A stretch of DNA of 64,000 bases, taken from Streptomyces xanthophaeus (GTDB lineage: Bacteria; Actinomycetota; Actinomycetes; Streptomycetales; Streptomycetaceae). The stretch lies in NCBI RefSeq assembly GCF_000725805.1, contig NZ_JOFT01000010.1, positions 1 through 64,000 of the forward strand, read 5' to 3'. Below, piece after piece: positions 1 through 64,000 of the stretch. Under the pieces are notes generated by a model, which made no database searches, was not told where the DNA came from, and saw nothing but the letters and a program-made list of their open reading frames with translations. The position numbers and the translations under genes were made by a program. The first letter of the stretch is position 1. Every line of letters begins with the position of its first letter.

Positions 1-207
1 GGCCGAAGGCCATCGCGAAGCGACGCGACCGCAGGGAGCGCCCTTGAGGGCCCGGCCCGGCACGGAAGGACCGTGGGACTGACGGGAATCCCCCAAGACA
101 TCTCTGATACCGCCCAGCAGGCACAAGCCCCCCCCGAAGCCCCCGCCCCCCAGCCCCCACCCGCGGCTCCTCCCGCTCCTCCCGCTCCTCTCGCCGCTGC
201 GCCGGGC
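1..207. other. Window edge, no confident gene
   Basis: This stretch lies before the stop codon of the minus-strand aminotransferase. A short plus-strand frame open from base 3 and ending at the TGA of 45-47 is Arg-rich and has high GC in third positions, so it may be the last codons of an upstream gene. A second plus-strand frame, rich in Pro and Ala, runs through to about base 231. Neither can be assigned from the fragment available. Bases 127-200 are a C-rich low-complexity tract. Confidence 0.3.
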
Positions 208-1431
208 TCAGATCGCCGTGCCCAGGCGGCGTAGGCCCTCCTTGATCTCCTGCGGGGTGTGTGTCGTGAAGGAGAGGCGCAGGGTGCGGGGGTCCGGGTG
301 GGCGGCGAAGAAGGGGGATCCGGGGACGAAGGCCACCTGGCGGGATATGGCCGCGCTCAGCAGGGCCGTGGCGTCGCAGCCCTCGGGGAGGCGGGCCCAG
401 ACGAACATGCCGCCCTCGGGACGGTTCCAGGTGGAGCCGGCCGGGAGGGCGTCGCCGAGGCCGGTCAGGAGGGCGTCGCGGCGGTCGCGGTAGGCGGTGC
501 GGACCTTGGCTATGTGGGCGTCGAGGTCGGCCGTGCCGAGGTAGTGCGCGGCGGCGAGTTGGTCCACCGTCGAGGTGTGCAGGTCGGCCGCCTGCTTCGC
601 GACTACCGCGTGGCGGCGCAGCGCCGCAGGGGCCCGTAGCCAGCCCAGTCGCAGGCCCGGGGCCATGATCTTGGAGAAGCTGCCGAGGAGGGCCGTACGG
701 TCCTCCTCGGCGCCGGGGTGTGCGGCGAGCCAGGGCACGTGGGCGCCCTCGTAGCGGAGGTCTCCGTACGGGTCGTCCTCCACCAGCCACAGTCCGAGGC
801 GTGCCGCGGTCCGTGCGACGGCCGCGCGGCGGGTGCCGGGCAGGGTGCGGCCTGTGGGGTTCTGGAAGGTGGGGACGGTGTAGAGGAGCTTGGGGCGTTC
901 CCGGGCGACGATCGCGTCCAGGGCGTCCGGGAGGATGCCTTCCTCGTCGCACGGTACGGGGACCACGCGGGCCCCGGCGAGTCCGAAGCACTGCAGGGCG
1001 GCGAGGTAGGTGGGGTTCTCGACCAGGACCACGTCACCGGGTTCGATCAGGGTCGTGGTGACGAGGGTGAGGGCCTGCTGGGAGCCCGAGGTGATCAGTA
1101 CGTCGTCCGGGCCGGTCGGCAGGCCGCGGGCGGTGGCCCGGGCGGCGACCGCTTCGCGCAGTTCCGGGGCGCCTTCCGTGGTGGAGTACTGGAGCGCCCG
1201 CCGCGGGGTGGTGGTGAGGGCGGTGTCGTACGCGGTGCGCAGGCCCTCGGCGTCGAAGAGTTCGGGTGCGGGCAGGCCGCCGGCGAAGGAGATGGTCCCG
1301 GGGCGTTCGGTGAGGGCGAGGATCTCGCGTACGGGAGAGCCTTCGGTCGAGGTGGCGCGGGTGGCGAACGCGGGCGGCGGAGTGGGGGCGGCTGCGGGCA
1401 CGGGGCACCTCCGGGAGACGGGTGCGCGCAT
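208..1431 (-). CDS. PLP-dependent aminotransferase, class I/II (MocR/2-aminoadipate type)
   Basis: A 407-residue cytosolic fold-type I aminotransferase that probably moves an amino group between an amino acid and a 2-oxoacid. Visible family features are the N-terminal ISFAGGLPAPELF segment, LQYSTTEGAPELREAV, the SGSQQAL cofactor loop, NPTYLAALQ, the VPTFQNPTGRT segment carrying the cofactor-contacting Asn, EDDPYGDLRY, and the SFSKIMAPGLRLGW segment with the Schiff-base Lys. The C-terminus ends with the RLSFT motif carrying the carboxylate-binding Arg. The ATG at 1431 precedes the conserved region by about 40 residues. There is no fused N-terminal GntR domain, so this is the stand-alone enzyme form. 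The substrate cannot be read from sequence. It is divergent from the next gene, so the roughly 100-base gap should hold both promoters. Confidence 0.9.
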   Translation of the reverse strand: MRAPVSRRCPVPAAAPTPPPAFATRATSTEGSPVREILALTERPGTISFAGGLPAPELFDAEGLRTAYDTALTTTPRRALQYSTTEGAPELREAVAARATARGLPTGPDDVLITSGSQQALTLVTTTLIEPGDVVLVENPTYLAALQCFGLAGARVVPVPCDEEGILPDALDAIVARERPKLLYTVPTFQNPTGRTLPGTRRAAVARTAARLGLWLVEDDPYGDLRYEGAHVPWLAAHPGAEEDRTALLGSFSKIMAPGLRLGWLRAPAALRRHAVVAKQAADLHTSTVDQLAAAHYLGTADLDAHIAKVRTAYRDRRDALLTGLGDALPAGSTWNRPEGGMFVWARLPEGCDATALLSAAISRQVAFVPGSPFFAAHPDPRTLRLSFTTHTPQEIKEGLRRLGTAI

Positions 1432-1527
1432 CGTAGCCGGAGAAAGATGCAGACGGCATGTATGTATCGGATGGTGAACCGCGTTCCGCCCCTCCCGATC
1501 TGACGTCACATCAGCTAGACCGGTGCC

Positions 1528-2409
1528 ATGACGACGACACCGGAGCAGGGACATGTTCGGCACGAGGACGGCGGGCCGCAGGACACCCGCGTCGACGACT
1601 ACGCGGGACTCGCGGCTGTGGGCCCGTACGGGGTCCGGCCAGGCCATGCGCTGATCACCATGGTCGAGCCGCACCCGGGCCACGAGTACGCGTACAACCG
1701 CTGGTACGAGGACGACCACTACTACGCGGGCGCCATGGCCATGCCCTGGATGTACGCGGGCCGTCGCTGGGTGGCCACCCGCGAACTCCAGGAACTGCGC
1801 TACCCCGAGAAGTCGGCCGTCGCCCAGCCGGTCACGGCCGGGTGCTACATATCGACGTACTGGGTGACCGAGGGCCGCTACGACGAGCACATGAAGTGGA
1901 CCGTCGGCATCAACAAGCGCCTCAACCGCGACGGCCGCGTCTACCGCGACCGCACTCACGTCTTCACGGCCTTCCAGGACCACGCGGCCACGGTCTACCG
2001 CGACGGGGCCGCCGGCCCGCGGGACTTCCACGCGCTCGACCATCCGTACGCGGGCCTCGTCGTGCAGGTCGTCGACGCCGACGGCCCCGAGCAGCGGGCC
2101 GAGCTGCTCGAATGGCTGCGTTCGCGCGCCCTGCCCGCGCGGCTGCAGGGTTCGCCCGCCGCGATGGTGACGGTCTTCCGGCCGACACCGCTTCCAGGCG
2201 ACCGGATGACGTACGTCAAGCAGGTCGAGGGGGTCGGCACCCGCCTCACGCTGCTGTGGTTCCTGGAGGAGGATCCGCGGGGCTGCTGGGACCGCTTCCA
2301 GGGGCTGGACCTGGAGGTGGCCGAAGCGGGGCTGGGACGGGTGGAGCTGGTGGCCCCGTTCATTCCGACGGTGCCGGGTACCGATCGCTACGTCGACCAG
2401 CTGCGGTAG
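1528..2409 (+). CDS. Conserved hypothetical protein, possible dimeric alpha-beta barrel
   Basis: A 293-residue soluble protein with no signal peptide or membrane segment. The first half has a run of Tyr, Trp and His (EYAYNRWYEDDHYYAG, then MPWMYAGRRWVATRELQ) that recalls the EthD-like or ferredoxin-like small-ligand barrels, whose hallmark is a W-Y-x-x-H turn. A second segment of similar length (residues about 170-290) could be a duplicated half. I do not recognise a named function. The gene is divergent from the aminotransferase. A 13-base direct repeat, GCTGCGGTAGCCG, overlaps its stop codon and recurs about 50 bases downstream (near 2400 and 2449), with GCTGGC-type repeats between. Confidence 0.75.
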   Translation: MTTTPEQGHVRHEDGGPQDTRVDDYAGLAAVGPYGVRPGHALITMVEPHPGHEYAYNRWYEDDHYYAGAMAMPWMYAGRRWVATRELQELRYPEKSAVAQPVTAGCYISTYWVTEGRYDEHMKWTVGINKRLNRDGRVYRDRTHVFTAFQDHAATVYRDGAAGPRDFHALDHPYAGLVVQVVDADGPEQRAELLEWLRSRALPARLQGSPAAMVTVFRPTPLPGDRMTYVKQVEGVGTRLTLLWFLEEDPRGCWDRFQGLDLEVAEAGLGRVELVAPFIPTVPGTDRYVDQLR

Positions 2410-2565
2410 CCGCTGGCGCTGGCGCTGGCGCTGCCACTGGTGCAGGCGCTGCGGTAGCCGTCGGCCGTCGGGCATGGCCGAGCCCCCTCGGCCAAGACGG
2501 CGGGTCGGTCGAGAGGGCTCCAGTCAGTGGTGCGGTGGGGAAGGCCGGGATGCACGCCGTGACGT

Positions 2566-2775
2566 TCAGGCGAGGCGTCCCAGCCGGCCCTCGGTGACGT
2601 CGGTGACGAACGAGGTCCAGGAGCCGGGCGCGAAGGTGAGGGACGGACCGTCCTGCACCTTCGAGTCGCGCACCGCGATGGCTTCCGTGACGGGGGACTT
2701 GACCTCGACGCAGGCGCCGTTGGCAGAGTAGGAGGACTTGACCCAGTTGACCGTGGCGCCCTGGCGAATAGCCAT
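2566..2775 (-). CDS. DUF397 domain protein
   Basis: A 69-residue protein that is almost entirely one DUF397 domain. Visible landmarks are WVKSSYSANGACVEV near the start, the IAVRDSKVQDGP centre and the FAPGSWTSFV end. In actinomycetes such proteins are usually encoded immediately after an XRE regulator with a DUF5753 domain, and some pairs behave like regulator/anti-regulator or toxin-antitoxin partners. That is the arrangement here: the XRE gene lies about 200 bases upstream on the same strand. The ATG at 2775 has a GGAGAG ribosome site at proper spacing. The exact role of this copy is unknown. Confidence 0.85.
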   Translation of the reverse strand: MAIRQGATVNWVKSSYSANGACVEVKSPVTEAIAVRDSKVQDGPSLTFAPGSWTSFVTDVTEGRLGRLA

Positions 2776-2977
2776 GTTTCTCTCCGGTTCAGCGAGTAGT
2801 TCCGTGTCGTGTCGGCCATTTTTCCGGCTGACCTGATCGACGCTACCCGCAGCTCCGGACCGGAGACGGGGCCATTCACCCGACCGAGTGGCATATTCCA
2901 TTCAGGTCTTATGTGGCCGGGGACTGACGGTGTACCGTGCGGCGCCCCTCTTGCTGACCGGTCCGGACCCTCCCTCT

Positions 2978-3862
2978 TTATGCCGTCTTGCCCGCATAGG
3001 CGTCGATGATGTCGGAGATGAAGTTCCGGGTCTGGTCGACATTGAGCGCCTGAGCGCGAAGGTGTTCGTACATCACGCTGTACTTCTGCACGTCGTTGGC
3101 CTTCTCCAGGTACAGGTCGCTCGTCACGCCTTCGATGTAGACCACGGTCGAGTCGGAGGCGTCCGGGAATTCCAGAATCGCGTACTGGCCGTTGACCCCG
3201 GGGTGCGCGCCGAGCGCGAAGGGCATGACCTGCACGGTGACGTGCGGCTGTTCCGACTGCTCTATCAAGTACTGGAGCTGCCGGATCATCAACTGCGCGT
3301 CGCCCACCTGGCGGCGCAGCGCGGCTTCGTCGATGACCGCCCACAGGCGCAGAGGCCCCAGTTCCGGATTGTTGTTGTCCGCTTCGGAGAGCCGCTTCTG
3401 CCGGTGCATCCGGACCTGGACCCGCTTGTCCACGTCTGCCGGGGCGGTCTCCGGCCACGCCCCGCGGACGAGGGACTGGGCGTACTCGGTGGTCTGGAGC
3501 AGCCCGGGGATCACCAGGGGCTCGTACGTGCGCAGGCTCGCGGCGTCCGTCTCCAGGCCGATGTAGACGCTGTACGGGATGTCGCCGAAGGCGTGCCACC
3601 AGCCCTGCTGGCGGGAGTCCTTGGCCATCTGCATGAGGGAGTCGACGAGCCGCCGGTCCTCGACCTCGTACACGTCGCACAGATCGCGGACGTCGCGCTG
3701 GCTGATCGAGCGGCGGCCGTTCTCCAGTCGGCTGATCTTCGACTGGGAGACCAGGAGGCGCTCGGCCACCTGTTCGGCCGTCATGCCCTTGTCCTCGCGC
3801 AGCTTGCGCAACTCCATGCCCAGTCGGCGGCGTCGGACGGTGGGATTGACATTGGACGCCAC
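2978..3862 (-). CDS. XRE-family regulator with DUF5753 (Scr1-type)
   Basis: A 294-residue DNA-binding protein. Residues about 10-70 form a helix-turn-helix (LGMELRKLREDKGMTAEQVA then SQSKISRLENGRRSIS). Residues about 95-285 match the DUF5753 domain, with the family landmarks YIGLETDAASLRTYEPLVIPGLLQT, the RQKRL helix and FVVYIEG-type strands. Such proteins regulate a neighbouring DUF397 gene and, in several Streptomyces, development or antibiotic production. The GTG at 3862 is chosen because a GGCGGAGG site lies 10 bases before it and no ATG fits. About 200 bases separate it from the downstream DUF397 gene, so the two may have separate promoters. Confidence 0.9.
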   Translation of the reverse strand: MASNVNPTVRRRRLGMELRKLREDKGMTAEQVAERLLVSQSKISRLENGRRSISQRDVRDLCDVYEVEDRRLVDSLMQMAKDSRQQGWWHAFGDIPYSVYIGLETDAASLRTYEPLVIPGLLQTTEYAQSLVRGAWPETAPADVDKRVQVRMHRQKRLSEADNNNPELGPLRLWAVIDEAALRRQVGDAQLMIRQLQYLIEQSEQPHVTVQVMPFALGAHPGVNGQYAILEFPDASDSTVVYIEGVTSDLYLEKANDVQKYSVMYEHLRAQALNVDQTRNFISDIIDAYAGKTA

Positions 3863-4125
3863 GTGAACGGCACCTCCGCCTTCTTCTGTTGCTGTCTCTC
3901 TGCGTGTCTGCTGGTGAGCAGACTGCCACCGAAGCGTGCGACGGCGCTGGGGAACGGCCGGGAAAAACAGACGCGCGGGGCGGCGCGACCGGCGGACCGG
4001 CCGCACCACCCCGCGCGCTGGCGGCTCCCGAACCGGGTCAATTACGACGTCGGTCACGGCGATGGCGTTGCGATGGAACTGTGGATCCGAGCCTGATGGT
4101 GCGGTGGTGCGGTGGTGCTGGTGGA

Positions 4126-4860
4126 TCAGTGCGCGGCCGCGCGGGCCATGGCACCCGTCCGGCGCGGCTGGAGCGGAACCCCGCTCGCCACGGCCCGGGC
4201 CGGCGGTGCCGGTGCGCGGTCGCGGCGTGGCTGTGCGGCCACACCGTTCTGGACGTCCATCACGGCGTGCGCCACGAGTCCGCCCATCGGGTCGTGCCGG
4301 ATCAGGTCCCGAAGCCGGGACCTGGACGACCGCCCCTCGTTGCCGGGGTACAGGTGCTTGCCGAGTCCGACCGCGTGGGCCAGTGCGGCAAGCGCCGCGG
4401 TCCGCGGGTCCGGCGGTACGCCGGTGCGGATCGCACTGTCGAGCCGGGCACGGATCTCCCGGCTGATCGCCGTGTCGGTCGCCTGGTAGCGAGTCGTCGG
4501 CAGCACACCGCACATCTGTCCCGCCACGGCATGGACCATGCCGCAACGCTCCAGATGAGCGAGGTAAATCTGGCGGAGCCCCAGTCGGGGTCCACCGATC
4601 CAGTGGACGGCCCGTACCGGGCTGCCGCGCCTGCGCAGCAGTTCCAGTGCGGAGTCCAGAGTCGGATCTCCTGTCGGCCGTGGCATCACCACGGCGATAC
4701 GATCCCCATCAGGGGCTATCCGTCCTGCCAGAGCCAGCTCCACTAGCTGTGCCCCGGCCAGGCCGAGGTCGAGCGACTGCGGCTGCGCCGTGGTACCCGT
4801 GGCCGGGTCCAAGGCGAGCAGCAGAAGCTCCTCCGGAATTGTTCTGCGGCTCCTGCCCAT
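4126..4860 (-). CDS. GPP34 (GOLPH3/Vps74-like) protein
   Basis: A 244-residue protein of the GPP34 family. It opens with TIPEELLLLALDPATG, then a GLAGAQLVELALAGRI helix, LDSALELLRR, a central basic segment and PRTAALAALAHAVGLGKHLYP, all typical of bacterial relatives of the Golgi phosphatidylinositol-4-phosphate binder GOLPH3. Streptomyces genomes carry many copies, often beside XRE/DUF397 genes as here, and their role is largely unknown. Membrane-surface binding is inferred from the eukaryotic relatives. A GGGGAGG site precedes the ATG. The C-terminal 35 residues are Ala/Arg/Pro-rich and probably disordered. The gene is divergent from the D,D-carboxypeptidase. Confidence 0.85.
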   Translation of the reverse strand: MGRSRRTIPEELLLLALDPATGTTAQPQSLDLGLAGAQLVELALAGRIAPDGDRIAVVMPRPTGDPTLDSALELLRRRGSPVRAVHWIGGPRLGLRQIYLAHLERCGMVHAVAGQMCGVLPTTRYQATDTAISREIRARLDSAIRTGVPPDPRTAALAALAHAVGLGKHLYPGNEGRSSRSRLRDLIRHDPMGGLVAHAVMDVQNGVAAQPRRDRAPAPPARAVASGVPLQPRRTGAMARAAAH

Positions 4861-5047
4861 CCATGCCTCCCCGCGTGGATGAGTGACAGGGTGACGCCTC
4901 TCACATTCATCTGTCGAGAGCGCCTGACCGCTTTGCGGGGGAACTCGCAGCTATGTCGTTCTCGTCTAGCACGGGGGCGATGCCCCCTAGACGGGACACT
5001 GTTAGACATTCGGACAGCCGGACGTGGCGGCGATCGAGGAGGAACTG

Positions 5048-7699
5048 GTGGCGGGCGAGTCCCCCGAGAAGTCGGTTGATGCAGGAGCGCCGGGGGCGGC
5101 GGAGTCCTCCGCGGAGCATGATCCGAGGCTGTCGGTGTTCCGGCCGAGGGATCCGGAGGACGGTTCCAGGACCGCTGCCGGTTCCGGCGGCGGTTCGCGC
5201 GCCGAGGCCGGATCGGAGACCGAAGCCGAGACCGAAGCCGAGACGGAGGCGGAGAGCGGGACCGAGGCGGAAGCCGAAGGCGCAGCCGCGGTTGATGCCG
5301 ACTCCGATTCCGGCTCCGATTCCGAGGCGGAAGCCGCGGTTGATGCCGACTCCGAGGCCGACGCCGGCTCCGGGAAGCGGGATCCGCTGCGCGAGGCGGT
5401 GGCGGCCTGGGTCGCGACGACCGGGGCCGAGGCGGATGCCGCCAAGTCTCCGGCCGCGCCTGCTTCCGAGGGTTCCGTTTCGGATGGCGCGGCGAAGCCT
5501 GCCGACAGTGAGCGGACTGCGGTCTTCCGTGCCGTGAAGTCCGATGCCGTGGACCGGAAGCCTGCCGAGGCCGAGCCGGCCGAGCCGGCCGAGCGTCCCG
5601 CGCCTGCTGGTTCCGCTTCGGCGGATGCGGTGGATCCGGATGGGCCTGCCGACAGTGAGCGGACGGCGGTCTTCCGTGCCGTGAAGCCCCCGGTCGTGCC
5701 TGCTTCCGAGGGTTCCGCTTCGGCGGATGCCGCGAAGCCTGCCGACAGTGAGCGGACCGCGGTCTTCCGTGCCGTGAAGCCTGATGCCGTGGTGCAGAAG
5801 CCCGCGTCCGAGTCGGCCGAGTCGGACGACCGGGCTGACCGAGCCGAGCGTCCCGCGTCTGCTGGTTCCGCTTCGGCGGATGCGGTGGATCCGGATGGGG
5901 CTGCCGACAGTGAGCGGACGGCGGTCTTCCGTGCCGTGAAGCCCCCGGTCGTGCCTGCTTCCGAGGGTTCCGCTTCGGGGGACGCCGCGAAGCCTGCCGA
6001 CAGTGAGCGCACCGCGGTCTTCCGTGCCGTGAAGCCCGGTAGCGCCCCGGCCGCGCCGAAGGGCGGCTCCGAGGAGCCCGCCGACAGCGAGCGCACCGCC
6101 GTCTTCCGCGCGGTGAAGCCGGATGCCGCGCCGCCCAAGGCCAGCACCTTCGTGCCGCTGCGCACCGACGACGTCCCGGCGAGGCCCGATGCCGGGCAGA
6201 AGCCGAAGACGGCCCCCACCGGGCCCGGGGTGCACCCCGCGGACCGGAAGCAGGCCGCCCAGGCCCCGGCTCCGGCGGCCCCCGCCAAGCCCGCCCCGGC
6301 CCCCGCCCCGGCCAAGCAGGCCCCCGCGCCCGCGCCCGCCAAGCCCGCGGCGGCGTCGGCGCCGAGGTCGGTGTTCGACTCCCCTGAGCGGACCACCCAG
6401 CAGCCGCTGCCGCCCAAGCCGCCGCTCGACATGCTGGCGGACCTCACCAACAACCCGCCCCCGCCGCCGAGCCCGATGCGTACCGCGGTGCGGCGGTTCA
6501 AGATCTACGCGCCGCTCGTCGCGCTCCTGGCGATCGTCCTCGCCGTCGTGCAGCTGGTGCGCCCGCTGCCCGAGCCCGAGCTCGTGATGACCGCGAAGTC
6601 CTCGTACTCCTTCGGCGGCTCCAAGCCCAACCTGCCCTGGCCCTCCGAGGGCCAGGCGTACATGGCCGCGGCCGGTCTCGGCACGCTCGGCCAGTCCGGC
6701 GAGCAGAAGCCCGTACCGATCGCCAGCGTCACCAAGTCGATGACGGCGTACATCATCCTGCGCGACCACCCCATCAAGAAGGGTGAGCAGGGCCAGATGA
6801 TCGACATCGACAAGACGGCCGAGACCGAGGGCAAGAAGAACAACTCGACCGACAACGAGTCCACGCTGGACACGGTCCAGGAGGGCCAGAAGATCTCGGA
6901 GTACGACGCGATCGCCGCGCTCATGATTCCGTCGGCCAACAACATCGCGCGGCTGCTCGCGCGCTGGGACGCCGGTTCCCAGGAGGCGTTCGTCAAGAAG
7001 ATGAACGACACCGCCAAGGAACTCGGCATGAAGAACACCACGTACACGGACCCCTCGGGTCTGGACGCGACCACGGTGAGCACCGCCGAGGACCAGGTGA
7101 AGCTGGGGCTGAAGCTGGTCGAGATCGAGACCCTGCTCGAGATCACGAAGAAGCCGAACTGGACGGACCCGTCGGGCAAGACCTGGCGGAACTGGAATGG
7201 CCTGGTCCCGGCGGACGGCTCGCTCGGCATCAAGACCGGTACGACGACGAAGGCCGGCGGCAACCTCCTCTTCGCCGCGCAGAAGAAGATCGGCAACACC
7301 AACCAGCTGATCGTCGGGGCCGTCCTCGGCCAGCACAAGCCGCCGATCATCGACAGCGTGATCGCGGCGAGCAAGCAGCTGATGCTCGCCACGCAGAAGG
7401 CCCTGGAGGGCGCGCCCGTGGTGAAGAAGGGCGAGGTCGTCGGGTACGTGGACGACGGTCTCGGCGGCCGTACGCCGGTCGTCGCCACCGCCGACGTGCA
7501 GGCGGTCGGCTGGGCCGGGCTGACGGTGGACGTCAAGCTGGCGGACGGCGGCGCCGTCATCCCGCAGACCGCGAAGGCGGGCACCGAGATCGGCCTGCTG
7601 ACGGTCGGCGAAGGGGCCAGTCAGGTGAAGGTGCCGGTGGCGTTGCAGAGCGATCTGGCCGCGCCGGGCATCGGGAGCAAGCTGACGCGCGTCGGCTGA
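5048..7699 (+). CDS. Membrane-anchored D-alanyl-D-alanine carboxypeptidase with repeat-rich cytoplasmic region
   Basis: An 883-residue penicillin-binding protein of the DacA/DacC (S11) type that trims the terminal D-Ala from peptidoglycan stem peptides outside the membrane. The catalytic set is present: S-x-x-K (SVTK, Ser about 560), S-x-N (SAN, about 629) and KTG (about 729). One membrane helix (about residues 486-505) separates this domain from about 480 residues of Ala/Glu/Ser-rich, low-complexity sequence. That sequence holds six near-identical copies of ADSERTAVFRAVK, followed by a Pro/Ala/Lys tract. The N-terminal part should be cytoplasmic. The GTG at 5048 is preferred to the in-frame GTG at 5024 because GAGGAGG lies five bases before it. 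Family members are usually 300-450 residues, so the repeat region is an addition. Confidence 0.93.
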   Translation: MAGESPEKSVDAGAPGAAESSAEHDPRLSVFRPRDPEDGSRTAAGSGGGSRAEAGSETEAETEAETEAESGTEAEAEGAAAVDADSDSGSDSEAEAAVDADSEADAGSGKRDPLREAVAAWVATTGAEADAAKSPAAPASEGSVSDGAAKPADSERTAVFRAVKSDAVDRKPAEAEPAEPAERPAPAGSASADAVDPDGPADSERTAVFRAVKPPVVPASEGSASADAAKPADSERTAVFRAVKPDAVVQKPASESAESDDRADRAERPASAGSASADAVDPDGAADSERTAVFRAVKPPVVPASEGSASGDAAKPADSERTAVFRAVKPGSAPAAPKGGSEEPADSERTAVFRAVKPDAAPPKASTFVPLRTDDVPARPDAGQKPKTAPTGPGVHPADRKQAAQAPAPAAPAKPAPAPAPAKQAPAPAPAKPAAASAPRSVFDSPERTTQQPLPPKPPLDMLADLTNNPPPPPSPMRTAVRRFKIYAPLVALLAIVLAVVQLVRPLPEPELVMTAKSSYSFGGSKPNLPWPSEGQAYMAAAGLGTLGQSGEQKPVPIASVTKSMTAYIILRDHPIKKGEQGQMIDIDKTAETEGKKNNSTDNESTLDTVQEGQKISEYDAIAALMIPSANNIARLLARWDAGSQEAFVKKMNDTAKELGMKNTTYTDPSGLDATTVSTAEDQVKLGLKLVEIETLLEITKKPNWTDPSGKTWRNWNGLVPADGSLGIKTGTTTKAGGNLLFAAQKKIGNTNQLIVGAVLGQHKPPIIDSVIAASKQLMLATQKALEGAPVVKKGEVVGYVDDGLGGRTPVVATADVQAVGWAGLTVDVKLADGGAVIPQTAKAGTEIGLLTVGEGASQVKVPVALQSDLAAPGIGSKLTRVG
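5498..6120 (+). repeat. Six in-gene repeats coding ADSERTAVFRAVK
   Basis: Within the carboxypeptidase gene, six copies of a roughly 45-base unit encode (P/A)ADSERTAVFRAVK. The first five copies are almost identical at the DNA level, including GACAGTGAGCGGAC; the sixth uses different synonymous codons. Larger blocks that include the linkers (KPPVVPASEGSAS and similar) are also duplicated, about 250 bases apart near 5690 and 5940, which points to unequal recombination. Confidence 0.85.
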
Positions 7700-7724
7700 C
7701 CTCCGGTGAGGTGAGAGCGTGGAA

Positions 7725-7754
7725 CCGGCGCCCCGGGCAACCCCGGGGCGCCGG
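7725..7754 (+). terminator. Hairpin terminator after the carboxypeptidase gene
   Basis: A perfect 13-base inverted repeat, CCGGCGCCCCGGG with its complement and a short loop, lies 25 bases after the stop codon. It has no T tract, as is common for Streptomyces terminators. Confidence 0.75.
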
Positions 7755-7810
7755 CGCGCGTCCTGGCATGCGGGACGCGTGTGCGGAACCAGGTGTTGGG
7801 GAGTGCGGCA

Positions 7811-9700
7811 GTGACCACCGCTGAGCAGCAGGGCCGCAGTCAGGTCCGTGGCGGGACACGGAGCCCGGCGGTGTCCGCCGAGGGCTCCGGCGGTGTGCCC
7901 GAGGACCCGGGCGGCATACGGACCCGGGGCGGGCGGTGGGCGCTGCGGCATCCGGTGGCCGTGGCCACCGTCCTGGCCGCGGTGCTGCACGTCGTCTGGT
8001 TCTTCAGCTTCGCGAACAGCGGCGGTGACCTGGCCGCGCAGGACGCCTGGGCCGAGTTCGTCGGCCGTCATCCCGATTCGGCGTACAACCTGGCGTGGTA
8101 CGGGGGCATGCACCCCGTGTCGTACAGCGTGGTCTCGCCGTACCTGATGCACGTGCTCGGTGTCCGGACCACGATGATGATCGCCGGGACGGTGTCGGCG
8201 GGGCTGCTCGCGCTGGTCCTGACCCGCTGCCGGGGTGCTGTGCGCGAGCCCTTGTGGCCGGCGCTGGCCGGGGTGTTCGGGCTGCTGTGCAACGCCCTGT
8301 CGGGGCGGGTGACCTTCGGCCTGGGCGTGATGTTCGCGCTGGGTGCGGTGGCCGCCGTCTTCTGCTGGCCGCGCAAGTGGGCCGAGCGGCGCTGGGCCAA
8401 GGCCGCCGTGGCGGCACCGCTTGCCGGGCTCGCGACGGCCTCCAGTCCGGTCGCGGGGCTGTTCCTCGGGGTGATCGCGGCCGCGCTGTTCCTGAGCGGG
8501 CGGCGTCCGGGTGCGTACGCGCTGGGTCTGGCCCCGGTGGTGGTGGTCGGGCTGTCGGCGTGGCTGTTCCCGTTCTCGGGGACGCAGCCGATGAAGCTGG
8601 GGTCGGCGTGGCTGCCGTTCATGTTCGCGCTGCTGATCTTCTTCCTGGTGCCGAAGCGGTGGAAGACGGTCCGGATCGCCGCGGCCGTCTACGCCTTCGG
8701 CACCTTCCTGACCTGGGCGATCGACTCGCAGGTGGGTTCCAACGTGACCCGGCTGGTGATGCTCTTCGGCGGGGCGGTGCTGCTGGCGGCGCTCCCGTAC
8801 GAGGTGCCGCGCTCGCGCCGCTGGTACGCGGTGCTGCTCGCCTTCGTGGGGCTGAACGCCTGGATCACCACGAACAGCGTCACCGACATCGTGCGGACGA
8901 CCCCGCTGGCCGCCTGGAGCCGGGAGCTGGCGCCGCTGGTGGACCAGCTGCAGAAGGCGGGCGCCGACCGCGGGCGGGTCGAGGTGGTCCCGGCGAGCAG
9001 TCACCGCGAGTCCTCGGCCTTCCCCTCGTACGTGAACCTCGCGCGGGGCTGGAACCGGCAGGCCGACCTGGAGCGCAACCCGCTCTTCTACGACGACACC
9101 CTCACCGCCGACAGCTACCGGACCTGGCTGGACCGCTGGGCGGTGCACTACGTGGTGCTGCCGGCCGACAAACCCGATTCGGGCGGCAAGGACGAGGCGA
9201 AGCTGGTGCGGGCGGGGCTGCCGTACCTCCAGCAGGTGTGGGGCGACAAGAACTGGCAGCTGTTCAAGGTCCACGAGCCGACGAACCTGGTGTCCGGGCC
9301 GGCGACGGTGGTGCGGGCCGGGGCGGACCAGCTGGTCATCGACGTCAGGCAGGCCGGGCGGGTACTGGTGAAGATCCCGCACTCGCCGTGGCTGGGGCTG
9401 GTGGACGGGGCGGGCAAGGCCGTGGCGCCGCCGCAGGAGACATCTGCATCGAAGGCGCGGGGCGGGGACGGGGACGGGGCGGCGGGCTCGTCGCGCAAGG
9501 AGTTCGCGAACACGGCCGGGTGCCTGTTCAAGGCGGCCCCGGACGACGAGGGCGACGTGTGGACGGAGCTGCTGGTGCCGGCGCCCGGGGTGTACCGGGT
9601 GGCGGCGAAGTACCAGCTGCCGCGGGGGACGCCGTGCCCGGAGGAGCTGATCCGCCAGGCCCTGGGGCCCCCGCTGCGGCCGGCTGCGCCGGTCCGCTGA
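7811..9700 (+). CDS. Polytopic membrane protein with C-terminal extracytoplasmic domain
   Basis: A 629-residue integral membrane protein. After an approximately 50-residue polar N-terminus, roughly ten hydrophobic segments fill residues 55-360, and a soluble domain of about 260 residues follows. The first long loop is acidic and aromatic (GGDLAAQDAWAEFVG, then YNLAWYGGMHPVSY), the layout seen in GT-C type polyprenol-linked sugar transferases. Membership of that superfamily is only a guess. The C-terminal domain contains WLDRWAVHYVVLPADKP and a beta-rich end. The GTG at 7811 has GGGGAG seven bases before it and is preferred to the in-frame start at 7781. It follows the carboxypeptidase gene on the same strand but after a strong terminator, so it is probably a separate transcript. 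Confidence 0.75.
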   Translation: MTTAEQQGRSQVRGGTRSPAVSAEGSGGVPEDPGGIRTRGGRWALRHPVAVATVLAAVLHVVWFFSFANSGGDLAAQDAWAEFVGRHPDSAYNLAWYGGMHPVSYSVVSPYLMHVLGVRTTMMIAGTVSAGLLALVLTRCRGAVREPLWPALAGVFGLLCNALSGRVTFGLGVMFALGAVAAVFCWPRKWAERRWAKAAVAAPLAGLATASSPVAGLFLGVIAAALFLSGRRPGAYALGLAPVVVVGLSAWLFPFSGTQPMKLGSAWLPFMFALLIFFLVPKRWKTVRIAAAVYAFGTFLTWAIDSQVGSNVTRLVMLFGGAVLLAALPYEVPRSRRWYAVLLAFVGLNAWITTNSVTDIVRTTPLAAWSRELAPLVDQLQKAGADRGRVEVVPASSHRESSAFPSYVNLARGWNRQADLERNPLFYDDTLTADSYRTWLDRWAVHYVVLPADKPDSGGKDEAKLVRAGLPYLQQVWGDKNWQLFKVHEPTNLVSGPATVVRAGADQLVIDVRQAGRVLVKIPHSPWLGLVDGAGKAVAPPQETSASKARGGDGDGAAGSSRKEFANTAGCLFKAAPDDEGDVWTELLVPAPGVYRVAAKYQLPRGTPCPEELIRQALGPPLRPAAPVR

Positions 9701-9811
9701 CCGGCCGCCTTGATCGGAATTCTTTACGTCCGGTCCGGGTGCGTGGTGCCGTATATGTGCATACGATCCCAGTAGTCCGATTGGGTGCTTCCCGAAGGAG
9801 TTGACGACGGG

Positions 9812-10012
9812 ATGAGCAAAGAGCAGAAGCAGGACGTCCGGGCGGCCATGGCGAAGGCGCAGGAACAGCTCCAGCTGCCGAACACGGGTCACGGCTTCGC
9901 GGGTCCGCTCCGGAGCAAGGTCAAGGGCGGGGCGCACACGAAGGCGGCCCTCAAGAGGGCCGGTACTCCGCAGGGTGACCGGATCGGCGAACGCAGCAGA
10001 GGACTCAGCTGA
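9812..10012 (+). CDS. Small conserved-looking basic protein
   Basis: A 66-residue soluble protein, rich in Lys, Gln and Gly, with the central segment LQLPNTGHGFAGPLRSKVKG and a basic C-terminus. GAAGGAG lies 11 bases before the ATG. I do not recognise the family. The upstream gap (9701-9811) contains an inverted repeat CGTAT-N6-ATACG at 9750-9765 that could be an operator or part of the promoter. A strong terminator follows. Confidence 0.6.
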   Translation: MSKEQKQDVRAAMAKAQEQLQLPNTGHGFAGPLRSKVKGGAHTKAALKRAGTPQGDRIGERSRGLS

Positions 10013-10050
10013 CCCGTCTGACCCGCCGCTGGGCGGGCATCGCAGGTGGC

Positions 10051-10081
10051 AGCCCTTCCGGCTTCGGCCGGGAGGGCTTTC
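10051..10081 (+). terminator. Intrinsic terminator with CTTCGG loop
   Basis: The stem AGCCC/GGGCT plus CCGG/CCGG closes on a CTTCGG tetraloop and is followed by TTT. It lies about 40 bases after the small basic protein gene. Confidence 0.8.
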
Positions 10082-10198
10082 GTCTGCCCGCGGGCGGGGC
10101 CTTGACGGCTTCGTGGGGCAGTGGCCGGGCAACCGTTACACGGCCGAGGGACGACGCACACACGGCCCTCGTAACGTCGCACGGGTGGGCTCATGCCC

Positions 10199-10245
10199 CG
10201 TCCGACCCGTCCGACCCGTCCGACCCGTCCGACCCGTCCGACCCC
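10199..10245 (+). repeat. Tandem 9-base repeat upstream of the sortase gene
   Basis: Five consecutive copies of GTCCGACCC, followed by several copies of GTCCC, lie 30-75 bases before the sortase ATG. The tract would sit in the 5' untranslated region or promoter. It is a plausible slipped-strand site. Confidence 0.75.
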
Positions 10246-10274
10246 GTCCCGTCCCGTCCCGTCCCGGAGTACCC

Positions 10275-10922
10275 ATGTCCCGCACCCTCGTCCGAGTCCG
10301 CCGCGCCGTGGCCGCCTCCGCCGTAGCCGTCACCGCGACCGGCGCCCTCGTGGGCTGCGGGGGCGGGGGCGCGGGCGCAGGCGGGGCCGGGGCGAAGCTC
10401 GCGGCCGACCCGCAGGTGGGCAGTACCGCGGCCCCCGCTCCCGCCACCGGCGGCGACCTGTCGCTGCCGCGGTCGGAGCCGACCGGCCTGAAGATCGCCT
10501 CGGCCGGGGTGGACGCCGCGAAGATGGTGGACCTCGCCGTGGACCCGGCCTCCGGGGAGCTCGGCGTGCCCGATGCCGACACCGAGGCGGACGCCCCCGG
10601 CTGGTGGACCCAGGGCGTGACCCCGGGGGAGAGGGGCGTCGCGGTGCTCGTCGCGCACTTCGACACCAGGCACGGGCCGGCCCTGATGAAGGACGTCAAG
10701 AAGGTCGGGCTCGGAGACCTCGTCGAGGTGCCGCGCGAGGACGGCCGGACGGCCAGGTTCAAGATCCGCGAGATCGAGGACGTGAACAAGAAGGACTTCC
10801 CGACGGACAAGGTCTACGGGGACACCCACCGCGCCGAGCTGCGCCTGCTGACCTGCGGCGGCCCGCTCAAGGACGGCCACCGCACCAACAATGTGATCTT
10901 CTACGCCGACCTGGTGGAATGA
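10275..10922 (+). CDS. Class F sortase-like lipoprotein
   Basis: A 215-residue exported protein with a class F sortase domain. The N-terminus has Arg residues, a hydrophobic stretch and the lipobox LVGC, which implies lipid anchoring outside the membrane. A Gly-rich linker follows. The sortase barrel holds the catalytic His in LVAHFDTRHGPA and the catalytic Cys in LLTCGG. A conserved Arg, expected as the third residue, is probably the one in GHRTNN. Class F sortases are widespread in actinobacteria and mostly without known substrates. No partner with a sorting signal is adjacent; the only one in the window, the LAETG chaplin at 57-58 kb, would be expected to use a class E enzyme. Confidence 0.88.
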   Translation: MSRTLVRVRRAVAASAVAVTATGALVGCGGGGAGAGGAGAKLAADPQVGSTAAPAPATGGDLSLPRSEPTGLKIASAGVDAAKMVDLAVDPASGELGVPDADTEADAPGWWTQGVTPGERGVAVLVAHFDTRHGPALMKDVKKVGLGDLVEVPREDGRTARFKIREIEDVNKKDFPTDKVYGDTHRAELRLLTCGGPLKDGHRTNNVIFYADLVE

Positions 10923-10926
10923 CGGC

Positions 10927-11601
10927 GTGACTCCGACGACCGCCCGGCGCCTGTCCGCCCTGTTCCTCGTGCCCGCCCTGCTCCTGCCGGCCGGCTGCGG
11001 AGCGGGAGGCGGCGTGCTGGCCACCGACGACGGCCGCCCCGTGCCCCGCGCCCAGGGGCCGCACCGGCTGTGGCCCGAGCGGTCCCCGGCCCCGCCGGAG
11101 CCCGACGAGGTGCGCGCCACCGACGGGCCCACCCGGGTCGCGGGTCTGGCCGTACCGAAGGGCGCCCTGCGCGGGGTACGGCCGCTGGACGTGCTGAGGG
11201 CCGACCTCGGGCCGGGCGCCGGACAGCCGGGCGAGGGGGGTGAGCTGCGGGCCGCGCTGGAGGCGTGCGAGGATCCCGAGGCCGCCGGGTGCCCCGTACG
11301 GCGCGCGCACTACCGTGATCTGACCGGCAACGGCCGGGACGAGCTGATCCTCGGCGTGGAACTGCCCGGGCACCGCATGAACCTCCGCGTCTACACCGCC
11401 GACGACGGCCCGCTGCTGAGGATCATGGACACGACCGCGCGCGTCATCGACGTGCAGCTGACGGAACGGGACCTGATCATCCAGTCGACCACCAGCCTCC
11501 CGGGGACCGAGAGCCGTGACGTGTGGACGTGGTTCCCCGAGCAGCAGTCCATGGTGCCCCGCCTGATGGAGACCGTCCGCAGTCCCCCGGAGCAGCGCTG
11601 A
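10927..11601 (+). CDS. Putative lipoprotein encoded with a histidine kinase
   Basis: A 224-residue protein starting with a short basic segment, a hydrophobic stretch and the lipobox LPAGC, so probably anchored on the outer face of the membrane. The mature part ends with a beta-rich domain (DLTGNGRDELILGVELPG, with an FG-GAP-like D-x-T-x-N-G-x-D calcium-loop pattern, then RLMETV). It starts five bases after the sortase stop, and its TGA shares a base with the kinase ATG, so translation is probably coupled. The layout resembles the CseA lipoprotein/CseC kinase pair of the Streptomyces envelope-stress system, but no response regulator is present. Confidence 0.75.
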   Translation: MTPTTARRLSALFLVPALLLPAGCGAGGGVLATDDGRPVPRAQGPHRLWPERSPAPPEPDEVRATDGPTRVAGLAVPKGALRGVRPLDVLRADLGPGAGQPGEGGELRAALEACEDPEAAGCPVRRAHYRDLTGNGRDELILGVELPGHRMNLRVYTADDGPLLRIMDTTARVIDVQLTERDLIIQSTTSLPGTESRDVWTWFPEQQSMVPRLMETVRSPPEQR

Positions 11602-12836
11602 TGCGGCTGCCCGCCTGGACGGCGACGCTGACCTGGAAGGCGGCCGTCTTCATCACCCTCATGTGCTGCGGGCTCGCCGCGCTCCTCGGCGGGCTCGTGC
11701 ACGGCGCCATGACCCAGCAGACGGTGGGCACGGCGCGCGAGAAGGCTCTGGCCAAGCTGGACCGGGCGATCAAGGCGTACGAGACCGGTGCGCGCCTGCC
11801 GCGCGGCGAGGGCATCGACCCGGTGGGCCTGCCGCCGGAGCTGCGCGCGCTGGCGGTGAGCGGCAAGCGTGGTACGGCCATCGGCGAGCACCGCGGCCGG
11901 TCGGCGATGTGGGCGGCGGGGCCCGCCGACGCCGACACCGCGATAGCCGCCTCGGTCGACTTCAGCTCCAGCGAACGCATCATCGCGGACCTGGACCGCG
12001 CCATCCTGGGCTCGTCGGTGCTGGCCATCGGGGGGACCCTGCTCATCGGTGCCTTCGGCGTCACCCGGATCACCCGGCGGCTGCACCTGACGGCGCAGGT
12101 GGCCCGGCGGATCAGCGCGGGCGATCTGGACGCGCGGGTCCGGTACGCCTCGCGGAGCAAGGACGAGGTCGCGGCGGTCTCCGAGGCCCTGGACACGATG
12201 GCTTCGACGCTCCAGGACAAGCTCGAATCGGAGCAGCGGTTCACGGCCGATGTCGCGCACGAGCTGCGCACCCCGCTGACCGGCCTGAACGCGGCCGCGG
12301 AACTCCTGCCGCCGGGGCGCCCGGCCGAGCTCGTACGGGACCGGGTGCAGGCGATGCGCGCGCTGACCGAGGACCTGCTGGAGATCTCCCGGCTGGACAC
12401 GGGCACCGAGCGGGTGGAGCTTGACTCGTGCGACCTGGCGGAGGTGGCGGCGCGCACGATCCGCGGCTCGCAGGCCGCGACCGAGCTGGTGGTGCTCTCG
12501 CGGGTCCGGGCGGAGACGGACCGGCGTCGGCTGGAGCGCATCCTGGGCAACCTGATCGCCAATGCCCACCGGCACGGTGCGGCCCCGGTGACGGTCACGG
12601 TGGACGGCGCCGAGGTGACGGTGACCGACGGGGGCCCGGGCTATCCGGAGTACCTGCTGAGCACGGGCCCGCAGCGGTTCCGTACGGAGGGCATGAACAA
12701 GGGCCACGGCCTGGGCCTGACGATCGCCCGGGGCCAGGCCCGCGCGCTCGGGGCGACGCTCACCTTCCGCAACCGCCCGTCGGGAGGGGCCGAGGCCCGC
12801 GTCAGGCTCCCCGGGCCCACGGACCCGCTCCCGTAG
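11601..12836 (+). CDS. Sensor histidine kinase without adjacent response regulator
   Basis: A 411-residue membrane kinase. Helix 1 (about residues 13-35) and helix 2 (about 135-155) flank a sensor domain of roughly 100 residues. A HAMP linker (RITRRLHLTAQVARRISAGD) leads to a HisKA domain with the phospho-acceptor in FTADVAHELRTPL. The HATPase domain shows the N box (LERILGNLIANAHRHG), G1 (VTDGGPGYP) and G2 (GHGLGLTIA). It should autophosphorylate and signal to a response regulator encoded elsewhere. The ATG overlaps the lipoprotein stop codon (TGATG). A perfect palindrome follows the gene as terminator. Confidence 0.92.
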   Translation: MRLPAWTATLTWKAAVFITLMCCGLAALLGGLVHGAMTQQTVGTAREKALAKLDRAIKAYETGARLPRGEGIDPVGLPPELRALAVSGKRGTAIGEHRGRSAMWAAGPADADTAIAASVDFSSSERIIADLDRAILGSSVLAIGGTLLIGAFGVTRITRRLHLTAQVARRISAGDLDARVRYASRSKDEVAAVSEALDTMASTLQDKLESEQRFTADVAHELRTPLTGLNAAAELLPPGRPAELVRDRVQAMRALTEDLLEISRLDTGTERVELDSCDLAEVAARTIRGSQAATELVVLSRVRAETDRRRLERILGNLIANAHRHGAAPVTVTVDGAEVTVTDGGPGYPEYLLSTGPQRFRTEGMNKGHGLGLTIARGQARALGATLTFRNRPSGGAEARVRLPGPTDPLP

Positions 12837-12852
12837 CGGACACGCAGAAGGC

Positions 12853-12874
12853 CCCCGGCCGCATGCGGCCGGGG
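12853..12874. terminator. Perfect 22-base palindrome between kinase and tRNA
   Basis: CCCCGGCCGCA and its complement form a gapless palindrome 16 bases after the kinase stop and 12 bases beyond the 3' end of the minus-strand tRNA. It can act as a bidirectional terminator. Confidence 0.8.
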
Positions 12875-12886
12875 ACCTTGCTGTGG

Positions 12887-12959
12887 TGCCCTCGGCAGGA
12901 TTCGAACCTGCGACACCGGCTTTAGGAGAGCCGTGCTCTATCCCCTGAGCTACGAAGGC
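12887..12959 (-). tRNA. tRNA-Arg (anticodon CCT)
   Basis: A 73-base cloverleaf on the minus strand. The acceptor arm GCCTTCG pairs with CGAGGGC, followed by discriminator A. The D arm is GCTC...GAGC, the anticodon loop is CTCCTAA with anticodon CCT, and the T arm contains GCAGGTTCGAATCCTGC. It reads the rare codon AGG. The 3' CCA is not fully encoded (the plus strand shows GGTGCC at this edge). Its 3' end faces the kinase gene, and no integrase or duplicated tRNA end is seen nearby. Confidence 0.95.
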
Positions 12960-13562
12960 GGGGGCTTGTCGCAAACGTTGCCGGAAACCCCAGAGGGATC
13001 GCGCGCCGCCTCGACAAACATGCTGGTCAGGCGACGTGCACACATCCGGGTGGAGATGTCCTCGCGGACACTTTCCCCGGCACGCGCCTGGTAGCCGACT
13101 GACCGCTGACAGCCTAGCGGATCGTGCTGGGAGTGGTCGCATGGATTTGCCGCGGGAGTCGGGCTGATGCGAAGCCATGGTCATGACCTGGAGGTTCTGA
13201 GGGTCTGGGGTGGTGGGCGGGGAGGCCGAAGGGGTTCCAGGCGCGAAGAGGGGCGGCCGGGGCGTCCGTTCCGTCCGCTTGACCCAGCAGGGGCGTCATC
13301 TGGCGGAGCCCGACCGGCTGGGGTGGCGACAACGCGCACACCGCCTTCGGCTCCTCCGGGGTGAGCAGTCCCCAGTAGCCGTAGTTCGGTTCTCGCCCCC
13401 GCCGGCTGGAGCAGGCGAAGCAGAAGCAGGCGACACCGCAGGGTCGGGCGTGAAGTCGAGCAGTTCAGACGCCCTGATGAAGTGCTGGCCCCGGCGAACG
13501 TGGCGGGCGCGACCGGGTTGACGTGTGCTTGCAACACCGCGGTCTTTGCAGACAGCTGGGCG
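12960..13562. other. 600-base gap without a confident gene
   Basis: The sequence upstream of tRNA-Arg holds several short overlapping frames on both strands, none with a convincing start, ribosome site or protein-like composition. One minus-strand stretch (about 13114-13390) reads into a Pro-rich peptide after what could be a frameshift, so a decayed gene is possible. The first 60 bases next to the tRNA must contain its promoter. Confidence 0.4.
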
Positions 13563-14096
13563 TCAGTCGACCCCTCTCAGGTAGACGCGGCTGCTCCGTT
13601 CGTCGATCTGCGCCACCGCGACCTTGAGCCAGTTCAGGTCGCCCTTGCAGGGAGCGCACACCTGCCCCTCCCGGACCTTGGGAAGCGAATCCGGTTCCGG
13701 AAGTCCCAGGTGTGCGAACGGCGTGGCCGGTGTTGCCTCGGCGGCGAAGGGCTGCTCACGCAGTCTGAGGGGCTGCTCCGGCTTCAGCTGGGTGAGGAAG
13801 GGCTCCACGGCTTCCGCGGGCAGGACGAAGGACAGGATCAACCCGTCGTCCTGGAAACCCCTGCGGTGCGCCGCCACGGTGTGAGTCGCTGTCGAGGGGA
13901 CCTCCACGTGCAGGGTCCGGGCGATGGAGTCGGCGGTGGCCCCCTCGACCCAGTCGGACGTCCCCGGGTCCGCCGAGCGGCCGCCCTCCCTGCCACTACC
14001 GCCGGACGCCCCGGAGCATCCGGCGGCGAGCGCGCCGAGCAGCACCGTTGCCATGGCAAGCACCGGGGCGCGGCCCGGGCGTCGCGCGCGGATCAT
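13563..14096 (-). CDS. Putative lipoprotein of a WXG100-like module
   Basis: A 177-residue exported protein with a basic N-terminus, a hydrophobic stretch and the lipobox LAAGC. The mature part has no recognised domain. It contains a C-x-x-C pair (CAPCKGDLNWLKVAVAQ) close to the C-terminus. Its ATG overlaps the stop codon of the upstream 479-residue gene (ATGA arrangement), so the two are translationally coupled. Co-transcription suggests it serves that protein, for example as a surface immunity or binding partner. That is inference from position only. Confidence 0.75.
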   Translation of the reverse strand: MIRARRPGRAPVLAMATVLLGALAAGCSGASGGSGREGGRSADPGTSDWVEGATADSIARTLHVEVPSTATHTVAAHRRGFQDDGLILSFVLPAEAVEPFLTQLKPEQPLRLREQPFAAEATPATPFAHLGLPEPDSLPKVREGQVCAPCKGDLNWLKVAVAQIDERSSRVYLRGVD

Positions 14097-15532
14097 CGGG
14101 CGGCCGAATTACGGCCGATGTCCGTGCGGGTGCCGTCCCGCCCGGTGTCCTCGGGTGCGGGCCAGGATCCTTCGGCCGACAGGTCGTGCCGCTGTACCGA
14201 GCTGCTTCCTCGCATGTCGAACTCCCTGGCCAGTCCTGTCGTGTGCATGCGGGCCATGTCGGCATCGGTGACGGTGGTCGGACCGATCGGCGTGGCCTTG
14301 CCCGGGTCCCAGTTGTACCGGTCCCACACGTTGACCTGGTAGTCGATGCTGACCTGCGGCTTTCCGTCGGGTCCGGGGACGGCGGTGACCACCCCGGTCG
14401 TATTGGTCATGCCGCTGCCTACGGCCAGGTACCAGTTGTTCGTACCGTCCGGGCCCTTTTCGTGCTCGTATCCGCTGCTGCCGGATTCCACGGGGATGGC
14501 GACAGGCTTGCCGCCTGACTTCTCGAAGGCATCCAGTGCCTGCTGCCGCCACTCGTCCTGCTCTGTGGCCCGGATCCGCGCCACCTCGTCCCGGAACGCC
14601 GGGTCGTCGGCCAGCATGCGGTCGACGTCCAGATCGAGCGTCTTGCCGCTGCCGTTGAGGTAGTGATCCATGTGTCGGGCCGCGTCGGTCTTGCCTATGA
14701 AGTCGCCGGAGTTCGAGATGCCGTTGGCCTGGATCTCTTTCCAGTAGTCCGATATTCCTGGCGATTCGACGTCGTACGGTCCGGCGCCGTCGTCCGCGGC
14801 GACCTGCTTGACCTGAGGCCGGAGCAGGCCGGCAGCAAGAAGGTCGTCCCGGTGCTGGGTCCACAGCTGGGCCCGGGCCTCGGGCCCGAGTGACTGCCAG
14901 AGCCGCTGCAGCTCCTTCCGCTGTGTGGTGTCGGCTTCCTCGCCGAGCCCGGCCAGTTTCAGTGCTCGCGGGAGCATCTCCTGGTCGAGGGAGGTGTACG
15001 TCGCATGGCCGGCGTTGTGCGGATCCGCGCCGTGGCTGCCGCGCAAAGCGCGTACGGCAGCGGCATCGACCTCGGCCGCATGGCTCACCACTCCGCTCAG
15101 GGTGTCGGCGTACCAGCGCATGAGGTCCTGCTTGCGCCGGCCGGGGCCGTCCACCTCGCAAACCAGGGCATCCTCGATCGTCACCGCTCCGCCTTGCCCC
15201 ACACGGACGTTGAAGCCCGCATCCTTGGCGTCGGTGGTCACGTTCTTCGCCTGCTGCTGGATGGCCACCAGTTCGGAGTGGGCGTCCTGGAGGACGCTGA
15301 AGATGCTCTTGGCCTCCGTGTGGAGGTCCTCTATCTCCTTGACCGTCTTGGCGACGAAGGTGCGGGTCACACCGGCGTTCACGCCTTCCCATCGGGCCTT
15401 CTCGGCCTTGGCCTTTGCCCCGTCGCGGGCCTGTCCCCCCAGGATCTGCAGAGCTTCGGCCGTGCGCTTCCAGTCCTGAACGGCGGATCCCAGCTTCGTG
15501 AGGTCGAGTTCCATGAGGTCCGAGTAGTCCAT
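14093..15532 (-). CDS. WXG100-like large protein, candidate type VII secreted effector
   Basis: A 479-residue protein without a signal peptide. Residues 1-110 are predicted helical, with an ESX-like helical hairpin and a WEG turn (RWEGVNAGV), the equivalent of the W-x-G of WXG100 proteins. The middle is helical. The C-terminal 200 residues are a globular domain with YWKEIQANGISNSGDF, a GTNNWYLAVGSGM strand, NVWDRYNWDPGKATPIGP and GLAREFDMRGSS, similar to the variable C-terminal domains of large Streptomyces type VII substrates. The short neighbour upstream and the lipoprotein downstream are on the same strand at 10-base and overlapping spacing. Toxin activity is not shown by any catalytic motif I can name. 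Confidence 0.75.
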   Translation of the reverse strand: MDYSDLMELDLTKLGSAVQDWKRTAEALQILGGQARDGAKAKAEKARWEGVNAGVTRTFVAKTVKEIEDLHTEAKSIFSVLQDAHSELVAIQQQAKNVTTDAKDAGFNVRVGQGGAVTIEDALVCEVDGPGRRKQDLMRWYADTLSGVVSHAAEVDAAAVRALRGSHGADPHNAGHATYTSLDQEMLPRALKLAGLGEEADTTQRKELQRLWQSLGPEARAQLWTQHRDDLLAAGLLRPQVKQVAADDGAGPYDVESPGISDYWKEIQANGISNSGDFIGKTDAARHMDHYLNGSGKTLDLDVDRMLADDPAFRDEVARIRATEQDEWRQQALDAFEKSGGKPVAIPVESGSSGYEHEKGPDGTNNWYLAVGSGMTNTTGVVTAVPGPDGKPQVSIDYQVNVWDRYNWDPGKATPIGPTTVTDADMARMHTTGLAREFDMRGSSSVQRHDLSAEGSWPAPEDTGRDGTRTDIGRNSAAR

Positions 15533-15542
15533 GCCGTGCTCC

Positions 15543-16013
15543 CTACTTGAGGTACTCGTCGATACGGGAGACGGACACGGCCGAGCCGTCGCGGTTGCGG
15601 AGCGAGGCCGCGATGGCCTCGTCGTCCGCGGCGTGGGCCTTCTTGGAGTAGTCCAGGTGGTTCGAGATGTGGGCGCATGCCTGCAGGACCGTCTTCACCT
15701 GAGAGGTCCACACGGACACGGTGGTCTCCAGCTCGCCACCGAGTGAGAAGCCGGCCGTCTTCAAGGATGCTGCGGCCTGCATCGTGGAGCCGCTTCCTGA
15801 GCCATCGGCACCGGCGCCGGCGATATCGGCCTGCTTCTGCAGCTGCCCATGCAGCAGGAAGGCCTCGTGCCCCACTTCGCCCAGGTCATCCTGGTGTACG
15901 ACCAGGTCGGCCTGACCGCCACCAGGTCCGCTGGTCACCTGGTTGAGGCGTATCGACACCTGGCGCTCGCCGGCCGCATCTCCCTTGGCCTTTTCCCACT
16001 CATCCCACACCAT
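15543..16013 (-). CDS. Small helical ESX-associated-type protein
   Basis: A 156-residue helical protein with no signal peptide. It begins VWDEWEKAKG and contains SIRLNQV, DLVVHQDDLGEVGHEA, QVKTVLQACAHISNHLDYSKKAH and a final SRIDEYLK. This combination is typical of a Streptomyces family found upstream of WXG100-like effectors and probably plays the partner role in a type VII heterodimer. The ATG at 16013 has only a weak ribosome site. It is the first gene of the three-gene minus-strand unit. No secretion ATPase (EccC) is present in the window. Confidence 0.65.
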   Translation of the reverse strand: MVWDEWEKAKGDAAGERQVSIRLNQVTSGPGGGQADLVVHQDDLGEVGHEAFLLHGQLQKQADIAGAGADGSGSGSTMQAAASLKTAGFSLGGELETTVSVWTSQVKTVLQACAHISNHLDYSKKAHAADDEAIAASLRNRDGSAVSVSRIDEYLK

Positions 16014-16245
16014 GGCGCCATTTGATCATGTTCTGACAGGCGGGGTAGGAGCAATATGAGCCGGTTTTCCCGGCTCTGACCTGCCCGACACGGGCGGCCT
16101 GAGCCCACGTGCTCTGATCGTGCGGGCTCCCCTGAGCACGTCAATGCTTTCGAGCCCGGCGCGCCACGCGCAACGGGCGATCCGGGGCGATCTCATCGCG
16201 CCCCCATAAGCGGCGGGACGCCTGGGTGGTGCCACGGCCGGGCCC

Positions 16246-17415
16246 TCAGAGGGAGCGGAAGAAGGTCCGGATGTCGTCGACCAGGAGGCGGGGCTGTTCC
16301 ATGGCCGCGAAGTGGCCGCCGCGGTCGTGGTCGGTCCACTGGACGATGTTGTTCGTCTGCTCGGCGAGGTGGCGCAGCAGGACGAAGTTCTCGCGCGGGA
16401 AGTGGGCGAGGGCGGTGGGTGCCTGCGAGGGTTCGGGGGGTGAGCCCCAGTAGTCGGCGTGGGCCCGCTCGTAGTAGATGCGGGCCGAGGAGCCGGCCGT
16501 GCCCGTGAGCCAGTACAGCATCACGTTCGTGAGCAGGAGGTCGCGGTCGACGGGCTCGTCGGTCCACTCGTGGAACTTCTCGGAGATCCAGGCGAGCTGG
16601 CCCACGGGGGAGTCCGTCAGCCCGTAGGCGAGGGTCTGGGGGCGGGTGGACTGGATGTCCGCATATCCCTGTTTGTCGCGGGCCCATTCCTGGAAGCGCT
16701 CCCAGGATTCCCGGGTGCGCTGTGCCTGCTCCGGGGGCAGGCCGGAGAGGTCGGCGTGGTCGTCCGGTTCCCGGGTCATATAGGAATTCGGAATCAGGTT
16801 CAGGTGTACGCCGATGACCTCGGGCCGGGTGCGTCCGATTTCGCGGGAGATCGCCGCGCCCCAGTCGCCGCCCTGGACGCCGTAGCGCTGGTATCCCAGC
16901 CGGTCCATGAGCTCGGCGAATGCGGCGGCGACCCGGCGGAACTCCCAGCCTCTTTCCCGGGTGGGGCCGGACAGTCCGAAGCCGGGGATGCTCGGCAGGA
17001 CGACGTGGAAGGCGTCGGCGGGGTCGCCGCCGTGTGCGGCCGGGTCGGTGAGCGGGCCGACGACCTCGGTGAACTCGACGATCGAGCCCGGCCAGCCGTG
17101 GGTCAGGAGCAGCGGGGTCGCGTCGGGCTCGGGGGACCGTACGTGGGCGAAGTGGATGTTCGCCCCGTCGATCTCGGTGGTGAACTGCGGCCATGCGTTC
17201 AGCCGGGCTTCGGCGGCCCGCCAGTCGTAGGCGTGCCGCCAGTACTGGGCCAATTCTCTCAGGTAATCCCCCGGGATCCCGTAGTCCCAGCCCGCTCCGG
17301 GGATTTCGTCGGGCCACCGGGTCCGGTCCAGGCGTTCGTTCAGATCGTCCAGATCGGATTGGGGGATATTGATCCGGAACGGATCGATGTTCTCTGAAAG
17401 AAGCATGCGGGGCAT
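16246..17415 (-). CDS. Epoxide hydrolase (EHN domain plus alpha/beta hydrolase)
   Basis: A 389-residue enzyme that opens epoxides with water. The N-terminal EHN domain contains FRINIPQSDLDDLNERLDRTRWPDE. The alpha/beta hydrolase core has the oxyanion motif HGWPGS and the nucleophile Asp in GGDWGA. The catalytic His is likely that of DRGGHFAA, and a lid segment carries Tyr residues. It starts one base beyond the thioesterase stop codon on the same strand, which argues for co-translation with the left arm of the NRPS-PKS cluster. It could act on an epoxide made by a cluster P450 or serve as detoxification; the substrate is unknown. Confidence 0.9.
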   Translation of the reverse strand: MPRMLLSENIDPFRINIPQSDLDDLNERLDRTRWPDEIPGAGWDYGIPGDYLRELAQYWRHAYDWRAAEARLNAWPQFTTEIDGANIHFAHVRSPEPDATPLLLTHGWPGSIVEFTEVVGPLTDPAAHGGDPADAFHVVLPSIPGFGLSGPTRERGWEFRRVAAAFAELMDRLGYQRYGVQGGDWGAAISREIGRTRPEVIGVHLNLIPNSYMTREPDDHADLSGLPPEQAQRTRESWERFQEWARDKQGYADIQSTRPQTLAYGLTDSPVGQLAWISEKFHEWTDEPVDRDLLLTNVMLYWLTGTAGSSARIYYERAHADYWGSPPEPSQAPTALAHFPRENFVLLRHLAEQTNNIVQWTDHDRGGHFAAMEQPRLLVDDIRTFFRSL

Positions 17416-17416
17416 C

Positions 17417-18187
17417 CTAATTCACCGCTTCTCGGCATTCCGTTGCGAGGGCCAGGGAGCGGACGAGGGCGGCGACTTCCGGCCAGTTGTGCTGCAGGTA
17501 GAAGTGGTCGCCGCTGAGGGTCTCCAGGCGGAACGGGCCGGTGGTGTGGCCGGCCCAGGCGCGCAGGTCGTCGAGCGGCGCCACCGGGTCCACGTCCCCG
17601 CCGAGGGCGACGAGGGCGCAGCTGAGCGGTGCGTCGCCGCGGGGGCGGTAGGTCTCGCTGGCCCGGTAGTCGCCGCGGATGAGCGGCAGCAGCAGGGAGC
17701 GCATCTCGGGGTGTTCGAGGAGTTCGGCGGCGGTGCCGCCGAGCCAGACCACCTGGTGGGCGAGGGCCTCGTCGTCCAGGAGGTAGGAGGTGGTGAGGCG
17801 GACCCGGGAGGGGGCGGGGCGGCCCGAGGCGATCAGGGCCACGGGGCCTTCGGGGCCGAGCCGTTGGGCGACCTCGTAGGCGAGGATGGCGCCCATGCTG
17901 TGCCCGAAGAAGATCCGGGGCACCTCGGTGGGTGCGGCGCGCAGGGCTGCGGCGGCGCGGTCGGCCAGCTCGTGCAGGTCGGTGACGACCGGTTCGTCGT
18001 GGCGGTCCTGGCGGCCGGGGTACTGCACGGCCACGACCTCGGCGTCGCCCGCGAGTTCGAGGCCGAGCGGGCGGTAGACGCTCGCGGCTCCCCCCGAGTG
18101 GGGGAAGCACACCAGCTGCGGTGCGTGCGGTGCGCCGGACGGGCCGGCCGGGTTGAGGTACTTGAGCCACGGGTCGGGCCTGGGCAT
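17417..18187 (-). CDS. Type II thioesterase
   Basis: A 256-residue stand-alone alpha/beta hydrolase of the NRPS/PKS type II thioesterase family. Visible elements are LVCFPHSGGAASVYRPL at the start, YPGRQDR, the nucleophile elbow GHSMG (Ser about 97), the Asp loop GDVDPV and the catalytic His in GDHFYLQ. Such enzymes clear mis-primed acyl or aminoacyl groups from carrier proteins. GGAGGAAA precedes the ATG at 18187. It sits between ferredoxin and epoxide hydrolase genes, divergent from the synthetase operon, and is strong evidence that this arm belongs to the cluster. Confidence 0.93.
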   Translation of the reverse strand: MPRPDPWLKYLNPAGPSGAPHAPQLVCFPHSGGAASVYRPLGLELAGDAEVVAVQYPGRQDRHDEPVVTDLHELADRAAAALRAAPTEVPRIFFGHSMGAILAYEVAQRLGPEGPVALIASGRPAPSRVRLTTSYLLDDEALAHQVVWLGGTAAELLEHPEMRSLLLPLIRGDYRASETYRPRGDAPLSCALVALGGDVDPVAPLDDLRAWAGHTTGPFRLETLSGDHFYLQHNWPEVAALVRSLALATECREAVN

Positions 18188-18201
18188 GGGTGTTTCCTCC
18201 G

Positions 18202-18525
18202 TCAGGCGTGCGTCTGCACGGGCAGGGCGTCGACGAGGGGGTGGTCGTGGTCGATCACGCCCGTCTTGGACGCGCCGCCAGGGGAGCCCAGTTCGGCGAA
18301 GAACGCGGCGTTGGCCTCGCGGTAGGCAGCCCACTCGCCGGGGGTGTCGTCCTCGTAGAAGATGGCCTCGACCGGGCAGACCGGCTCGCAGGCGCCGCAG
18401 TCGACGCATTCGTCGGGCTGGATGTACAGGGCCCGGCGGCCCTCGTAGATGCAGTCGACCGGGCACTCGTCGATGCAGGCCTTGTCCTTGATGTCCGCGC
18501 AGGGCTGGGCGATTACGTAGGTCAC
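18202..18525 (-). CDS. fdxA: 7Fe ferredoxin (3Fe-4S plus 4Fe-4S)
   Basis: A 107-residue soluble electron carrier. The N-terminal cluster set is CADIKDKACIDECPVDCIY and the second is CVDCGACEPVCPVEAIFYED, followed by the approximately 45-residue C-terminal extension of mycobacterial and Streptomyces FdxA proteins. It could supply electrons to one of the two cluster P450s. The gene is 15 bases upstream of the thioesterase, with a ribosome site overlapping the gap, and 40 bases downstream of the PIN-like gene, consistent with one transcript. A housekeeping role cannot be excluded because FdxA is common. Confidence 0.93.
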   Translation of the reverse strand: MTYVIAQPCADIKDKACIDECPVDCIYEGRRALYIQPDECVDCGACEPVCPVEAIFYEDDTPGEWAAYREANAAFFAELGSPGGASKTGVIDHDHPLVDALPVQTHA

Positions 18526-18564
18526 TTCGATGTTCCTTGTCCGGGGTGCCTGGGTGGTGTGGCG

Positions 18565-19047
18565 TCAGATCAGGTCGATGCGGTAGCTCGTTCCGGCGTC
18601 GGCGAGGGCCGAGTAGCAGTACGCGGCCCTCGCCGCGGAGAGCAGCGGCAGCCGCCGGGACCGGGCGAGCAGGACGGAGTGGCAGGCGGCCAGGACCTCG
18701 GGTCCCACGACCCGGCGGTCGGAGCAGCCCGCGTACAGCTGGCCGGCGGAGAGGGTGTCCGTGGGGGTCATGTCGACGATGTCCACGCCCCCGCGCTCCT
18801 GGAAGGTGCGCAGCGGGACGCCCGCGCCGTGCTGGTGGCCCTGCTCGCACTCCTCGTCCCAGCAGGTGCGCATGGAGCAGGCCACGGCGAAGGACACCGC
18901 GGGGGTGACGAGGCGAACCCGTCCCGACCGTACGGAGTCCCGCAGGGCTGCGCCCTTCGGTGTGTGGCCCATCGCGATCCGGTACAGCGAGAGGGGGTCG
19001 ACGACGGCGGTTGTGGTGGTCCCCAAGAGTTCTTCCTGGATAGCCAC
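18565..19047 (-). CDS. PIN-like small protein, function unknown
   Basis: A 160-residue soluble protein. The pattern VVDPLSLYRIAMG near the start, TPAVSFAVACS after it, and the end segment SVLLARSRRLPLLSAARAAY resembles a PIN-domain fold. Two of the usual acidic metal ligands appear replaced (His in LAACHSVLLA where Asp is expected), so nuclease activity is doubtful. The GTG at 19047 is chosen because GAGGAGAA lies before it and the upstream extension is poor. It heads the minus-strand arm with ferredoxin, thioesterase and epoxide hydrolase. PIN assignment is my reading of the pattern, not certain. Confidence 0.65.
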   Translation of the reverse strand: MAIQEELLGTTTTAVVDPLSLYRIAMGHTPKGAALRDSVRSGRVRLVTPAVSFAVACSMRTCWDEECEQGHQHGAGVPLRTFQERGGVDIVDMTPTDTLSAGQLYAGCSDRRVVGPEVLAACHSVLLARSRRLPLLSAARAAYCYSALADAGTSYRIDLI

Positions 19048-19150
19048 GGCAGTTTCTCCTCGGCAGTGGTGCGTAGTGGAAGGAGGCGCGGTGTCCGGTC
19101 CCCGCACGGGATCGCCGTGTCCGGGCCGGGGGCTGCGGTGCGGGTGCGTT

Positions 19151-19192
19151 GCGGGTGCGGGTGCGGGTGCGGGTGCGGGTGCGGGTGCGGGT
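19151..19192. repeat. Seven tandem copies of GCGGGT
   Basis: An uninterrupted (GCGGGT)7 tract with imperfect copies on its left side, located between the PIN-like gene and the small ORF that ends at 19243. Six-base units would not change frame in a coding context, but the tract appears intergenic here. Confidence 0.9.
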
Positions 19193-19242
19193 GCGCGGGC
19201 GCCGGCGGACCGGTGTGCGCGGGCCCGTCCGCGGTGCTGTGC

Positions 19243-19419
19243 TCAGAGCCCGCGGTAGGCCGGGTCGTTGCCCGCGCACCCTTCGCCTTCGGGGCTGTGC
19301 CCGGAGGTGTGGTGGGGGCGCAGCGGCGTCCGGGCGGAGGGGCGTTCGTAGGTCTCCATGCGGTGCATCGGGCTGCGGAACGTGTCCGTCCGGTCCCCGG
19401 TCTGGTCGTCGTGGTGCAC
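19243..19419 (-). CDS. Possible small protein of 58 residues
   Basis: A short frame starting at the GTG of 19419, with GGAG seven bases upstream, and ending with the residues EGEGCAGNDPAYRGL. The product is His-, Arg- and Asp-rich, with a single Cys and no hydrophobic segment. It reads in the same direction as the PIN-like, ferredoxin and thioesterase genes. It could be a real small gene of the cluster or chance. Composition is not typical of a lanthipeptide or lasso precursor, and no modification enzymes are adjacent. Confidence 0.4.
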   Translation of the reverse strand: MHHDDQTGDRTDTFRSPMHRMETYERPSARTPLRPHHTSGHSPEGEGCAGNDPAYRGL

Positions 19420-20009
19420 AGGCGATCTCCGATCGAAGCGACGTGGTGACCCGCCGGCGGAAGGCGTGGACGGGCCTGCCTCCGACAGGGCGGCGCGCCG
19501 CACCGGTGGACGGGCGGACGGGCGGGCCGGAGGGCGACGGTGGCGGTGACGGCGACGGGCTGCGAACCGTCGGGAAGGGGAAAGGGCGGGCTCCCGCACG
19601 AGAGCCCGGGGGCGCCCGGCGGGGACGCCGAGCGAAATATTGAGTTGTGCCGAGTGGGATGTCAATGGTCCCCGGAATGCTCCGCGGGCCGTCGGCCCCC
19701 GGCTGTTCCGAGTGGCCGAGTCTGCCTCACCGGAAGGGATTTCGGGCCTTTCCCGGGCCCCTGAGAGGGGTGAGTGGCATCTACTTGCCAGCCCCCTCGG
19801 CGGGTACGGGGGCGGCCGTAGAGTCCCCATCATGCTGCGAGCTCCGGGTCCGCTTCGGCCGGTCGTTCGGCGGCGGACCACTTCTTGAATTCAATTTCCC
19901 CGTGGGCCGATGTGCACCGATCGGCACCGCACCGTCCATCGGATTGCTGCCGTCCGGGAACTCGCTCCGTGCTGTCCCTTGTGCGACGCCTCAGTGAAAG
20001 GAATCGGCC
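19420..20009. other. Divergent promoter region of the NRPS-PKS cluster
   Basis: About 590 bases between the left arm and the first P450 gene, with no convincing coding frame. The right part (about 19800-20000) is less GC-rich than its surroundings (TTGAATTCAATTTCC near 19885), which suits promoters and regulator binding. I see no clear operator pair. Confidence 0.5.
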
Positions 20010-20051
20010 ATCTCCATCCACGACACTCGTACGTCCGGATGTCCGGTTGAC

Positions 20052-21251
20052 ATGGGATCGGCCGATCTCATCGACCCGACTCTTTACAGCGACGGCGACA
20101 CGCACGAGATATGGCGCCGGATGCGCCAGGTCGACGGTCTCAGCTGGCACCAGGTGGACGAGGAACGCGGTTTCTGGTCCGTCGTGAAGTACGCCGACAC
20201 GGACCTGGTCCTGCGCGACACCGACACCTTCACCTCCGAGCGGGGCACCCTCCTCGACCTGCTCGGCACCGACGACCCGGCCGGCGGGCAGCAGCTCGCC
20301 GTCACGGACCCGCCGCGGCACACCGAGCGGCAGGCGCGCCTGAAGAAGGCACTGGCCGTCAAGGCCGTGGACCGCCAGCGCGAGATGATCCGGCCCAAGG
20401 TCATCGACCTGCTCGCCCCGCTCGGTGACGGCGGAGCCTTCGACTTCGGCACCGCCATGCTGGGGCTGCCGATGTCGGTCACCGGCACGATGATGGGCCT
20501 GCCGGAGGAGGACTGGGCCTGGCTCAGCCGCCTGACCACTGTGTGCATCGCCGCCGACGACCCCGAGTTCCAGGACGAGGGCGGCAAGGAGGCCACGCTC
20601 AAGTCGGCCCACCGGGAGCTCTTCGGGTACTTCCAGGACCTCATGCGCCACCGCCGGGAGAACCTCGGCGACGACCTGCTGAGCGTGCTGATCTCCACGC
20701 GCTTCGAGGGCCGGCTCATGTCCGCGAGCGAGATCGTCGCGAACTGCTACAGCCTGCTCCTCGGGGCCAACGTCACCACGCCGCACGCGCCGACGTTCGT
20801 GATGGCCGAATTCACGGAGACCGATGTGCTCGCCGACTGGGCGGCCCATCCCGAGGTCAACGGCACCGCCTACGAGGAGGCGCTGCGCTGGGCCTCTCCG
20901 GTCAACCACATTCTGCGCTATGCCACCCGGGACACCGAGGTGCGCGGTACGAAGATCGCCGCGGGAGATGCGGTCGTGGCCTGGCTGGGCGCGGCGAACC
21001 GCGACGAAGAGGTATTCGAGAACAGCCACACCTTCGACATCCGGCGGAAGCCCAACAAGCACCTGGCCTTCGGAATCGGACCGCACTACTGCGTGGGCCA
21101 CAGCGTCGCCCGCGTCACCATCAGCATTCTTTTCGAGGAGCTGCTGGGCCGTTACGAGGATTTCCAGCTGGCGGGCAAGCCCGAGCGGCTGATCTCGAAT
21201 TTCGCATCCGGCTACAAGCACGTGCCGATCACGGCGCGCCTGCGCAAGTAG
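20052..21251 (+). CDS. Cytochrome P450 (first cluster P450)
   Basis: A P450 monooxygenase of about 399 residues, first gene of the synthetase operon. The heme segment is FGIGPHYCVGHSVAR (Cys about 347), the K-helix E-x-x-R is EALR, and the I-helix reads LLLGANVTTPHAP, with the Thr pair of the oxygen-activation groove but without the usual A/G-G-x-D/E-T-T acid. Such P450s in NRPS clusters often hydroxylate carrier-bound amino acids. The ATG at 20052 has no ribosome site. The reading frame continues 14 codons upstream with protein-like sequence (ISIHDTRTSGCPVD) to an in-frame TGA. AAAGGA lies seven bases before an ATC at 20010, so the true start may be that non-standard codon. Confidence 0.93.
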   Translation: MGSADLIDPTLYSDGDTHEIWRRMRQVDGLSWHQVDEERGFWSVVKYADTDLVLRDTDTFTSERGTLLDLLGTDDPAGGQQLAVTDPPRHTERQARLKKALAVKAVDRQREMIRPKVIDLLAPLGDGGAFDFGTAMLGLPMSVTGTMMGLPEEDWAWLSRLTTVCIAADDPEFQDEGGKEATLKSAHRELFGYFQDLMRHRRENLGDDLLSVLISTRFEGRLMSASEIVANCYSLLLGANVTTPHAPTFVMAEFTETDVLADWAAHPEVNGTAYEEALRWASPVNHILRYATRDTEVRGTKIAAGDAVVAWLGAANRDEEVFENSHTFDIRRKPNKHLAFGIGPHYCVGHSVARVTISILFEELLGRYEDFQLAGKPERLISNFASGYKHVPITARLRK

Positions 21252-21260
21252 GGATGCCGC

Positions 21261-22940
21261 GTGCACCCGAAAGGTCCTGCCTTGTCTGCACTTCCCGCGC
21301 ACAGCCCGTCCGCCCCGGTCTGGTACGAGGCGAATCCGGCGCAGAAAGGGCTGTGGGTCCTCGACCAGGTCGAGCAGCTGCGCCCCACCAGCCTCATCCC
21401 GACCGTCGTGAAGTTCACGGGCCCCCTTGACCACGGCCTGCTCGTGACGGCCGTCCAGCGGGTCCTCGACCGGCATCCGGCCCTGCGCTCCCGCTTCCGG
21501 CTGGACGCGGAGCACCGCAGGATCGAGTACCGCACGGACGGGCCGGCCGCCGAGGCCGGGTTCATCGACGCCGCGGCCGAAGGCTGGTCCGAGGAGGAAC
21601 TGGCCCGTCTGGTCGACGTGTTGTGCTACGCGCCCTTCGAGCTGGGGCAGGAGGCGCCCGTACGGGCCGAGGTGATCCGCCTCGACGGGGACACCGCGCT
21701 GCTCGTCCTCACCGTGCACCACATCGTCTGCGACGGCTGGTCGCGCAGCCTGCTGATGGCCGAGGTCGCCACGGTGTACCGGGCGCTGCTGGCCGGGTGC
21801 GAGCCCGCGCTCAGCTCCCCGCCGCACCCCAGCGAGGTCGTCACCATGCTGGGCCCCGGGGAGCTGGACGAGCGTCTTCCGGACGTCGTCGAGCGGCTGC
21901 GCGGGGCGCCGATCGAGGTCGAGGTGCCGTTCCGCCGGGACACCGACGACACCTCCCTGGCCGGTGGCTCCCTCGCCACGCGCTTCGACGAGGAGCTGAC
22001 CGAGGCCCTGCTGGCCGCCGCCGGGGAGGAGGGCTGCACACCGTTCATGACCGGGGTCGCCCTGCTCGCCGGGACGCTCGCGCGCACCGGCAGCCAGCGG
22101 GACTTCCTCTTCGCCTTCGGCTGGCCGGGCCGGGACGACCCGGCGGTCGCCGACGCGATCGGCATGTTCATGAACACCGTCATGATCCGCGTGACGCTCG
22201 ACGACACCACCACCTGGCGCGAGCTGCTGCGCAGCGCCCGCTTCGGGGCGATGGAGGCGTTCATCGACGCCGACGTGCCCCTGGACGCGGTGACCGCGGC
22301 CCTCAAGCCGGAACGCGACGTCATCTGGCCCCCGCTGTCGGCGGTCCTCGTCAACATGGCCGAGGTCCCCGCGGACATGGAGCTGGCGCCCGGCGTGCTG
22401 GGCCGCCTGCAGCCGCTGCCGTCGCTGCACATGAAGTACGACCTCGGCCTCTTCGTGTGCCTCGACGGGGAGTCCGGCCGCAACCGGCTGGAGCTCTCCG
22501 TGGACTACACGAAGGCCCTGTACGGCGACGACGCCGTGGCCGATTTCCTCGCCGACCTGCGGCGAAGTGCCCTTGCCCTGTCCCACTCCCTGGAGGAAAC
22601 CGTGACCGACACGTCCACCGAAGCAGTAGACCTCTCCACCCCCGAGGCGCGGATCGCCCTCGTGCGCTCCCTGTGGCAGGAGGTCCTCAAGACCGACGAG
22701 GTCGCCGACGACGTCAGCTTCTTCGACGTGGGCGGCGACTCGCTGCTCCTGATCGTCCTCGTCGAGCGCATGACCCAGGCCTCGGGCCGGTCCGTCAAGA
22801 CGATGGACATCTTCCGGGCGGGAACGGTCCGCGGACACGCCGAGCTCCTCGGTGCCCCGGCCGCTGCCGCCGCAGCGGGCTCCGGCGCGAGCGCACGTGA
22901 GCGGCTGCTCGGCGCCGCGCGGGCCGGCGGCCAGGGCTGA
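21261..22940 (+). CDS. NRPS protein: condensation-like domain plus carrier (C-T)
   Basis: A 559-residue protein. The condensation domain (about residues 15-450) has the active motif HHIVCDGWS (about residue 154), PVRAEVIRL before it, and the DFLFAFGWPGRDDPAVADAIGMFMNTV segment that forms the C3-C5 region. A peptidyl carrier domain follows, with Ser about 494 in VGGDSLLL. No adenylation domain is present, so its carrier must be loaded by another protein, perhaps the A-T protein at 34.6 kb. The GTG at 21261 follows the P450 stop by nine bases. The next synthetase protein starts with another carrier, giving two carriers in a row across the protein junction. Confidence 0.92.
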   Translation: MHPKGPALSALPAHSPSAPVWYEANPAQKGLWVLDQVEQLRPTSLIPTVVKFTGPLDHGLLVTAVQRVLDRHPALRSRFRLDAEHRRIEYRTDGPAAEAGFIDAAAEGWSEEELARLVDVLCYAPFELGQEAPVRAEVIRLDGDTALLVLTVHHIVCDGWSRSLLMAEVATVYRALLAGCEPALSSPPHPSEVVTMLGPGELDERLPDVVERLRGAPIEVEVPFRRDTDDTSLAGGSLATRFDEELTEALLAAAGEEGCTPFMTGVALLAGTLARTGSQRDFLFAFGWPGRDDPAVADAIGMFMNTVMIRVTLDDTTTWRELLRSARFGAMEAFIDADVPLDAVTAALKPERDVIWPPLSAVLVNMAEVPADMELAPGVLGRLQPLPSLHMKYDLGLFVCLDGESGRNRLELSVDYTKALYGDDAVADFLADLRRSALALSHSLEETVTDTSTEAVDLSTPEARIALVRSLWQEVLKTDEVADDVSFFDVGGDSLLLIVLVERMTQASGRSVKTMDIFRAGTVRGHAELLGAPAAAAAAGSGASARERLLGAARAGGQG

Positions 22941-23005
22941 CCCGGCCGCGGCCCGCCCGCCGCGGGCCGCTGCCACCTTCCCGTCCCTCTTTGGAGAAGT
23001 GACCA

Positions 23006-26000
23006 ATGACGCTTGATGATCTTGCCTCCGCTGTTCTCGGTACGGATGCGGACAGTACGGGTTTCGGAACGCGGAGCTTCATCGAGCTCGGCGGAGACTC
23101 CCTCCGTGCCCTGCGCCTGGACGCCATGGCCAAGGAACAACTGGGCCTGAAACTCTCGGTGAAGGACCTGCTGGGCGCCGAGCCGCTGGCCGCCGCCCTG
23201 CTGCGGGCCGAGGCCCTGCCGGCGGACGGGTCCGCCCCGGCGGCGCCCGCCGCCCCGGCCGGGCAGGACCCGAACGGGCTCTCGCACACCCAGCGCGGAA
23301 TGTGGCTGATCGAGAGCATCACCGGGGGTTCCCCCTACAACCTGGTCTTCACCGCCTTCACGGTGCAGGGCGAGCTGGACCCCGAGGCCTTCCGTGCGGC
23401 GGTCTGCGCGACCGTCGCGCGGAACGAGGGGCTGCGCACCGTCTTCGCCGAGGGCGCCGACGGCGTGGTCCGCGAGATCCGGGCCGAACACACTCCGGAG
23501 ATCAGCGAGTTCACCCACGACGGCGCCCCGGAGGACTTCGAGGCCCACGTCCGGCTGACCACCGAACGGGAGTCCCGCCGCCCCTTCGACCTGACGGCCG
23601 CCCCGGCCCTGCGCTTCCTGCGCTTCTCGCACCCCGCCGGACGCCACGCCGTCGTCCTGATAGCCCATCACATGGTGCTGGACGGATGGTCGGTGGGCCT
23701 GGTCCTCAAGGAGGTCTTCGCCCGCTACGAGGAACTCACGGGCGGGGTACCCACCGCCTTCGGTCCCGGCGTCCCCCTGAGCGCCCTCATCCGCAGCCAG
23801 GACGGCCAGCACGCCGCCGGACTGTGGGACGAGCAGGCCGGCTTCTGGGCCGGACACCTCGCCGGTACCCCCACCGTCCTCGAACTGCCCGCCGACCGCC
23901 AGCGGCCCCCCGTCCAGGACGCCGCGGGCGCCCGCACCCCGCTCGACCTGGGCCCCGCCGTGAGCACGGCGGTCACCGAACGCGCCCGTGACCTGGGCAT
24001 CACCCCCTTCGCCCTGCTGCTCGGCGCCTTCGGCCTGACGCTGGGCCGCACCACCGGCGCCCGCAGCCTGCTCGTCGGCGTACCCCTGCTCGGCCGCGGC
24101 AGCGCCGAGCTCGAAGGCCTCGTCGGGGTCGCGGGCAACCTCGTACCCGTCCGCATCGACATCGACGACGACGCGAGCGCCGCGGACTACCTCCGCTCGG
24201 TGCAGCGCTCCCTGACCCTGAGCATCGACGCCGGCCAGCTGCCCTTCGAGGAGCTCGTCGCCCGTCTCGGCCTGGAACGCAGCATCGGCTGCCACCCCCT
24301 GGTCCAGGTCTGCTTCGGCATGCACGACCAGCTCGTCCCCCAGCGGCTCACCGCAGGGAGCGTGGACCTCCGGATCGAGGAGGGCCACGGCGGCGGAGCC
24401 CAGTTCGACCTCACCCTGCTGGTGGGCCAGGCGCAGCCCTCGCTGGCCGGACACGTCGAGTACGCGACGGCGGTGTGGAACGAGGCCGAGGCCGACGGGT
24501 TCGTCGCCGACTTCCGCGCGGCGGCCGAACAGCTCGCGGCCGGACCCGCTCTCCTGCTGGAGGAGGTGCGCTGCCTGTCCGACGCGCGCCGCGCCCGGCT
24601 CGACGCCCTCAACGAGGTCCGCGAGGAGTTCCCCGTCACCTCGATGGACGAGCTGTTCCGCGAGGCGGTACGCCGCACCCCCGACGCCGTCGCGGTCCGC
24701 GAGGGCGGCGTGGAGCTGACGTACGCGCAGCTGGCGCTGGCCGCAGCCGAGCAGGCGAGACTGCTTGCCGAGGCCGGGGTGCGCCCCGGCGACACGGTGC
24801 TGGTCGGCGTGGAGCGTTCGGTCGCCGAGGCCGTGGCGGTCCTGGGCATCGTGACGGCGGGCGCCGCCTACGTGGGCGTGGACCTGAGCCTGCCCGCCGC
24901 GCACACCCGGCTGATCGTGGCGAAGGCCGCACCGGCCGCCGCCCTCGTCGGCCCCGGGGCGGCCGGCCACGAGGGCCTGTCGGGCGTCCCCCTCGCCCCG
25001 GTCTGGGACGCGTCCTGGAACCCCACGGCCGGCGATGACCTCCAGCTCCCCAAGGCGGACCCGGCGCGGCAGGCCTACGTGGCCTTCACCTCCGGATCCA
25101 CCGGCGAGCCCAAGGGCGTCAGCATCCCGCACCGCGCCGTCATCCGCCTCGTCCACGAGGCCGGCTACGTACGGACGGGCCCGGGCGAGCGCATGCTGCG
25201 GCTGTCCCCGCTGGCCTTCGACGCCTCCACCCTCGAACTGTGGGGCGCCCTGCTGACCGGTGCCACGCTGGAGGTCTACCCGGCGTCCTCACTGCCCTCC
25301 CCGAGCGAGCTGGGCGCCTTCCTGCTGGAGCGGGAGGTGACGGTCGCCTGGCTGACCGCCGGCCTCTTCCGGCTGGTCGAGGAGTTCGCACCCGACTCCT
25401 TCGGCAAGCTCAAGCAGCTCCTGACCGGCGGTGACGTCGTCCCCCACGACCACACGGCACGGGCGCTCGCCCGCCACCCCGGGCTGGTCGTCACCAACGG
25501 CTACGGGCCGACCGAGAACACCACCTTCACCACGACCCACACCGTGCGCGGCCCGCAGGAGGTCGACGGTCCCCTGCCGATCGGCACGCCCGTCCCGGGC
25601 ACCCGCGTGTACGTGCTCGACGAGCGCGGGCGGCGGGTCCCGCCCGGCGCGGTCGGCGAGCTGTACACCGGCGGCGAGGGGCTGGCCGACGGCTACGCGG
25701 GCGACGAGGCCGAGAGCGCCCGCCGGTTCGGGCACTTCAGCGCCGACGTCCAGGAGCGGCTGTACCGCACGGGCGACGTCGTACGGCTCGACACGCGCGG
25801 CCGCCTCGCCTACCTCGGGCGCTCCGACGACCAGGTCAAACTGCGCGGCTACCGCATCGAACTCACCGCGATCAGCGACGCCTTGAAGGCGCACCCGCAG
25901 GTCAAGGACTCGGTGGTCGTCGTCACCGGAGACAACAGCGCCGAGAAGCGGCTCGTCGCCGCCGTCGTCCCGCAGCCGGGCGCCGCGCCCGGCACGGGCG

Positions 26001-26434
26001 AACTGCGCGACCTGCTGTCGGGCACGCTGCCCGCCTACATGGTGCCGACGCTGTGGACGGTCGTCGACAGCATCCCGCTGACCCCGAACGGGAAGGTCGA
26101 CCGCAAGGCCCTCGCCGCGGTCGCCGGACCCGCCGGACCCTCCGCCCCCGCCGCCACCGAGGCCGCGCGGTCGGCGGCCGACGACGCACTGGCCCGCATC
26201 GCGGCGCTCTTCACGGAGGCCATCGCCCGGACCGGCAGCCGCTCGGACGCCGAGGCGCAGGAGATCGGCGCCGACAGCGACTTCTTCGTCAGCGGCGGCA
26301 CCTCCCTGGGCGCGGTGCAGCTGATCCGGCTGGTCAAGGACCGGCTGGGCGTGACCCTCAGGCTGCGCGACCTCCTGCTGACGCCGACCCCGGCCGGAGT
26401 GCTGCTGCTCGTGGACAAGGCGCAGAACAAGTGA
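23006..26434 (+). CDS. NRPS T-C-A-T module
   Basis: A 1142-residue synthetase. Domains in order: carrier (Ser32 in LGGDSLRAL), condensation (about 90-510, HHMVLDGWS about 221), adenylation (about 545-1050, with FTSGSTGEPKG, NGYGPTENT, YRTGDVVR and GKVDRKAL) and a second carrier (Ser about 1100 in GGTSLGAVQL). By alignment with GrsA the specificity residues read D-A-L-W-L-G-G-T-F-K, two conservative changes from the classical valine code D-A-F-W-I-G-G-T-F-K, so valine or a related aliphatic residue is likely. GGAGAAG precedes the ATG. The last codon overlaps a GTG of the PKS frame. Confidence 0.95.
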   Translation: MTLDDLASAVLGTDADSTGFGTRSFIELGGDSLRALRLDAMAKEQLGLKLSVKDLLGAEPLAAALLRAEALPADGSAPAAPAAPAGQDPNGLSHTQRGMWLIESITGGSPYNLVFTAFTVQGELDPEAFRAAVCATVARNEGLRTVFAEGADGVVREIRAEHTPEISEFTHDGAPEDFEAHVRLTTERESRRPFDLTAAPALRFLRFSHPAGRHAVVLIAHHMVLDGWSVGLVLKEVFARYEELTGGVPTAFGPGVPLSALIRSQDGQHAAGLWDEQAGFWAGHLAGTPTVLELPADRQRPPVQDAAGARTPLDLGPAVSTAVTERARDLGITPFALLLGAFGLTLGRTTGARSLLVGVPLLGRGSAELEGLVGVAGNLVPVRIDIDDDASAADYLRSVQRSLTLSIDAGQLPFEELVARLGLERSIGCHPLVQVCFGMHDQLVPQRLTAGSVDLRIEEGHGGGAQFDLTLLVGQAQPSLAGHVEYATAVWNEAEADGFVADFRAAAEQLAAGPALLLEEVRCLSDARRARLDALNEVREEFPVTSMDELFREAVRRTPDAVAVREGGVELTYAQLALAAAEQARLLAEAGVRPGDTVLVGVERSVAEAVAVLGIVTAGAAYVGVDLSLPAAHTRLIVAKAAPAAALVGPGAAGHEGLSGVPLAPVWDASWNPTAGDDLQLPKADPARQAYVAFTSGSTGEPKGVSIPHRAVIRLVHEAGYVRTGPGERMLRLSPLAFDASTLELWGALLTGATLEVYPASSLPSPSELGAFLLEREVTVAWLTAGLFRLVEEFAPDSFGKLKQLLTGGDVVPHDHTARALARHPGLVVTNGYGPTENTTFTTTHTVRGPQEVDGPLPIGTPVPGTRVYVLDERGRRVPPGAVGELYTGGEGLADGYAGDEAESARRFGHFSADVQERLYRTGDVVRLDTRGRLAYLGRSDDQVKLRGYRIELTAISDALKAHPQVKDSVVVVTGDNSAEKRLVAAVVPQPGAAPGTGELRDLLSGTLPAYMVPTLWTVVDSIPLTPNGKVDRKALAAVAGPAGPSAPAATEAARSAADDALARIAALFTEAIARTGSRSDAEAQEIGADSDFFVSGGTSLGAVQLIRLVKDRLGVTLRLRDLLLTPTPAGVLLLVDKAQNK

Positions 26435-26466
26435 CCGGCCAGGCGACGCAGGAGGAGGCGGTGTAC

Positions 26467-29400
26467 ATGGACACGGACACGGACACGGACCCGGACACGG
26501 ACCCGGACACGGATTCAGGGACCGACGCGGGCGCGGACGCCGACCTGAGCCGGGCGATAGCCGTCGTGGGCATGGCGTGCCGGTACCCCGGTGCGGCCGA
26601 CGTGGGCGCCTTCTGGGACATGCTGCGCGGCGGCGTCGAGGGCATCACCCGCTTCGACGTCGAGGACCTCGTCGCGCAGGGCGCGGACCCGGACCTCGTA
26701 CGCCGTCCCGAGTTCGTACCGGTCAAGGGGGTCCTGGAGGGCTCCCGGAACTTCGACTGGCAGTTCTTCCGCTACAACCGCGCCGACGCGGGCCACATCG
26801 ATCCGCAGCAGAGGGTCTTCCTCGAATGCGCCTCGACCGCCATCGACGACGCGGGCATAGACCCCGGCCGCTTCCCCGGGCGGATCGGCGTCTACGCCGG
26901 TTCCGACCGGACCCTGCTGGACTCCGCGGACGACATGAGCCCCCTGGTCCGGGTCGTCAGCCACGAGAAGGACTTCGTCGCGACGCGCGTGTCGTACAAG
27001 CTCGGCCTGCGCGGACCGGCGGTCACTGTACAGACGGCCTGCTCCACCTCGCTCACCGCCATCCACATGGCGGCGCAGGCGCTGCGCGGCGGCGAATGCG
27101 ACGCCGCGCTCGCGGGCGGCGTCGCCGTGTCGCCGCCCGGCGAGTGGGGCTACGTCCACGAGCAGGGCAGCATCCTGTCGCCCGACGGCCACTGCCGTCC
27201 CTTCGACGCGAAGGCCGCCGGCACCATCCCCAGCGAGGGCGTCGGCGTCGTCGTCCTCAAGCGCCTCGGGGACGCCCTGCGCGACGGCGACCGGATCGCG
27301 GCCGTCATCCGCGGCTCGGCTCTCAACAACGACGGCTCCGACAAGCTCGGTTTCACCGCTCCGTCCATCCCCGGGCAGAGCGAGGTGATCCGGTACGCGC
27401 ACCAGGTCTCCGAGGTCTCCCCGCAGGAGATCCACTACGTCGAGTGCCACGGCACCGCGACCCCGATGGGCGACCCGGTGGAGGTGGCGGCGCTAGCTGA
27501 GGCCTTCGGCCCCGCCGCCGAGGACGCCACCACCTGGCTGGGCGCGGTCAAGAGCAACATCGGCCACACCAGTGCGGCCGCGGGCGTGGCGGGCTTCATC
27601 AAGACCGTGCTGATGCTCGAACACCGCGAGCTGGTCCCCACCCTCCACTTCACCAGCCCCAACCCCCTGCTGGACCTGGACGACTCGCCGTTCCAGGTGT
27701 GCACCGAGACCCGGCCGTGGCCCGCGGGCGGCACACCCACGGCCGCGGTCAGCGCCTTCGGCGTCGGCGGCACCAACGCCCACGTCGTCCTGCAGGCCGC
27801 ACCCGTGCGGGAGCGTCCGCAGGCCGCGACCGGGCCGCGTGTCCTCACGCTGTCCGCGGCCTCGCCCGAGGCGCTCGGCCGCCTCCGCGAGGACGTGGCC
27901 GGCCGCCTGGAGGCGGCCGACGCGCCCGCGCTCGACGAGGCCGTCCGCACGCTCGCCGACCGGCGCGGCTTCCGCCACCGCCAGGCCTTCGTCGTGCAGG
28001 ACCGGGCCCAGGCGGCGCAGCTGCTGCGCGACGCGCCGCGGCCGCCCGCCCCCGGAGCCCTGTCCCAGGTCGCCTTCCTCTTCCCCGGCCACGGGGTGCT
28101 GCGGCACGCCGCGGGCGCCGCGGCCCACCGGCTGCTGCCCGAGTTCCGCGCGCACTTCGACGAGATCGGGGCGTTCGTCCGCGACACCTACGCGGTGGAC
28201 CTCTCGCCCGTGGTCACCGGCAGCGAGGTGCCGGCCGGCTGGTACGAGGACTGGGCCCACCAGCAGGTCGGCCTCTTCGCCCTCGGCTACGCGCTGGGCC
28301 GCCAGCTCCACGAGTGGGGGCTCAAGCCCGCCGCCCTGTTCGGCAACAGCGTCGGCGAGTACGCGGCCGCCGCCCTCGCCGGGGTGTGGTCCCCGACGGA
28401 CGCGGCAGCCCTGGTCTACGAGCGGGCGCAGGGCCTGCGCGCCACCGAGCCGGGCCGGATGCTCGCCGTCAACGCACCGCTGGACGAGGTGGCCCGCCGG
28501 GTCCCGCTGGACGGCAGGGTGGCCGTGTCCATGGTCAGCCGCGGCGGCGTGGTGCTCTCGGGTCCCGCCCGGGAGATGGCGGAGCTGCTGGAGGGCGACG
28601 CCCTGGGGGGCCTCGACCTGCGCCCGCTCAACGTGGACCGGGCCGCGCACTGCGACATCCAGGCCCCCGTGGCGGACCGGCTCACGCAACTGATCGGCGC
28701 CACGCACACCCAACTGCCCGCACTGCGCCTCGTATCCAACGTCACCGGTGACTGGGCCGACCCGGCGGCCGTGTGCGGCCCCGAGTACTGGGCGGCGCAG
28801 GTACGCCGGCCCGTGCAGCTGGACGACGGCATGAAGACCCTGCTCGGCTCGGACTGCGACACCTTCATCGAGCTCGGCCCGGGCAGCACGATGCTCGGCG
28901 CCCTGCGCTTCCGCGGGGAATGGGACCCGGCGTACGCGAGCGTGCCGATGCTCGGCAGGCCCGAGGACGGGGACCGCGGGCTGCTGCGGGCCCTGGGGAC
29001 GCTGTGGGAGCGCGGCCTCGACGTCGTCGAGGAGGCGTTCGCGGAGCCGGGGGAGCGGCCGCTGCGCTGCTCCCTGCCCGGGCACCCCTTCGCCGCCCGG
29101 GACCCGCAGGCCGAAACGCCCCGGCCGGTGCAGAAGGCGGCGCGCGGCGGGTCCGCGGACGGCGGGCAGGCACCGCTGCGCACCCAGGTGGAGCAGCTGT
29201 GGTGCCGGGCCCTCGGAGTGCCCTCCGCGTCCCCGGCCGACGACTTCTTCGCCCTCGGCGGCGAATCGCTGATGGTGCTGAACCTGGTGACCCAGCTGCG
29301 GGAGAAGGCCGCAGTCGCGGTCTCGGCGGCCGAGTTCCTGCGCGAGGCCACCTTCGGGCACCTGCTGGAGCTGGCCGAGCAGCAGTACGCCGCCGGTCCG

Positions 29401-30216
29401 GCGACGGCCGCGGGCCCCGGCCCCGGCTCCGCGGCCGGGCCGGGCGGATCCGTCGTCCTGCGCGAGGGCACCGGCAGGCCGCTGTTCCTGGTGGCCGACG
29501 CCGCCGAGTCCTCGCTCAGCTACCGGGCCCTGGCCGCGCACCTGGACACGCCCCGCCCGGTCCACGGCCTCGAACCAAGGATCGCGAACTCCTCGCGGAT
29601 GTCGGTCGAGGACGTCGCCGCGCACCACGTGGCGGCGATGCAGCGGGCCCAGCCCGCCGGGCCCTACACCGTCGGCGGCTGGTCCTTCGGCGCCGTCGTG
29701 GCGCACGAGATGGCCCTCCAGCTCGCCGCCCGCGGCGAGAGCGTCGACCTGCTGGTGTGCCTCGACGCGTACGTGCCGGGCCGGGCGGGCCGCACCATCG
29801 GCTCCGACCCCGGCTTCGTCCTGGGCCACCTGCGCCTCATGGCGAGCGCGGCCCTCGGCCTCGGCCAGGTCGGCGCGCAGGCCCGGCGCAACCCCGCCCT
29901 GCGCGGGCTCCTGGCGGACAAGTTCCGGGTGCTCGCCCGGTACCGGCCGCGCCCGGTCGACTGCCCCGCCGTGGTGCTCAAGGTGGAGGTGGACCGGCGG
30001 GAGGCGGAGCTGCTGCGCCGCAGCGTCAGCGGCCTGTACACGGGCGCATTGACGGTCCGTCCGGTCGGCGGCGACCACTGGTCGATGCTGCGCGAGCCGT
30101 ACGTGGAAGAGCTCGCGGCGCGCCTCGTCGAGGCTCTCCCCGAGGACGGCGCTACGGCGGACGCCGCGACGGCGGACGCCGCGACGGCGGACGGAGCCCG
30201 TCATGACGCACGATGA
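26467..30216 (+). CDS. Type I PKS module KS-AT-ACP-TE
   Basis: A 1249-residue polyketide synthase. KS (about residues 25-445) has the nucleophile Cys about 192 in TACSTS and the His motifs HGTAT and NIGH. AT (about 530-850) has the nucleophile in GNSVGEY (Ser about 628) instead of GHSxGE, and RAAH where HAFH or YASH is usual, so extender choice is uncertain. ACP Ser is about 934 in LGGESLMVL. The TE (about 990-1240) has GGWSFG (Ser about 1073) and a final GGDHWSML His. There is no ketoreductase, so a beta-keto product is expected before release. The ATG at 26467 has GGAGGAGG at ideal spacing; an in-frame GTG at 26431 overlaps the NRPS stop and is the alternative. The N-terminus is a D-T/D-P repeat. 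Confidence 0.93.
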   Translation: MDTDTDTDPDTDPDTDSGTDAGADADLSRAIAVVGMACRYPGAADVGAFWDMLRGGVEGITRFDVEDLVAQGADPDLVRRPEFVPVKGVLEGSRNFDWQFFRYNRADAGHIDPQQRVFLECASTAIDDAGIDPGRFPGRIGVYAGSDRTLLDSADDMSPLVRVVSHEKDFVATRVSYKLGLRGPAVTVQTACSTSLTAIHMAAQALRGGECDAALAGGVAVSPPGEWGYVHEQGSILSPDGHCRPFDAKAAGTIPSEGVGVVVLKRLGDALRDGDRIAAVIRGSALNNDGSDKLGFTAPSIPGQSEVIRYAHQVSEVSPQEIHYVECHGTATPMGDPVEVAALAEAFGPAAEDATTWLGAVKSNIGHTSAAAGVAGFIKTVLMLEHRELVPTLHFTSPNPLLDLDDSPFQVCTETRPWPAGGTPTAAVSAFGVGGTNAHVVLQAAPVRERPQAATGPRVLTLSAASPEALGRLREDVAGRLEAADAPALDEAVRTLADRRGFRHRQAFVVQDRAQAAQLLRDAPRPPAPGALSQVAFLFPGHGVLRHAAGAAAHRLLPEFRAHFDEIGAFVRDTYAVDLSPVVTGSEVPAGWYEDWAHQQVGLFALGYALGRQLHEWGLKPAALFGNSVGEYAAAALAGVWSPTDAAALVYERAQGLRATEPGRMLAVNAPLDEVARRVPLDGRVAVSMVSRGGVVLSGPAREMAELLEGDALGGLDLRPLNVDRAAHCDIQAPVADRLTQLIGATHTQLPALRLVSNVTGDWADPAAVCGPEYWAAQVRRPVQLDDGMKTLLGSDCDTFIELGPGSTMLGALRFRGEWDPAYASVPMLGRPEDGDRGLLRALGTLWERGLDVVEEAFAEPGERPLRCSLPGHPFAARDPQAETPRPVQKAARGGSADGGQAPLRTQVEQLWCRALGVPSASPADDFFALGGESLMVLNLVTQLREKAAVAVSAAEFLREATFGHLLELAEQQYAAGPATAAGPGPGSAAGPGGSVVLREGTGRPLFLVADAAESSLSYRALAAHLDTPRPVHGLEPRIANSSRMSVEDVAAHHVAAMQRAQPAGPYTVGGWSFGAVVAHEMALQLAARGESVDLLVCLDAYVPGRAGRTIGSDPGFVLGHLRLMASAALGLGQVGAQARRNPALRGLLADKFRVLARYRPRPVDCPAVVLKVEVDRREAELLRRSVSGLYTGALTVRPVGGDHWSMLREPYVEELAARLVEALPEDGATADAATADAATADGARHDAR

Positions 30217-31474
30217 CGCGCAGGGCGGGACCAAGACCCTCGCACCGGAACCGGCTCCGGCCGAGCGGACCTCGCTCCTGCGCAACCGGTCCTTCCAGTC
30301 GCTGTGGAGCAGCGAGGCCTTCGCCGGGGTCGGCGAGAACGCGGCCGGCATCGCCTACCCGCTGCTGGTCCTGGCCACGACGGGCTCGGCGGCCTACGCC
30401 GGCGCCGTCGGCTCCGCGCAGCTGCTCGCGAACGGCCTGATGTCGTTCTGGGGCGGCATCCTCGCGGACCGGGTGGACCGCAAGCGGCTGCTCATCGGCT
30501 GCAACGCGGTCAGGGCCACGCTGCTCGGGCTGTTCGCCGTACTGATCTTCTCGGGGCCGGTGAACGTGTTCGTCACGTTCGTCGTCGCCATCGTCTCCGC
30601 CTGCTGCCACGGCCTGTCGATGCCCGCGGGCATGGCCATGATCAAGCAGCTGGTCCGCCCGGACCAGCTGGCCCAGGCCACCGCGCAGAACCAGATCCGC
30701 TGGTTCGGCGCGATCACGGCCGGCCCCTCCATCGGCGGCGTGCTCTACGGGTTCGCCCGGGCGCTGCCCTTCCTCGGCGCGTGCGTCTCCTTCGTGCTCT
30801 CCACGGTCTTGATGCTGTTCGTCAGGGGCACCCCGCGGCCGGAGGCCCCCACCGACGGGAAGAAGGGCCTGTTCGAGGGGTTCCTGTACCTGACGCGGGA
30901 CCCCGTACTGCGCCCCCTGATGATCAGCATCACCCTGTCCAACCTGGCCTTCAACACGGTCGGGATGTCGCTGGCGGTCATCGCCACCGGCAAGGACCGG
31001 GGCGCGTCGGACTCCTTCATCGGGCTGACGCTGTCGGTGGCCGGCACCGGCGCCCTGGTGGGTGCGCTGCTGGCGGCGCAGGTCATCAAGCGGGTCCGCC
31101 CGTCGACGATCTTCATCGCCGGCTACTGGATCGGCCCGGTGGCGGCCGCCTTGCTGATGACGGTCCCCGGGGTCATCCCGCTCGGCATCGTCGTCGCCTG
31201 TGTGTACATCCGCGGGCCGCTGATCAACGCACTGTTCCTCACGTACGCGGCCAAGACCGTTCCCGACGAGCTCCAGGGCCGTGTCCTGGGAGCCATCGTC
31301 TTCACCTCCACGATCATCTCGCCGATCGGCGTCCTCGCGATCGGCACGATCTTCGATGCCTGGGGCCCCACCTGGGTGTTCGCCGTCGTGGGCGTCATCG
31401 CGACGCTCGCGGCCCTGCCGACCCTGAGCCGGAGCATCCGGACGTTGGCCTCGCTCGACGAGGCGTCCCCGTGA
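30203..31474 (+). CDS. MFS transporter of the cluster (DHA3-like)
   Basis: A 423-residue membrane protein with 10-12 hydrophobic segments. The loop after helix 2 reads GGILADRVDRKRLLIG, the MFS signature, and a large central cytoplasmic loop contains FEGFLYLTRDPVLRPL, as in the DHA3/enterobactin-exporter type. It probably exports the cluster product or protects the producer. Its ATG overlaps the last 14 bases of the PKS gene, so translation is coupled. Confidence 0.93.
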   Translation: MTHDDAQGGTKTLAPEPAPAERTSLLRNRSFQSLWSSEAFAGVGENAAGIAYPLLVLATTGSAAYAGAVGSAQLLANGLMSFWGGILADRVDRKRLLIGCNAVRATLLGLFAVLIFSGPVNVFVTFVVAIVSACCHGLSMPAGMAMIKQLVRPDQLAQATAQNQIRWFGAITAGPSIGGVLYGFARALPFLGACVSFVLSTVLMLFVRGTPRPEAPTDGKKGLFEGFLYLTRDPVLRPLMISITLSNLAFNTVGMSLAVIATGKDRGASDSFIGLTLSVAGTGALVGALLAAQVIKRVRPSTIFIAGYWIGPVAAALLMTVPGVIPLGIVVACVYIRGPLINALFLTYAAKTVPDELQGRVLGAIVFTSTIISPIGVLAIGTIFDAWGPTWVFAVVGVIATLAALPTLSRSIRTLASLDEASP

Positions 31475-31494
31475 ACGACAGCAAAGGAATCACC

Positions 31495-32826
31495 ATGACC
31501 CAGGACATCGTCGAAGCCGCCCCGGCCACCGCCGCGGAGCAGCAGCCCCAGCAGCCGCCGCTGCCGCCGGAGTTCTTCACGCACCCGCTGGAGGACCGCA
31601 ACGCGCAGTACGCGAACCTGCGGCAGAGCTGCCCGGTCCGCGCCATCAACCACCCGCCGGGCGCCGAGGCCTACATCGTCTCCGACTACGAGATGGCGCT
31701 GAAGGCCTTCGGCGACCCCCGCATCTCCAAGTCGCTGGAGAACACCCCCAAGTGGTTCCGCGACCAGCTGTACGACAACAGCCCCGTGCAGTCCCGCAAC
31801 ATGCTCATCGCCGACGCCCCCGAGCACTCGCGGCTGCGCAAGCTGGTCAGCAAGTCCTTCGTGCCCCGCCGCATGGAGAACCTGCGCCCGCGGATCCAGG
31901 AGATCGCCGACGACCTCATCGACGCCTTCCCCGAGTCGGGCGAGGTCGACCTGATGGAGTTCGCCCGGGTCCTCCCCGTCATGGTGATCTTCGAGTACCT
32001 GCGGGTGGACGTCGCGGACCGCGAGATGCTCTACGAGTGGTCGCACGTCCTCGGCGGCGCCCCGTACGCCGACGAGGAAGGCAACGCCCGTCTCAAGCAG
32101 GTCAGTTCGGCCTTCGAGAAGTACATCCTCGACCTGCTGGCGGACCGCCGCTCCGACCTGGGCGAAGACCTCGTGAGCCAGCTGCTGGTCGCGGCCGAGG
32201 AAGAGGACAAGTTCACCATCGACGAGATCGCCTCGACGATGTCCCTGGTGATCATCGCCGGGCAGCGGACCACCACCAACCTCATCGGCAACGGCACCCA
32301 CGCGCTGCTCACCCACCGCGACCAGTTCGACCTGCTGAAGTCCCGCCCCGAGCTGGTGGTGTCGGCCGTCGAGGAGTTCCTGCGCTTCGAGTCCCCGAGC
32401 TACCGGGGCACCCTGCGCGTCGCCGCCCAGGACATGGAGATCGAGGGCACCGAGATCGGCAAGGAAGCCTTCGTCCACCTGCTGATCGCCGCCGCCAACC
32501 GCGACCCGAAGGTCTTCCAGGACCCGGACCGCCTCGACATCACCCGCGAGTCGAACCGCCACCTCACCTTCGGCCACGGCGCCCACTACTGCCCGGGAGC
32601 CCCGCTCTCCCGCCTGGAGGGGCACGTGGTCTTCCCGACCCTGCTGCGCCGCCTGTCGGGCCTGAGCCTGGCCGTCCCGGAGGCGGACACCGAGTGGGTG
32701 TACGACAACTCGGTCAGCCGCGGCCTCGCCTCGCTGCCCGTGCGGTACGAGCGCAAGCTGCCGCGCGACACCGGCGCCGGCGCCCCCGCCGCGTCGGGCT
32801 GCCCCGTGGCCCACGGGAGCGTGTGA
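31495..32826 (+). CDS. Cytochrome P450 (second cluster P450)
   Basis: A 443-residue P450 of the CYP105/CYP107-like bacterial class. The I-helix is LVIIAGQRTTTN (Gln-Arg replacing the usual acid pair), the E-x-x-R is EEFLRF and the heme segment is FGHGAHYCPGAPLSR (Cys about 366). The N-terminus is Ala/Gln/Pro-rich. AAAGGA precedes the ATG at 31495; an in-frame GTG at 31471 overlapping the MFS stop is possible. Two P450s in one operon suggest two oxidation steps, one perhaps on a carrier-bound residue and one after release. Confidence 0.95.
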   Translation: MTQDIVEAAPATAAEQQPQQPPLPPEFFTHPLEDRNAQYANLRQSCPVRAINHPPGAEAYIVSDYEMALKAFGDPRISKSLENTPKWFRDQLYDNSPVQSRNMLIADAPEHSRLRKLVSKSFVPRRMENLRPRIQEIADDLIDAFPESGEVDLMEFARVLPVMVIFEYLRVDVADREMLYEWSHVLGGAPYADEEGNARLKQVSSAFEKYILDLLADRRSDLGEDLVSQLLVAAEEEDKFTIDEIASTMSLVIIAGQRTTTNLIGNGTHALLTHRDQFDLLKSRPELVVSAVEEFLRFESPSYRGTLRVAAQDMEIEGTEIGKEAFVHLLIAAANRDPKVFQDPDRLDITRESNRHLTFGHGAHYCPGAPLSRLEGHVVFPTLLRRLSGLSLAVPEADTEWVYDNSVSRGLASLPVRYERKLPRDTGAGAPAASGCPVAHGSV

Positions 32827-32830
32827 CCCG

Positions 32831-33844
32831 ATGAAGATGCTCGTACTCGGCGGGACCGCCTTCCTGTCGCACGCCGTCGCCGCCGAAGGGGTGCGGCGCG
32901 GCCACGAAGTCCTCTGCGCGGCCCGCGGCACCTCCGGCAAGGTCCCCGAGGGCGCCACCCTCGTCACGGTGGACCGAGACGCCCCGGACGGCCTCGCCCC
33001 GCTGGCCGGCACCCGCTTCGACGCGGTCGTGGACGTCGCCACCATGTCCTACCCGTGGGTGCGCGACGCGCTCGCCGCCCTCGGCGCCCGGGCCGGCCAC
33101 TGGACCTTCGTGTCCTCCATCAACGTCTACGCCGACGCGGTCACCACCGGGCAGGACGAGGACGCCCCGCTGCACGAGCCCGCCACGAGCGGCGCCGACG
33201 CCGAGGAGCGGATCAAGCACCCCCACCTGTACGGCGGCATCAAGGTGGCCAGTGAGAACGCCGTCCGCGAGGCCGTGGGCGACCGCGCCCTCATCGTGCG
33301 CTCCGGCCTGATCGTGGGACCCGGGGACGTCTCGGACCGGTTCGGCTACTGGCCCGCGCGGATCTCGCAGGGCGGCCGGGTCGTCGTACCGGACACCCTG
33401 GAACAGCCCGTGCAGTACGTCGACGTCCGCGACATGGCCGCCTGGATCGTCGACGCGGGTGAGCAGGGCACCAGCGGCACCTACAACGGCGTCGGCGCGA
33501 CCCGCCCGCTCGGCGAACTGCTGGCCGACGTCGTGGAGGCCGTGGGCCCGCCGGACACCGAGCTGGTCCCGGTGCCCGTCGCGCAACTGGAGGCGGCCGG
33601 GGTCCAGGTGTGGCGCGGGGAGAAGTCCCTGCCCGTGTGGGTACCCCCGGAGGACTACGGATTCATGGCGCACGACCACTCCCGGGCCCTCGGCGCGGGC
33701 CTGCGCCACCGCCCCCTGGCGGAGGTCGCCGCCGACGTCCTCGCCCACGAACGCGCCCTGGGGCTGGACCGCGAGCGCAAGGCCGGACTCACCGCGGCCG
33801 AGGAAACGGAACTTCTGCAGGCGCTGAAGGAGGACCTCCGATGA
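32831..33844 (+). CDS. NAD(P)-dependent epimerase/reductase (extended SDR)
   Basis: A 337-residue Rossmann protein. The N-terminal dinucleotide motif is LGGTAFLSHAV, with VDRD after strand 2. The active Ser/Tyr/Lys set appears as FVSSINVY and the YGGIK tetrad. QYVDVRDMAAWI resembles the C-terminal signature of isoflavone-reductase-like and epimerase proteins. It starts four bases after the P450 stop and ends with an ATGA overlap with the next gene. In the pathway it could reduce a keto group left by the PKS or act on the amino-acid precursor; the substrate is not deducible. Confidence 0.88.
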   Translation: MKMLVLGGTAFLSHAVAAEGVRRGHEVLCAARGTSGKVPEGATLVTVDRDAPDGLAPLAGTRFDAVVDVATMSYPWVRDALAALGARAGHWTFVSSINVYADAVTTGQDEDAPLHEPATSGADAEERIKHPHLYGGIKVASENAVREAVGDRALIVRSGLIVGPGDVSDRFGYWPARISQGGRVVVPDTLEQPVQYVDVRDMAAWIVDAGEQGTSGTYNGVGATRPLGELLADVVEAVGPPDTELVPVPVAQLEAAGVQVWRGEKSLPVWVPPEDYGFMAHDHSRALGAGLRHRPLAEVAADVLAHERALGLDRERKAGLTAAEETELLQALKEDLR

Positions 33845-34634
33845 GCACCGGCTCCTGGCGGCGGATCAGCGAGGGCGACCGCGCCCGCACGGTCCTCGCC
33901 GTCGACTTCGACTCGACCGCACGCCCCGAGGCGGGCTTCCGCCGCCTCGCACCCCTGCTGCCGCCGGGCCGGGAGATATGGCTGACCGGCCAGCCCGACG
34001 AGGCGGAGAAGGAACTCCTCGACGCCGAGGGCTACCTGGGCCGGTGGCGGCAGCTGCCCGGGGGCCCCGGCGGGCACGTGGACACCGTCATGGGCTACTG
34101 CGTGGGCGGCGTCTTCGCCGCGGCGCTCGCCGACGAGATCGCCCGGCAGCAGGGCAGCCGCCCGGCGCTGCTGCTCTTCGACCCGGAGCCGGTCGAGGAG
34201 ATGAGCCTGTACCGCGACCTGACGAAGGCCGTCGGGGCGATGTCGGTGCTGTCCGAGGAGGAGCGCGCGGGCTACGTCACCGAGGCGCTGACCGTCTGCG
34301 GGACGGCGGGCGGCGACTTCCGCGCGACGGCCCTCCAGGTCGTCAAGCTCTACGAGAGCGCCGCGGGCCTGGCCTTCGACCGGCTGGGGCTGGACGAGGA
34401 GACCGCCGACGACCTCATGGGGATGTTCCGCTCGTACGTGTCCTACCTGTGCGGGGCCCAGGAGCTGAGCCCCGAGGCGGGCTGGGCCACGGCCGTCGCG
34501 CTGACCTCCCGGGGGTCCAGCCCGGGCGCCCCGCTCGCCCGCCGCGAGCAGACCTTCCCCCTCGGCACCGAGGGACTGCTGGACGACCAGGACGTGGCCG
34601 AAGCCGTGCACCGCTTCCTCGAGGAGCGCGGCGC

Positions 34635-34638
<4 letters not shown>
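33841..34638 (+). CDS. Thioesterase-like alpha/beta hydrolase with Cys in the nucleophile elbow
   Basis: A 265-residue protein. The segment VMGYCVGGVFAAALADEI aligns with the nucleophile elbow of NRPS thioesterases, but with Cys in place of Ser (G-Y-C-V-G), as in dienelactone hydrolases. It is followed by a thioesterase-like LLLFDPEPV strand. The residues after that form a helical lid. I cannot find a convincing catalytic His near the C-terminus, so it may be an unusual acyltransferase, cyclase or inactive scaffold. The ATG overlaps the SDR stop, and its own stop overlaps the next synthetase gene, so it is fully embedded in the operon. Confidence 0.75.
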
Positions 34639-37046
<2,408 letters not shown>

Positions 37047-37152
37047 GTCCTGCTCGAACCCTCCGGACGGGTGCGGGGCGCGACCCGCCCCCGCCCGTCC
37101 GGAACCCCTCGGAACACGCACACACATGGCCATGGGAACGGAGAGTCGGACA

Positions 37153-38436
37153 ATGCGGACACTGAAGGTAGCGCTGCTGGGGTGCGGAGTGGTGGGCAGC
37201 GACGTCGCCCGGTACATGGCGACCCACGCGGCCGACCTCGAGGCACGCATCGGCGCCCCGGTCGAACTCGCCGGGATCGCCGTGCGCCGGGCCGATCTGC
37301 CCCGCCCCGGCATCCCCGAGCACCTGCTCACCACCGACGCGGACGCCCTGGTCACGCGGCCGGACGTCGACGTGGTCGTCGAGGTCATCGGCGGCACCGA
37401 CCGCGCCCGCGACCTGATCACCACCGCCTTCGGGCACGGGGCCTCCGTGGTCAGCGCCAACAAGGCGCTGATCGCCGCCGAGGGCGAGCACCTGCACGCC
37501 GCCGCTGCCTCGCACGGCGTCGACCTGTACTACGAGGCCGCCGTCGCGGGCGCCATCCCGCTGCTGCGGCCGCTGCGCGAGTCCCTGGCCGGGGACCGCG
37601 TCAACCGGGTCCTCGGCATCGTCAACGGCACCACCAACTTCGTCCTCGACAAGATGGACTCCGCCGGAGCCGACTACCCCCAGGCGCTCAAGGAGGCGAC
37701 CGCCCTCGGCTACGCGGAGGCCGATCCCACCGCCGACGTCGAGGGCCACGACGCCGCGGCCAAGGCCGCGATCCTCGCCGGGATCGCCTTCAACACCCGC
37801 GTGTGCCTGGACGACGTGCACCGCGAGGGCATCACCGCCGTCACCGCGGCCGACATCGCCGCCGCCAAAGCCATGGGCTGCGTGGTCAAACTCCTCGCCA
37901 TCTGCGACCGCGGCGCCGACGGCGCCTCCGTCTCCGTCCGCGTCCACCCGGCGATGATCCCGCTCGACCACCCGCTGGCCGCCGTGCGCGGCGCGTACAA
38001 CGCCGTCTTCGTCGAGGCCGACGCCGCGGGCCGGCTGATGTTCTACGGCGCCGGCGCGGGCGGTGCGCCCACCGCCAGTTCGGTCCTCGGCGACCTCGTC
38101 GCGGTCTGCCGCAACAAGCTGGCGGGCGTCACCGGGCCCGGGGCCGCCGCGTACGCCCGGCTGGCCGTGAGCCCCATGGCGGACGTCGTCACCCGCTATC
38201 ACCTCGCCGTCGACGTGGAGGACGGCCCGGGAGTCCTCGCCGAGGTGGCCGGAGTCCTCGGCGAACACGGCGTGTCCGTCGAGCACTTCCACCAGGAACG
38301 CCGCGACGGCGGCTGCCGGCTGGCCATGTCCACGCACCCGTCCACGGACGCCGCCCTGTCCGCGGCGGTGGCCGCCCTGCGCGCATCGGCCCGGGTCCAC
38401 GGCGTGACCGGCATCATCCGCATCGAAGGACGCTGA
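37153..38436 (+). CDS. hom: Homoserine dehydrogenase within the NRPS-PKS cluster
   Basis: A 427-residue enzyme that reduces aspartate semialdehyde to homoserine with NAD(P)H. The N-terminal Rossmann motif is LLGCGVVGSDVARY; then VEVIGG, SANKALIA, EAAVAGAIPLL, GIVNGTTNFVLDKM and the active segment YAEADPTADVEGHDAA are visible. A C-terminal ACT domain (GPGVLAEVAGVLGEHGVSVE) suggests feedback control by threonine. The ATG at 37153 is chosen over 37126 because GGAGAG lies seven bases before it. It is 100 bases after the A-T gene and before an MFS gene. Primary hom genes usually sit beside thrC and thrB, so this copy is probably dedicated to precursor supply or self-resistance. Confidence 0.95.
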   Translation: MRTLKVALLGCGVVGSDVARYMATHAADLEARIGAPVELAGIAVRRADLPRPGIPEHLLTTDADALVTRPDVDVVVEVIGGTDRARDLITTAFGHGASVVSANKALIAAEGEHLHAAAASHGVDLYYEAAVAGAIPLLRPLRESLAGDRVNRVLGIVNGTTNFVLDKMDSAGADYPQALKEATALGYAEADPTADVEGHDAAAKAAILAGIAFNTRVCLDDVHREGITAVTAADIAAAKAMGCVVKLLAICDRGADGASVSVRVHPAMIPLDHPLAAVRGAYNAVFVEADAAGRLMFYGAGAGGAPTASSVLGDLVAVCRNKLAGVTGPGAAAYARLAVSPMADVVTRYHLAVDVEDGPGVLAEVAGVLGEHGVSVEHFHQERRDGGCRLAMSTHPSTDAALSAAVAALRASARVHGVTGIIRIEGR

Positions 38437-38469
38437 GCCTCCCCGAGGGGAAGCGGAAGGGAGTCCAGC

Positions 38470-39741
38470 GTGACCAGCAAGCCCCCCGTGCCCGTGCCCC
38501 TTCCGCTGCGGCGGGTGTGGGCCGCCTCGGGCGTGTCGTCCTTCGGTGACGGCCTCTGCCTGAGCGCCCTGCCGCTGCTGGCCGTCGGGCTGACCCGCGA
38601 CCCGTTCCTGCTCTCCCTCGTCACGGCCGCCGCCTTCCTGCCCTGGCTGCTGTTCGGCCTCTTCGGCGACGCCCTCGTCGGCCGCCGGGACCACCGCCGC
38701 ACCCTGTGGGTGACGGACGCGGCGCGCGCCGCCCTGTTGCTCGCGGCGGCCGGCTGCGCCGCGACGGGGCGGATCGGCATCCCGCTCCTGGCCGGGCTGG
38801 CGTTCCTGCTCGGCGCCGGGCAGATCCTGTCCCGCACCACGCTCTCGGCCTGGCTGCCCGAGCTCCTCGGCGGGGACGCGCAGCTGACGCGGCGGGCCGA
38901 GATGCGGCTGCGCGGGGCCGGCGACGTCACCCACGGCCTCGCCGGACTCCCGGCCGGTGCGGCCCTGTTCACCCTGGGGCGGGCGCTGCCGCTGGTCGCC
39001 GACGCCCTGGCGCTGCTGTGCGGCGCGCTGCTGGTCCGCTCGCTGCCGCCGGGTCCGCCCCGGGCCCGCACGCCCAGGGGGCCGGGGCTGCGGGAGGCCC
39101 GGGAGGGCGCCGCGTACCTCGTGCGCGATCCGCTGCTGCTGGGCCTGGCGCTGCGGCCCGCGCTCGGCAACCTCGCCCTCGCCGCCGGTACGGCGGTCCT
39201 CGTGCTCTTCGCCCAGGAGGAACTCGGCCTGGGGCCGGTGGGGTTCGGCGTCCTGCTCGCGGTCGAGGCGGCCGGCGGCCTCCTCGGCGGCGTGCTGTCG
39301 GCCTGGATCACCGAGCGGATCGGCCCCGGCGGCGCACTGGCCCTGACGGCGGCCCTGCTCACCCTGGCCCAGGTGGGCCTCGGCCTCTCCGCGCACCCGG
39401 CGGCGGCGGGCGCCGCCCTGGCGCTGCGCGCGGCCGCGATCGGTGCGGCGATGGTGCCGGCCGCCGCGGTGCGCGAGTGCGCCGTGCCGGCCGCGCTGGC
39501 GGACCGGGTCACGGCGGCGAGCCGCCTGCTGGCCGTGGCCGCCGCGCCGCTGGGGGCGCTCCTCGGCGGCTGGCTGGCCGTCACGGCCGGGCTGCGGGCC
39601 CCGTACCTGATCGGCGCGGTGTTCCTGGCGGCCGCTACGGTCATCAGCCTGACGACGACCACCAACGGGAAGGTCGGCGCGGCCCGGGCCAGGGCCCGCG
39701 GTGCCCGCGGCCCGTCCCCGGAGCCGGTCCCGGCCTACTGA
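38470..39741 (+). CDS. MFS transporter, second of the cluster
   Basis: A 423-residue membrane protein with about 11-12 hydrophobic segments. The loop after helix 2 reads GDALVGRRDHRRTLW, and a central charged loop (GPGLREAREGAAYLVRDPLLLGL) is of the same type as the first cluster transporter. The GTG start has GGAAGGGAG upstream. It lies 33 bases after the homoserine dehydrogenase gene and is the last gene of the main operon. Drug export or resistance is the likely role. The C-terminus is Ala/Arg/Pro-rich. Confidence 0.9.
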   Translation: MTSKPPVPVPLPLRRVWAASGVSSFGDGLCLSALPLLAVGLTRDPFLLSLVTAAAFLPWLLFGLFGDALVGRRDHRRTLWVTDAARAALLLAAAGCAATGRIGIPLLAGLAFLLGAGQILSRTTLSAWLPELLGGDAQLTRRAEMRLRGAGDVTHGLAGLPAGAALFTLGRALPLVADALALLCGALLVRSLPPGPPRARTPRGPGLREAREGAAYLVRDPLLLGLALRPALGNLALAAGTAVLVLFAQEELGLGPVGFGVLLAVEAAGGLLGGVLSAWITERIGPGGALALTAALLTLAQVGLGLSAHPAAAGAALALRAAAIGAAMVPAAAVRECAVPAALADRVTAASRLLAVAAAPLGALLGGWLAVTAGLRAPYLIGAVFLAAATVISLTTTTNGKVGAARARARGARGPSPEPVPAY

Positions 39742-39847
39742 GCCGGGGCGAGGGCGCGCACGAGGGCACGGACCAGGACGCGCACGAGGGCACGGCCACG
39801 GGCGCGGGCACGGGCGGCGAGGGCGCGGGCGCCGCGTACGTGCCGGG
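39742..39847. repeat. Imperfect repeats between convergent genes
   Basis: The gap between the MFS and LuxR-type genes consists of degenerate copies of GCGCACGAGGGCACGG and GGGCGCGGGC. No clear hairpin terminator with perfect arms is seen. The tract may mark the border of the cluster. Confidence 0.5.
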
Positions 39848-40471
39848 TCACAGGAGCAGGTCGCGCTGCGCGGCGAGGTAGCCGGCCTGGAAGCGGCTGC
39901 GCGCGTCGAGGGAGTCCATCAGCCGGGACACCACCCGCCGGTAGGTGCGCAGGGCCATGCCGATCTGGCGGGCGGCCGTCTCGTCGGTGGTGCCGAGTGC
40001 CAGTTGGCGCAGCACCTCGCGGGAGAGCGGGTGGAAGTCCGCGTCGGGCGCCGGTGCGGGGTCCTGTGCGGCCGGTGCGGGCGCCGTCAGGGAACGGACC
40101 AGCATCTGGGTGACGATCAGTTCGCGGCCGATGAGGGCCCCGTGGCTGTAGTCCTCCTGGTTGCGGGCGAGGACGACGACGGAGCGGTCGACGATGGCCA
40201 TGCGCGGGGTGGTGTCCGGCGTCGAGTGGATCTGCATGCCCTCCTTGGCGAGGGCGGCGAGCCGGTGCTCCGGCAGTGCGCTCGTACCGCGGGCCGTCGA
40301 GGGGACGTACACCCGCACGCTCACCCCGGAGCCGGCGGTCAGCCGCTGTGCCGCCGCGACGTCGACCTGGCCGTCGAAGGAACAGTTGGCCGGAAGGGCG
40401 AGGAGCACCTCGGAGCGTGCGCTCTGGATCGCGTGGCGGATCTGCGGCGCACCGGCGATGTTGATCTGCAT
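39848..40471 (-). CDS. LuxR-type helix-turn-helix regulator
   Basis: A 207-residue regulator. The N-terminal part (MQINIAGAPQIRHAIQSARSEVLLALPA) resembles the phospholipase-D-like or TrmB-like ligand domain found in many Streptomyces LuxR proteins, in a shortened form. The C-terminal 60 residues form a GerE-type helix-turn-helix (LSREVLRQLALGTTDETAARQIGMALRTYRRVVSRLM), in which the usual first helix is slightly changed. GGAGGAG precedes the ATG. It lies at the right border of the NRPS-PKS cluster, divergent from the small peptide gene and sharing with it an upstream region filled with CTTGYCAA-type repeats, so it may be under control of the XRE-TPR protein. Confidence 0.85.
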   Translation of the reverse strand: MQINIAGAPQIRHAIQSARSEVLLALPANCSFDGQVDVAAAQRLTAGSGVSVRVYVPSTARGTSALPEHRLAALAKEGMQIHSTPDTTPRMAIVDRSVVVLARNQEDYSHGALIGRELIVTQMLVRSLTAPAPAAQDPAPAPDADFHPLSREVLRQLALGTTDETAARQIGMALRTYRRVVSRLMDSLDARSRFQAGYLAAQRDLLL

Positions 40472-40520
40472 GTCCCGCTCCTCCGGTCCTCCGGTTGGTT
40501 GCGCTCCAGACCCTAGAGAG

Positions 40521-40562
40521 ACTTGCCGAAGCTTGTCAATTACTTGCCAAGACCTTGTCAAT
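40521..40562 (+). promoter_or_regulatory. Four phased CTTGYCRA repeats upstream of the peptide gene
   Basis: Four direct copies of a 10-base element start at 40521 (ACTTGCCGAA), 40531 (GCTTGTCAAT), 40542 (ACTTGCCAAG) and 40553 (CCTTGTCAAT). The spacing of 10, 11 and 11 bases puts them on the same face of the helix. They lie between the divergent LuxR-type gene and the small peptide gene. Inverted copies recur before the XRE-TPR gene. Binding by the XRE-TPR regulator is inferred. Confidence 0.7.
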
Positions 40563-40656
40563 CGAAGTGCCTGCGTGGTTGAGTGTCGACATGCCACGGG
40601 GCGGGAAGCGGCCGAGATCACGGCGGTGGCGCGAGAAGATCCAAGGGGAGAGAACT

Positions 40657-40809
40657 GTGAAGCTGTTCGTCAAATTCGTACCTGTTCTGGTGGGAATGTT
40701 CCTGGCCGTCGCCCTCGGGACGGGTGCCGACTGGGCCCCGTCCATCAGTGGGGACAAGGGCTCCGTTTCCGTCGTGGCGGGCACCCTGAACGAGATCGGC
40801 TGGCCCTGA
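40657..40809 (+). CDS. Small exported peptide, candidate signalling precursor
   Basis: A 50-residue product starting at a GTG with GGGGAG six bases upstream. Residues 1-22 (MKLFVKFVPVLVGMFLAVAL) form a Lys-flanked hydrophobic export segment. The remaining 28 residues are polar, with a C-terminus GDKGSVSVVAGTLNEIGWP that contains no Cys. The gene lies directly upstream of, and on the same strand as, an XRE-TPR regulator, the same layout as peptide pheromone/receptor pairs of the RRNPP type in Firmicutes. The frame has GC-rich third positions. A short secreted peptide of other function is the alternative. Confidence 0.65.
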   Translation: MKLFVKFVPVLVGMFLAVALGTGADWAPSISGDKGSVSVVAGTLNEIGWP

Positions 40810-40844
40810 TTCCCCCGGACCGGGCCTGATGGGGCACTTGGTCT

Positions 40845-40894
40845 GGACAAGGCAAATGCAATGTATGGCAAGTTTTAACGTCGAATTGACAAGT
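40845..40894 (-). promoter_or_regulatory. Three inverted TGRCAAGT repeats upstream of the XRE-TPR gene
   Basis: Copies of the same element in opposite orientation occur with their CAAG cores at 40848, 40869 and 40890, exactly 21 bases apart (two helical turns). Sequences are GGACAAGG, TGGCAAGT and TGACAAGT. They cover the promoter region of the XRE-TPR gene and lie after the peptide stop codon. Confidence 0.7.
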
Positions 40895-40922
40895 CTGTCG
40901 AATGAAGGGCAGCCTGGTACGT

Positions 40923-42197
40923 ATGCCAGGTCGTGTGCGTCGCATCCCGGAACAGCCGATGTTCGGTCGTCGGCTGCGTGAACTGAGGGTCGCCCGAGGT
41001 CTGTCGCAGGCCGAGCTCGTGGGCACCGACATCTCGGCCGCCTACCTCTCCAGGCTGGAATCGGGGGCCCGCCCCCCGACGGAACGGGTGCTGTCCCTGC
41101 TGTGCGACCGGCTCGGGGTCTCCCCGTCGGAGTTCCTCGCCCCCGTCAGCAGCCCGCTGGCCCAGGCGCTCGCCACCGTCGCCACCGTCGGTGACTCACC
41201 GCAGACGGCCGTGATCCTGGAGGACGCCCTGCGGCGTGACAGCGAGGGCGACGTCGTCCTGCGCTGGCAGGTGCTGTGGCTGCTCGCCCGCTGCTACCAG
41301 GTGCAAGGGCGCGCGGACGACGAGCTGCGGGCGCTGCGCGACCTCGTCGCGCTCAGCGACGAGATCGACCTGCCCGACATCCAGGCGCGCTCGCAGGTAC
41401 GGCTCGCCCGCAAGCTGCGCGGCTCCGGCGAACTGGCCGACGCCCGCGTCGCCGCGGGCCGCGGCCTCGAACTGGCGACGGAGTACAAACTGTCGTTCCG
41501 TGACGTCGTCGAGGCGACGCTCACCCTCATCTCGATCGATGCGGAAACGGGTCAGCTGGCCGACGCGCGCAGGCGCGCCGACCAGCTGACCCGTTCCCTC
41601 TCCGAGGGCGCCGAAGGCCCCCTCGCCGACATGATCTCCACGCGCCTCCAGGTGGAGGTGCTGTGGACCGCCGCCGGTGTGGCCGTGCGCCAGGGCGACC
41701 GCGCGGGCACCGCGGAACTGCTCCAGCAGGCGCTGCGGAGCATGCCCAGCAACGAGGACCCGGTGCTGTGGATGCGGCTGAGGCTCGCCGCCGCGTCGAT
41801 GTACCTGCAGATGGACCCGCGGGACACCGCCGGGGCCCGGCGGTGCCTGGACGAGGCCGCCTCGGCCGCGACGCTGGTCGGGATGCCCCTGCACCAGCTG
41901 GAGGTCCTGCTCCTGCAGTGCCAGCTCGCCTTCCACGAAGGCCGTTTCGACGACGCCCGGGCCCTCAGCGACCGCCTCGGGGAGCGGCCCGAGGGCATGG
42001 GCAGGCGCGACCAGGTCGCGCTGGAGATCCTGCGCAACCAGATGGCCATCGTCGCCGGGGACCGGGCCGCGGCGCAGGGCGCCATGGAACGCATCGCCAA
42101 GGAGGCGCGCGAGTCCGGGAACGTCGAGGTCGCCGCCGAGGCGTGGCGCGCCCTCGCCGAGTCCCTGGCCGTGGCGAACGGCGTCACCCGCGGCTGA
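40923..42197 (+). CDS. XRE-family regulator with TPR-like domain, candidate peptide receptor
   Basis: A 424-residue regulator. Residues about 13-67 are an XRE helix-turn-helix (FGRRLRELRVARGLSQAEL, then ISAAYLSRLESGARPPTERVLSLLCDRL). The remaining 350 residues are all helical, with paired-helix periodicity (LLARCYQVQGRADDELRALRDLV, ARVAAGRGLELATEYK, AGVAVRQGDRAGTAELLQQAL, QLAFHEGRFDDARAL), typical of tetratricopeptide repeats. This is the architecture of PlcR- and Rgg-like peptide receptors and of several Streptomyces pleiotropic regulators. An in-frame ATG at 40902 is the alternative start; 40923 is preferred for the GAAGGG before it. Confidence 0.88.
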   Translation: MPGRVRRIPEQPMFGRRLRELRVARGLSQAELVGTDISAAYLSRLESGARPPTERVLSLLCDRLGVSPSEFLAPVSSPLAQALATVATVGDSPQTAVILEDALRRDSEGDVVLRWQVLWLLARCYQVQGRADDELRALRDLVALSDEIDLPDIQARSQVRLARKLRGSGELADARVAAGRGLELATEYKLSFRDVVEATLTLISIDAETGQLADARRRADQLTRSLSEGAEGPLADMISTRLQVEVLWTAAGVAVRQGDRAGTAELLQQALRSMPSNEDPVLWMRLRLAAASMYLQMDPRDTAGARRCLDEAASAATLVGMPLHQLEVLLLQCQLAFHEGRFDDARALSDRLGERPEGMGRRDQVALEILRNQMAIVAGDRAAAQGAMERIAKEARESGNVEVAAEAWRALAESLAVANGVTRG

Positions 42198-42259
42198 CCT
42201 CCGGGCGGGCGGGGTACGGGCCCGCGCCCGGCCCCGGCCCGCGCCCGGGCCCGCAGCCG

Positions 42260-43537
42260 TCAGGGGCGGATGATCCGGACCTGGAAGCTGCCGTTGCGCA
42301 GCTCGCCCACCACCGAGACGCTGATGCCCGCCTTCTCGTCGGTGAAGGTCTCGCCCGGCCGGAACGGCGCGTCCGAGAGCTCCGCGTGGACATTGGGCCG
42401 CCGGGTGCAGCCGCCGCTCCCGTCCGCACTGTCCGACACGGTCACCGGACCCTGCCCGGTGTCCACGTCGGAGTCCACCTTGTAGATGAGGACGCCGGGC
42501 TTGCAGACGGACTCGTCGTTCCCGGCCTGGGTGCGCACCTCCACCGCGTAGCCGGCGCTCTCCGACAGCGGTACGAAGGCCAGCTTCGTGCCGCCGCCCA
42601 CCGCCAGCGGTGACAGGACGTGGTCGCTGGTGCCCGACTTCGCCGCGCAGCTGATCTGCGTACTGTCCAGCCAGCCCAGCTTCCACTTGTGCCAGCCCAG
42701 CAGGTCGTTGTTGGCACCCCAGTCCTCGCTCATGATGTCCCAGTGCCCGACGGTGCCCCCGCCGTCGGAGGTGTACAGGTCAGGCAGGCCGAAGACGTGC
42801 CCGTTCTCGTGGGGGAGCACCCGGTAGCCGGTCTGCCGGTAGGTGCCCGACCCGTCGTCCTGGCGGCTGTAGACGAAGGACGTGTTGGCGAGGGGGACCC
42901 CGTCGGCGACGGGTGCCTCGCTGTTGCCCGAGAAGGTCACCGACAGGACGGTGTCCAGGGCGGACGGTCCGGCGTTCGGCGTGACCAGGATGTTGATCAG
43001 GTCGTACCGGCTGAAGTCCACCTCGGGATCGGCGGCCTTCGCGATGTGCTCGACGAGCTGCCGGTAGCCGGGCTCGTACGGGGACCCGCGCTCGATGCCG
43101 TACGCCGCGAAGGGCATGGGCATCCGCAGCCAGGTCTTTATCGGCGCCTCGGGGCGGTAGCTGAGCCGGCCGTAGGAGCTGGTCCGGAACCAGTCGGAGG
43201 TCTGGGGGAAGAACTCCGCCATCCGGTCCAGGGCCGTGCCCTCGCCCTTGGCGTCGGGGAAGTCGATCATCAGGTTCAGTGCCCGGACCTCGCCGGTCGA
43301 ACGGGAGTACCCGGGCGGGGTCGGCAGTCCCTCGGACATCTGCACGCCCATCGTGCCGGCGATCCGGCAGGGCGCGAGGGCCGATTCGACGGTCGTGGCC
43401 ACGGGCCCGGCCGCCGAGTTGCCACGGCTCGCTATCCCCGTGCTCGCGGTCGCCGTGACGCCGAGGGCCAGCGCGGTGATGCCGATGTACGCGCTGGTGC
43501 GGCGGGACTTGCGTATCCGGTGGCGGGTCTGCGGCAT
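42260..43537 (-). CDS. Secreted M6-like metalloprotease
   Basis: A 425-residue exported protein. The N-terminus has Arg/Lys residues and a hydrophobic segment (YIGITALALGVTATAST) with Ala at the likely cleavage site. The zinc site is HENGHVFGLPDLY, followed by a GHWDIMSEDWG segment resembling the Met-turn of the immune-inhibitor-A (M6) family. Residues 70-110 (VRALNLMIDFPDAKGEGT) match the M6 domain start. A beta-rich C-terminal domain follows. It probably degrades extracellular protein. The gene is convergent with the XRE-TPR gene and divergent from the TetR gene. Confidence 0.9.
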   Translation of the reverse strand: MPQTRHRIRKSRRTSAYIGITALALGVTATASTGIASRGNSAAGPVATTVESALAPCRIAGTMGVQMSEGLPTPPGYSRSTGEVRALNLMIDFPDAKGEGTALDRMAEFFPQTSDWFRTSSYGRLSYRPEAPIKTWLRMPMPFAAYGIERGSPYEPGYRQLVEHIAKAADPEVDFSRYDLINILVTPNAGPSALDTVLSVTFSGNSEAPVADGVPLANTSFVYSRQDDGSGTYRQTGYRVLPHENGHVFGLPDLYTSDGGGTVGHWDIMSEDWGANNDLLGWHKWKLGWLDSTQISCAAKSGTSDHVLSPLAVGGGTKLAFVPLSESAGYAVEVRTQAGNDESVCKPGVLIYKVDSDVDTGQGPVTVSDSADGSGGCTRRPNVHAELSDAPFRPGETFTDEKAGISVSVVGELRNGSFQVRIIRP

Positions 43538-43698
43538 GGAGATTCGCCCTCGAGTCCGCGGCAGCCGGCCGGGCCCGGTCTGCGCTCTGTCCGCCCACCC
43601 TCCGACGGCGGCGGCGCGCCCGCGCGTCGGGAGAGGCCAAACGATGACCGGCGCCCGCCGCCCTTGTGGCCCAGCTCACACGGAGGAGTGAAATAACC

Positions 43699-43757
43699 GG
43701 GGAGCCGATCCCCGTTTGTACGTGAGTCCCGCGAAGTGGGGACCGGTTCCCCGTTTG
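43699..43757 (+). promoter_or_regulatory. Duplicated 20-base operator-like element before tetR
   Basis: Two copies of GGGGANCCGNTYCCCCGTTTG-like sequence, at 43699-43718 and 43738-43757, are 39 bases apart. Each has an internal inverted repeat (GGGGA...TCCCC). They lie upstream of the TetR gene and probably bind it, allowing autoregulation and control of the following MFS gene. Confidence 0.6.
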
Positions 43758-43792
43758 AGCGGGCCCGTACGGATCACCAGGGAGGCCCGGGA

Positions 43793-44479
43793 ATGAAGAG
43801 CTCGACCAGCACCGCCGCGGCGGCCCCGGCGCATCCCGTGGACCTGGGACCGGACCGCGTGCCGCGCCCGCGGGCGGACGCCGTCCGCAACCGCGAGCGC
43901 ATCCTGGTGGCGGCCCGGGACGTCTTCGTCGAGTTCGGCCCCGGCGCCCCCTTCGACGAGGTCGCCCGCCGGGCCGGAATCGGCAACGCGACCCTCTACC
44001 GGCACTTCCCCGACCGCACCGCCCTCGTCCATCACGTGGTGCTCTTCGTCATGGGCCGGGTCACGGCCACGGCCGAGGCGGCTCTCGCCGAGGAGCCCGA
44101 CGCCTTCGCCGCGCTGTGCCGCTTCACGCACACCGCGGCGGACGAGCGCATCGGTGCCCTGTGCCCGATGCTCGGCGACGGCTTCGACCGCGACCACCCC
44201 GAACTCGCCGAGGCGCAGCGCTCCTTGGGAGCGGTCATCGAGTCCGTGGTGGCGACCGGGCAGGAAGCGGGAGTGATCCGCCCGGACATCGGCGCCGGTG
44301 ACCTGTTGCTCGCGCTGTCCCAGCTCAGCCGGCCCCTCCCGGGCACCGCGTGCCCCGATGCCGACCGCTTCGTCCACCGCCATCTCCAGCTGTTCCTGGA
44401 CGGATTGCGGGCCCCGGCCCGTTCCGTGCTGCCCGGTTCGGCCGCCACCCTCGACGGGCTGAGGTGCAGAACCACGTGA
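43793..44479 (+). CDS. TetR-family repressor
   Basis: A 228-residue regulator. The helix-turn-helix is at residues about 30-75 (NRERILVAARDVFVEFGPGAPFDEVARRAGIGNATLYRHFPDR). The C-terminal part binds ligand and carries the family's dimer helices. The ATG at 43793 has GGGAGG upstream and excludes a weaker upstream extension. It lies 69 bases before an MFS drug-exporter gene on the same strand, so it probably controls that exporter and itself through the duplicated element upstream. Confidence 0.93.
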   Translation: MKSSTSTAAAAPAHPVDLGPDRVPRPRADAVRNRERILVAARDVFVEFGPGAPFDEVARRAGIGNATLYRHFPDRTALVHHVVLFVMGRVTATAEAALAEEPDAFAALCRFTHTAADERIGALCPMLGDGFDRDHPELAEAQRSLGAVIESVVATGQEAGVIRPDIGAGDLLLALSQLSRPLPGTACPDADRFVHRHLQLFLDGLRAPARSVLPGSAATLDGLRCRTT

Positions 44480-44548
44480 CCCGGCCAGGCGACTTACGCA
44501 TCTTTTCCCGGTTCTTCAGTCATTCCGCACAGTGAAGTGGGTACCCCC

Positions 44549-46081
44549 ATGTCCAAAACAGCCGCGACACCCTTGTCGGCTGCCGATCCCAGCCGCTGGA
44601 AGGCGCTCGTCTTCATAGCCCTGGCGCAGCTGATGGTCGTCCTCGACGCCACCATCGTGAACATCGCCCTCCCCTCCGCCCAGACCGATCTGGGCATCTC
44701 GGACGGCAACCGCCAGTGGGTCATCACCGCGTACGCGCTGGCCTTCGGCGGACTGCTCCTCTTCGGCGGCCGCATCGCCGACAAGTGGGGCCGCAAGAAC
44801 GCCTTCGTCGTCGGACTCATCGGCTTCGCCCTGGCCTCCGCGCTCGGCGGCGCCGCGAGCGGCGAGGCCATGATGCTGGGCGCCCGCGCCCTCCAGGGTG
44901 CATTCGGCGCCCTGCTCGCACCGGCGGCCCTGTCGCTGCTCGCGGTCATGTTCACCGACGCCAAGGAGCGCGCCAAGGCGTTCGGCATCTACGGCGCGAT
45001 CGCCGGCGGCGGCGGCGCCGTCGGCCTGATCCTCGGCGGCTTCCTGACCGAGTACCTCAACTGGCGCTGGACCTTCTTCGTCAACATCCCGTTCGCGATC
45101 GTCGCGGCCGTGGGTGCCTGGCTGGTCATCCGCGAGCCCTCGGGCGCCCGCAACCGCGCACCGCTCGACATCCCCGGCGTGATCCTGTCCACGCTCGGTC
45201 TCGTCGCCCTGGTCTACGGGTTCACCCGCGCCGAGTCGGCGGGCTGGCTGGACTCCGTGACCGTGGCCATGTTCGTCGCCTCGGCGGCGCTGCTGGCGGC
45301 CTTCGTCTTCGTCGAGTCCAAGGTGAAGTCCCCGCTGCTGCCCCTGCGCGTCCTGCTGGAGCGCAACCGCGGCGGTGTCTACCTCTCGCTCGGCCTGGCC
45401 GTCATCTCGATGTTCGGCCTGTTCCTCTTCCTCACCTACTACCTCCAGGTCGTGAAGGGCTTCTCGCCCGTCAAGACCGGCTTCGCCTTCCTCCCGATGA
45501 TCGTGGGCATGATCACCGGCTCCACCCAGATCGGCGCCCGGCTGATGACCCGGGTCCCGCCGCGCCTGCTGATGGGCCCGGGCTTCCTGCTCGCCGCCAC
45601 CGGCATGCTGCTGCTGACCCAGCTCGAGGTCGGGTCCTCGTACCCGGCGCTGATCCTGCCCGCGCAGCTGCTGCTCGGCCTCGGCATGGGCACGGCGTTC
45701 ATGCCGGCCATGTCCCTGGCCACGCACGGGGTGGAACCGGCCGACGCCGGAGTCGCCTCCGCCATGGTCAACACCTCCCAGCAGGTCGGCGGCGCCATCG
45801 GCACCGCGCTGCTGAACACCATCGCCGCCTCGGCGACCACCGCGTACCTCGCCGACCACGCGGCCGAGGCCGCCGCGGGCGGCGCTGCCGCGCAGCTCGT
45901 CCAGGCCCAGGCCATGGTCGAGGGCTACGCCTCCGCGATCTGGTGGGCGGTCGGCATCCTGGTCGCCAGCTCGGTCATCGCCCTGACCCTGATCACCACG
46001 GGCAAGCCGGGTGCGGGCAGCCCGCTCGCCGAGGGCTCCGAGGAGGAGGCCGAATTCAAGGTTCCGGTGATCGCCCACTGA
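44549..46081 (+). CDS. MFS drug exporter (DHA2, 14 helices)
   Basis: A 510-residue proton antiporter of the EmrB/QacA type. Motif A is GGRIADKWGRKNAFVVG, motif C is near GAIAGGGGAVGLILGG, the N-terminal motif D1 is LDATIVNIALPS, and 14 hydrophobic segments are visible. It would expel hydrophobic drugs or antibiotics. The ATG at 44549 and a GTG at 44537 are both possible; neither has a strong ribosome site. It is regulated in all likelihood by the TetR protein encoded just before it. Confidence 0.93.
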   Translation: MSKTAATPLSAADPSRWKALVFIALAQLMVVLDATIVNIALPSAQTDLGISDGNRQWVITAYALAFGGLLLFGGRIADKWGRKNAFVVGLIGFALASALGGAASGEAMMLGARALQGAFGALLAPAALSLLAVMFTDAKERAKAFGIYGAIAGGGGAVGLILGGFLTEYLNWRWTFFVNIPFAIVAAVGAWLVIREPSGARNRAPLDIPGVILSTLGLVALVYGFTRAESAGWLDSVTVAMFVASAALLAAFVFVESKVKSPLLPLRVLLERNRGGVYLSLGLAVISMFGLFLFLTYYLQVVKGFSPVKTGFAFLPMIVGMITGSTQIGARLMTRVPPRLLMGPGFLLAATGMLLLTQLEVGSSYPALILPAQLLLGLGMGTAFMPAMSLATHGVEPADAGVASAMVNTSQQVGGAIGTALLNTIAASATTAYLADHAAEAAAGGAAAQLVQAQAMVEGYASAIWWAVGILVASSVIALTLITTGKPGAGSPLAEGSEEEAEFKVPVIAH

Positions 46082-46111
46082 CGGGCCGCCCCGGTACCCG
46101 GGAATGACTGA

Positions 46112-46149
46112 CGGCCCCGCCTCGTTCAAATTTGAACGAGGCGGGGCCG
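46112..46149. promoter_or_regulatory. 38-base perfect palindrome with TTCAAATTTGAA centre
   Basis: A gapless palindrome whose outer arms are CGGCCCCGCCTCG and whose centre is TTCAAATTTGAA. It lies 30 bases after the MFS stop codon and 45 bases before the dioxygenase ATG. The GC arms could fold as the exporter terminator, while the AT-rich centre looks like a MarR-type operator. Both uses are inferred. Confidence 0.7.
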
Positions 46150-46193
46150 GTCCGTGTCAGGGCCGCTCCGCACCCACGACCGAGGAGCGCCCC

Positions 46194-46976
46194 ATGACCG
46201 CCGTCCCCGACCGCATGCCGGCGCTCTACCTCAGCCACGGCGCGCCCCCGCTCGCCGACGACCCGCTGTGGCCGGCCGAACTGGCCGCCTGGTCGGCTTC
46301 CCTGCCCCGTCCCACCGCGATCCTGATGGTCTCCGCCCACTGGGAGGAGGCCCCGCTCGCCCTGGGCGCCACCGAGACGGTCCCGCTCGTCCACGACTTC
46401 TGGGGATTCCCCGAGCACTACTACCGGGTGCGCTACGGGGCGCCCGGCGCCCCGCGGCTCGCCGCCTCGGTACGGTCGCTGCTGAAGGCCCCCGGCACCC
46501 CGGTCCAGGACGTCCCCGACCGGGGCCTGGACCACGGCGCGTACGTCCCGCTGGTCGAGATGTACCCCGGGGCCGACGTGCCGGTCCTCCAGATATCCCT
46601 GCCGACCCTGGACCCGCGCCGCCTGATGGACGTCGGCCGCAAGCTGGCGCCCCTGCGCGACGAGGGGGTCCTGATCGTCGGCAGCGGCTTCTTCACCCAC
46701 AACCTGGCCGCGCTGCGGCACGCGGGCGTGCCCGCCTGGTCGGCGGAGTTCGACGCCTGGGGTCACGAGGCACTGGCGGCCGGGGACCTGGACTCCCTGC
46801 TCGACTTCGAGACGAAGTCCCCCTCGGGGCGTCTGGCCCACCCGCGCACGGAGCACTTCGCCCCGCTCTTCGTCACCCTCGGCGCGGCCGAGGCGTGCGG
46901 GGACCTCGGGGACCGGCGCGACGCGGTGGACGGCTTCTGGATGGGCCTGTCGAAGCGCTCCGTGCAGTTCGGCTGA
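46194..46976 (+). CDS. Class III extradiol dioxygenase (LigB/DODA type)
   Basis: A 260-residue enzyme with the LigB fold. Landmarks are LYLSHGAPPL at the start with the metal-binding His, ILMVSAHWEE, DFWGFPEHYY, GLDHGAYVPLVEMYP with a second metal His and the catalytic region, and GSGFFTHNL. Relatives open aromatic diols such as DOPA (4,5-DOPA dioxygenase) or act on related catechols. GAGGAG precedes the ATG. It lies after the perfect palindrome and before hrdD, apparently as a single-gene unit. Confidence 0.9.
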   Translation: MTAVPDRMPALYLSHGAPPLADDPLWPAELAAWSASLPRPTAILMVSAHWEEAPLALGATETVPLVHDFWGFPEHYYRVRYGAPGAPRLAASVRSLLKAPGTPVQDVPDRGLDHGAYVPLVEMYPGADVPVLQISLPTLDPRRLMDVGRKLAPLRDEGVLIVGSGFFTHNLAALRHAGVPAWSAEFDAWGHEALAAGDLDSLLDFETKSPSGRLAHPRTEHFAPLFVTLGAAEACGDLGDRRDAVDGFWMGLSKRSVQFG

Positions 46977-47307
46977 TTCCGGCGGGCGGGCGGAGCGGGA
47001 TTTCGGATTCAATGGCCGGTTTGTCGGGTATCCGGTCATTCGATCGCCAGTCCAGGCAACCAGAAGCCGGCGGGGGCCGTCTTCAGGGTGGGAGTGCAGC
47101 CGAGGGCGGGCGTCGCACCAGGTGAAGATCGCGATGTCACATGTGACGGCGGTCTCACCGAGGGGAGTGGCCCGGCGTCCGGGCTGAGCGGCCGGACGGC
47201 GTCCGGTCCCAGCCCTGACCTGCACCTCTTCGGGTTCCTGCGGCATCCTGACCCGGCTCGCGGTGGGGCAGGATACTGCAAGATCTCGGAAAAGAGGGGC
47301 CAACGTG
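46977..47307. other. Upstream region of hrdD, no gene
   Basis: About 330 bases after the dioxygenase gene before the SigR-type promoter. No convincing coding frame is visible on either strand. An AT-richer patch (GATTTCGGATTCAATGG near 47000) follows the dioxygenase stop. Confidence 0.5.
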
Positions 47308-47333
47308 GGAATTCTGTCCCGATTCCAGTCGTT
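47308..47333 (+). promoter_or_regulatory. SigR-type promoter of hrdD
   Basis: GGAAT at 47308-47312 and GTT at 47331-47333, separated by 18 bases, match the consensus of the thiol-oxidative-stress sigma factor SigR (GGAAT-N18/19-GTT). It lies about 105 bases before the ATG. hrdD is a known SigR target in Streptomyces coelicolor. Confidence 0.75.
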
Positions 47334-47440
47334 GTTTCCTTCGGAAGCGGGCACTCGGGAGAGTGTCCGAGGACGCACCACCCGCCACGGTGGCCGTCCC
47401 GCAGCCGCACCGCGACCGAACTCATCGCAAGGGAGCACGC

Positions 47441-48424
47441 ATGGCAACCCGCGCCGTCGCCCGTCGTCAGTCCACGAGCAGCGCCCGCGCTGTGGGCGGG
47501 GAGATCGCAGACCGCGACCTGGTCGGCATGTACCTGGACGAGATCGCGCGCACCCCGCTGCTCGACGCCGCCAAGGAAGTGGAGCTCTCCCAGATCATCG
47601 AGGCGGGCGTCTACGCCCAGCAGATCCTCGACGGCGTCATAGCGCGCGATGGCGAGACGCCGGCTCCCGCGCGCGAGGAGCTGGAGGCCCTGGCCGCCGA
47701 AGGCGAGCGGGCCAAGGAAGTCTTCATCCGCTCCAACCTCCGCCTCGTCGTGGCCGTCGCCCGCCGCTACCCGCGCAGCGGCCTGCCGCTCCTCGACCTG
47801 ATCCAGGAGGGCAATGCCGGCCTGGTCCGCGCCGTCGAGAAGTTCGACTACGCGAAGGGCTTCAAGTTCTCCACGTACGCCACGTGGTGGATCCGCCAGG
47901 CCATCACCCGTTCCATCGCCGACCAGTCCCGCACCATCCGCCTCCCCGTCCACCTGGTGGAGGAGCTCGGCCGGATCCGCCGCGTCCAGCGCGAGTTCAA
48001 CCGCATGAACGGCCGGGACCCGGAGCACGCGGAGATCGCCGCCGAGCTGGATTCGACCGAGAAGCGCGTGGGTGACGTCCTGGACTGGGCGCGCGACCCG
48101 GTCAGCCTCAACATGTCGGTGGACGACGACGGCGACACGCAGTTCGGTGACCTCCTGGAGGACACCTCCGCGATCTCCCCCGAGCAGTCCGTCCTGTCGC
48201 TGCTGCGCAGCGAGGAGCTGGAGGACCTGCTGGGCAAGCTCGACCAGCGCACGGCGTCGATCATCAAGATGCGCTACGGCATCGACGACGGCCGCGAGCG
48301 GACCCTCACGGAGGTCGGCAAGCAGCACGGCCTGACCCGCGAGCGGATCCGCCAGATCGAGAAGCACGCCCTGCTGGAGCTCAAGCGCATGGCCCGCGAC
48401 ACGGGCTTCGACGCGGTGGCCTGA
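47441..48424 (+). CDS. hrdD: Principal-like RNA polymerase sigma factor HrdD
   Basis: A 327-residue group 2 sigma-70 factor. Region 1.2 is DLVGMYLDEIARTPLLDAAKE, region 2 contains SNLRLVVAVARRYPRSGLPL and EKFDYAKGFKFSTYATWWIR, region 3 follows, and region 4.2 is TLTEVGKQHGLTRERIRQIE. There is no long acidic region 1.1, as in HrdD rather than HrdB. The start ATRAVARRQS is the one I remember for HrdD proteins. GGGAG precedes the ATG. Expression should respond to oxidative stress through the SigR-type promoter. It converges on the WYL regulator with a shared hairpin terminator. Confidence 0.92.
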   Translation: MATRAVARRQSTSSARAVGGEIADRDLVGMYLDEIARTPLLDAAKEVELSQIIEAGVYAQQILDGVIARDGETPAPAREELEALAAEGERAKEVFIRSNLRLVVAVARRYPRSGLPLLDLIQEGNAGLVRAVEKFDYAKGFKFSTYATWWIRQAITRSIADQSRTIRLPVHLVEELGRIRRVQREFNRMNGRDPEHAEIAAELDSTEKRVGDVLDWARDPVSLNMSVDDDGDTQFGDLLEDTSAISPEQSVLSLLRSEELEDLLGKLDQRTASIIKMRYGIDDGRERTLTEVGKQHGLTRERIRQIEKHALLELKRMARDTGFDAVA

Positions 48425-48442
48425 CCGGCCCCGCCCCTGTAC

Positions 48443-48479
48443 GAGCCCCGGTGCCTATCCCCCCCAGGCGCCGGGGCTC
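48443..48479. terminator. Bidirectional terminator between hrdD and the WYL gene
   Basis: A 13-base stem, GAGCCCCGGTGCC against GGCGCCGGGGCTC with a single wobble pair and an 11-base loop, lies between two converging stop codons. Confidence 0.75.
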
Positions 48480-48486
48480 CCCCGTG

Positions 48487-49443
48487 TCACGGGGTGCCCG
48501 GCGCCGCCGAGAGCCGGGCGCCGAGGGCGGCCGCCGCCTGCGACAGGGCCTCGGGGGAGTGGACGGTGAAGGCGGGCCCGGTCAGGGCCAGCCGGACCGC
48601 CAGCCACTGCGGCGGCTCCCCGCTCTCGAACCGGACCCGGACCCCGCCCCCGGCCTCCGTCAGCTCGTGGCCCTCCTCCCGCAGCCACTGCGGCAGTTCC
48701 GCCGCCCCCGCCGCGAAGGTGACGTCCACCGGGTAGGTGTCGCCGCCCCGCAGTCCCTTGCGGACGAAGGCCTGCGCATCCATCGGCAGCGGCCGCGGGG
48801 CGAACCGGGCACCCGTGGCGAAGGGCTCGCTCACCCGGTCCACCCGGAAGGTGCGCCAGTCCTCCCGCTCCAGGTCGTAGGCCATCAGGTACCACCGGCT
48901 CCCCGTGCTGACCAGCCGGTACGGTTCCACCAGCCGCTTCGTGCCGGCCCCGTCCCGCGCCCGGTAGGCGAACCGCAGCCGCTCCGGCCCCGCCACCGCC
49001 GCGGCCATCGTCGTCAGCGTCCGCGGATCCACGCTCGCCCCGTCCCCTCGGCTCAGCGCCACCGTGGCCGACTGGAGCGCGCTCACCCGGCGTCGCAGCC
49101 GCGCGGGCAGCACTTGCTCCAGCTTCGCCAGTGCCCGCACGGAAGCCTCCTCGACCCCCTCGATCGCATGCCCGGCACCGGCCCGCAGGCCCACGGCGAT
49201 CGCCACCGCCTCCTCGTCGTCGAGCAGCAGCGGCGGCATCGCGGCCCCCGCCACCAGCCGGTACCCGCCCTCCGCGCCCAGCGTCGCCTCCACCGGGTAC
49301 CCGTACTCCCGGAGCCGGTCGATGTCGCGCCGGATGGTGCGGGCGCTGACCCCCAGCCGTCCCGCCAGCTCGCTCCCCGGCCATTCGCGGGGCGTCTGGA
49401 GGAGCGACAGCAGGGAGAGGAGCCGTGCCGGGGTGTCGGTCAT
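48487..49443 (-). CDS. WYL-domain transcriptional regulator (YafY type)
   Basis: A 318-residue regulator. The N-terminal winged helix-turn-helix reads ARLLSLLSLLQTPREWPGSELAGRLGVSARTIRRDIDRLREYGYPV. A linker and a WYL domain (residues about 140-210, RLVEPYRLVSTGSRWYLMAYDLEREDWRTFRVDR) follow, then the C-terminal WCX segment. Such proteins sense an unknown ligand, often a nucleotide or nucleic acid. It is divergent from an MFS exporter with 63 bases between them; the palindrome in that gap is a likely operator. Confidence 0.93.
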   Translation of the reverse strand: MTDTPARLLSLLSLLQTPREWPGSELAGRLGVSARTIRRDIDRLREYGYPVEATLGAEGGYRLVAGAAMPPLLLDDEEAVAIAVGLRAGAGHAIEGVEEASVRALAKLEQVLPARLRRRVSALQSATVALSRGDGASVDPRTLTTMAAAVAGPERLRFAYRARDGAGTKRLVEPYRLVSTGSRWYLMAYDLEREDWRTFRVDRVSEPFATGARFAPRPLPMDAQAFVRKGLRGGDTYPVDVTFAAGAAELPQWLREEGHELTEAGGGVRVRFESGEPPQWLAVRLALTGPAFTVHSPEALSQAAAALGARLSAAPGTP

Positions 49444-49479
49444 GAGTTCAAGGTTGCCAGCGAAATAGGACACGGACCG

Positions 49480-49498
49480 ACCTAGATGACGTCTAGGT
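49480..49498. promoter_or_regulatory. Palindromic operator between WYL and MFS genes
   Basis: The inverted repeat ACCTAGA-TGACG-TCTAGGT has seven-base perfect arms and a five-base spacer. It ends eight bases before the MFS ATG and 36 bases before the WYL start, so a bound protein would block the exporter transcript. The CTAG core is rare in Streptomyces DNA. Confidence 0.65.
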
Positions 49499-49506
49499 TT
49501 CTCTCC

Positions 49507-51075
49507 ATGAGCACCGAGACGTCCAAGACATCGCCCGAAAGAGAGAACGGGCCCGTACGAGAAGAGCGGAACGCCCCACTCGACGACGTAACGAGCAGCA
49601 GCTCGACCGCCGACCGCCGCCGCTGGCTGGCGCTCGCCATCGTGATGACCGCGGCCTTCATGGACCTGGTCGACGTCACGATCGTCAACATAGCGATACC
49701 CAGCATGCGCGAGAACCTCGGCGCATCGACGAGCGCGATCCAGTGGATCACCGCCGGCTACGCCCTCGCGTTCGCCGCCGGTCTGATCACCGGCGGCCGT
49801 CTCGGTGACATCTACGGCCGCAAGCGCCTCTTCCTGGTCGGCATCGCCGGATTCACCGCGGCCTCCCTGCTCTGCGGCATCGCCGCCAACCCGGGCATGC
49901 TCGTCGCCGCCCGCCTCCTCCAGGGCGCCATGGCGGCCATGATGGTCCCGCAGGTGCTGGCGATCATCCACGTGACCTTCCCGCCGCACGAGCGCGGCAA
50001 GGTGTTCGGCATGTTCGGCGCGATCGTGGGCCTCGGTGCGGTCTCCGGCCCGATGCTCGGCGCCCTGCTCACCGAGTGGAACCTCTTCGGCCTGGAATGG
50101 CGCCCGATCTTCCTGATCAACCTGCCGGTCGGCATCGCGGGCGTGATCCTGGGCCGCAAGTTCATCACCGAGTCCAAGGCCCCGCAGGCCCTGCGCCTGG
50201 ACCTGGTCGGCGTCGTCCTCGCCACCCTCGCCCTGGTCATGCTGATCTTCCCGCTCACCCAGGGCCGCGAGAACGACTGGCCGCTGTGGGGCTTCCTGTG
50301 CATGGGCGCGGCGCCGTTCGTCTTCGCCGCCTTCATCGTGTACGAGAAGTACAAGATCAAGAAGGACGGCTCCCCGCTCGTGGAGCTCTCCCTCTTCAAG
50401 GTCAAGAGCTTCGCGGGCGGCATCGCCGTCCAGCTGACCTTCGGCATCGCGACCGGCATCTTCTTCCTGGTCTGGACGCTGTACATGCAGATGGGCCTCG
50501 GCTGGAGCCCCCTGCGCGCGGGCACCACCGGCATCCCGTTCTCCATCGCCGTCTCGGCCGCCGCGGGCATCTCGGTCCAGAAGCTCGTCCCGCGCTTCGG
50601 CCGCAAGGTGCTCCAGGCGGGCGCCCTGACCATGGCCGCCGGTCTGCTCATCTACATCTGGGAGTCGCAGCACTACGGCATGGGGATCGCCTCCTGGCAG
50701 ATGGCCCTCCCCCTGGTGGTCATGGGGATCGGCATGGGCCTGATCGTGGCCCCGCTCACCGACACCGTGCTCTCCGAGGTGCCGCGCGAGCACGCCGGCT
50801 CCGCCTCCGGCCTGATCAACACCACCGGCCAGATGGGCAACGCCCTGGGTCTCGGCCTCACCTCCGTGGTCTTCTTCGGGCTGATCGAGAACGACATGGA
50901 CTTCGGGGCGCCCTATGTAGAGGCCTTCCGCGGCGCGCTGTGGTGGTGCGTGGCCGTACTCGTCGTGATCTTCGCGGTGATGTTCATGCTGCCGCGCCGC
51001 CAGATCCCCGCCGAGCAGCGGGAAGGCGGCACGGAGGCCCCCGGCCTCGCCCCCGAGAAGGTCCCGGCCGGCTAG
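49507..51075 (+). CDS. MFS drug exporter (DHA2, EmrB/QacA type)
   Basis: A 522-residue transporter with 14 hydrophobic segments. Residues 1-40 are polar. Motif D1 is VDVTIVNIAIPS, motif A is GGRLGDIYGRKRLFLVG, motif C is near GAIVGLGAVSGPMLGALL, and RPIFLINLPVGI ends helix 6. Its expression should depend on the palindrome immediately before the ATG and probably on the divergent WYL protein. A strong hairpin with a T-rich tail follows the stop. Confidence 0.93.
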   Translation: MSTETSKTSPERENGPVREERNAPLDDVTSSSSTADRRRWLALAIVMTAAFMDLVDVTIVNIAIPSMRENLGASTSAIQWITAGYALAFAAGLITGGRLGDIYGRKRLFLVGIAGFTAASLLCGIAANPGMLVAARLLQGAMAAMMVPQVLAIIHVTFPPHERGKVFGMFGAIVGLGAVSGPMLGALLTEWNLFGLEWRPIFLINLPVGIAGVILGRKFITESKAPQALRLDLVGVVLATLALVMLIFPLTQGRENDWPLWGFLCMGAAPFVFAAFIVYEKYKIKKDGSPLVELSLFKVKSFAGGIAVQLTFGIATGIFFLVWTLYMQMGLGWSPLRAGTTGIPFSIAVSAAAGISVQKLVPRFGRKVLQAGALTMAAGLLIYIWESQHYGMGIASWQMALPLVVMGIGMGLIVAPLTDTVLSEVPREHAGSASGLINTTGQMGNALGLGLTSVVFFGLIENDMDFGAPYVEAFRGALWWCVAVLVVIFAVMFMLPRRQIPAEQREGGTEAPGLAPEKVPAG

Positions 51076-51097
51076 CTCCGGATCGTCACCTCTTCAC

Positions 51098-51143
51098 GGG
51101 CATGTCCGCTTTTGTTGGCGGACATGCCCGTTTGTTTTGTTTT
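51098..51143 (+). terminator. Strong intrinsic terminator with T-rich tail
   Basis: GGGCATGTCCGC and its perfect complement enclose an eight-base loop. TTTGTTTTGTTTT follows. A T tail of this quality is unusual in Streptomyces. It terminates the MFS gene 25 bases after its stop. Confidence 0.9.
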
Positions 51144-51225
51144 AGGATGGAAGCGGCGTACCGTAGGGAACAACCCACAGATTCGGGCATCCCGATCCCC
51201 TGACCGAGTGAGCGGACCTGACCCC

Positions 51226-51987
51226 ATGTACGCACCGGAGCGCCAGCAGGAGATCCTGCGCCTGGCCCGCGAGGCGGGCCGGGTCGATGTGCTCTCCCTC
51301 GCCGGCCGCTTCCAGGTCACGGCCGAGACCGTGCGCCGCGACCTCACCGCGCTCGACCGGGCCGGGCTGGTCCGCCGGGTGCACGGCGGGGCCATACCGG
51401 CCGGCCGTCTGGACTTCGAGCCCGACCTCACCGAGCGCGAGGCCACCGCCGCCGACGAGAAGGGCCGCATCGCGGCCGCCGCCCTGGCCGAACTCCCCGA
51501 CGGCGGCAGCGTCGTCCTCGACGCGGGCAGCACCGTGGCCCGCCTCGCGGCGGCGATCCCCCTCGACACCGCCCTCACCGTGGTCACCCACGCGCTGCCC
51601 GTCGCCGCCCGGCTGGCCGGCCACACCGGCATCGACCTCCACCTGGTCGGCGGCCGCGTCCGCCACCGCACCCGCGCCGCCGTCGACGCCTGGGCCCTGC
51701 GGGCCTACGCCGAGATCCGCGCCGACGTCCTCTTCCTCGCGACGAACGGCTTCGCCGCCGGGCGCGGCCTGACCACCCCCGACCTCGCGGAAGCGGCCGT
51801 CAAACGGGCCGCGATCGCAGCGGCCCGCCGGGTCGTCCTGCTCGCCGACTCCGCGAAGGACGGACAGGAACACTTCGCCTGCTTCGCCTCCTTCACGGAG
51901 GTCGACCTGCTCATCACCGACACGGGGCTCGCCCCCGCTCACAAGGCGGCGATCGAGGCCGCCGGTACGGAAGTCGTGCTCGTATGA
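51226..51987 (+). CDS. DeoR-family repressor of fructose metabolism (FruR-like)
   Basis: A 253-residue repressor. The DeoR helix-turn-helix with its signature is residues about 5-55 (RQQEILRLAREAGRVDVLSLAGRFQVTAETVRRDLTALDRAGLVRRVHGG). The C-terminal sugar-phosphate-binding domain has LDAGSTVARLA, VTHALPVA, LVGGRVR and FLATNGFA. Its stop overlaps the ATG of the fructose-1-phosphate kinase gene (ATGA), and this pairing identifies it as the fructose operon regulator, probably relieved by fructose 1-phosphate. Confidence 0.93.
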   Translation: MYAPERQQEILRLAREAGRVDVLSLAGRFQVTAETVRRDLTALDRAGLVRRVHGGAIPAGRLDFEPDLTEREATAADEKGRIAAAALAELPDGGSVVLDAGSTVARLAAAIPLDTALTVVTHALPVAARLAGHTGIDLHLVGGRVRHRTRAAVDAWALRAYAEIRADVLFLATNGFAAGRGLTTPDLAEAAVKRAAIAAARRVVLLADSAKDGQEHFACFASFTEVDLLITDTGLAPAHKAAIEAAGTEVVLV

Positions 51988-52967
51988 TCCTCACCGTCAC
52001 CCCCAACCCCTCCCTCGACCGGACCTACGAGGTCCCCTCGCTGGACCGCGGCCAGGTCGTGCGCGCAGGGGCCGACCGGCTCGACCCCGGGGGCAAGGGC
52101 GTCAACGTCTCCCGCGCGGTGGCCGCCGCGGGCGTCCGTACGACGGCGCTCCTGCCGCTGGGCGGCGCGGCGGGCACCCTGCTCGCCGAACTCCTCGGCG
52201 CCCAGGGCGTGGACGTCACGGCGGTCTCGATCTCCGGCCGGACCCGCTCGAACGTCGCGCTCGTGGAACCGGACGGCACCCTCACCAAGATCAACGCACC
52301 CGGCCCCGAGATCTCGCCGCAGGAGTCGGCCCTCCTGCTCGACACGGTCCGCACCTGCGCCGGCCACCCCGACTGGATCGCCTGCTGCGGCAGCCTGCCC
52401 CCCGGCCTCGACCCGCGCTGGTACGCCGACCTGGTCGCCCGCGCCCACGAAGCCGGAGCCCGCGTGGCCCTGGACACCTCCGGCCCCGCACTGCTGGCCG
52501 CGCTGACCGAGGGGCCGGAGGTGGTCAAGCCCAACGCGACGGAGCTCGCCGAAGCCGTGGGCCGCCCCCTGGACACCCTGGCCGACGCGGTGAAGGCCGC
52601 GGAAGAACTCTGCTCGCTGGGCGCGGGCGCCGTACTGGCCTCCCTCGGCGCGGACGGCCAGCTGCTGGTCTGCGCCGAGGGCACCTTCTACGGCACCGCG
52701 CCCGCGCGAGCGGTCCGCAGCGACGTCGGCGCGGGCGACGCGGCCCTGGCCGGCTTCCTGATCGCGGGAGGCTCCGGCCCCCAGGCCCTCGCCTCGGCCC
52801 TGGCCCACGGAGCCGCCGCGGTCCAGCTCCCCGGCAGCTCCATGCCGACCCCCGCCCAACTGCGCCCCGACGAGGTCCGCGTCACCGAAGACCTACCCCT
52901 GGACCTCGTGCTCCGTCCCTCAGGCGGCGCCGCAACGACTGCCAGGTCGTCGGCGAGCAATCGATAA
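51984..52967 (+). CDS. fruK: 1-phosphofructokinase
   Basis: A 327-residue PfkB-family sugar kinase that converts fructose 1-phosphate to fructose 1,6-bisphosphate with ATP. Visible motifs are VTPNPSLDRTYEV at the start, the sugar loop GGKGVNVSRA, VKPNATEL in the middle and the catalytic anion hole GAGDAALAGF with the base Asp. The gene overlaps deoR and should be repressed by it. In typical actinobacterial fru operons a PTS permease gene (fruA) follows; here the next gene is on the other strand. Confidence 0.95.
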   Translation: MILTVTPNPSLDRTYEVPSLDRGQVVRAGADRLDPGGKGVNVSRAVAAAGVRTTALLPLGGAAGTLLAELLGAQGVDVTAVSISGRTRSNVALVEPDGTLTKINAPGPEISPQESALLLDTVRTCAGHPDWIACCGSLPPGLDPRWYADLVARAHEAGARVALDTSGPALLAALTEGPEVVKPNATELAEAVGRPLDTLADAVKAAEELCSLGAGAVLASLGADGQLLVCAEGTFYGTAPARAVRSDVGAGDAALAGFLIAGGSGPQALASALAHGAAAVQLPGSSMPTPAQLRPDEVRVTEDLPLDLVLRPSGGAATTARSSASNR

Positions 52968-53026
52968 CGCCCCCGCCCATATCTCCTACGAGGGCGCACC
53001 GTTGGACCGTTCGTGAGCCCGGGGGA

Positions 53027-53797
53027 TCAGCGCACCCGCGCGCGCAGTTCCATGGCCTCCCGTGCGGCGGCCTCGCTCTCGTAGACCTCGCACATGTGCC
53101 GCCCGTCCGGCGTGGCCGTGTGCTCGACCTCCCACAGGCTGACCTCCGCCCCGTCCAGCAGGACGAAGGCGTGCTCGTACAGGCTGAAGCCCGCGTTGCG
53201 CCCGTCCGTCAGGGACTGCCGCCCGCCGAAGGCCTGGGTGATCTGGTGCGCGTACGCCGACCGGAGCAGCTCCGCGGTCCGCTCGCCCGGCCGGTCCTCG
53301 TTCTCCGCGCGGCGCAGCACCCGGCGGGCGTGATCGGCGGACTGCTCCACCGCGTACTCCCGGCGCCGCTGCGCCGGGGCCGGGGGCATGAACAGCGCGC
53401 TGAGCGCCGCCGCGTCGTCGTCGAGCTCCTCGTCGCCGGGGAGCGGCGCCGGGTCCAGGACGGATTCGGCCGGGACCTCGCCGAACAGCCGGGCCACGGC
53501 CAGGCAGGTCTCGGCCTTGCTCACGAAGACCTCGTGCCGCACGGTCCGGTCCCCCTCCTGGCGGTAGGACAGCTCCCACAGCGACACCGAACCGCCGTCG
53601 GACAGCAGGTAGGTGTGCTGGTGGGTCTCGCGCCACAGTCCCGTCGCCGGGCTGTGGTGGGTGGTGTGGAGCGAAGAGCTGTGGGCGAGCGCCGTGGCGA
53701 GGCGCTCGACCAACCGGTCCGGCAGGTCGAAGGAGTTGAGGGCGCGGCCCAGGAGTCGATCGAGGTGGGCCTCGGTTGTCTCGTACGGATCGCTCAA
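53027..53797 (-). CDS. Conserved Streptomyces protein, DUF6227-like
   Basis: A 256-residue soluble protein with no signal peptide. It contains two related Trp/Glu segments, SVSLWELSYRQEG (about residues 70-82) and AEVSLWEVEHTATPDG (about 222-237), each preceded by a Tyr/Thr/Leu strand. This suggests an internal duplication. An acidic linker (PLPGDEELDDDAAAL) separates the halves. I believe it belongs to the uncharacterised DUF6227 family but cannot verify that. It is convergent with fruK and divergent from the VKOR gene. Confidence 0.75.
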   Translation of the reverse strand: MSDPYETTEAHLDRLLGRALNSFDLPDRLVERLATALAHSSSLHTTHHSPATGLWRETHQHTYLLSDGGSVSLWELSYRQEGDRTVRHEVFVSKAETCLAVARLFGEVPAESVLDPAPLPGDEELDDDAAALSALFMPPAPAQRRREYAVEQSADHARRVLRRAENEDRPGERTAELLRSAYAHQITQAFGGRQSLTDGRNAGFSLYEHAFVLLDGAEVSLWEVEHTATPDGRHMCEVYESEAAAREAMELRARVR

Positions 53798-53989
53798 GGT
53801 GGGTCTCCAGGCCGTCGCAGCTTGTTACTTCGCGGGAGCACAACGTAGCCCCTGGTTCTGACATCACGTCCGGGGTTCGGTAAAACGTCCGGGAAGCAAC
53901 GGGGGTTCCCGCCACCCCTTCAGGTCAACTTGGGCAGGGATGCGCACGGTTCGGCCCCCTCTGTGGGGGAGCGCGGGAGTATGGGCGGC

Positions 53990-54631
53990 ATGGCAACGAA
54001 TACAGTGGGCGTCCCCCGCCAACAGGGGCGGCCCGGCAGCAGACATGAGGGCGAACAGCGCCCCGCTTCACGGGGGTTGGCCTGGCTGCTGGTCCTCACC
54101 GGGGCCGCCGGGCTGCTGGCCTCCTGGGTGATCACCCTCGACAAGTTCCTCCTGCTGGAGGACCCGGACTTCAAGCCCGCCTGCAGTCTGAACCCCGTCG
54201 TCTCCTGCGGCAGCGTGATGCAGAGCGAGCAGGCGGCGGCCTTCGGCTTCCCCAACCCCATGCTGGGTCTGGCCGCGTACGCCGTCGTGGTGTGCGTCGG
54301 CGCGGGCGTGCTGGCGGGCGCGCGCTACCGTGGCTGGTTCTGGCTGGGCCTTCAGGGGGGCACGCTCTTCGGCGTCGGATTCTGCACCTGGCTGATGGTC
54401 CAGTCGCTCTACGAGATCAACGCGCTGTGCCTGTGGTGCTGCCTCGCCTGGGTCGCGACCCTGCTGATGTTCTGGGCGGTCACCGCGCACAACGTCCGTG
54501 CGGGCGTCCTGCCCGCACCGGGTCCGCTGCGGGAGTTCTTCGCCGAGTTCGCCTGGGTCCCGCCCGTGCTGCACACCGGGGTGATCGGGATGCTGATCCT
54601 GACCCGGTGGTGGGACTTCTGGACCTCCTGA
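53990..54631 (+). CDS. Vitamin K epoxide reductase family protein (VKOR, DsbB-like)
   Basis: A 213-residue membrane protein with four or five hydrophobic helices. The redox Cys pairs are visible as CSLNPVVSCGSV in the first outer loop and CLWCC (C-x-x-C) in a later helix, with a Ser in the Q/N-binding region. It should reoxidise an extracytoplasmic thiol oxidase using menaquinone and so support disulfide formation in secreted proteins. That would suit the Cys-pair-containing chaplins and rodlins downstream. The ATG at 53990 has GGGAG nine bases before it; 53981 is the alternative. Confidence 0.92.
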   Translation: MATNTVGVPRQQGRPGSRHEGEQRPASRGLAWLLVLTGAAGLLASWVITLDKFLLLEDPDFKPACSLNPVVSCGSVMQSEQAAAFGFPNPMLGLAAYAVVVCVGAGVLAGARYRGWFWLGLQGGTLFGVGFCTWLMVQSLYEINALCLWCCLAWVATLLMFWAVTAHNVRAGVLPAPGPLREFFAEFAWVPPVLHTGVIGMLILTRWWDFWTS

Positions 54632-54658
54632 GAGCCGCGGGCGCACGGGCACGCGCGA

Positions 54659-54689
54659 GGGCCCCGGCAGCTGGAGGCTGCCGGGGCCC
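54659..54689 (+). terminator. Terminator after the VKOR gene
   Basis: A perfect 13-base stem, GGGCCCCGGCAGC and its complement, with a five-base loop, lies 28 bases after the stop codon. Confidence 0.85.
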
Positions 54690-54754
54690 TCGTCACTTCG
54701 CTCCACGGGCCTTTTCAGGGGCCCGAGCCGTTCGTCAGGACTCGGGAGCGGAGA

Positions 54755-55168
54755 TCAGCTGCCGACGGAGGCGTTGCCCGAGAGGACCGGGATGTTGCTG
54801 AGGATGTGCGAGAGCGGCTCGTCACCCTTGGCCTGGGTGGAGTTCTCGGCGCACTGCTGGTTCTGCGGGTTCGACAGGACGTTGATGTCCTGGACGCCGA
54901 TGTTGGCGATGAGTGCCGCCACGGACTGGACGTTGACCTTGGCCGGCAGGCCGATGCAGGGCTTGTTCAGGGTGCCCTGGACGAGGCCGAGCTGGGGGCT
55001 CTGGTCGCCGTGGGTCTTCTGGTTGCCGTAGATCTGCTGGGCGCCGTTGCCGTTGACGGTGTTGATCCCGTTGTCGTTGCCGATGGCCATGGCCGGGGCA
55101 GCAGCAGCAGCGCCCGCGCCGACCGCAATGGCGGAGACGGCGGCGGCGGTCATGAACTTCTTGAACAT
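54755..55168 (-). CDS. Rodlin
   Basis: A 137-residue secreted protein of the RdlA/RdlB family that lines up chaplin fibrils into the rodlet layer on aerial hyphae and spores. The signal peptide ends at about AMA (residue 29). The mature protein begins IGNDNGINTVNGNGAQQIYGN and holds NKPCIGLPAKVNVQSV, SNPQNQQCAENSTQAKGDEPLSHIL and a final SGNASVGS, the family landmarks including the Cys pair. GAAGGA precedes the ATG. A BldN-like promoter lies upstream. A second rodlin is encoded at 58.6 kb. Confidence 0.95.
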   Translation of the reverse strand: MFKKFMTAAAVSAIAVGAGAAAAAPAMAIGNDNGINTVNGNGAQQIYGNQKTHGDQSPQLGLVQGTLNKPCIGLPAKVNVQSVAALIANIGVQDINVLSNPQNQQCAENSTQAKGDEPLSHILSNIPVLSGNASVGS

Positions 55169-55214
55169 CTTGATCCTTCGTGTCGCACGAGTGCCCGCTG
55201 ATGGAGCGCCCTGG

Positions 55215-55243
55215 TCAACTGCCCTGCCAGGGGGTTGGTTCCG
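55215..55243 (-). promoter_or_regulatory. BldN-like promoter of the first rodlin gene
   Basis: Reading on the minus strand, CGGAAC (55243-55238) is followed after exactly 17 bases by AGTTGA (55220-55215), close to the BldN sigma consensus CGTAAC-N16/17-CGTTGA. It lies about 50 bases before the rodlin ATG. Confidence 0.65.
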
Positions 55244-55437
55244 CTCCTTCACTCAAACGGCCCGTGCGCGCGGCGCTTTTCCCCGGCCCGGGTGAGAGGC
55301 CTCCGGACGCCTGCGCGAAGCCCGTACGCAGCCCGCAGCGCACGCGCTCCGGTTGCGCTCCGTGAGAGGTGTTCGCACGGTGGGTGAGAAAGCGGATCGT
55401 TTAGTTCCGCTTCCGTGCGACACGAGAAGGAACACCC

Positions 55438-55899
55438 ATGCACCGCACGAAGCCGTCCCGCGCCCGCATCCTCGTCCCCTCGGCCCTCGCCGCCGCCATA
55501 TTCTTCGGCGCGGCCGCCCCGGCGAGCGCCCTCGACGACGGGGACCGCGCGGTGGCTCCGCGGGCTGCCGCCGGCCCCGTCGACGACCTCGTGAAGGGCA
55601 TCCTCGACGCCATCAAGGCCCTGCTGCCCGCCGGCGTCACCCTGCCCGACATCAAGATCCCGGAGATCACGCTCCCCGAGATCAAGCTGCCGGAGATCCC
55701 GGGAGTGGTCCTCCCCCAGATCCCGGGCGTCGAGCTGCCCGCGCTCCCGCCGCTCGAACCGCCCGCGCTGCCGGATCCGGCGGCGCCGGTGGAGCTGGTC
55801 CCGGAGATCCCCGACATCCCCGAGATCCCGGACCTCGCCGACCTGCCGGGGCTCTCCGACCTTCCCGGCCTCCCGGCCGGGACCGGCGGCCTCCCCTAA
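55438..55899 (+). CDS. Secreted Pro-rich repeat protein
   Basis: A 153-residue exported protein. The signal peptide (to about ASA, residue 31) is followed by a helix with DDLVKGILDAIKALLPAG and then a long series of short repeats of the type (L)PEI/PDI (IPEITLPEIKLPEIPGVVLP, and later IPDIPEIPDLADLPGL). The tail is Gly/Pro-rich, with no LPxTG signal. AGAAGGA precedes the ATG. It is divergent from a rodlin gene and next to a chaplin gene, so a coat or adhesin role is plausible. The DNA just before the start (GTGCGACACGA-AGGA) resembles that before the rodlin start. Confidence 0.8.
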   Translation: MHRTKPSRARILVPSALAAAIFFGAAAPASALDDGDRAVAPRAAAGPVDDLVKGILDAIKALLPAGVTLPDIKIPEITLPEIKLPEIPGVVLPQIPGVELPALPPLEPPALPDPAAPVELVPEIPDIPEIPDLADLPGLSDLPGLPAGTGGLP

Positions 55900-56043
55900 C
55901 GGTCGGGAACCGCACAGTGGTTACGACTATTGAGCTGAACAGGTCTGATCGTGTGCGGAACCGTGTCGTCTGGGAAGGCGGACCGTTTCGCTCGGTGTGC
56001 GCCCCGAATCGGGGCAGAACATCGAACAGAAGGTGCACTTCCC

Positions 56044-56283
56044 ATGAACTCTGCCAAGAAGGCCGCCCTGGTCCTGGCCACCGCTGGTCTCGCTGCGGCC
56101 GGTGCCGCCGGCTCCGCCGTCGCCGACTCGTCGGCCGAGGGCGCGGCCGTGGGTTCCCCCGGTGTCCTCTCGGGCAACCTGGGCCAGGTCCCGGTCCACA
56201 TCCCGGTGAACGTCTGCGGCAACTCCGTCAACGTCATCGGCGCGCTGAACCCCGCGTTCGGCAACGTCTGCGTCAACGACTGA
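56044..56283 (+). CDS. Short chaplin
   Basis: A 79-residue secreted hydrophobin-like protein. The signal peptide runs to about AVA (residue 28). The mature part is one chaplin domain, SPGVLSGNLGQVPVHIPVNV followed by CGNSVNVIGALNPAFGNVC, with the two conserved Cys. Short chaplins assemble at the air interface into amyloid fibrils that let aerial hyphae emerge. AGAAGG is 10 bases before the ATG. A long bidirectional hairpin follows. Confidence 0.96.
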   Translation: MNSAKKAALVLATAGLAAAGAAGSAVADSSAEGAAVGSPGVLSGNLGQVPVHIPVNVCGNSVNVIGALNPAFGNVCVND

Positions 56284-56297
56284 CGTCAGCGCACCAA

Positions 56298-56339
56298 CGA
56301 CTGTGGGCGCCCCGGCCTCGCCGGTGGCGCCCACAGTCG
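56298..56339. terminator. Bidirectional terminator after the chaplin gene
   Basis: CGACTGTGGGCGCC and its perfect complement flank an inner CCGGC/GCCGG stem. The hairpin lies between converging genes. Confidence 0.85.
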
Positions 56340-56352
56340 TGTCCGGAGCCGC

Positions 56353-56697
56353 TCAGCGGCCGCCGCCGTTGAGGTGCACCCCGCCGAGCAGCTCCGGCTG
56401 CGACTGGGTGGCGCCGTTCGCCAGCCCGAGCAGGGTGCTCGGTACGGAGTTGCGGACCTCGTTGACCTTCTGGACCGTGCCCAGGACCTTCTCGACTCCG
56501 GCACCCTGCTCGGCCAGCGCGTTGCCGATGATCTGCGGAGAGCCCTCGGAGACGGGGTTCACGGCCTCCGTCACGGACGTCACCCCGCTGGTCAGGCTCA
56601 TCGGCACGGCCTGTGCGTCGGAGGCGAAGGCGGGGGCGGAGGCGCCGAGGGCGGCGACCGAGCCGGCCAGGACAGCGGCGACCTTCGAGAGCTTCAT
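56353..56697 (-). CDS. Small secreted protein of unknown function
   Basis: A 114-residue exported protein. The signal peptide ends near AFA (residue 25). The mature part is rich in Ser, Val, Asn and Gly, lacks Cys and is predicted helical in the middle (IIGNALAEQGAGVEKVLGTVQKV). AAGAGGA precedes the ATG. It sits inside the chaplin-rodlin island on the strand of the long chaplin, about 180 bases away from it. I do not recognise the family; a surface or coat protein is likely from position. Confidence 0.75.
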   Translation of the reverse strand: MKLSKVAAVLAGSVAALGASAPAFASDAQAVPMSLTSGVTSVTEAVNPVSEGSPQIIGNALAEQGAGVEKVLGTVQKVNEVRNSVPSTLLGLANGATQSQPELLGGVHLNGGGR

Positions 56698-56814
56698 TAT
56701 CGAAATCCTCTTCTTTTCGTGGGCAGAGGCGTCAGCGGCGACCGTCGCGCCGCTTTCGCCTTGGGTAACGACCACCGGCCGATACGGAAACGCGATCGCG
56801 CGGGTACATGACAG

Positions 56815-56848
56815 CGGCCGGAGAATCCGACAAAGGATTCTCCGGCCG
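56815..56848 (-). terminator. Terminator of the long chaplin gene
   Basis: A perfect 14-base stem, CGGCCGGAGAATCC and its complement with a six-base loop, begins 30 bases after the minus-strand stop codon at 56878. Confidence 0.85.
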
Positions 56849-56877
56849 ATATTTCTTCTGATTACCCGTATTGCCGG

Positions 56878-58035
56878 TCAGGAGATCCGGGAACGCCGGT
56901 ACAGAATGGCGCCGCCCAGGATCAGGGCCGAGGCGAGGGCCGCTGCGGCCGCGGGCTGACCCGCGCCGGTCTCGGCCAGCACCGGTGCGCTCACGTGCGC
57001 CGGTGCCGGTGCCTCCGCGGGGGCGGGCTCCGGTGCGGGGGCCGCCGGGGCCGGTACGGGGGCCGGGGCCGGCGGCAGGTGCACGGGGACGTCCCCGCCG
57101 GGGGCGGCCGGGGGCTGGTCCGCGGGCCGTACGGCCTCCGGAGCCGGAACGGGGGCGGGCGCGGGCAGGGGTGCCGGGGCGGGCTGCTCCACGGGCTGGC
57201 TGCCGTGCGGCGGCCGCGGGCCGGGCTCCTCCACCGGGGCCGGCGCCGGGAGGGTGACCGGAGCCTCCTCGACCGGGGCGGGGGCCGGGAGCGGCTGCGG
57301 GACGGGTTCCGGAGCGGGCTCCGGCGCGGGCAGCGGGGCCGGGGCCTCCTGGACGGGCTCCGGCGCGGGCAGCGGGACCGGGAGCGGCTCGGGTGCGGGC
57401 TCCGGCGCGGGCAGGGGCGCGGGGTGCTCGGCCTCCGGCTCCGGCTGGGGACGCGGCGGGGCCGGAGGCGCGTGGTGCGCCGGGGGCGTGGGGTGGTCGT
57501 CGCACTCCTCCTCGCCCTGCTCCTCGCCGGAGTCGCCGTAGCCGTCCTCGGGGCGCGGCCCTTCGTGGCGCTGTTCCTCGTGCCGCTGTTCCTCGTGGCG
57601 CGGGGCCGCGTGGCGGGGCTGGTACGGGCGGGCGTCCTCGTGGCGCGGCTCCTCCCGGCGCTGCTGCGGCAGGGCGTGCCGTGCCTCGCGCTCGTCGAGG
57701 TAGCGCTCCAGCGCCTGCGCGTTCTCGGGGCTGAGGTAGCGCGCGTACTCCTGGTGGCCGGCGTGGCTGTCGGAGCCGGTGGTGGTGGCGCAGGTGTTCC
57801 CCATGGCGGGGTTCAGGGCCGCGCCGGCGTCCACGCTGTTGCCGCACACGTTCGGGGCGAAGGTGACGGGTACCGAGACGCTGTTGCCGGACAGCACGCC
57901 CGGTGAATGCGCGGCCTCTGCGCTCGCTCCGGGGTAGGCGTAGGCAGCGCCGGTCGCGATGGACAGCAGACTCGACGCGGCCGCCGCCGTGAGCATCCCC
58001 TTGCCCAGTACCTGTCGGCTCAGTACCTGTCGCAT
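56878..58035 (-). CDS. Long, sortase-anchored chaplin with one chaplin domain
   Basis: A 385-residue cell-wall protein. The signal peptide (to about residue 34, AYA) is followed by one chaplin domain (SPGVLSGNSVSVPVTFAPNV, CGNSVDAGAALNPAMGNTC). A Glu/Arg/His-rich charged stretch follows, then about 200 residues of (A/P)-P-x-P-E-P repeats. The C-terminus has the sorting signal LAETG, a hydrophobic helix and RRSRIS. LAxTG is the preferred signal of class E sortases. Known long chaplins (ChpA-C) carry two chaplin domains; only one is seen here. GGAAGGA precedes the ATG. Confidence 0.93.
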   Translation of the reverse strand: MRQVLSRQVLGKGMLTAAAASSLLSIATGAAYAYPGASAEAAHSPGVLSGNSVSVPVTFAPNVCGNSVDAGAALNPAMGNTCATTTGSDSHAGHQEYARYLSPENAQALERYLDEREARHALPQQRREEPRHEDARPYQPRHAAPRHEEQRHEEQRHEGPRPEDGYGDSGEEQGEEECDDHPTPPAHHAPPAPPRPQPEPEAEHPAPLPAPEPAPEPLPVPLPAPEPVQEAPAPLPAPEPAPEPVPQPLPAPAPVEEAPVTLPAPAPVEEPGPRPPHGSQPVEQPAPAPLPAPAPVPAPEAVRPADQPPAAPGGDVPVHLPPAPAPVPAPAAPAPEPAPAEAPAPAHVSAPVLAETGAGQPAAAAALASALILGGAILYRRSRIS

Positions 58036-58081
58036 GGGTCCTTCCCTGTCTACCGGCGGTCCTGCCGGTGCTGAATCGAAG

Positions 58082-58119
58082 GTGGCCTCGGAGTGCACCG
58101 CCGTGCACTCCGAGGCCAC
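58082..58119 (-). terminator. Terminator of the middle short chaplin gene
   Basis: A perfect 17-base stem, GTGGCCTCGGAGTGCAC and its complement with a CGCC loop, lies between the chaplin stop at 58157 and the long chaplin start. Confidence 0.85.
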
Positions 58120-58156
58120 TCCGAGGAGGTCTGCCCTTGCGGGCAAAGGCGCTTCG

Positions 58157-58390
58157 TCAGGCGTTGACGCAGGTGTTGCCGAACGCGGGGTTCAGCAGGG
58201 CGATCACGTTGACGGTGTTGCCGCAGACGTTGACCGGGACGTTGACCGGGACCTGGAGCAGGTTGCCGGACAGGACGCCGGGGGAGCCGACGGCCTTGCC
58301 CGCGGCGTCGGCGTCGGCCATGGCGGGGGAGGCGGCACCGGCGGCCATGAGAGCGCCGGCGGCCAGCACCACTGCCTTCTTGTACTTCAT
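58157..58390 (-). CDS. Short chaplin
   Basis: A 77-residue secreted chaplin. The signal peptide ends near AMA (residue 25). The mature domain is SPGVLSGNLLQVPVNVPVNV followed by CGNTVNVIALLNPAFGNTC. It is almost identical in its mature part to the chaplin at 59.2 kb, and the DNA matches over about 125 bases, indicating a recent duplication or gene conversion. GGAAGGA precedes the ATG. Confidence 0.96.
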   Translation of the reverse strand: MKYKKAVVLAAGALMAAGAASPAMADADAAGKAVGSPGVLSGNLLQVPVNVPVNVCGNTVNVIALLNPAFGNTCVNA

Positions 58391-58572
58391 TTGATTTCGA
58401 TCCTTCCCGCAGAGGCGTATCCACTGCAGAAATAACAACGAGCGGCTCGGGGAAAAGAAACCGCGTATTTTCGGGGGCCGTTCTGCAATTCACCCCGATG
58501 CGCGGCCGGAATTCGGGGCCCCGGTGATTTCGACACTATTTGCCGAGTTGCCGGGTTTCCCCTTTTACGCGG

Positions 58573-58607
58573 CGAGGCCGCCGCGACCCGAAGGTGCGGC
58601 GGCCTCG
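58573..58607 (-). terminator. Terminator of the second rodlin gene
   Basis: CGAGGCCGCCGC and its complement, with an 11-base loop, lie 17 bases after the rodlin stop codon. Confidence 0.8.
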
Positions 58608-58623
58608 CTGGCGCGGGGCGCGA

Positions 58624-59034
58624 TCAGCTGCCGGCGGAGGCGTTGCCGGAGAGGATCGGGATGTTGCTGAGGATGTGCGAGAGAGCCTCGTCGCCCTTGG
58701 CCTGGGTGGAGTTCTCGGTGCACTGCTGGTTCTGCGGGCTGGACAGGACCGGGATGTCCTGGACGCCGACGTTGACGAGGGCGAGGAGCGACTGCACGTT
58801 GGCCTTGGCCGGCAGGGCGATGCAGGGCTTGTTGAAGGAGCCCTGGATCAGAGCCATCTGCGGGCTCATGTTGCCGTACGTGGCCTGGTTGCCGTAGATC
58901 TGCGAGGCGCCGTTGCCGTTGACGGTGTTGATGCCGTTGTCGTTCCCGATGGCCATCGCCTGCGGCGCCATGGCGGCACCCATACCCACGACCGAGGCTG
59001 CAACCGCTGCCGAAGCCATCATCTTCTTGATCAT
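58624..59034 (-). CDS. Rodlin
   Basis: A 136-residue rodlin. The signal peptide (MIKKMMASAAVAASVVGMGA to AMA) is followed by IGNDNGINTVNGNGASQIYGN, FNKPCIALPAKANVQSL, the SSPQNQQCTENSTQAKGDE segment and ILSNIPILSGNASAGS. Its N-terminus is nearer to RdlA/RdlB of S. coelicolor than that of the copy at 54.8 kb. AAGGG precedes the ATG, and a BldN-type promoter lies upstream. In S. coelicolor the two rodlin genes are adjacent and divergent; here they are separated by about 3.5 kb of coat genes. Confidence 0.96.
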   Translation of the reverse strand: MIKKMMASAAVAASVVGMGAAMAPQAMAIGNDNGINTVNGNGASQIYGNQATYGNMSPQMALIQGSFNKPCIALPAKANVQSLLALVNVGVQDIPVLSSPQNQQCTENSTQAKGDEALSHILSNIPILSGNASAGS

Positions 59035-59079
59035 TGTCGTCCCTTTTTTGCAGGATTGCCCGGTGCTGGAGCACCCGGA

Positions 59080-59108
59080 TCAACGCCCCGCCCCCGGTTC
59101 GGGTTGCG
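59080..59108 (-). promoter_or_regulatory. BldN-type promoter of the second rodlin gene
   Basis: On the minus strand CGCAAC (59108-59103) is followed after 17 bases by CGTTGA (59085-59080), one mismatch from the BldN consensus CGTAAC-N16/17-CGTTGA. It is about 50 bases before the ATG, the same distance as at the first rodlin. Confidence 0.75.
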
Positions 59109-59152
59109 TGACTTCACCCGGATGCCGCCGTTTCGAGTGGCTGGGTTGACGC

Positions 59153-59407
59153 TCAGGCGTTCACGCAGGTGTTGCCGAACGCGGGGTTCAGCAGGGCGAT
59201 CACGTTGACGGTGTTGCCGCAGACGTTGACCGGGACGTGCACCGGGACCTGGAGCAGGTTGCCGCTCAGCACGCCGGGGGAGCCGGCCGCGAGGCCCTCG
59301 GCGGAAGCGCCGCTCCCACCGTGCGCGGAGGCGAGGCCGGAGGCACCCATCAGGGCGGCGGCGCTCGCGACGACCAGGGTGGTGCCGCGGACCATCTGCT
59401 TCTTCAT
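59153..59407 (-). CDS. Short chaplin
   Basis: An 84-residue secreted chaplin. The signal peptide ends near ASA (residue 28). A Gly/Ser/Ala segment precedes the domain SPGVLSGNLLQVPVHVPVNV and CGNTVNVIALLNPAFGNTC. GGAAAGGA and GGAG precede the ATG. It lies head-to-tail with the second rodlin gene, about 120 bases upstream of it, with the rodlin promoter in the gap. Confidence 0.96.
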   Translation of the reverse strand: MKKQMVRGTTLVVASAAALMGASGLASAHGGSGASAEGLAAGSPGVLSGNLLQVPVHVPVNVCGNTVNVIALLNPAFGNTCVNA

Positions 59408-59581
59408 CTCCGGTTTTCCTTTCCGTTCGAACAATGGTGCAAGCCATAACGACCCGCCCGCTCTCAGGGTGCGTGCGATCGCCCAAAAGGCCGTACGAGC
59501 GAGTCCGACGTGATTTCCAGCCCGATTTCTGACAAAGTGCACTCCTGTTTTGTCCCCTTGATCGAATATGGAGACAGGGTC

Positions 59582-60682
59582 ATGGGTTCCTCCCGCAGAA
59601 TCCTCGGCACGCTCGGTCTGCTGTCCTGCCTCACCCTTTCCGTGAACCTTCCGGCGGCGGCCGCAGCCGCCCCCGCACCCAAGGAATTGCCCCGGGTCCC
59701 GTTCACCCAGCGCTACCAGGCCGTGCAGCACGGCGGGCTGGTCCGGGCCTCCAACTCGGGCATCAGCTGCCGCAAGGAGCAGGCGCCGCAGGCCGAACCG
59801 TGCGCCGAGGTCAAGCGGGGTGCGGCGGGGGTCAACGGCGACTTCGAGATGTTCTACAGCGAGGTCGACAAGGACCCGGACACCTACAACTCGACCCGGG
59901 CCGAGCTGAAGGTCCCCAAGGGCGCGAAGGTCTCCTACGCCCGCCTGTACTGGGGCGGGAACCTGCGGGTGGGGGAGCAGAAGCCCCCGGAGGACAACGG
60001 CCGGGTGCTGGTCTCCGAGCCCGGCGGCGCGTACAAGGAGGTGCTGGCCGACACGGTGATCGGCCACCACACGGACGCGGGCAGCGATGCCTACCAGGCC
60101 TCGGCCGACGTGACCCCGCTGGTCCGCAAGGGCGGCGCCGGCATGTGGACGGTGGCCCAGCTCAACATCGCCATGGGGCACTCCGAGGTGGGTGCCTGGG
60201 GCGGCTGGACGCTGGTCGTCGCCTACGAGCACCCGCAGGAGCCGGTGCGCAGGATCTCCCTGTGGGACGGGTTCGAGGACCTGGCCGCCGGGGGCGGGGA
60301 GGCGGCCGGCGAGACGGTCGAGATCGCCGGTCTGGACGCGCCCGCGGGATCCGCGGGGCGGGCCGGCGTGGTGGCGTACGACGGGGACCGGGGCACCCTC
60401 GGGGACTCACTCACCGTGACCGCGGACAGCGGGCGCAGGGTCAGTCTCAGCGATGCAGAAAATCCTTTTAATGATGTTATGAATTCCACGATCACGGAAT
60501 TTGGGCATCCCTCGTTCGTGCGACAGCCCGAACATATGAATAACCTCGGGTATGACGCGGACGTGTTCGATCTGAGTCCCGCTCTGTCCGGTGGTGCCCG
60601 CAGCCTGAGTTTCAGGTTCACGGGCGAAAGTCAGGGTCATTTCCTCGGTGTGCTCTTCGTTCAGACAGACGCGCGCCGCTGA
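59582..60682 (+). CDS. Secreted protein with beta-rich domain, function unknown
   Basis: A 366-residue exported protein. The signal peptide runs to about AAA (residue 29). The mature part has FYSEVDKDPDTYNSTRAELKVP, AKVSYARLYWGGNL, GHSEVGAWGGWTLVVAYEHP, RISLWDGFEDL, NPFNDVMNSTITEFG and a final SFRFTGESQGHFLGVLFVQT. These are typical of a family of large Streptomyces secreted proteins that I think is DUF3344-like, but I am not certain of the name. The last third (60460-60600) has lower GC than the rest. It is divergent from the chaplin gene and 19 bases before a glycosyltransferase gene, so it may link coat and polysaccharide functions. Confidence 0.8.
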   Translation: MGSSRRILGTLGLLSCLTLSVNLPAAAAAAPAPKELPRVPFTQRYQAVQHGGLVRASNSGISCRKEQAPQAEPCAEVKRGAAGVNGDFEMFYSEVDKDPDTYNSTRAELKVPKGAKVSYARLYWGGNLRVGEQKPPEDNGRVLVSEPGGAYKEVLADTVIGHHTDAGSDAYQASADVTPLVRKGGAGMWTVAQLNIAMGHSEVGAWGGWTLVVAYEHPQEPVRRISLWDGFEDLAAGGGEAAGETVEIAGLDAPAGSAGRAGVVAYDGDRGTLGDSLTVTADSGRRVSLSDAENPFNDVMNSTITEFGHPSFVRQPEHMNNLGYDADVFDLSPALSGGARSLSFRFTGESQGHFLGVLFVQTDARR

Positions 60683-60701
60683 ACGTAGGAGACCGCTCCG
60701 C

Positions 60702-61847
60702 GTGCCGACACAGCCTTTGACCGCACAGCCCCCGACCATCCTCCATCTCGTACAGCCCGTGGAAGGCGGCGTCGCCCGGGTCGTCGTCGACCTCGTCCGC
60801 GCCCAGTCCGCCGCCGGACTGCGCACCGTCGTCGGCTGCCCGCGCGGCGGCGGGCTCGCCGACGCCGCCCGGGACGCCGGAGCCGAGGTGCTCGGCGCCC
60901 GGCGCCTGGTCCGCCGGGTCCGGCCCGACCTGCTCCACGCCCACAGCGCCAAGGCGGGGCTGGCCGGACGGCTCGCCGTGCGCGGGGCCCTGCCCACCGT
61001 CTTCCAGCCCCACGCCTGGTCCTTCGACGCCGTCGGAGGGGCCACCGCCGCGCTCGCCCTGCGCTGGGAGCGCTACGGGGCCCGCTGGGCCGACCGGGTG
61101 CTGTGCGTCAGCGAGGCCGAACGCCGCGCGGGCGAGACCGAGGGGATCACCGCCCGCTGGTCGGTGGTCCGCAACGGCGTGGACCTCGACCACTTCCGGC
61201 CCGGCGCACCGGACCCCGACCAGGACAAGGCGGCCGCCCGGGCCGCACTGCCCCTGCCCGAGGGGTTCCCGGGCGAGGGACCACTCACCGTCTGCGTGGG
61301 CCGCCTGTGCCCGCAGAAGGGGCAGGACGTCCTGCTGCGGGCCTGGCCGGAGGTGGTGGGGGCCGTTCCCGGAGCGCGCCTCGCCCTCGTCGGCGACGGC
61401 CCCGACACCGAACGGCTGCGCCGCACGGCGGCGCTGTCCGGCACCGGCGTGCACTTCGCCGGAGCCGCCGCGGACATCCGGCCGTGGCTTCGGGCCGCCG
61501 ATCTCGTTGTACTGCCGTCGCGGTGGGAAGGCATGGCGCTCGCCCCGCTCGAAGCCATGGCCTGCGGTCGACCGGTCCTGGTCTCCGACGTCAGCGGTGC
61601 ACGGGAGAGCCTGCCGCCCGGCCAGGGACGGCTGTGCCTGGTGCCACCGGAGGACCCGACGGCACTGGCCAAGGCCCTGGGACGGCTGCTGACCGAGCCG
61701 CGGCTGCTCGCCGAATTCGGGGAGCAGGCCCGGCAGCACGCCCGGACGGACTTCGACGTGCGGCGGACCACGGACGCGGTCACCGGTCTGTACCACGAAC
61801 TGCTGGGCAGGCCCCGGCCCTTGAACCAGGAGCGCATCAGCCGATGA
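60702..61847 (+). CDS. Glycosyltransferase family 4
   Basis: A 381-residue GT-B glycosyltransferase. The N-terminal Rossmann domain starts TILHLVQPVEGGVARVVVDL with the Gly-rich acceptor loop. LHAHSAKAGLAGRLA and RNGVDLDHFRP follow. The C-terminal donor domain has VGRLCPQKGQDVLLRAW, LVGDGPDTERLR and the E-x7-E motif of PSRWEGMALAPLEAMACG. It adds a sugar to a lipid-linked oligosaccharide or exopolysaccharide repeat. The GTG start is preceded by GTAGGAG. Its stop overlaps the next ATG, so it is in an operon with the glycosylphosphotransferase. Confidence 0.93.
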   Translation: MPTQPLTAQPPTILHLVQPVEGGVARVVVDLVRAQSAAGLRTVVGCPRGGGLADAARDAGAEVLGARRLVRRVRPDLLHAHSAKAGLAGRLAVRGALPTVFQPHAWSFDAVGGATAALALRWERYGARWADRVLCVSEAERRAGETEGITARWSVVRNGVDLDHFRPGAPDPDQDKAAARAALPLPEGFPGEGPLTVCVGRLCPQKGQDVLLRAWPEVVGAVPGARLALVGDGPDTERLRRTAALSGTGVHFAGAAADIRPWLRAADLVVLPSRWEGMALAPLEAMACGRPVLVSDVSGARESLPPGQGRLCLVPPEDPTALAKALGRLLTEPRLLAEFGEQARQHARTDFDVRRTTDAVTGLYHELLGRPRPLNQERISR

Positions 61848-63391
61848 CGATGGACAGCGCACCCGCCCGGCACACCGGGCCGGGCGGTACGGGGCCCGCC
61901 GGCGGCAGCGCCTTCGCGCCCGCGGCCCACCCGGCGTCCCGCCGGTCCGCGGCCGCCATCCACCCCCCGCGAGGTCCCAGGACCGACCAGGCCCGGGCCG
62001 CGGTGCGGCCGGGACGGCTCCGCCGCCACGGGAGCATGACGGGGCTGCTCCCGCTGCTGACCGCCGACGCGCTGGCCACCGTACTCACCACGACGGCCCT
62101 GCCCGCACCCGCGCTGCCGGTCGCGGCCGCCCTGCCGGCCGCCGCGCTGCTCGCCGCGCTGAACGCCCGGGCCGGGCTGTACCGGCCGCGCCTGGCCCCC
62201 TCCGCGCTGCTCGAACTGCCCGCGCTGGCCGGACGGTCCGCCGCCGTGTGGTGCGGGGCCGCGGCCGTGCTGGCCGCCGTCGACCCGGGCCGGTCCCTGG
62301 GCTGGAGCGCGCTGCTCACCGCCGTCTGCCTGCAGACCGTCCTGGCCTGCGCGGGCCGCGGGGCCGTGAACCAGCTCCGCCGCCGGGCCGCCGTGCGCAG
62401 GCCCGCCTCCGCCCTGGTGGTGGGGCCCGCCGCCGGGGCGAACGCGGTGGCCGCGGCCCTCCAGGGCCGCCCCGAGTACGGGCTGCGGCCGGTGGGCCTG
62501 GCCGACACCCCCACCGCCGACGGCGATCCGCAGCAGGCCCGGCCTGGCGCCCTGCCGGTGCTCGCCACCCACGAGGACGTCCGGCGGGCGGTCATCCAGA
62601 ACTCCGTCCGGCACGCCGTGTTCACCCGTCCGGCGGAAGCCGACGAACGCACCGCCTCCCTCGTCCGGCTCTTCCACGACCACGGCTGCCGGCTCTGGCT
62701 CGCCGACCCGGCCGGTACCGCCAAGGTCACCGGCATGCGGGTGCCCTGCCCCGCCGACCAGCTGTGGGGGTACGCCGTACAGCCGCTGCTGCCGCGTCCC
62801 GCGCGGCAGCTGGAACGCTGGACCAAGCGGGGCATCGACGGCCTGCTGGCCGCGCTCGCGCTGGTCGCCGCCGCCCCCGTGATGGGCGCCTGCGCCCTGG
62901 CCGTGCGGCTCTGGGACGGGCCGGGTGTGATCTTCCGTCAGGAGCGCGTCGGCCTCTACGGGCGCCCCTTCACCCTGCTGAAGTTCCGTACCCTGCGCGC
63001 CGACGAGCACGAGGCCGCCACCCGCTGGACGGTGGCCGGAGACCGCCGGATGAGCGCGGTCGGCTCCTTCCTGCGCAAGTCCTCGCTGGACGAGCTGCCG
63101 CAGCTGTGGAACGTCGTACGGGGTGACATGAGCCTCGTCGGCCCGCGTCCCGAACGGCCCTTCTTCGTGGCCAAGTTCAGCACCGTCCACCCCGGCTACG
63201 AGGCCCGCCACCGGATGCCCGTCGGCATCACCGGACTGGCCCAGATCAACGGGCTGCGCGGGGACACCTCCATCGAGGACCGGGCCCGCTTCGACAACCA
63301 CTACATCGACACCTGGTCGCTGTGGCAGGACCTGTGGATCCTCGCCCGTACCGCGGCCTCCTTCTTCCGCTTCCGGCTGGGGGGCAGCTGA
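61844..63391 (+). CDS. Exopolysaccharide polyprenyl glycosylphosphotransferase (WbaP/CpsE type)
   Basis: A 515-residue membrane enzyme that moves a sugar phosphate onto undecaprenyl phosphate to start repeat-unit synthesis. The N-terminal 70 residues are low-complexity. About four hydrophobic helices and a CoA-binding-like Rossmann domain (ALVVGPAAGANAVAAALQGRPEYGL) follow. The C-terminal catalytic domain has a membrane helix and the sugar-transferase signatures FRQERVGLYGRPFTLLKFRT, SSLDELPQLWNVVRGDMSLVGPRPE and GITGLAQINGLRG. A second in-frame ATG lies at 61850. Stop and next start share a base (TGATG). Confidence 0.94.
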   Translation: MTMDSAPARHTGPGGTGPAGGSAFAPAAHPASRRSAAAIHPPRGPRTDQARAAVRPGRLRRHGSMTGLLPLLTADALATVLTTTALPAPALPVAAALPAAALLAALNARAGLYRPRLAPSALLELPALAGRSAAVWCGAAAVLAAVDPGRSLGWSALLTAVCLQTVLACAGRGAVNQLRRRAAVRRPASALVVGPAAGANAVAAALQGRPEYGLRPVGLADTPTADGDPQQARPGALPVLATHEDVRRAVIQNSVRHAVFTRPAEADERTASLVRLFHDHGCRLWLADPAGTAKVTGMRVPCPADQLWGYAVQPLLPRPARQLERWTKRGIDGLLAALALVAAAPVMGACALAVRLWDGPGVIFRQERVGLYGRPFTLLKFRTLRADEHEAATRWTVAGDRRMSAVGSFLRKSSLDELPQLWNVVRGDMSLVGPRPERPFFVAKFSTVHPGYEARHRMPVGITGLAQINGLRGDTSIEDRARFDNHYIDTWSLWQDLWILARTAASFFRFRLGGS

Positions 63392-64000
63392 TGAGCCTTG
63401 CCGTGGCCCTGAACGGCGTACGGCCCGATGTGCCGGCCCTGCTGCGCCGGCACTGGCCGCTGCTGCCGCTCGCCGCGACCGTGCTGTTCCTGCTCGCCCC
63501 GCTCCCGGCGGGCGACGCGACCGCCTCCGGCAAGGTGGGTCCGGCCGACGCCGCCTCGCTGCTGCTGGTCCTGGTCTGCGCGGTGCAGGCGCTGCGCGGC
63601 CGGGTGCGGACGCTGAGCCCGCTGGGCGTGCTCGTGCTCGGGATGCCCGCCGTGGGCCTGGCCGTCGCCACGGTGACCGCCGGGGACCCGTACGCGGCCC
63701 TGCCGGGCTTCGTGCGCTACCTCCAGGTCTTCGTGCTCGTCCCGGCGGCCGTGGTGCTGCTGGTGCGCGACGCCGGGGAGTTCCGGATCGCCGCCGGGTG
63801 CTTCGTGGTCCTGGCGCTGGTGCAGGGTGCGGTGGGCGTCGTGCAGTACGCGACCCACACCGGGGCCTCCTACCAGGGCGAGGACATCCGGGCCGTGGGC
63901 ACCTTCGGCCCCGGTGACGTCATGGGCATGGCCACGGTGGTGGCGTACGGGCTCGTGGTCGCGACCGCCGCCGCACTGGCGCCGGGGCTGCCGCGGCAGG
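63391..64000 (+). CDS. O-antigen ligase/polymerase-like membrane protein (partial)
   Basis: The first 203 residues of a polytopic membrane protein cut by the window end. Hydrophobic segments at about residues 25-40, 50-67, 75-95, 110-130 and 140-155 are followed by YATHTGASYQGEDIRAVGTFG, a pattern typical of the outer loop of O-antigen ligase and Wzy-type polymerases. It overlaps the preceding gene by one base, so it probably polymerises or ligates the glycan assembled by the two upstream enzymes. Confidence 0.85.
   Translation, partial: MSLAVALNGVRPDVPALLRRHWPLLPLAATVLFLLAPLPAGDATASGKVGPADAASLLLVLVCAVQALRGRVRTLSPLGVLVLGMPAVGLAVATVTAGDPYAALPGFVRYLQVFVLVPAAVVLLVRDAGEFRIAAGCFVVLALVQGAVGVVQYATHTGASYQGEDIRAVGTFGPGDVMGMATVVAYGLVVATAAALAPGLPRQ

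Follow-up and report, generated by a model that had tools for sequence, protein, structure and literature searches.

In the window, by which we mean the whole 64,000-nucleotide stretch of Streptomyces xanthophaeus DNA that was analysed, a gene for a short peptide (40657..40809, plus strand), the candidate pheromone precursor, lies directly before a gene for a 424-residue XRE-TPR receptor or regulator (40923..42197, plus strand), and a third gene, encoding a second regulator (39848..40471, minus strand), diverges from both. This module is located at the end of a P450/NRPS/PKS cluster (20052..39741, plus strand) comprising P450, C-PCP, C-A-PCP, KS-AT-ACP-TE, MFS, epimerase, A-PCP, homoserine dehydrogenase and MFS genes, which is presumed to be its output. 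The original prediction of a 50-residue exported peptide encoded directly before an XRE-TPR regulator was borne out by the sequence and the list of open reading frames, with export as a predicted property. The divergent gene had been called a LuxR-type cluster regulator; a C-terminal HTH is indeed present, but its GerE match falls below the Pfam cut-off, and the protein also carries a weak, likewise sub-threshold, PLD/TrmB-like domain. We regard this PLD-HTH gene as the likely output gene of the module. On the other side, an M6-type metalloprotease gene (42263-43537) is convergent with the receptor gene; its product is a possible, if unsupported, processing protease, and no match to it was found near the receptors of loci L038, L040 and L041.

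The peptide ORF starts with GTG at 40657, preceded by GGGGAGAG, and runs for 50 residues to a stop at 40809, with a signal-like N-terminus, a spacer and the C-terminal sequence NEIGWP. Export is predicted from hydropathy and from the conserved signal core. A search of about 5.8 billion proteins returned seven homologous entries at E up to 10, three from S. xanthophaeus, one from Streptomyces sp. cmx-4-9 and three with no named source, which may come from strains very near to the window's own. When the window peptide was aligned with six of the entries, the signal core PVLVG.FLAVALG was invariant, residues 22-39 were variable, and the C-terminal EIGWP was identical in 7/7 peptides; the frame is thus conserved in relatives, a point that had been singled out in advance as one on which the prediction could fail. 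The peptide had no match in Pfam, and NCBIfam gave nothing above its cut-off for seven family peptides searched at E up to 1, the window peptide alone being matched, below threshold, at E 0.17.

The receptor ORF is open from 40902, but ATG at 40923 is the likelier start because P0001 has 424 residues and the promoter geometry, described below, fits. Pfam matches (HTH_31, HTH_3 and TPR_MalT) give an N-terminal XRE-type HTH followed by a C-terminal TPR superhelix, and the protein models in AlphaFold2 (mean pLDDT 92.9) as a superhelix like those of Rap, NprR and AimR. Rap, NprR, AimR and PlcR are among the best structural matches of the model, with LGN at the top of the Foldseek list and APPBP2 at the top of the VIA list, and the same TPR fold is found in many proteins that have nothing to do with pheromones. 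A profile search of PDB chains reached ComR and PlcR mainly through the HTH, together with repressors of phage and C-protein type. Conserved W and R residues of the receptor lie largely on alternate TPR helices, and the recognition-helix segment YLSRLESG is at least 90% conserved across the receptor family, as would be expected if the HTH reads a shared site. A test for covariation between receptor residues and the residue before WP in the peptide gave no signal beyond the tree; positions 299 and 366 (431-residue numbering), considered as leads, appear to follow the tree and were dropped.

Both intergenic regions of the module carry repeated elements, originally described as CTTGYCRA, a pattern that occurs 14 times in the window (4.2 expected; 100 shuffles never gave more than 9). 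A pattern search recovered the four direct copies predicted before the peptide gene, starting at 40522, 40532, 40543 and 40554, that is, at spacings of 10, 11 and 11. They make up a putative operator array, array A (40522..40561, plus strand), located in the intergenic region shared by the peptide gene and the divergent regulator gene, in which three of four TTGNCAA-type sites are exact and which reads on the minus strand as TTGACAAG, TTGGCAAG, TTGACAAG and TCGGCAAG at 10-11 bp. A second putative array, array B (40844..40893, minus strand), precedes the receptor gene, where three inverted copies of the repeat had been reported. Its sites, TGGACAAG (40844-40851), ATGGCAAG (40865-40872) and TTGACAAG (40886-40893), do lie exactly 21 bp apart, but only the last is an exact copy, each of the other two having one mismatch. 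The repeat element is present as claimed, but across the family the shared form is a palindromic heptamer, TTGNCAA, and not CTTGYCRA. The lone heptamer is not enriched in the window (4 against 2.45 expected, with 23 of 100 shuffles reaching 4), whereas its tandem form with a 4-bp spacer is (2 against 0.15 expected; 1 of 100 shuffles), so that the signal resides in clustering and not in the single heptamer. The exact tandem array occurs in the 8.62-Mb genome of the same strain at this locus only.

Candidate promoters overlap both arrays. That of the divergent regulator (40510..40539, minus strand; TTGACA, 18 bp, TAGGGT) has its -35 box inside array A and one more heptamer site in its spacer, a geometry shared by the PEP-mutase gene of L154 and of L155. 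In the candidate peptide-gene promoter (40555..40584, plus strand; TTGTCA, 18 bp, and a weak -10 box, TTGAGT), the -35 box is formed by the final site of array A, and a candidate receptor-gene promoter (40886..40915, plus strand; TTGACA, 18 bp, and a weak -10 box, CAGCCT) stands directly before the ATG at 40923. If the latter promoter is used, the receptor transcript would be leaderless. A similar TTGACA together with GCAGCCTGGT is present in L038.

We found receptor matches in 87/392 Streptomyces genomes at E up to 1e-12 (the window's own genome included, and distant XRE-TPR genes among the matches), in 15/100 relatives at E 1e-30, and in 11/394 genomes drawn from the class at E 1e-25, one of the 11 belonging to another family; the three draws overlap. 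From the first of these draws, 80 regions were sampled, the best matches first together with some distant ones, to which L038 and the window were added, giving 86 XRE-TPR genes, of which 73 scored as family members and 13 as distant. Within 1.7 kb upstream, 40/73 family genes and 0/13 distant genes have a short ORF whose product ends exactly in [ILV][GDE]WP, and a looser rule, under which the motif either is followed by no more than 10 residues or occurs at least twice, gave 50/73 and 0/13. Exact ORF-gene pairs anywhere in the loci numbered 44, an ORF in a locus with two receptor genes being scored once for each, and in 33 of them the stop codon fell in the 500-bp bin immediately upstream of the receptor. 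For 23/73 receptor genes, about a third, no recognised peptide was found within 1.7 kb upstream; this group includes L040, the second closest among the sampled loci, as well as L058 and L065, in which a peptide is encoded elsewhere. Among 11 further receptor genes sampled later, two had clear multi-copy precursors (three copies of DISWP and two of DIEWP, both in sisters of known loci, L042 and L067), one had a doubtful precursor and eight had none, two of the eight being cut by contig ends.

The cores found in the family are IDWP, IGWP, IEWP, VEWP, VDWP, LDWP and ISWP. Some precursors hold several copies, such as four of DIGWP in L058 and three of IDWP in L046, and others a single one. In 18/18 multi-copy precursors, from loci that include some close relatives, the tetrapeptide is uniform within a precursor even though it changes from locus to locus, and third codon positions are variable, which points to selection, at the protein level, on a functional unit of 4-5 residues. 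A clear hydrophobic segment for export is present in 31/50 recognised precursors and absent in 19/50; the latter include those of L044, L052, L059, L064, L049, L066, L069, L079, L084 and L090, some of them just 19-23 residues long. Two different xWP precursors per region were observed in L048, L065 and L066, one a short, non-exported DDDIGWP type and the other an exported multi-copy type with IDWP (L048 and L066) or IGWP (L065). Beside the 13 distant XRE-TPR genes, L040 and L045, a search for small exported ORFs gave one candidate only, a divergent, exported-looking ORF of 49 residues ending in GTGCC, 234 bp upstream of the distant XRE-TPR gene of L119. Another distant XRE-TPR paralogue (L116, G000:C2:30730-39941), from the window's own genome, has a paralogue of the PLD-HTH regulator nearby but no xWP peptide, and possibly represents a sister system that uses another signal.

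Since the peptide ORF of the window lies directly before the receptor gene and on the same strand, one might suppose that it is a regulatory upstream ORF that controls the receptor gene through translational coupling and encodes no signal. This is highly improbable, because the peptide gene is on the strand opposite to the receptor gene in 32/50 family loci and what is conserved is the C-terminal peptide sequence, with synonymous changes in its codons. The view that the peptide gives rise to a secreted antimicrobial or a modified (RiPP) product, under local control of the XRE-TPR gene, draws on the signal sequences, the tandem core repeats of 18 precursors and the biosynthetic surroundings, in which ATP-grasp ligases, a class that includes peptide-modifying enzymes, account for 5/10 scanned neighbours and a LanB-type fragment and a TldD-type gene occur near L038 and L154, respectively. 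No single modifying enzyme goes with the family, however, the commonest neighbour cluster, present at 28 loci, being a mixture of proteins with A domains and ATP-grasp proteins, and the small size of the conserved unit, the shortness of some precursors and the signal-less precursors also argue against a product of this kind, which we consider improbable.

The surroundings of the module differ from locus to locus. The PLD-HTH gene is kept divergently beside peptide and receptor genes in L038 (62%) and L041 (58%), and when 14 proteins of the window were compared with about 9 kb of each of these loci, only the PLD-HTH regulator and the receptor had matches, which makes PLD-HTH regulator, peptide and receptor the core module, set in differing surroundings; other neighbours are a thioesterase and a phosphopantetheinyl transferase in L038 and a thioesterase in L041. 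Ten loci of a clade with IEWP peptides (L072, L075, L079, L082, L084, L086, L087, L090, L094 and L100) have, in place of the PLD-HTH gene, an upstream gene that by sequence reading is PAS-LuxR-like; condensation-like and sigma-factor-like genes, also named by sequence reading, were observed at nine loci each of this clade. The neighbour cluster at 28 loci had been considered as NRPS, a label that was given up when the cluster proved to be a single-linkage mixture (10/41 members scanned, 5 AMP-binding and 5 ATP-grasp). By a strict motif test, NRPS genes are present at 5/71 family loci, 2/10 of the later regions and 0/11 distant loci. Because of these counts and the mixed cluster, we do not describe the family as a whole as NRPS-linked.

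In a de novo count of short words upstream of the 73 family genes, TTGNCAA was found in 52/73 (6.1 expected) and CTTGGCAA in 35/73 (1.0 expected), and several other strong words proved to be codons of IDWP. TTGNCAA occurred in 9/73 downstream control regions and upstream of 3/13 distant genes, and upstream of 4/11 of the receptor genes sampled later. Phased pairs were present in 32/73 upstream regions as against 3/73 controls, and of 52 spacings of 7-50 bp between neighbouring exact sites, 31 were of 10 or 11 bp, 4 of 20-22 bp and 8 of 31-34 bp. A check had been proposed on whether the peptide-regulator pair recurs across Streptomyces with its repeats; both the C-terminal motif and the TTGNCAA operator do recur beside the receptor family. 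An exception is a clade in which 12 of 14 receptors, like that of L148, are without TTGNCAA; a related half-site, TGGCAAA, was found in 10/13 of these regions (0.3 expected).

The arrays also have a preferred position. With 288 oriented sites (both strands of each) from the 73 family regions and four distal arrays, we measured the distance from the end of each site to a -10 box of the form TA[GC]NNT and found peaks at 16-17 bp (34), 27-28 bp (24) and 39 bp (9), with 0-4 at the remaining distances. The peaks are not independent, since an array with several copies contributes to more than one of them; they suggest that the promoter-proximal copy is usually the -35 box and that further copies lie upstream on the same helical face. 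The divergent-regulator promoter of the window fits this geometry, and the weak -10 boxes of its peptide and receptor genes are of a form not counted by the test.

Exact tandem arrays were present in 17 of 25 hand-picked genomes with a receptor and absent from 8. Merging of the matches by hand left 24 arrays: 13 lie upstream of a receptor gene at no more than 700 bp, another 7 are on the contig of such a gene and within 30 kb of it, and 4 are found elsewhere. In 25 genomes that lack a receptor match there were 7 arrays, 4 of which were one identical sequence, and a reversed-pattern control occurred 3 times in each set. An identical TTGCCAAGTTTTGGCAA site in G010, G012, G023, G044 and G173, four of which have no receptor match, is probably an unrelated conserved site. 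Six regions with distal arrays (L154-L159) were extracted, Pfam being run on L154 and L157, and L155 and L156 resembling L154 by sequence. In three genomes, arrays of two or four copies (L154:2998-3036 in G295, L155:2651-2689 in G020 and L156:2716-2733 in G127) are flanked by a PEP-mutase gene and a TauD gene, some 11.6 kb away from the receptor gene, and are likely, judged by sequence, to be direct targets in a phosphonate-type cluster; in G091, an array has a WelO5-like oxygenase gene on one side and ATP-grasp ligase genes on the other. Biosynthetic genes of some relatives thus carry the same operator.

Heptamers so arranged recall the operators of SARP activators, and the copy in the -35/-10 spacer of the divergent promoter resembles the geometry of such operators. 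The SARP PimR is reported to bind three CGGCAAG heptamers with 4-bp spacers and a doublet with 10-bp units, to which the direct heptamers of array A, CGGCAAG/TGGCAAG-like on the minus strand, 10-11 bp apart and near a -35 box, are similar (PMC5930380). The arrays might accordingly be bound by a SARP and not by the XRE-TPR protein, with the peptide-receptor pair merely one of its targets. The genome has 12 matches to the BTAD domain of SARPs, a model that is unspecific (it also matches in 6/14 control genomes), but none is on the 240-kb contig C6 that holds the window, and a neighbour cluster that reads as SARP-like is found at just 6 family loci. The TTGNCAA motif tracks the XRE-TPR family, in which the recognition helix is conserved, and we therefore consider a SARP unlikely and the receptor the better candidate for the protein that binds the arrays.

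Taken together, these data support the original prediction of a pheromone-receptor pair with operators, and we put at about 80% the probability that the locus is a cluster-situated peptide-pheromone module working like the RRNPP systems of Firmicutes. By analogy with those systems, we infer that the peptide would be made as a short precursor, exported via its N-terminal signal and trimmed to its C-terminus, the core being IGWP and the mature form probably EIGWP or NEIGWP; it would accumulate outside, re-enter the cell through an oligopeptide permease and bind in the concave groove of the receptor TPR domain. The regulator would bind the phased TTGNCAA arrays at the -35 boxes of the peptide gene, its own gene and the divergent PLD-HTH gene, and in its peptide-bound form would turn these promoters on, creating a feedback loop and yielding more PLD-HTH regulator, through which the NRPS-PKS cluster is probably controlled. 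The best reading is thus of a module that regulates itself and the neighbouring regulator, and probably also the cluster, which by the same analogy would be tied to cell density. As to the sign of regulation, activation is slightly favoured, because the arrays lie mostly upstream of the -35 box, in fixed phase and on one helical face, as with SARPs; relief of repression by the peptide is almost as plausible, because near-consensus -35 boxes sit inside the operator. The peptide switches the module on in both readings. Across the genus, the data probably reflect a peptide language of Streptomyces, in which diversified XRE-TPR receptors, many of them paired with W-P-ending tetrapeptide pheromones, are wired through phased TTGNCAA arrays at the -35 box to regulators and biosynthetic operons of NRPS-PKS, ATP-grasp peptide ligase and phosphonate type.

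In a large survey of RRNPP systems, peptide quorum sensing through TPR receptors is treated as a Firmicute type and Actinobacteria are said typically to use small molecules (PMC10075063). An older review mentions cyclic or modified peptide signals for Actinobacteria and has a table in which 'TPR' is entered as a predicted quorum-sensing protein for Streptomyces and other genera, the sole actinobacterial hint that we found (PMC4748050). Among the matches listed in a search of the open-licence PMC literature there was no account of an xWP peptide family or of a linear peptide paired with a TPR receptor in Streptomyces, which is weak evidence of absence, and the family, spread through the genus, is apparently undescribed. 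If our reading is true, no RRNPP-like system would have been described from Actinobacteria before this one, as far as the literature search reached, and antibiotic-making Streptomyces would have a peptide language of a kind hitherto known mainly in Firmicutes. The BldK oligopeptide permease of S. coelicolor is a precedent for the import of an extracellular developmental signal (PMC5650626), and a permease of this type is at most a candidate importer of the xWP peptide; the family supplies testable peptide-signal candidates in a genus with a signal-carrying permease. Pheromone, receptor and operator together would open natural-product clusters to control by linear peptides, a simple handle for silent clusters, and the candidate inducers, of four to six unmodified residues, can be purchased and added to cultures.

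Compared with the ArpA/ScbR systems, in which the signal is a small molecule made by enzymes and the receptor is TetR-like, the present module would employ a ribosomal peptide and an XRE-TPR protein. Like these gamma-butyrolactone receptors, it would place secondary metabolism of Streptomyces under a cell-to-cell signal (PMC4748050). A close likeness is to the RRNPP(A) systems of Firmicutes (Rap-Phr, Rgg-SHP/ComRS, NprR-NprX, PlcR-PapR and AimR), which share a small precursor adjoining an HTH-TPR regulator, a signal sequence and a short conserved C-terminal peptide within a variable precursor, and a TPR superhelix, Rap itself departing from the layout of an N-terminal XRE-HTH and a C-terminal TPR domain. 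The Streptomyces family differs from them in being actinobacterial, in its W-P-ending tetrapeptide core, often tandem or internal, in the mostly divergent arrangement of receptor and peptide genes, in having several precursors without a signal sequence, and in its operators, which are helically phased TTGNCAA arrays at the -35 box.
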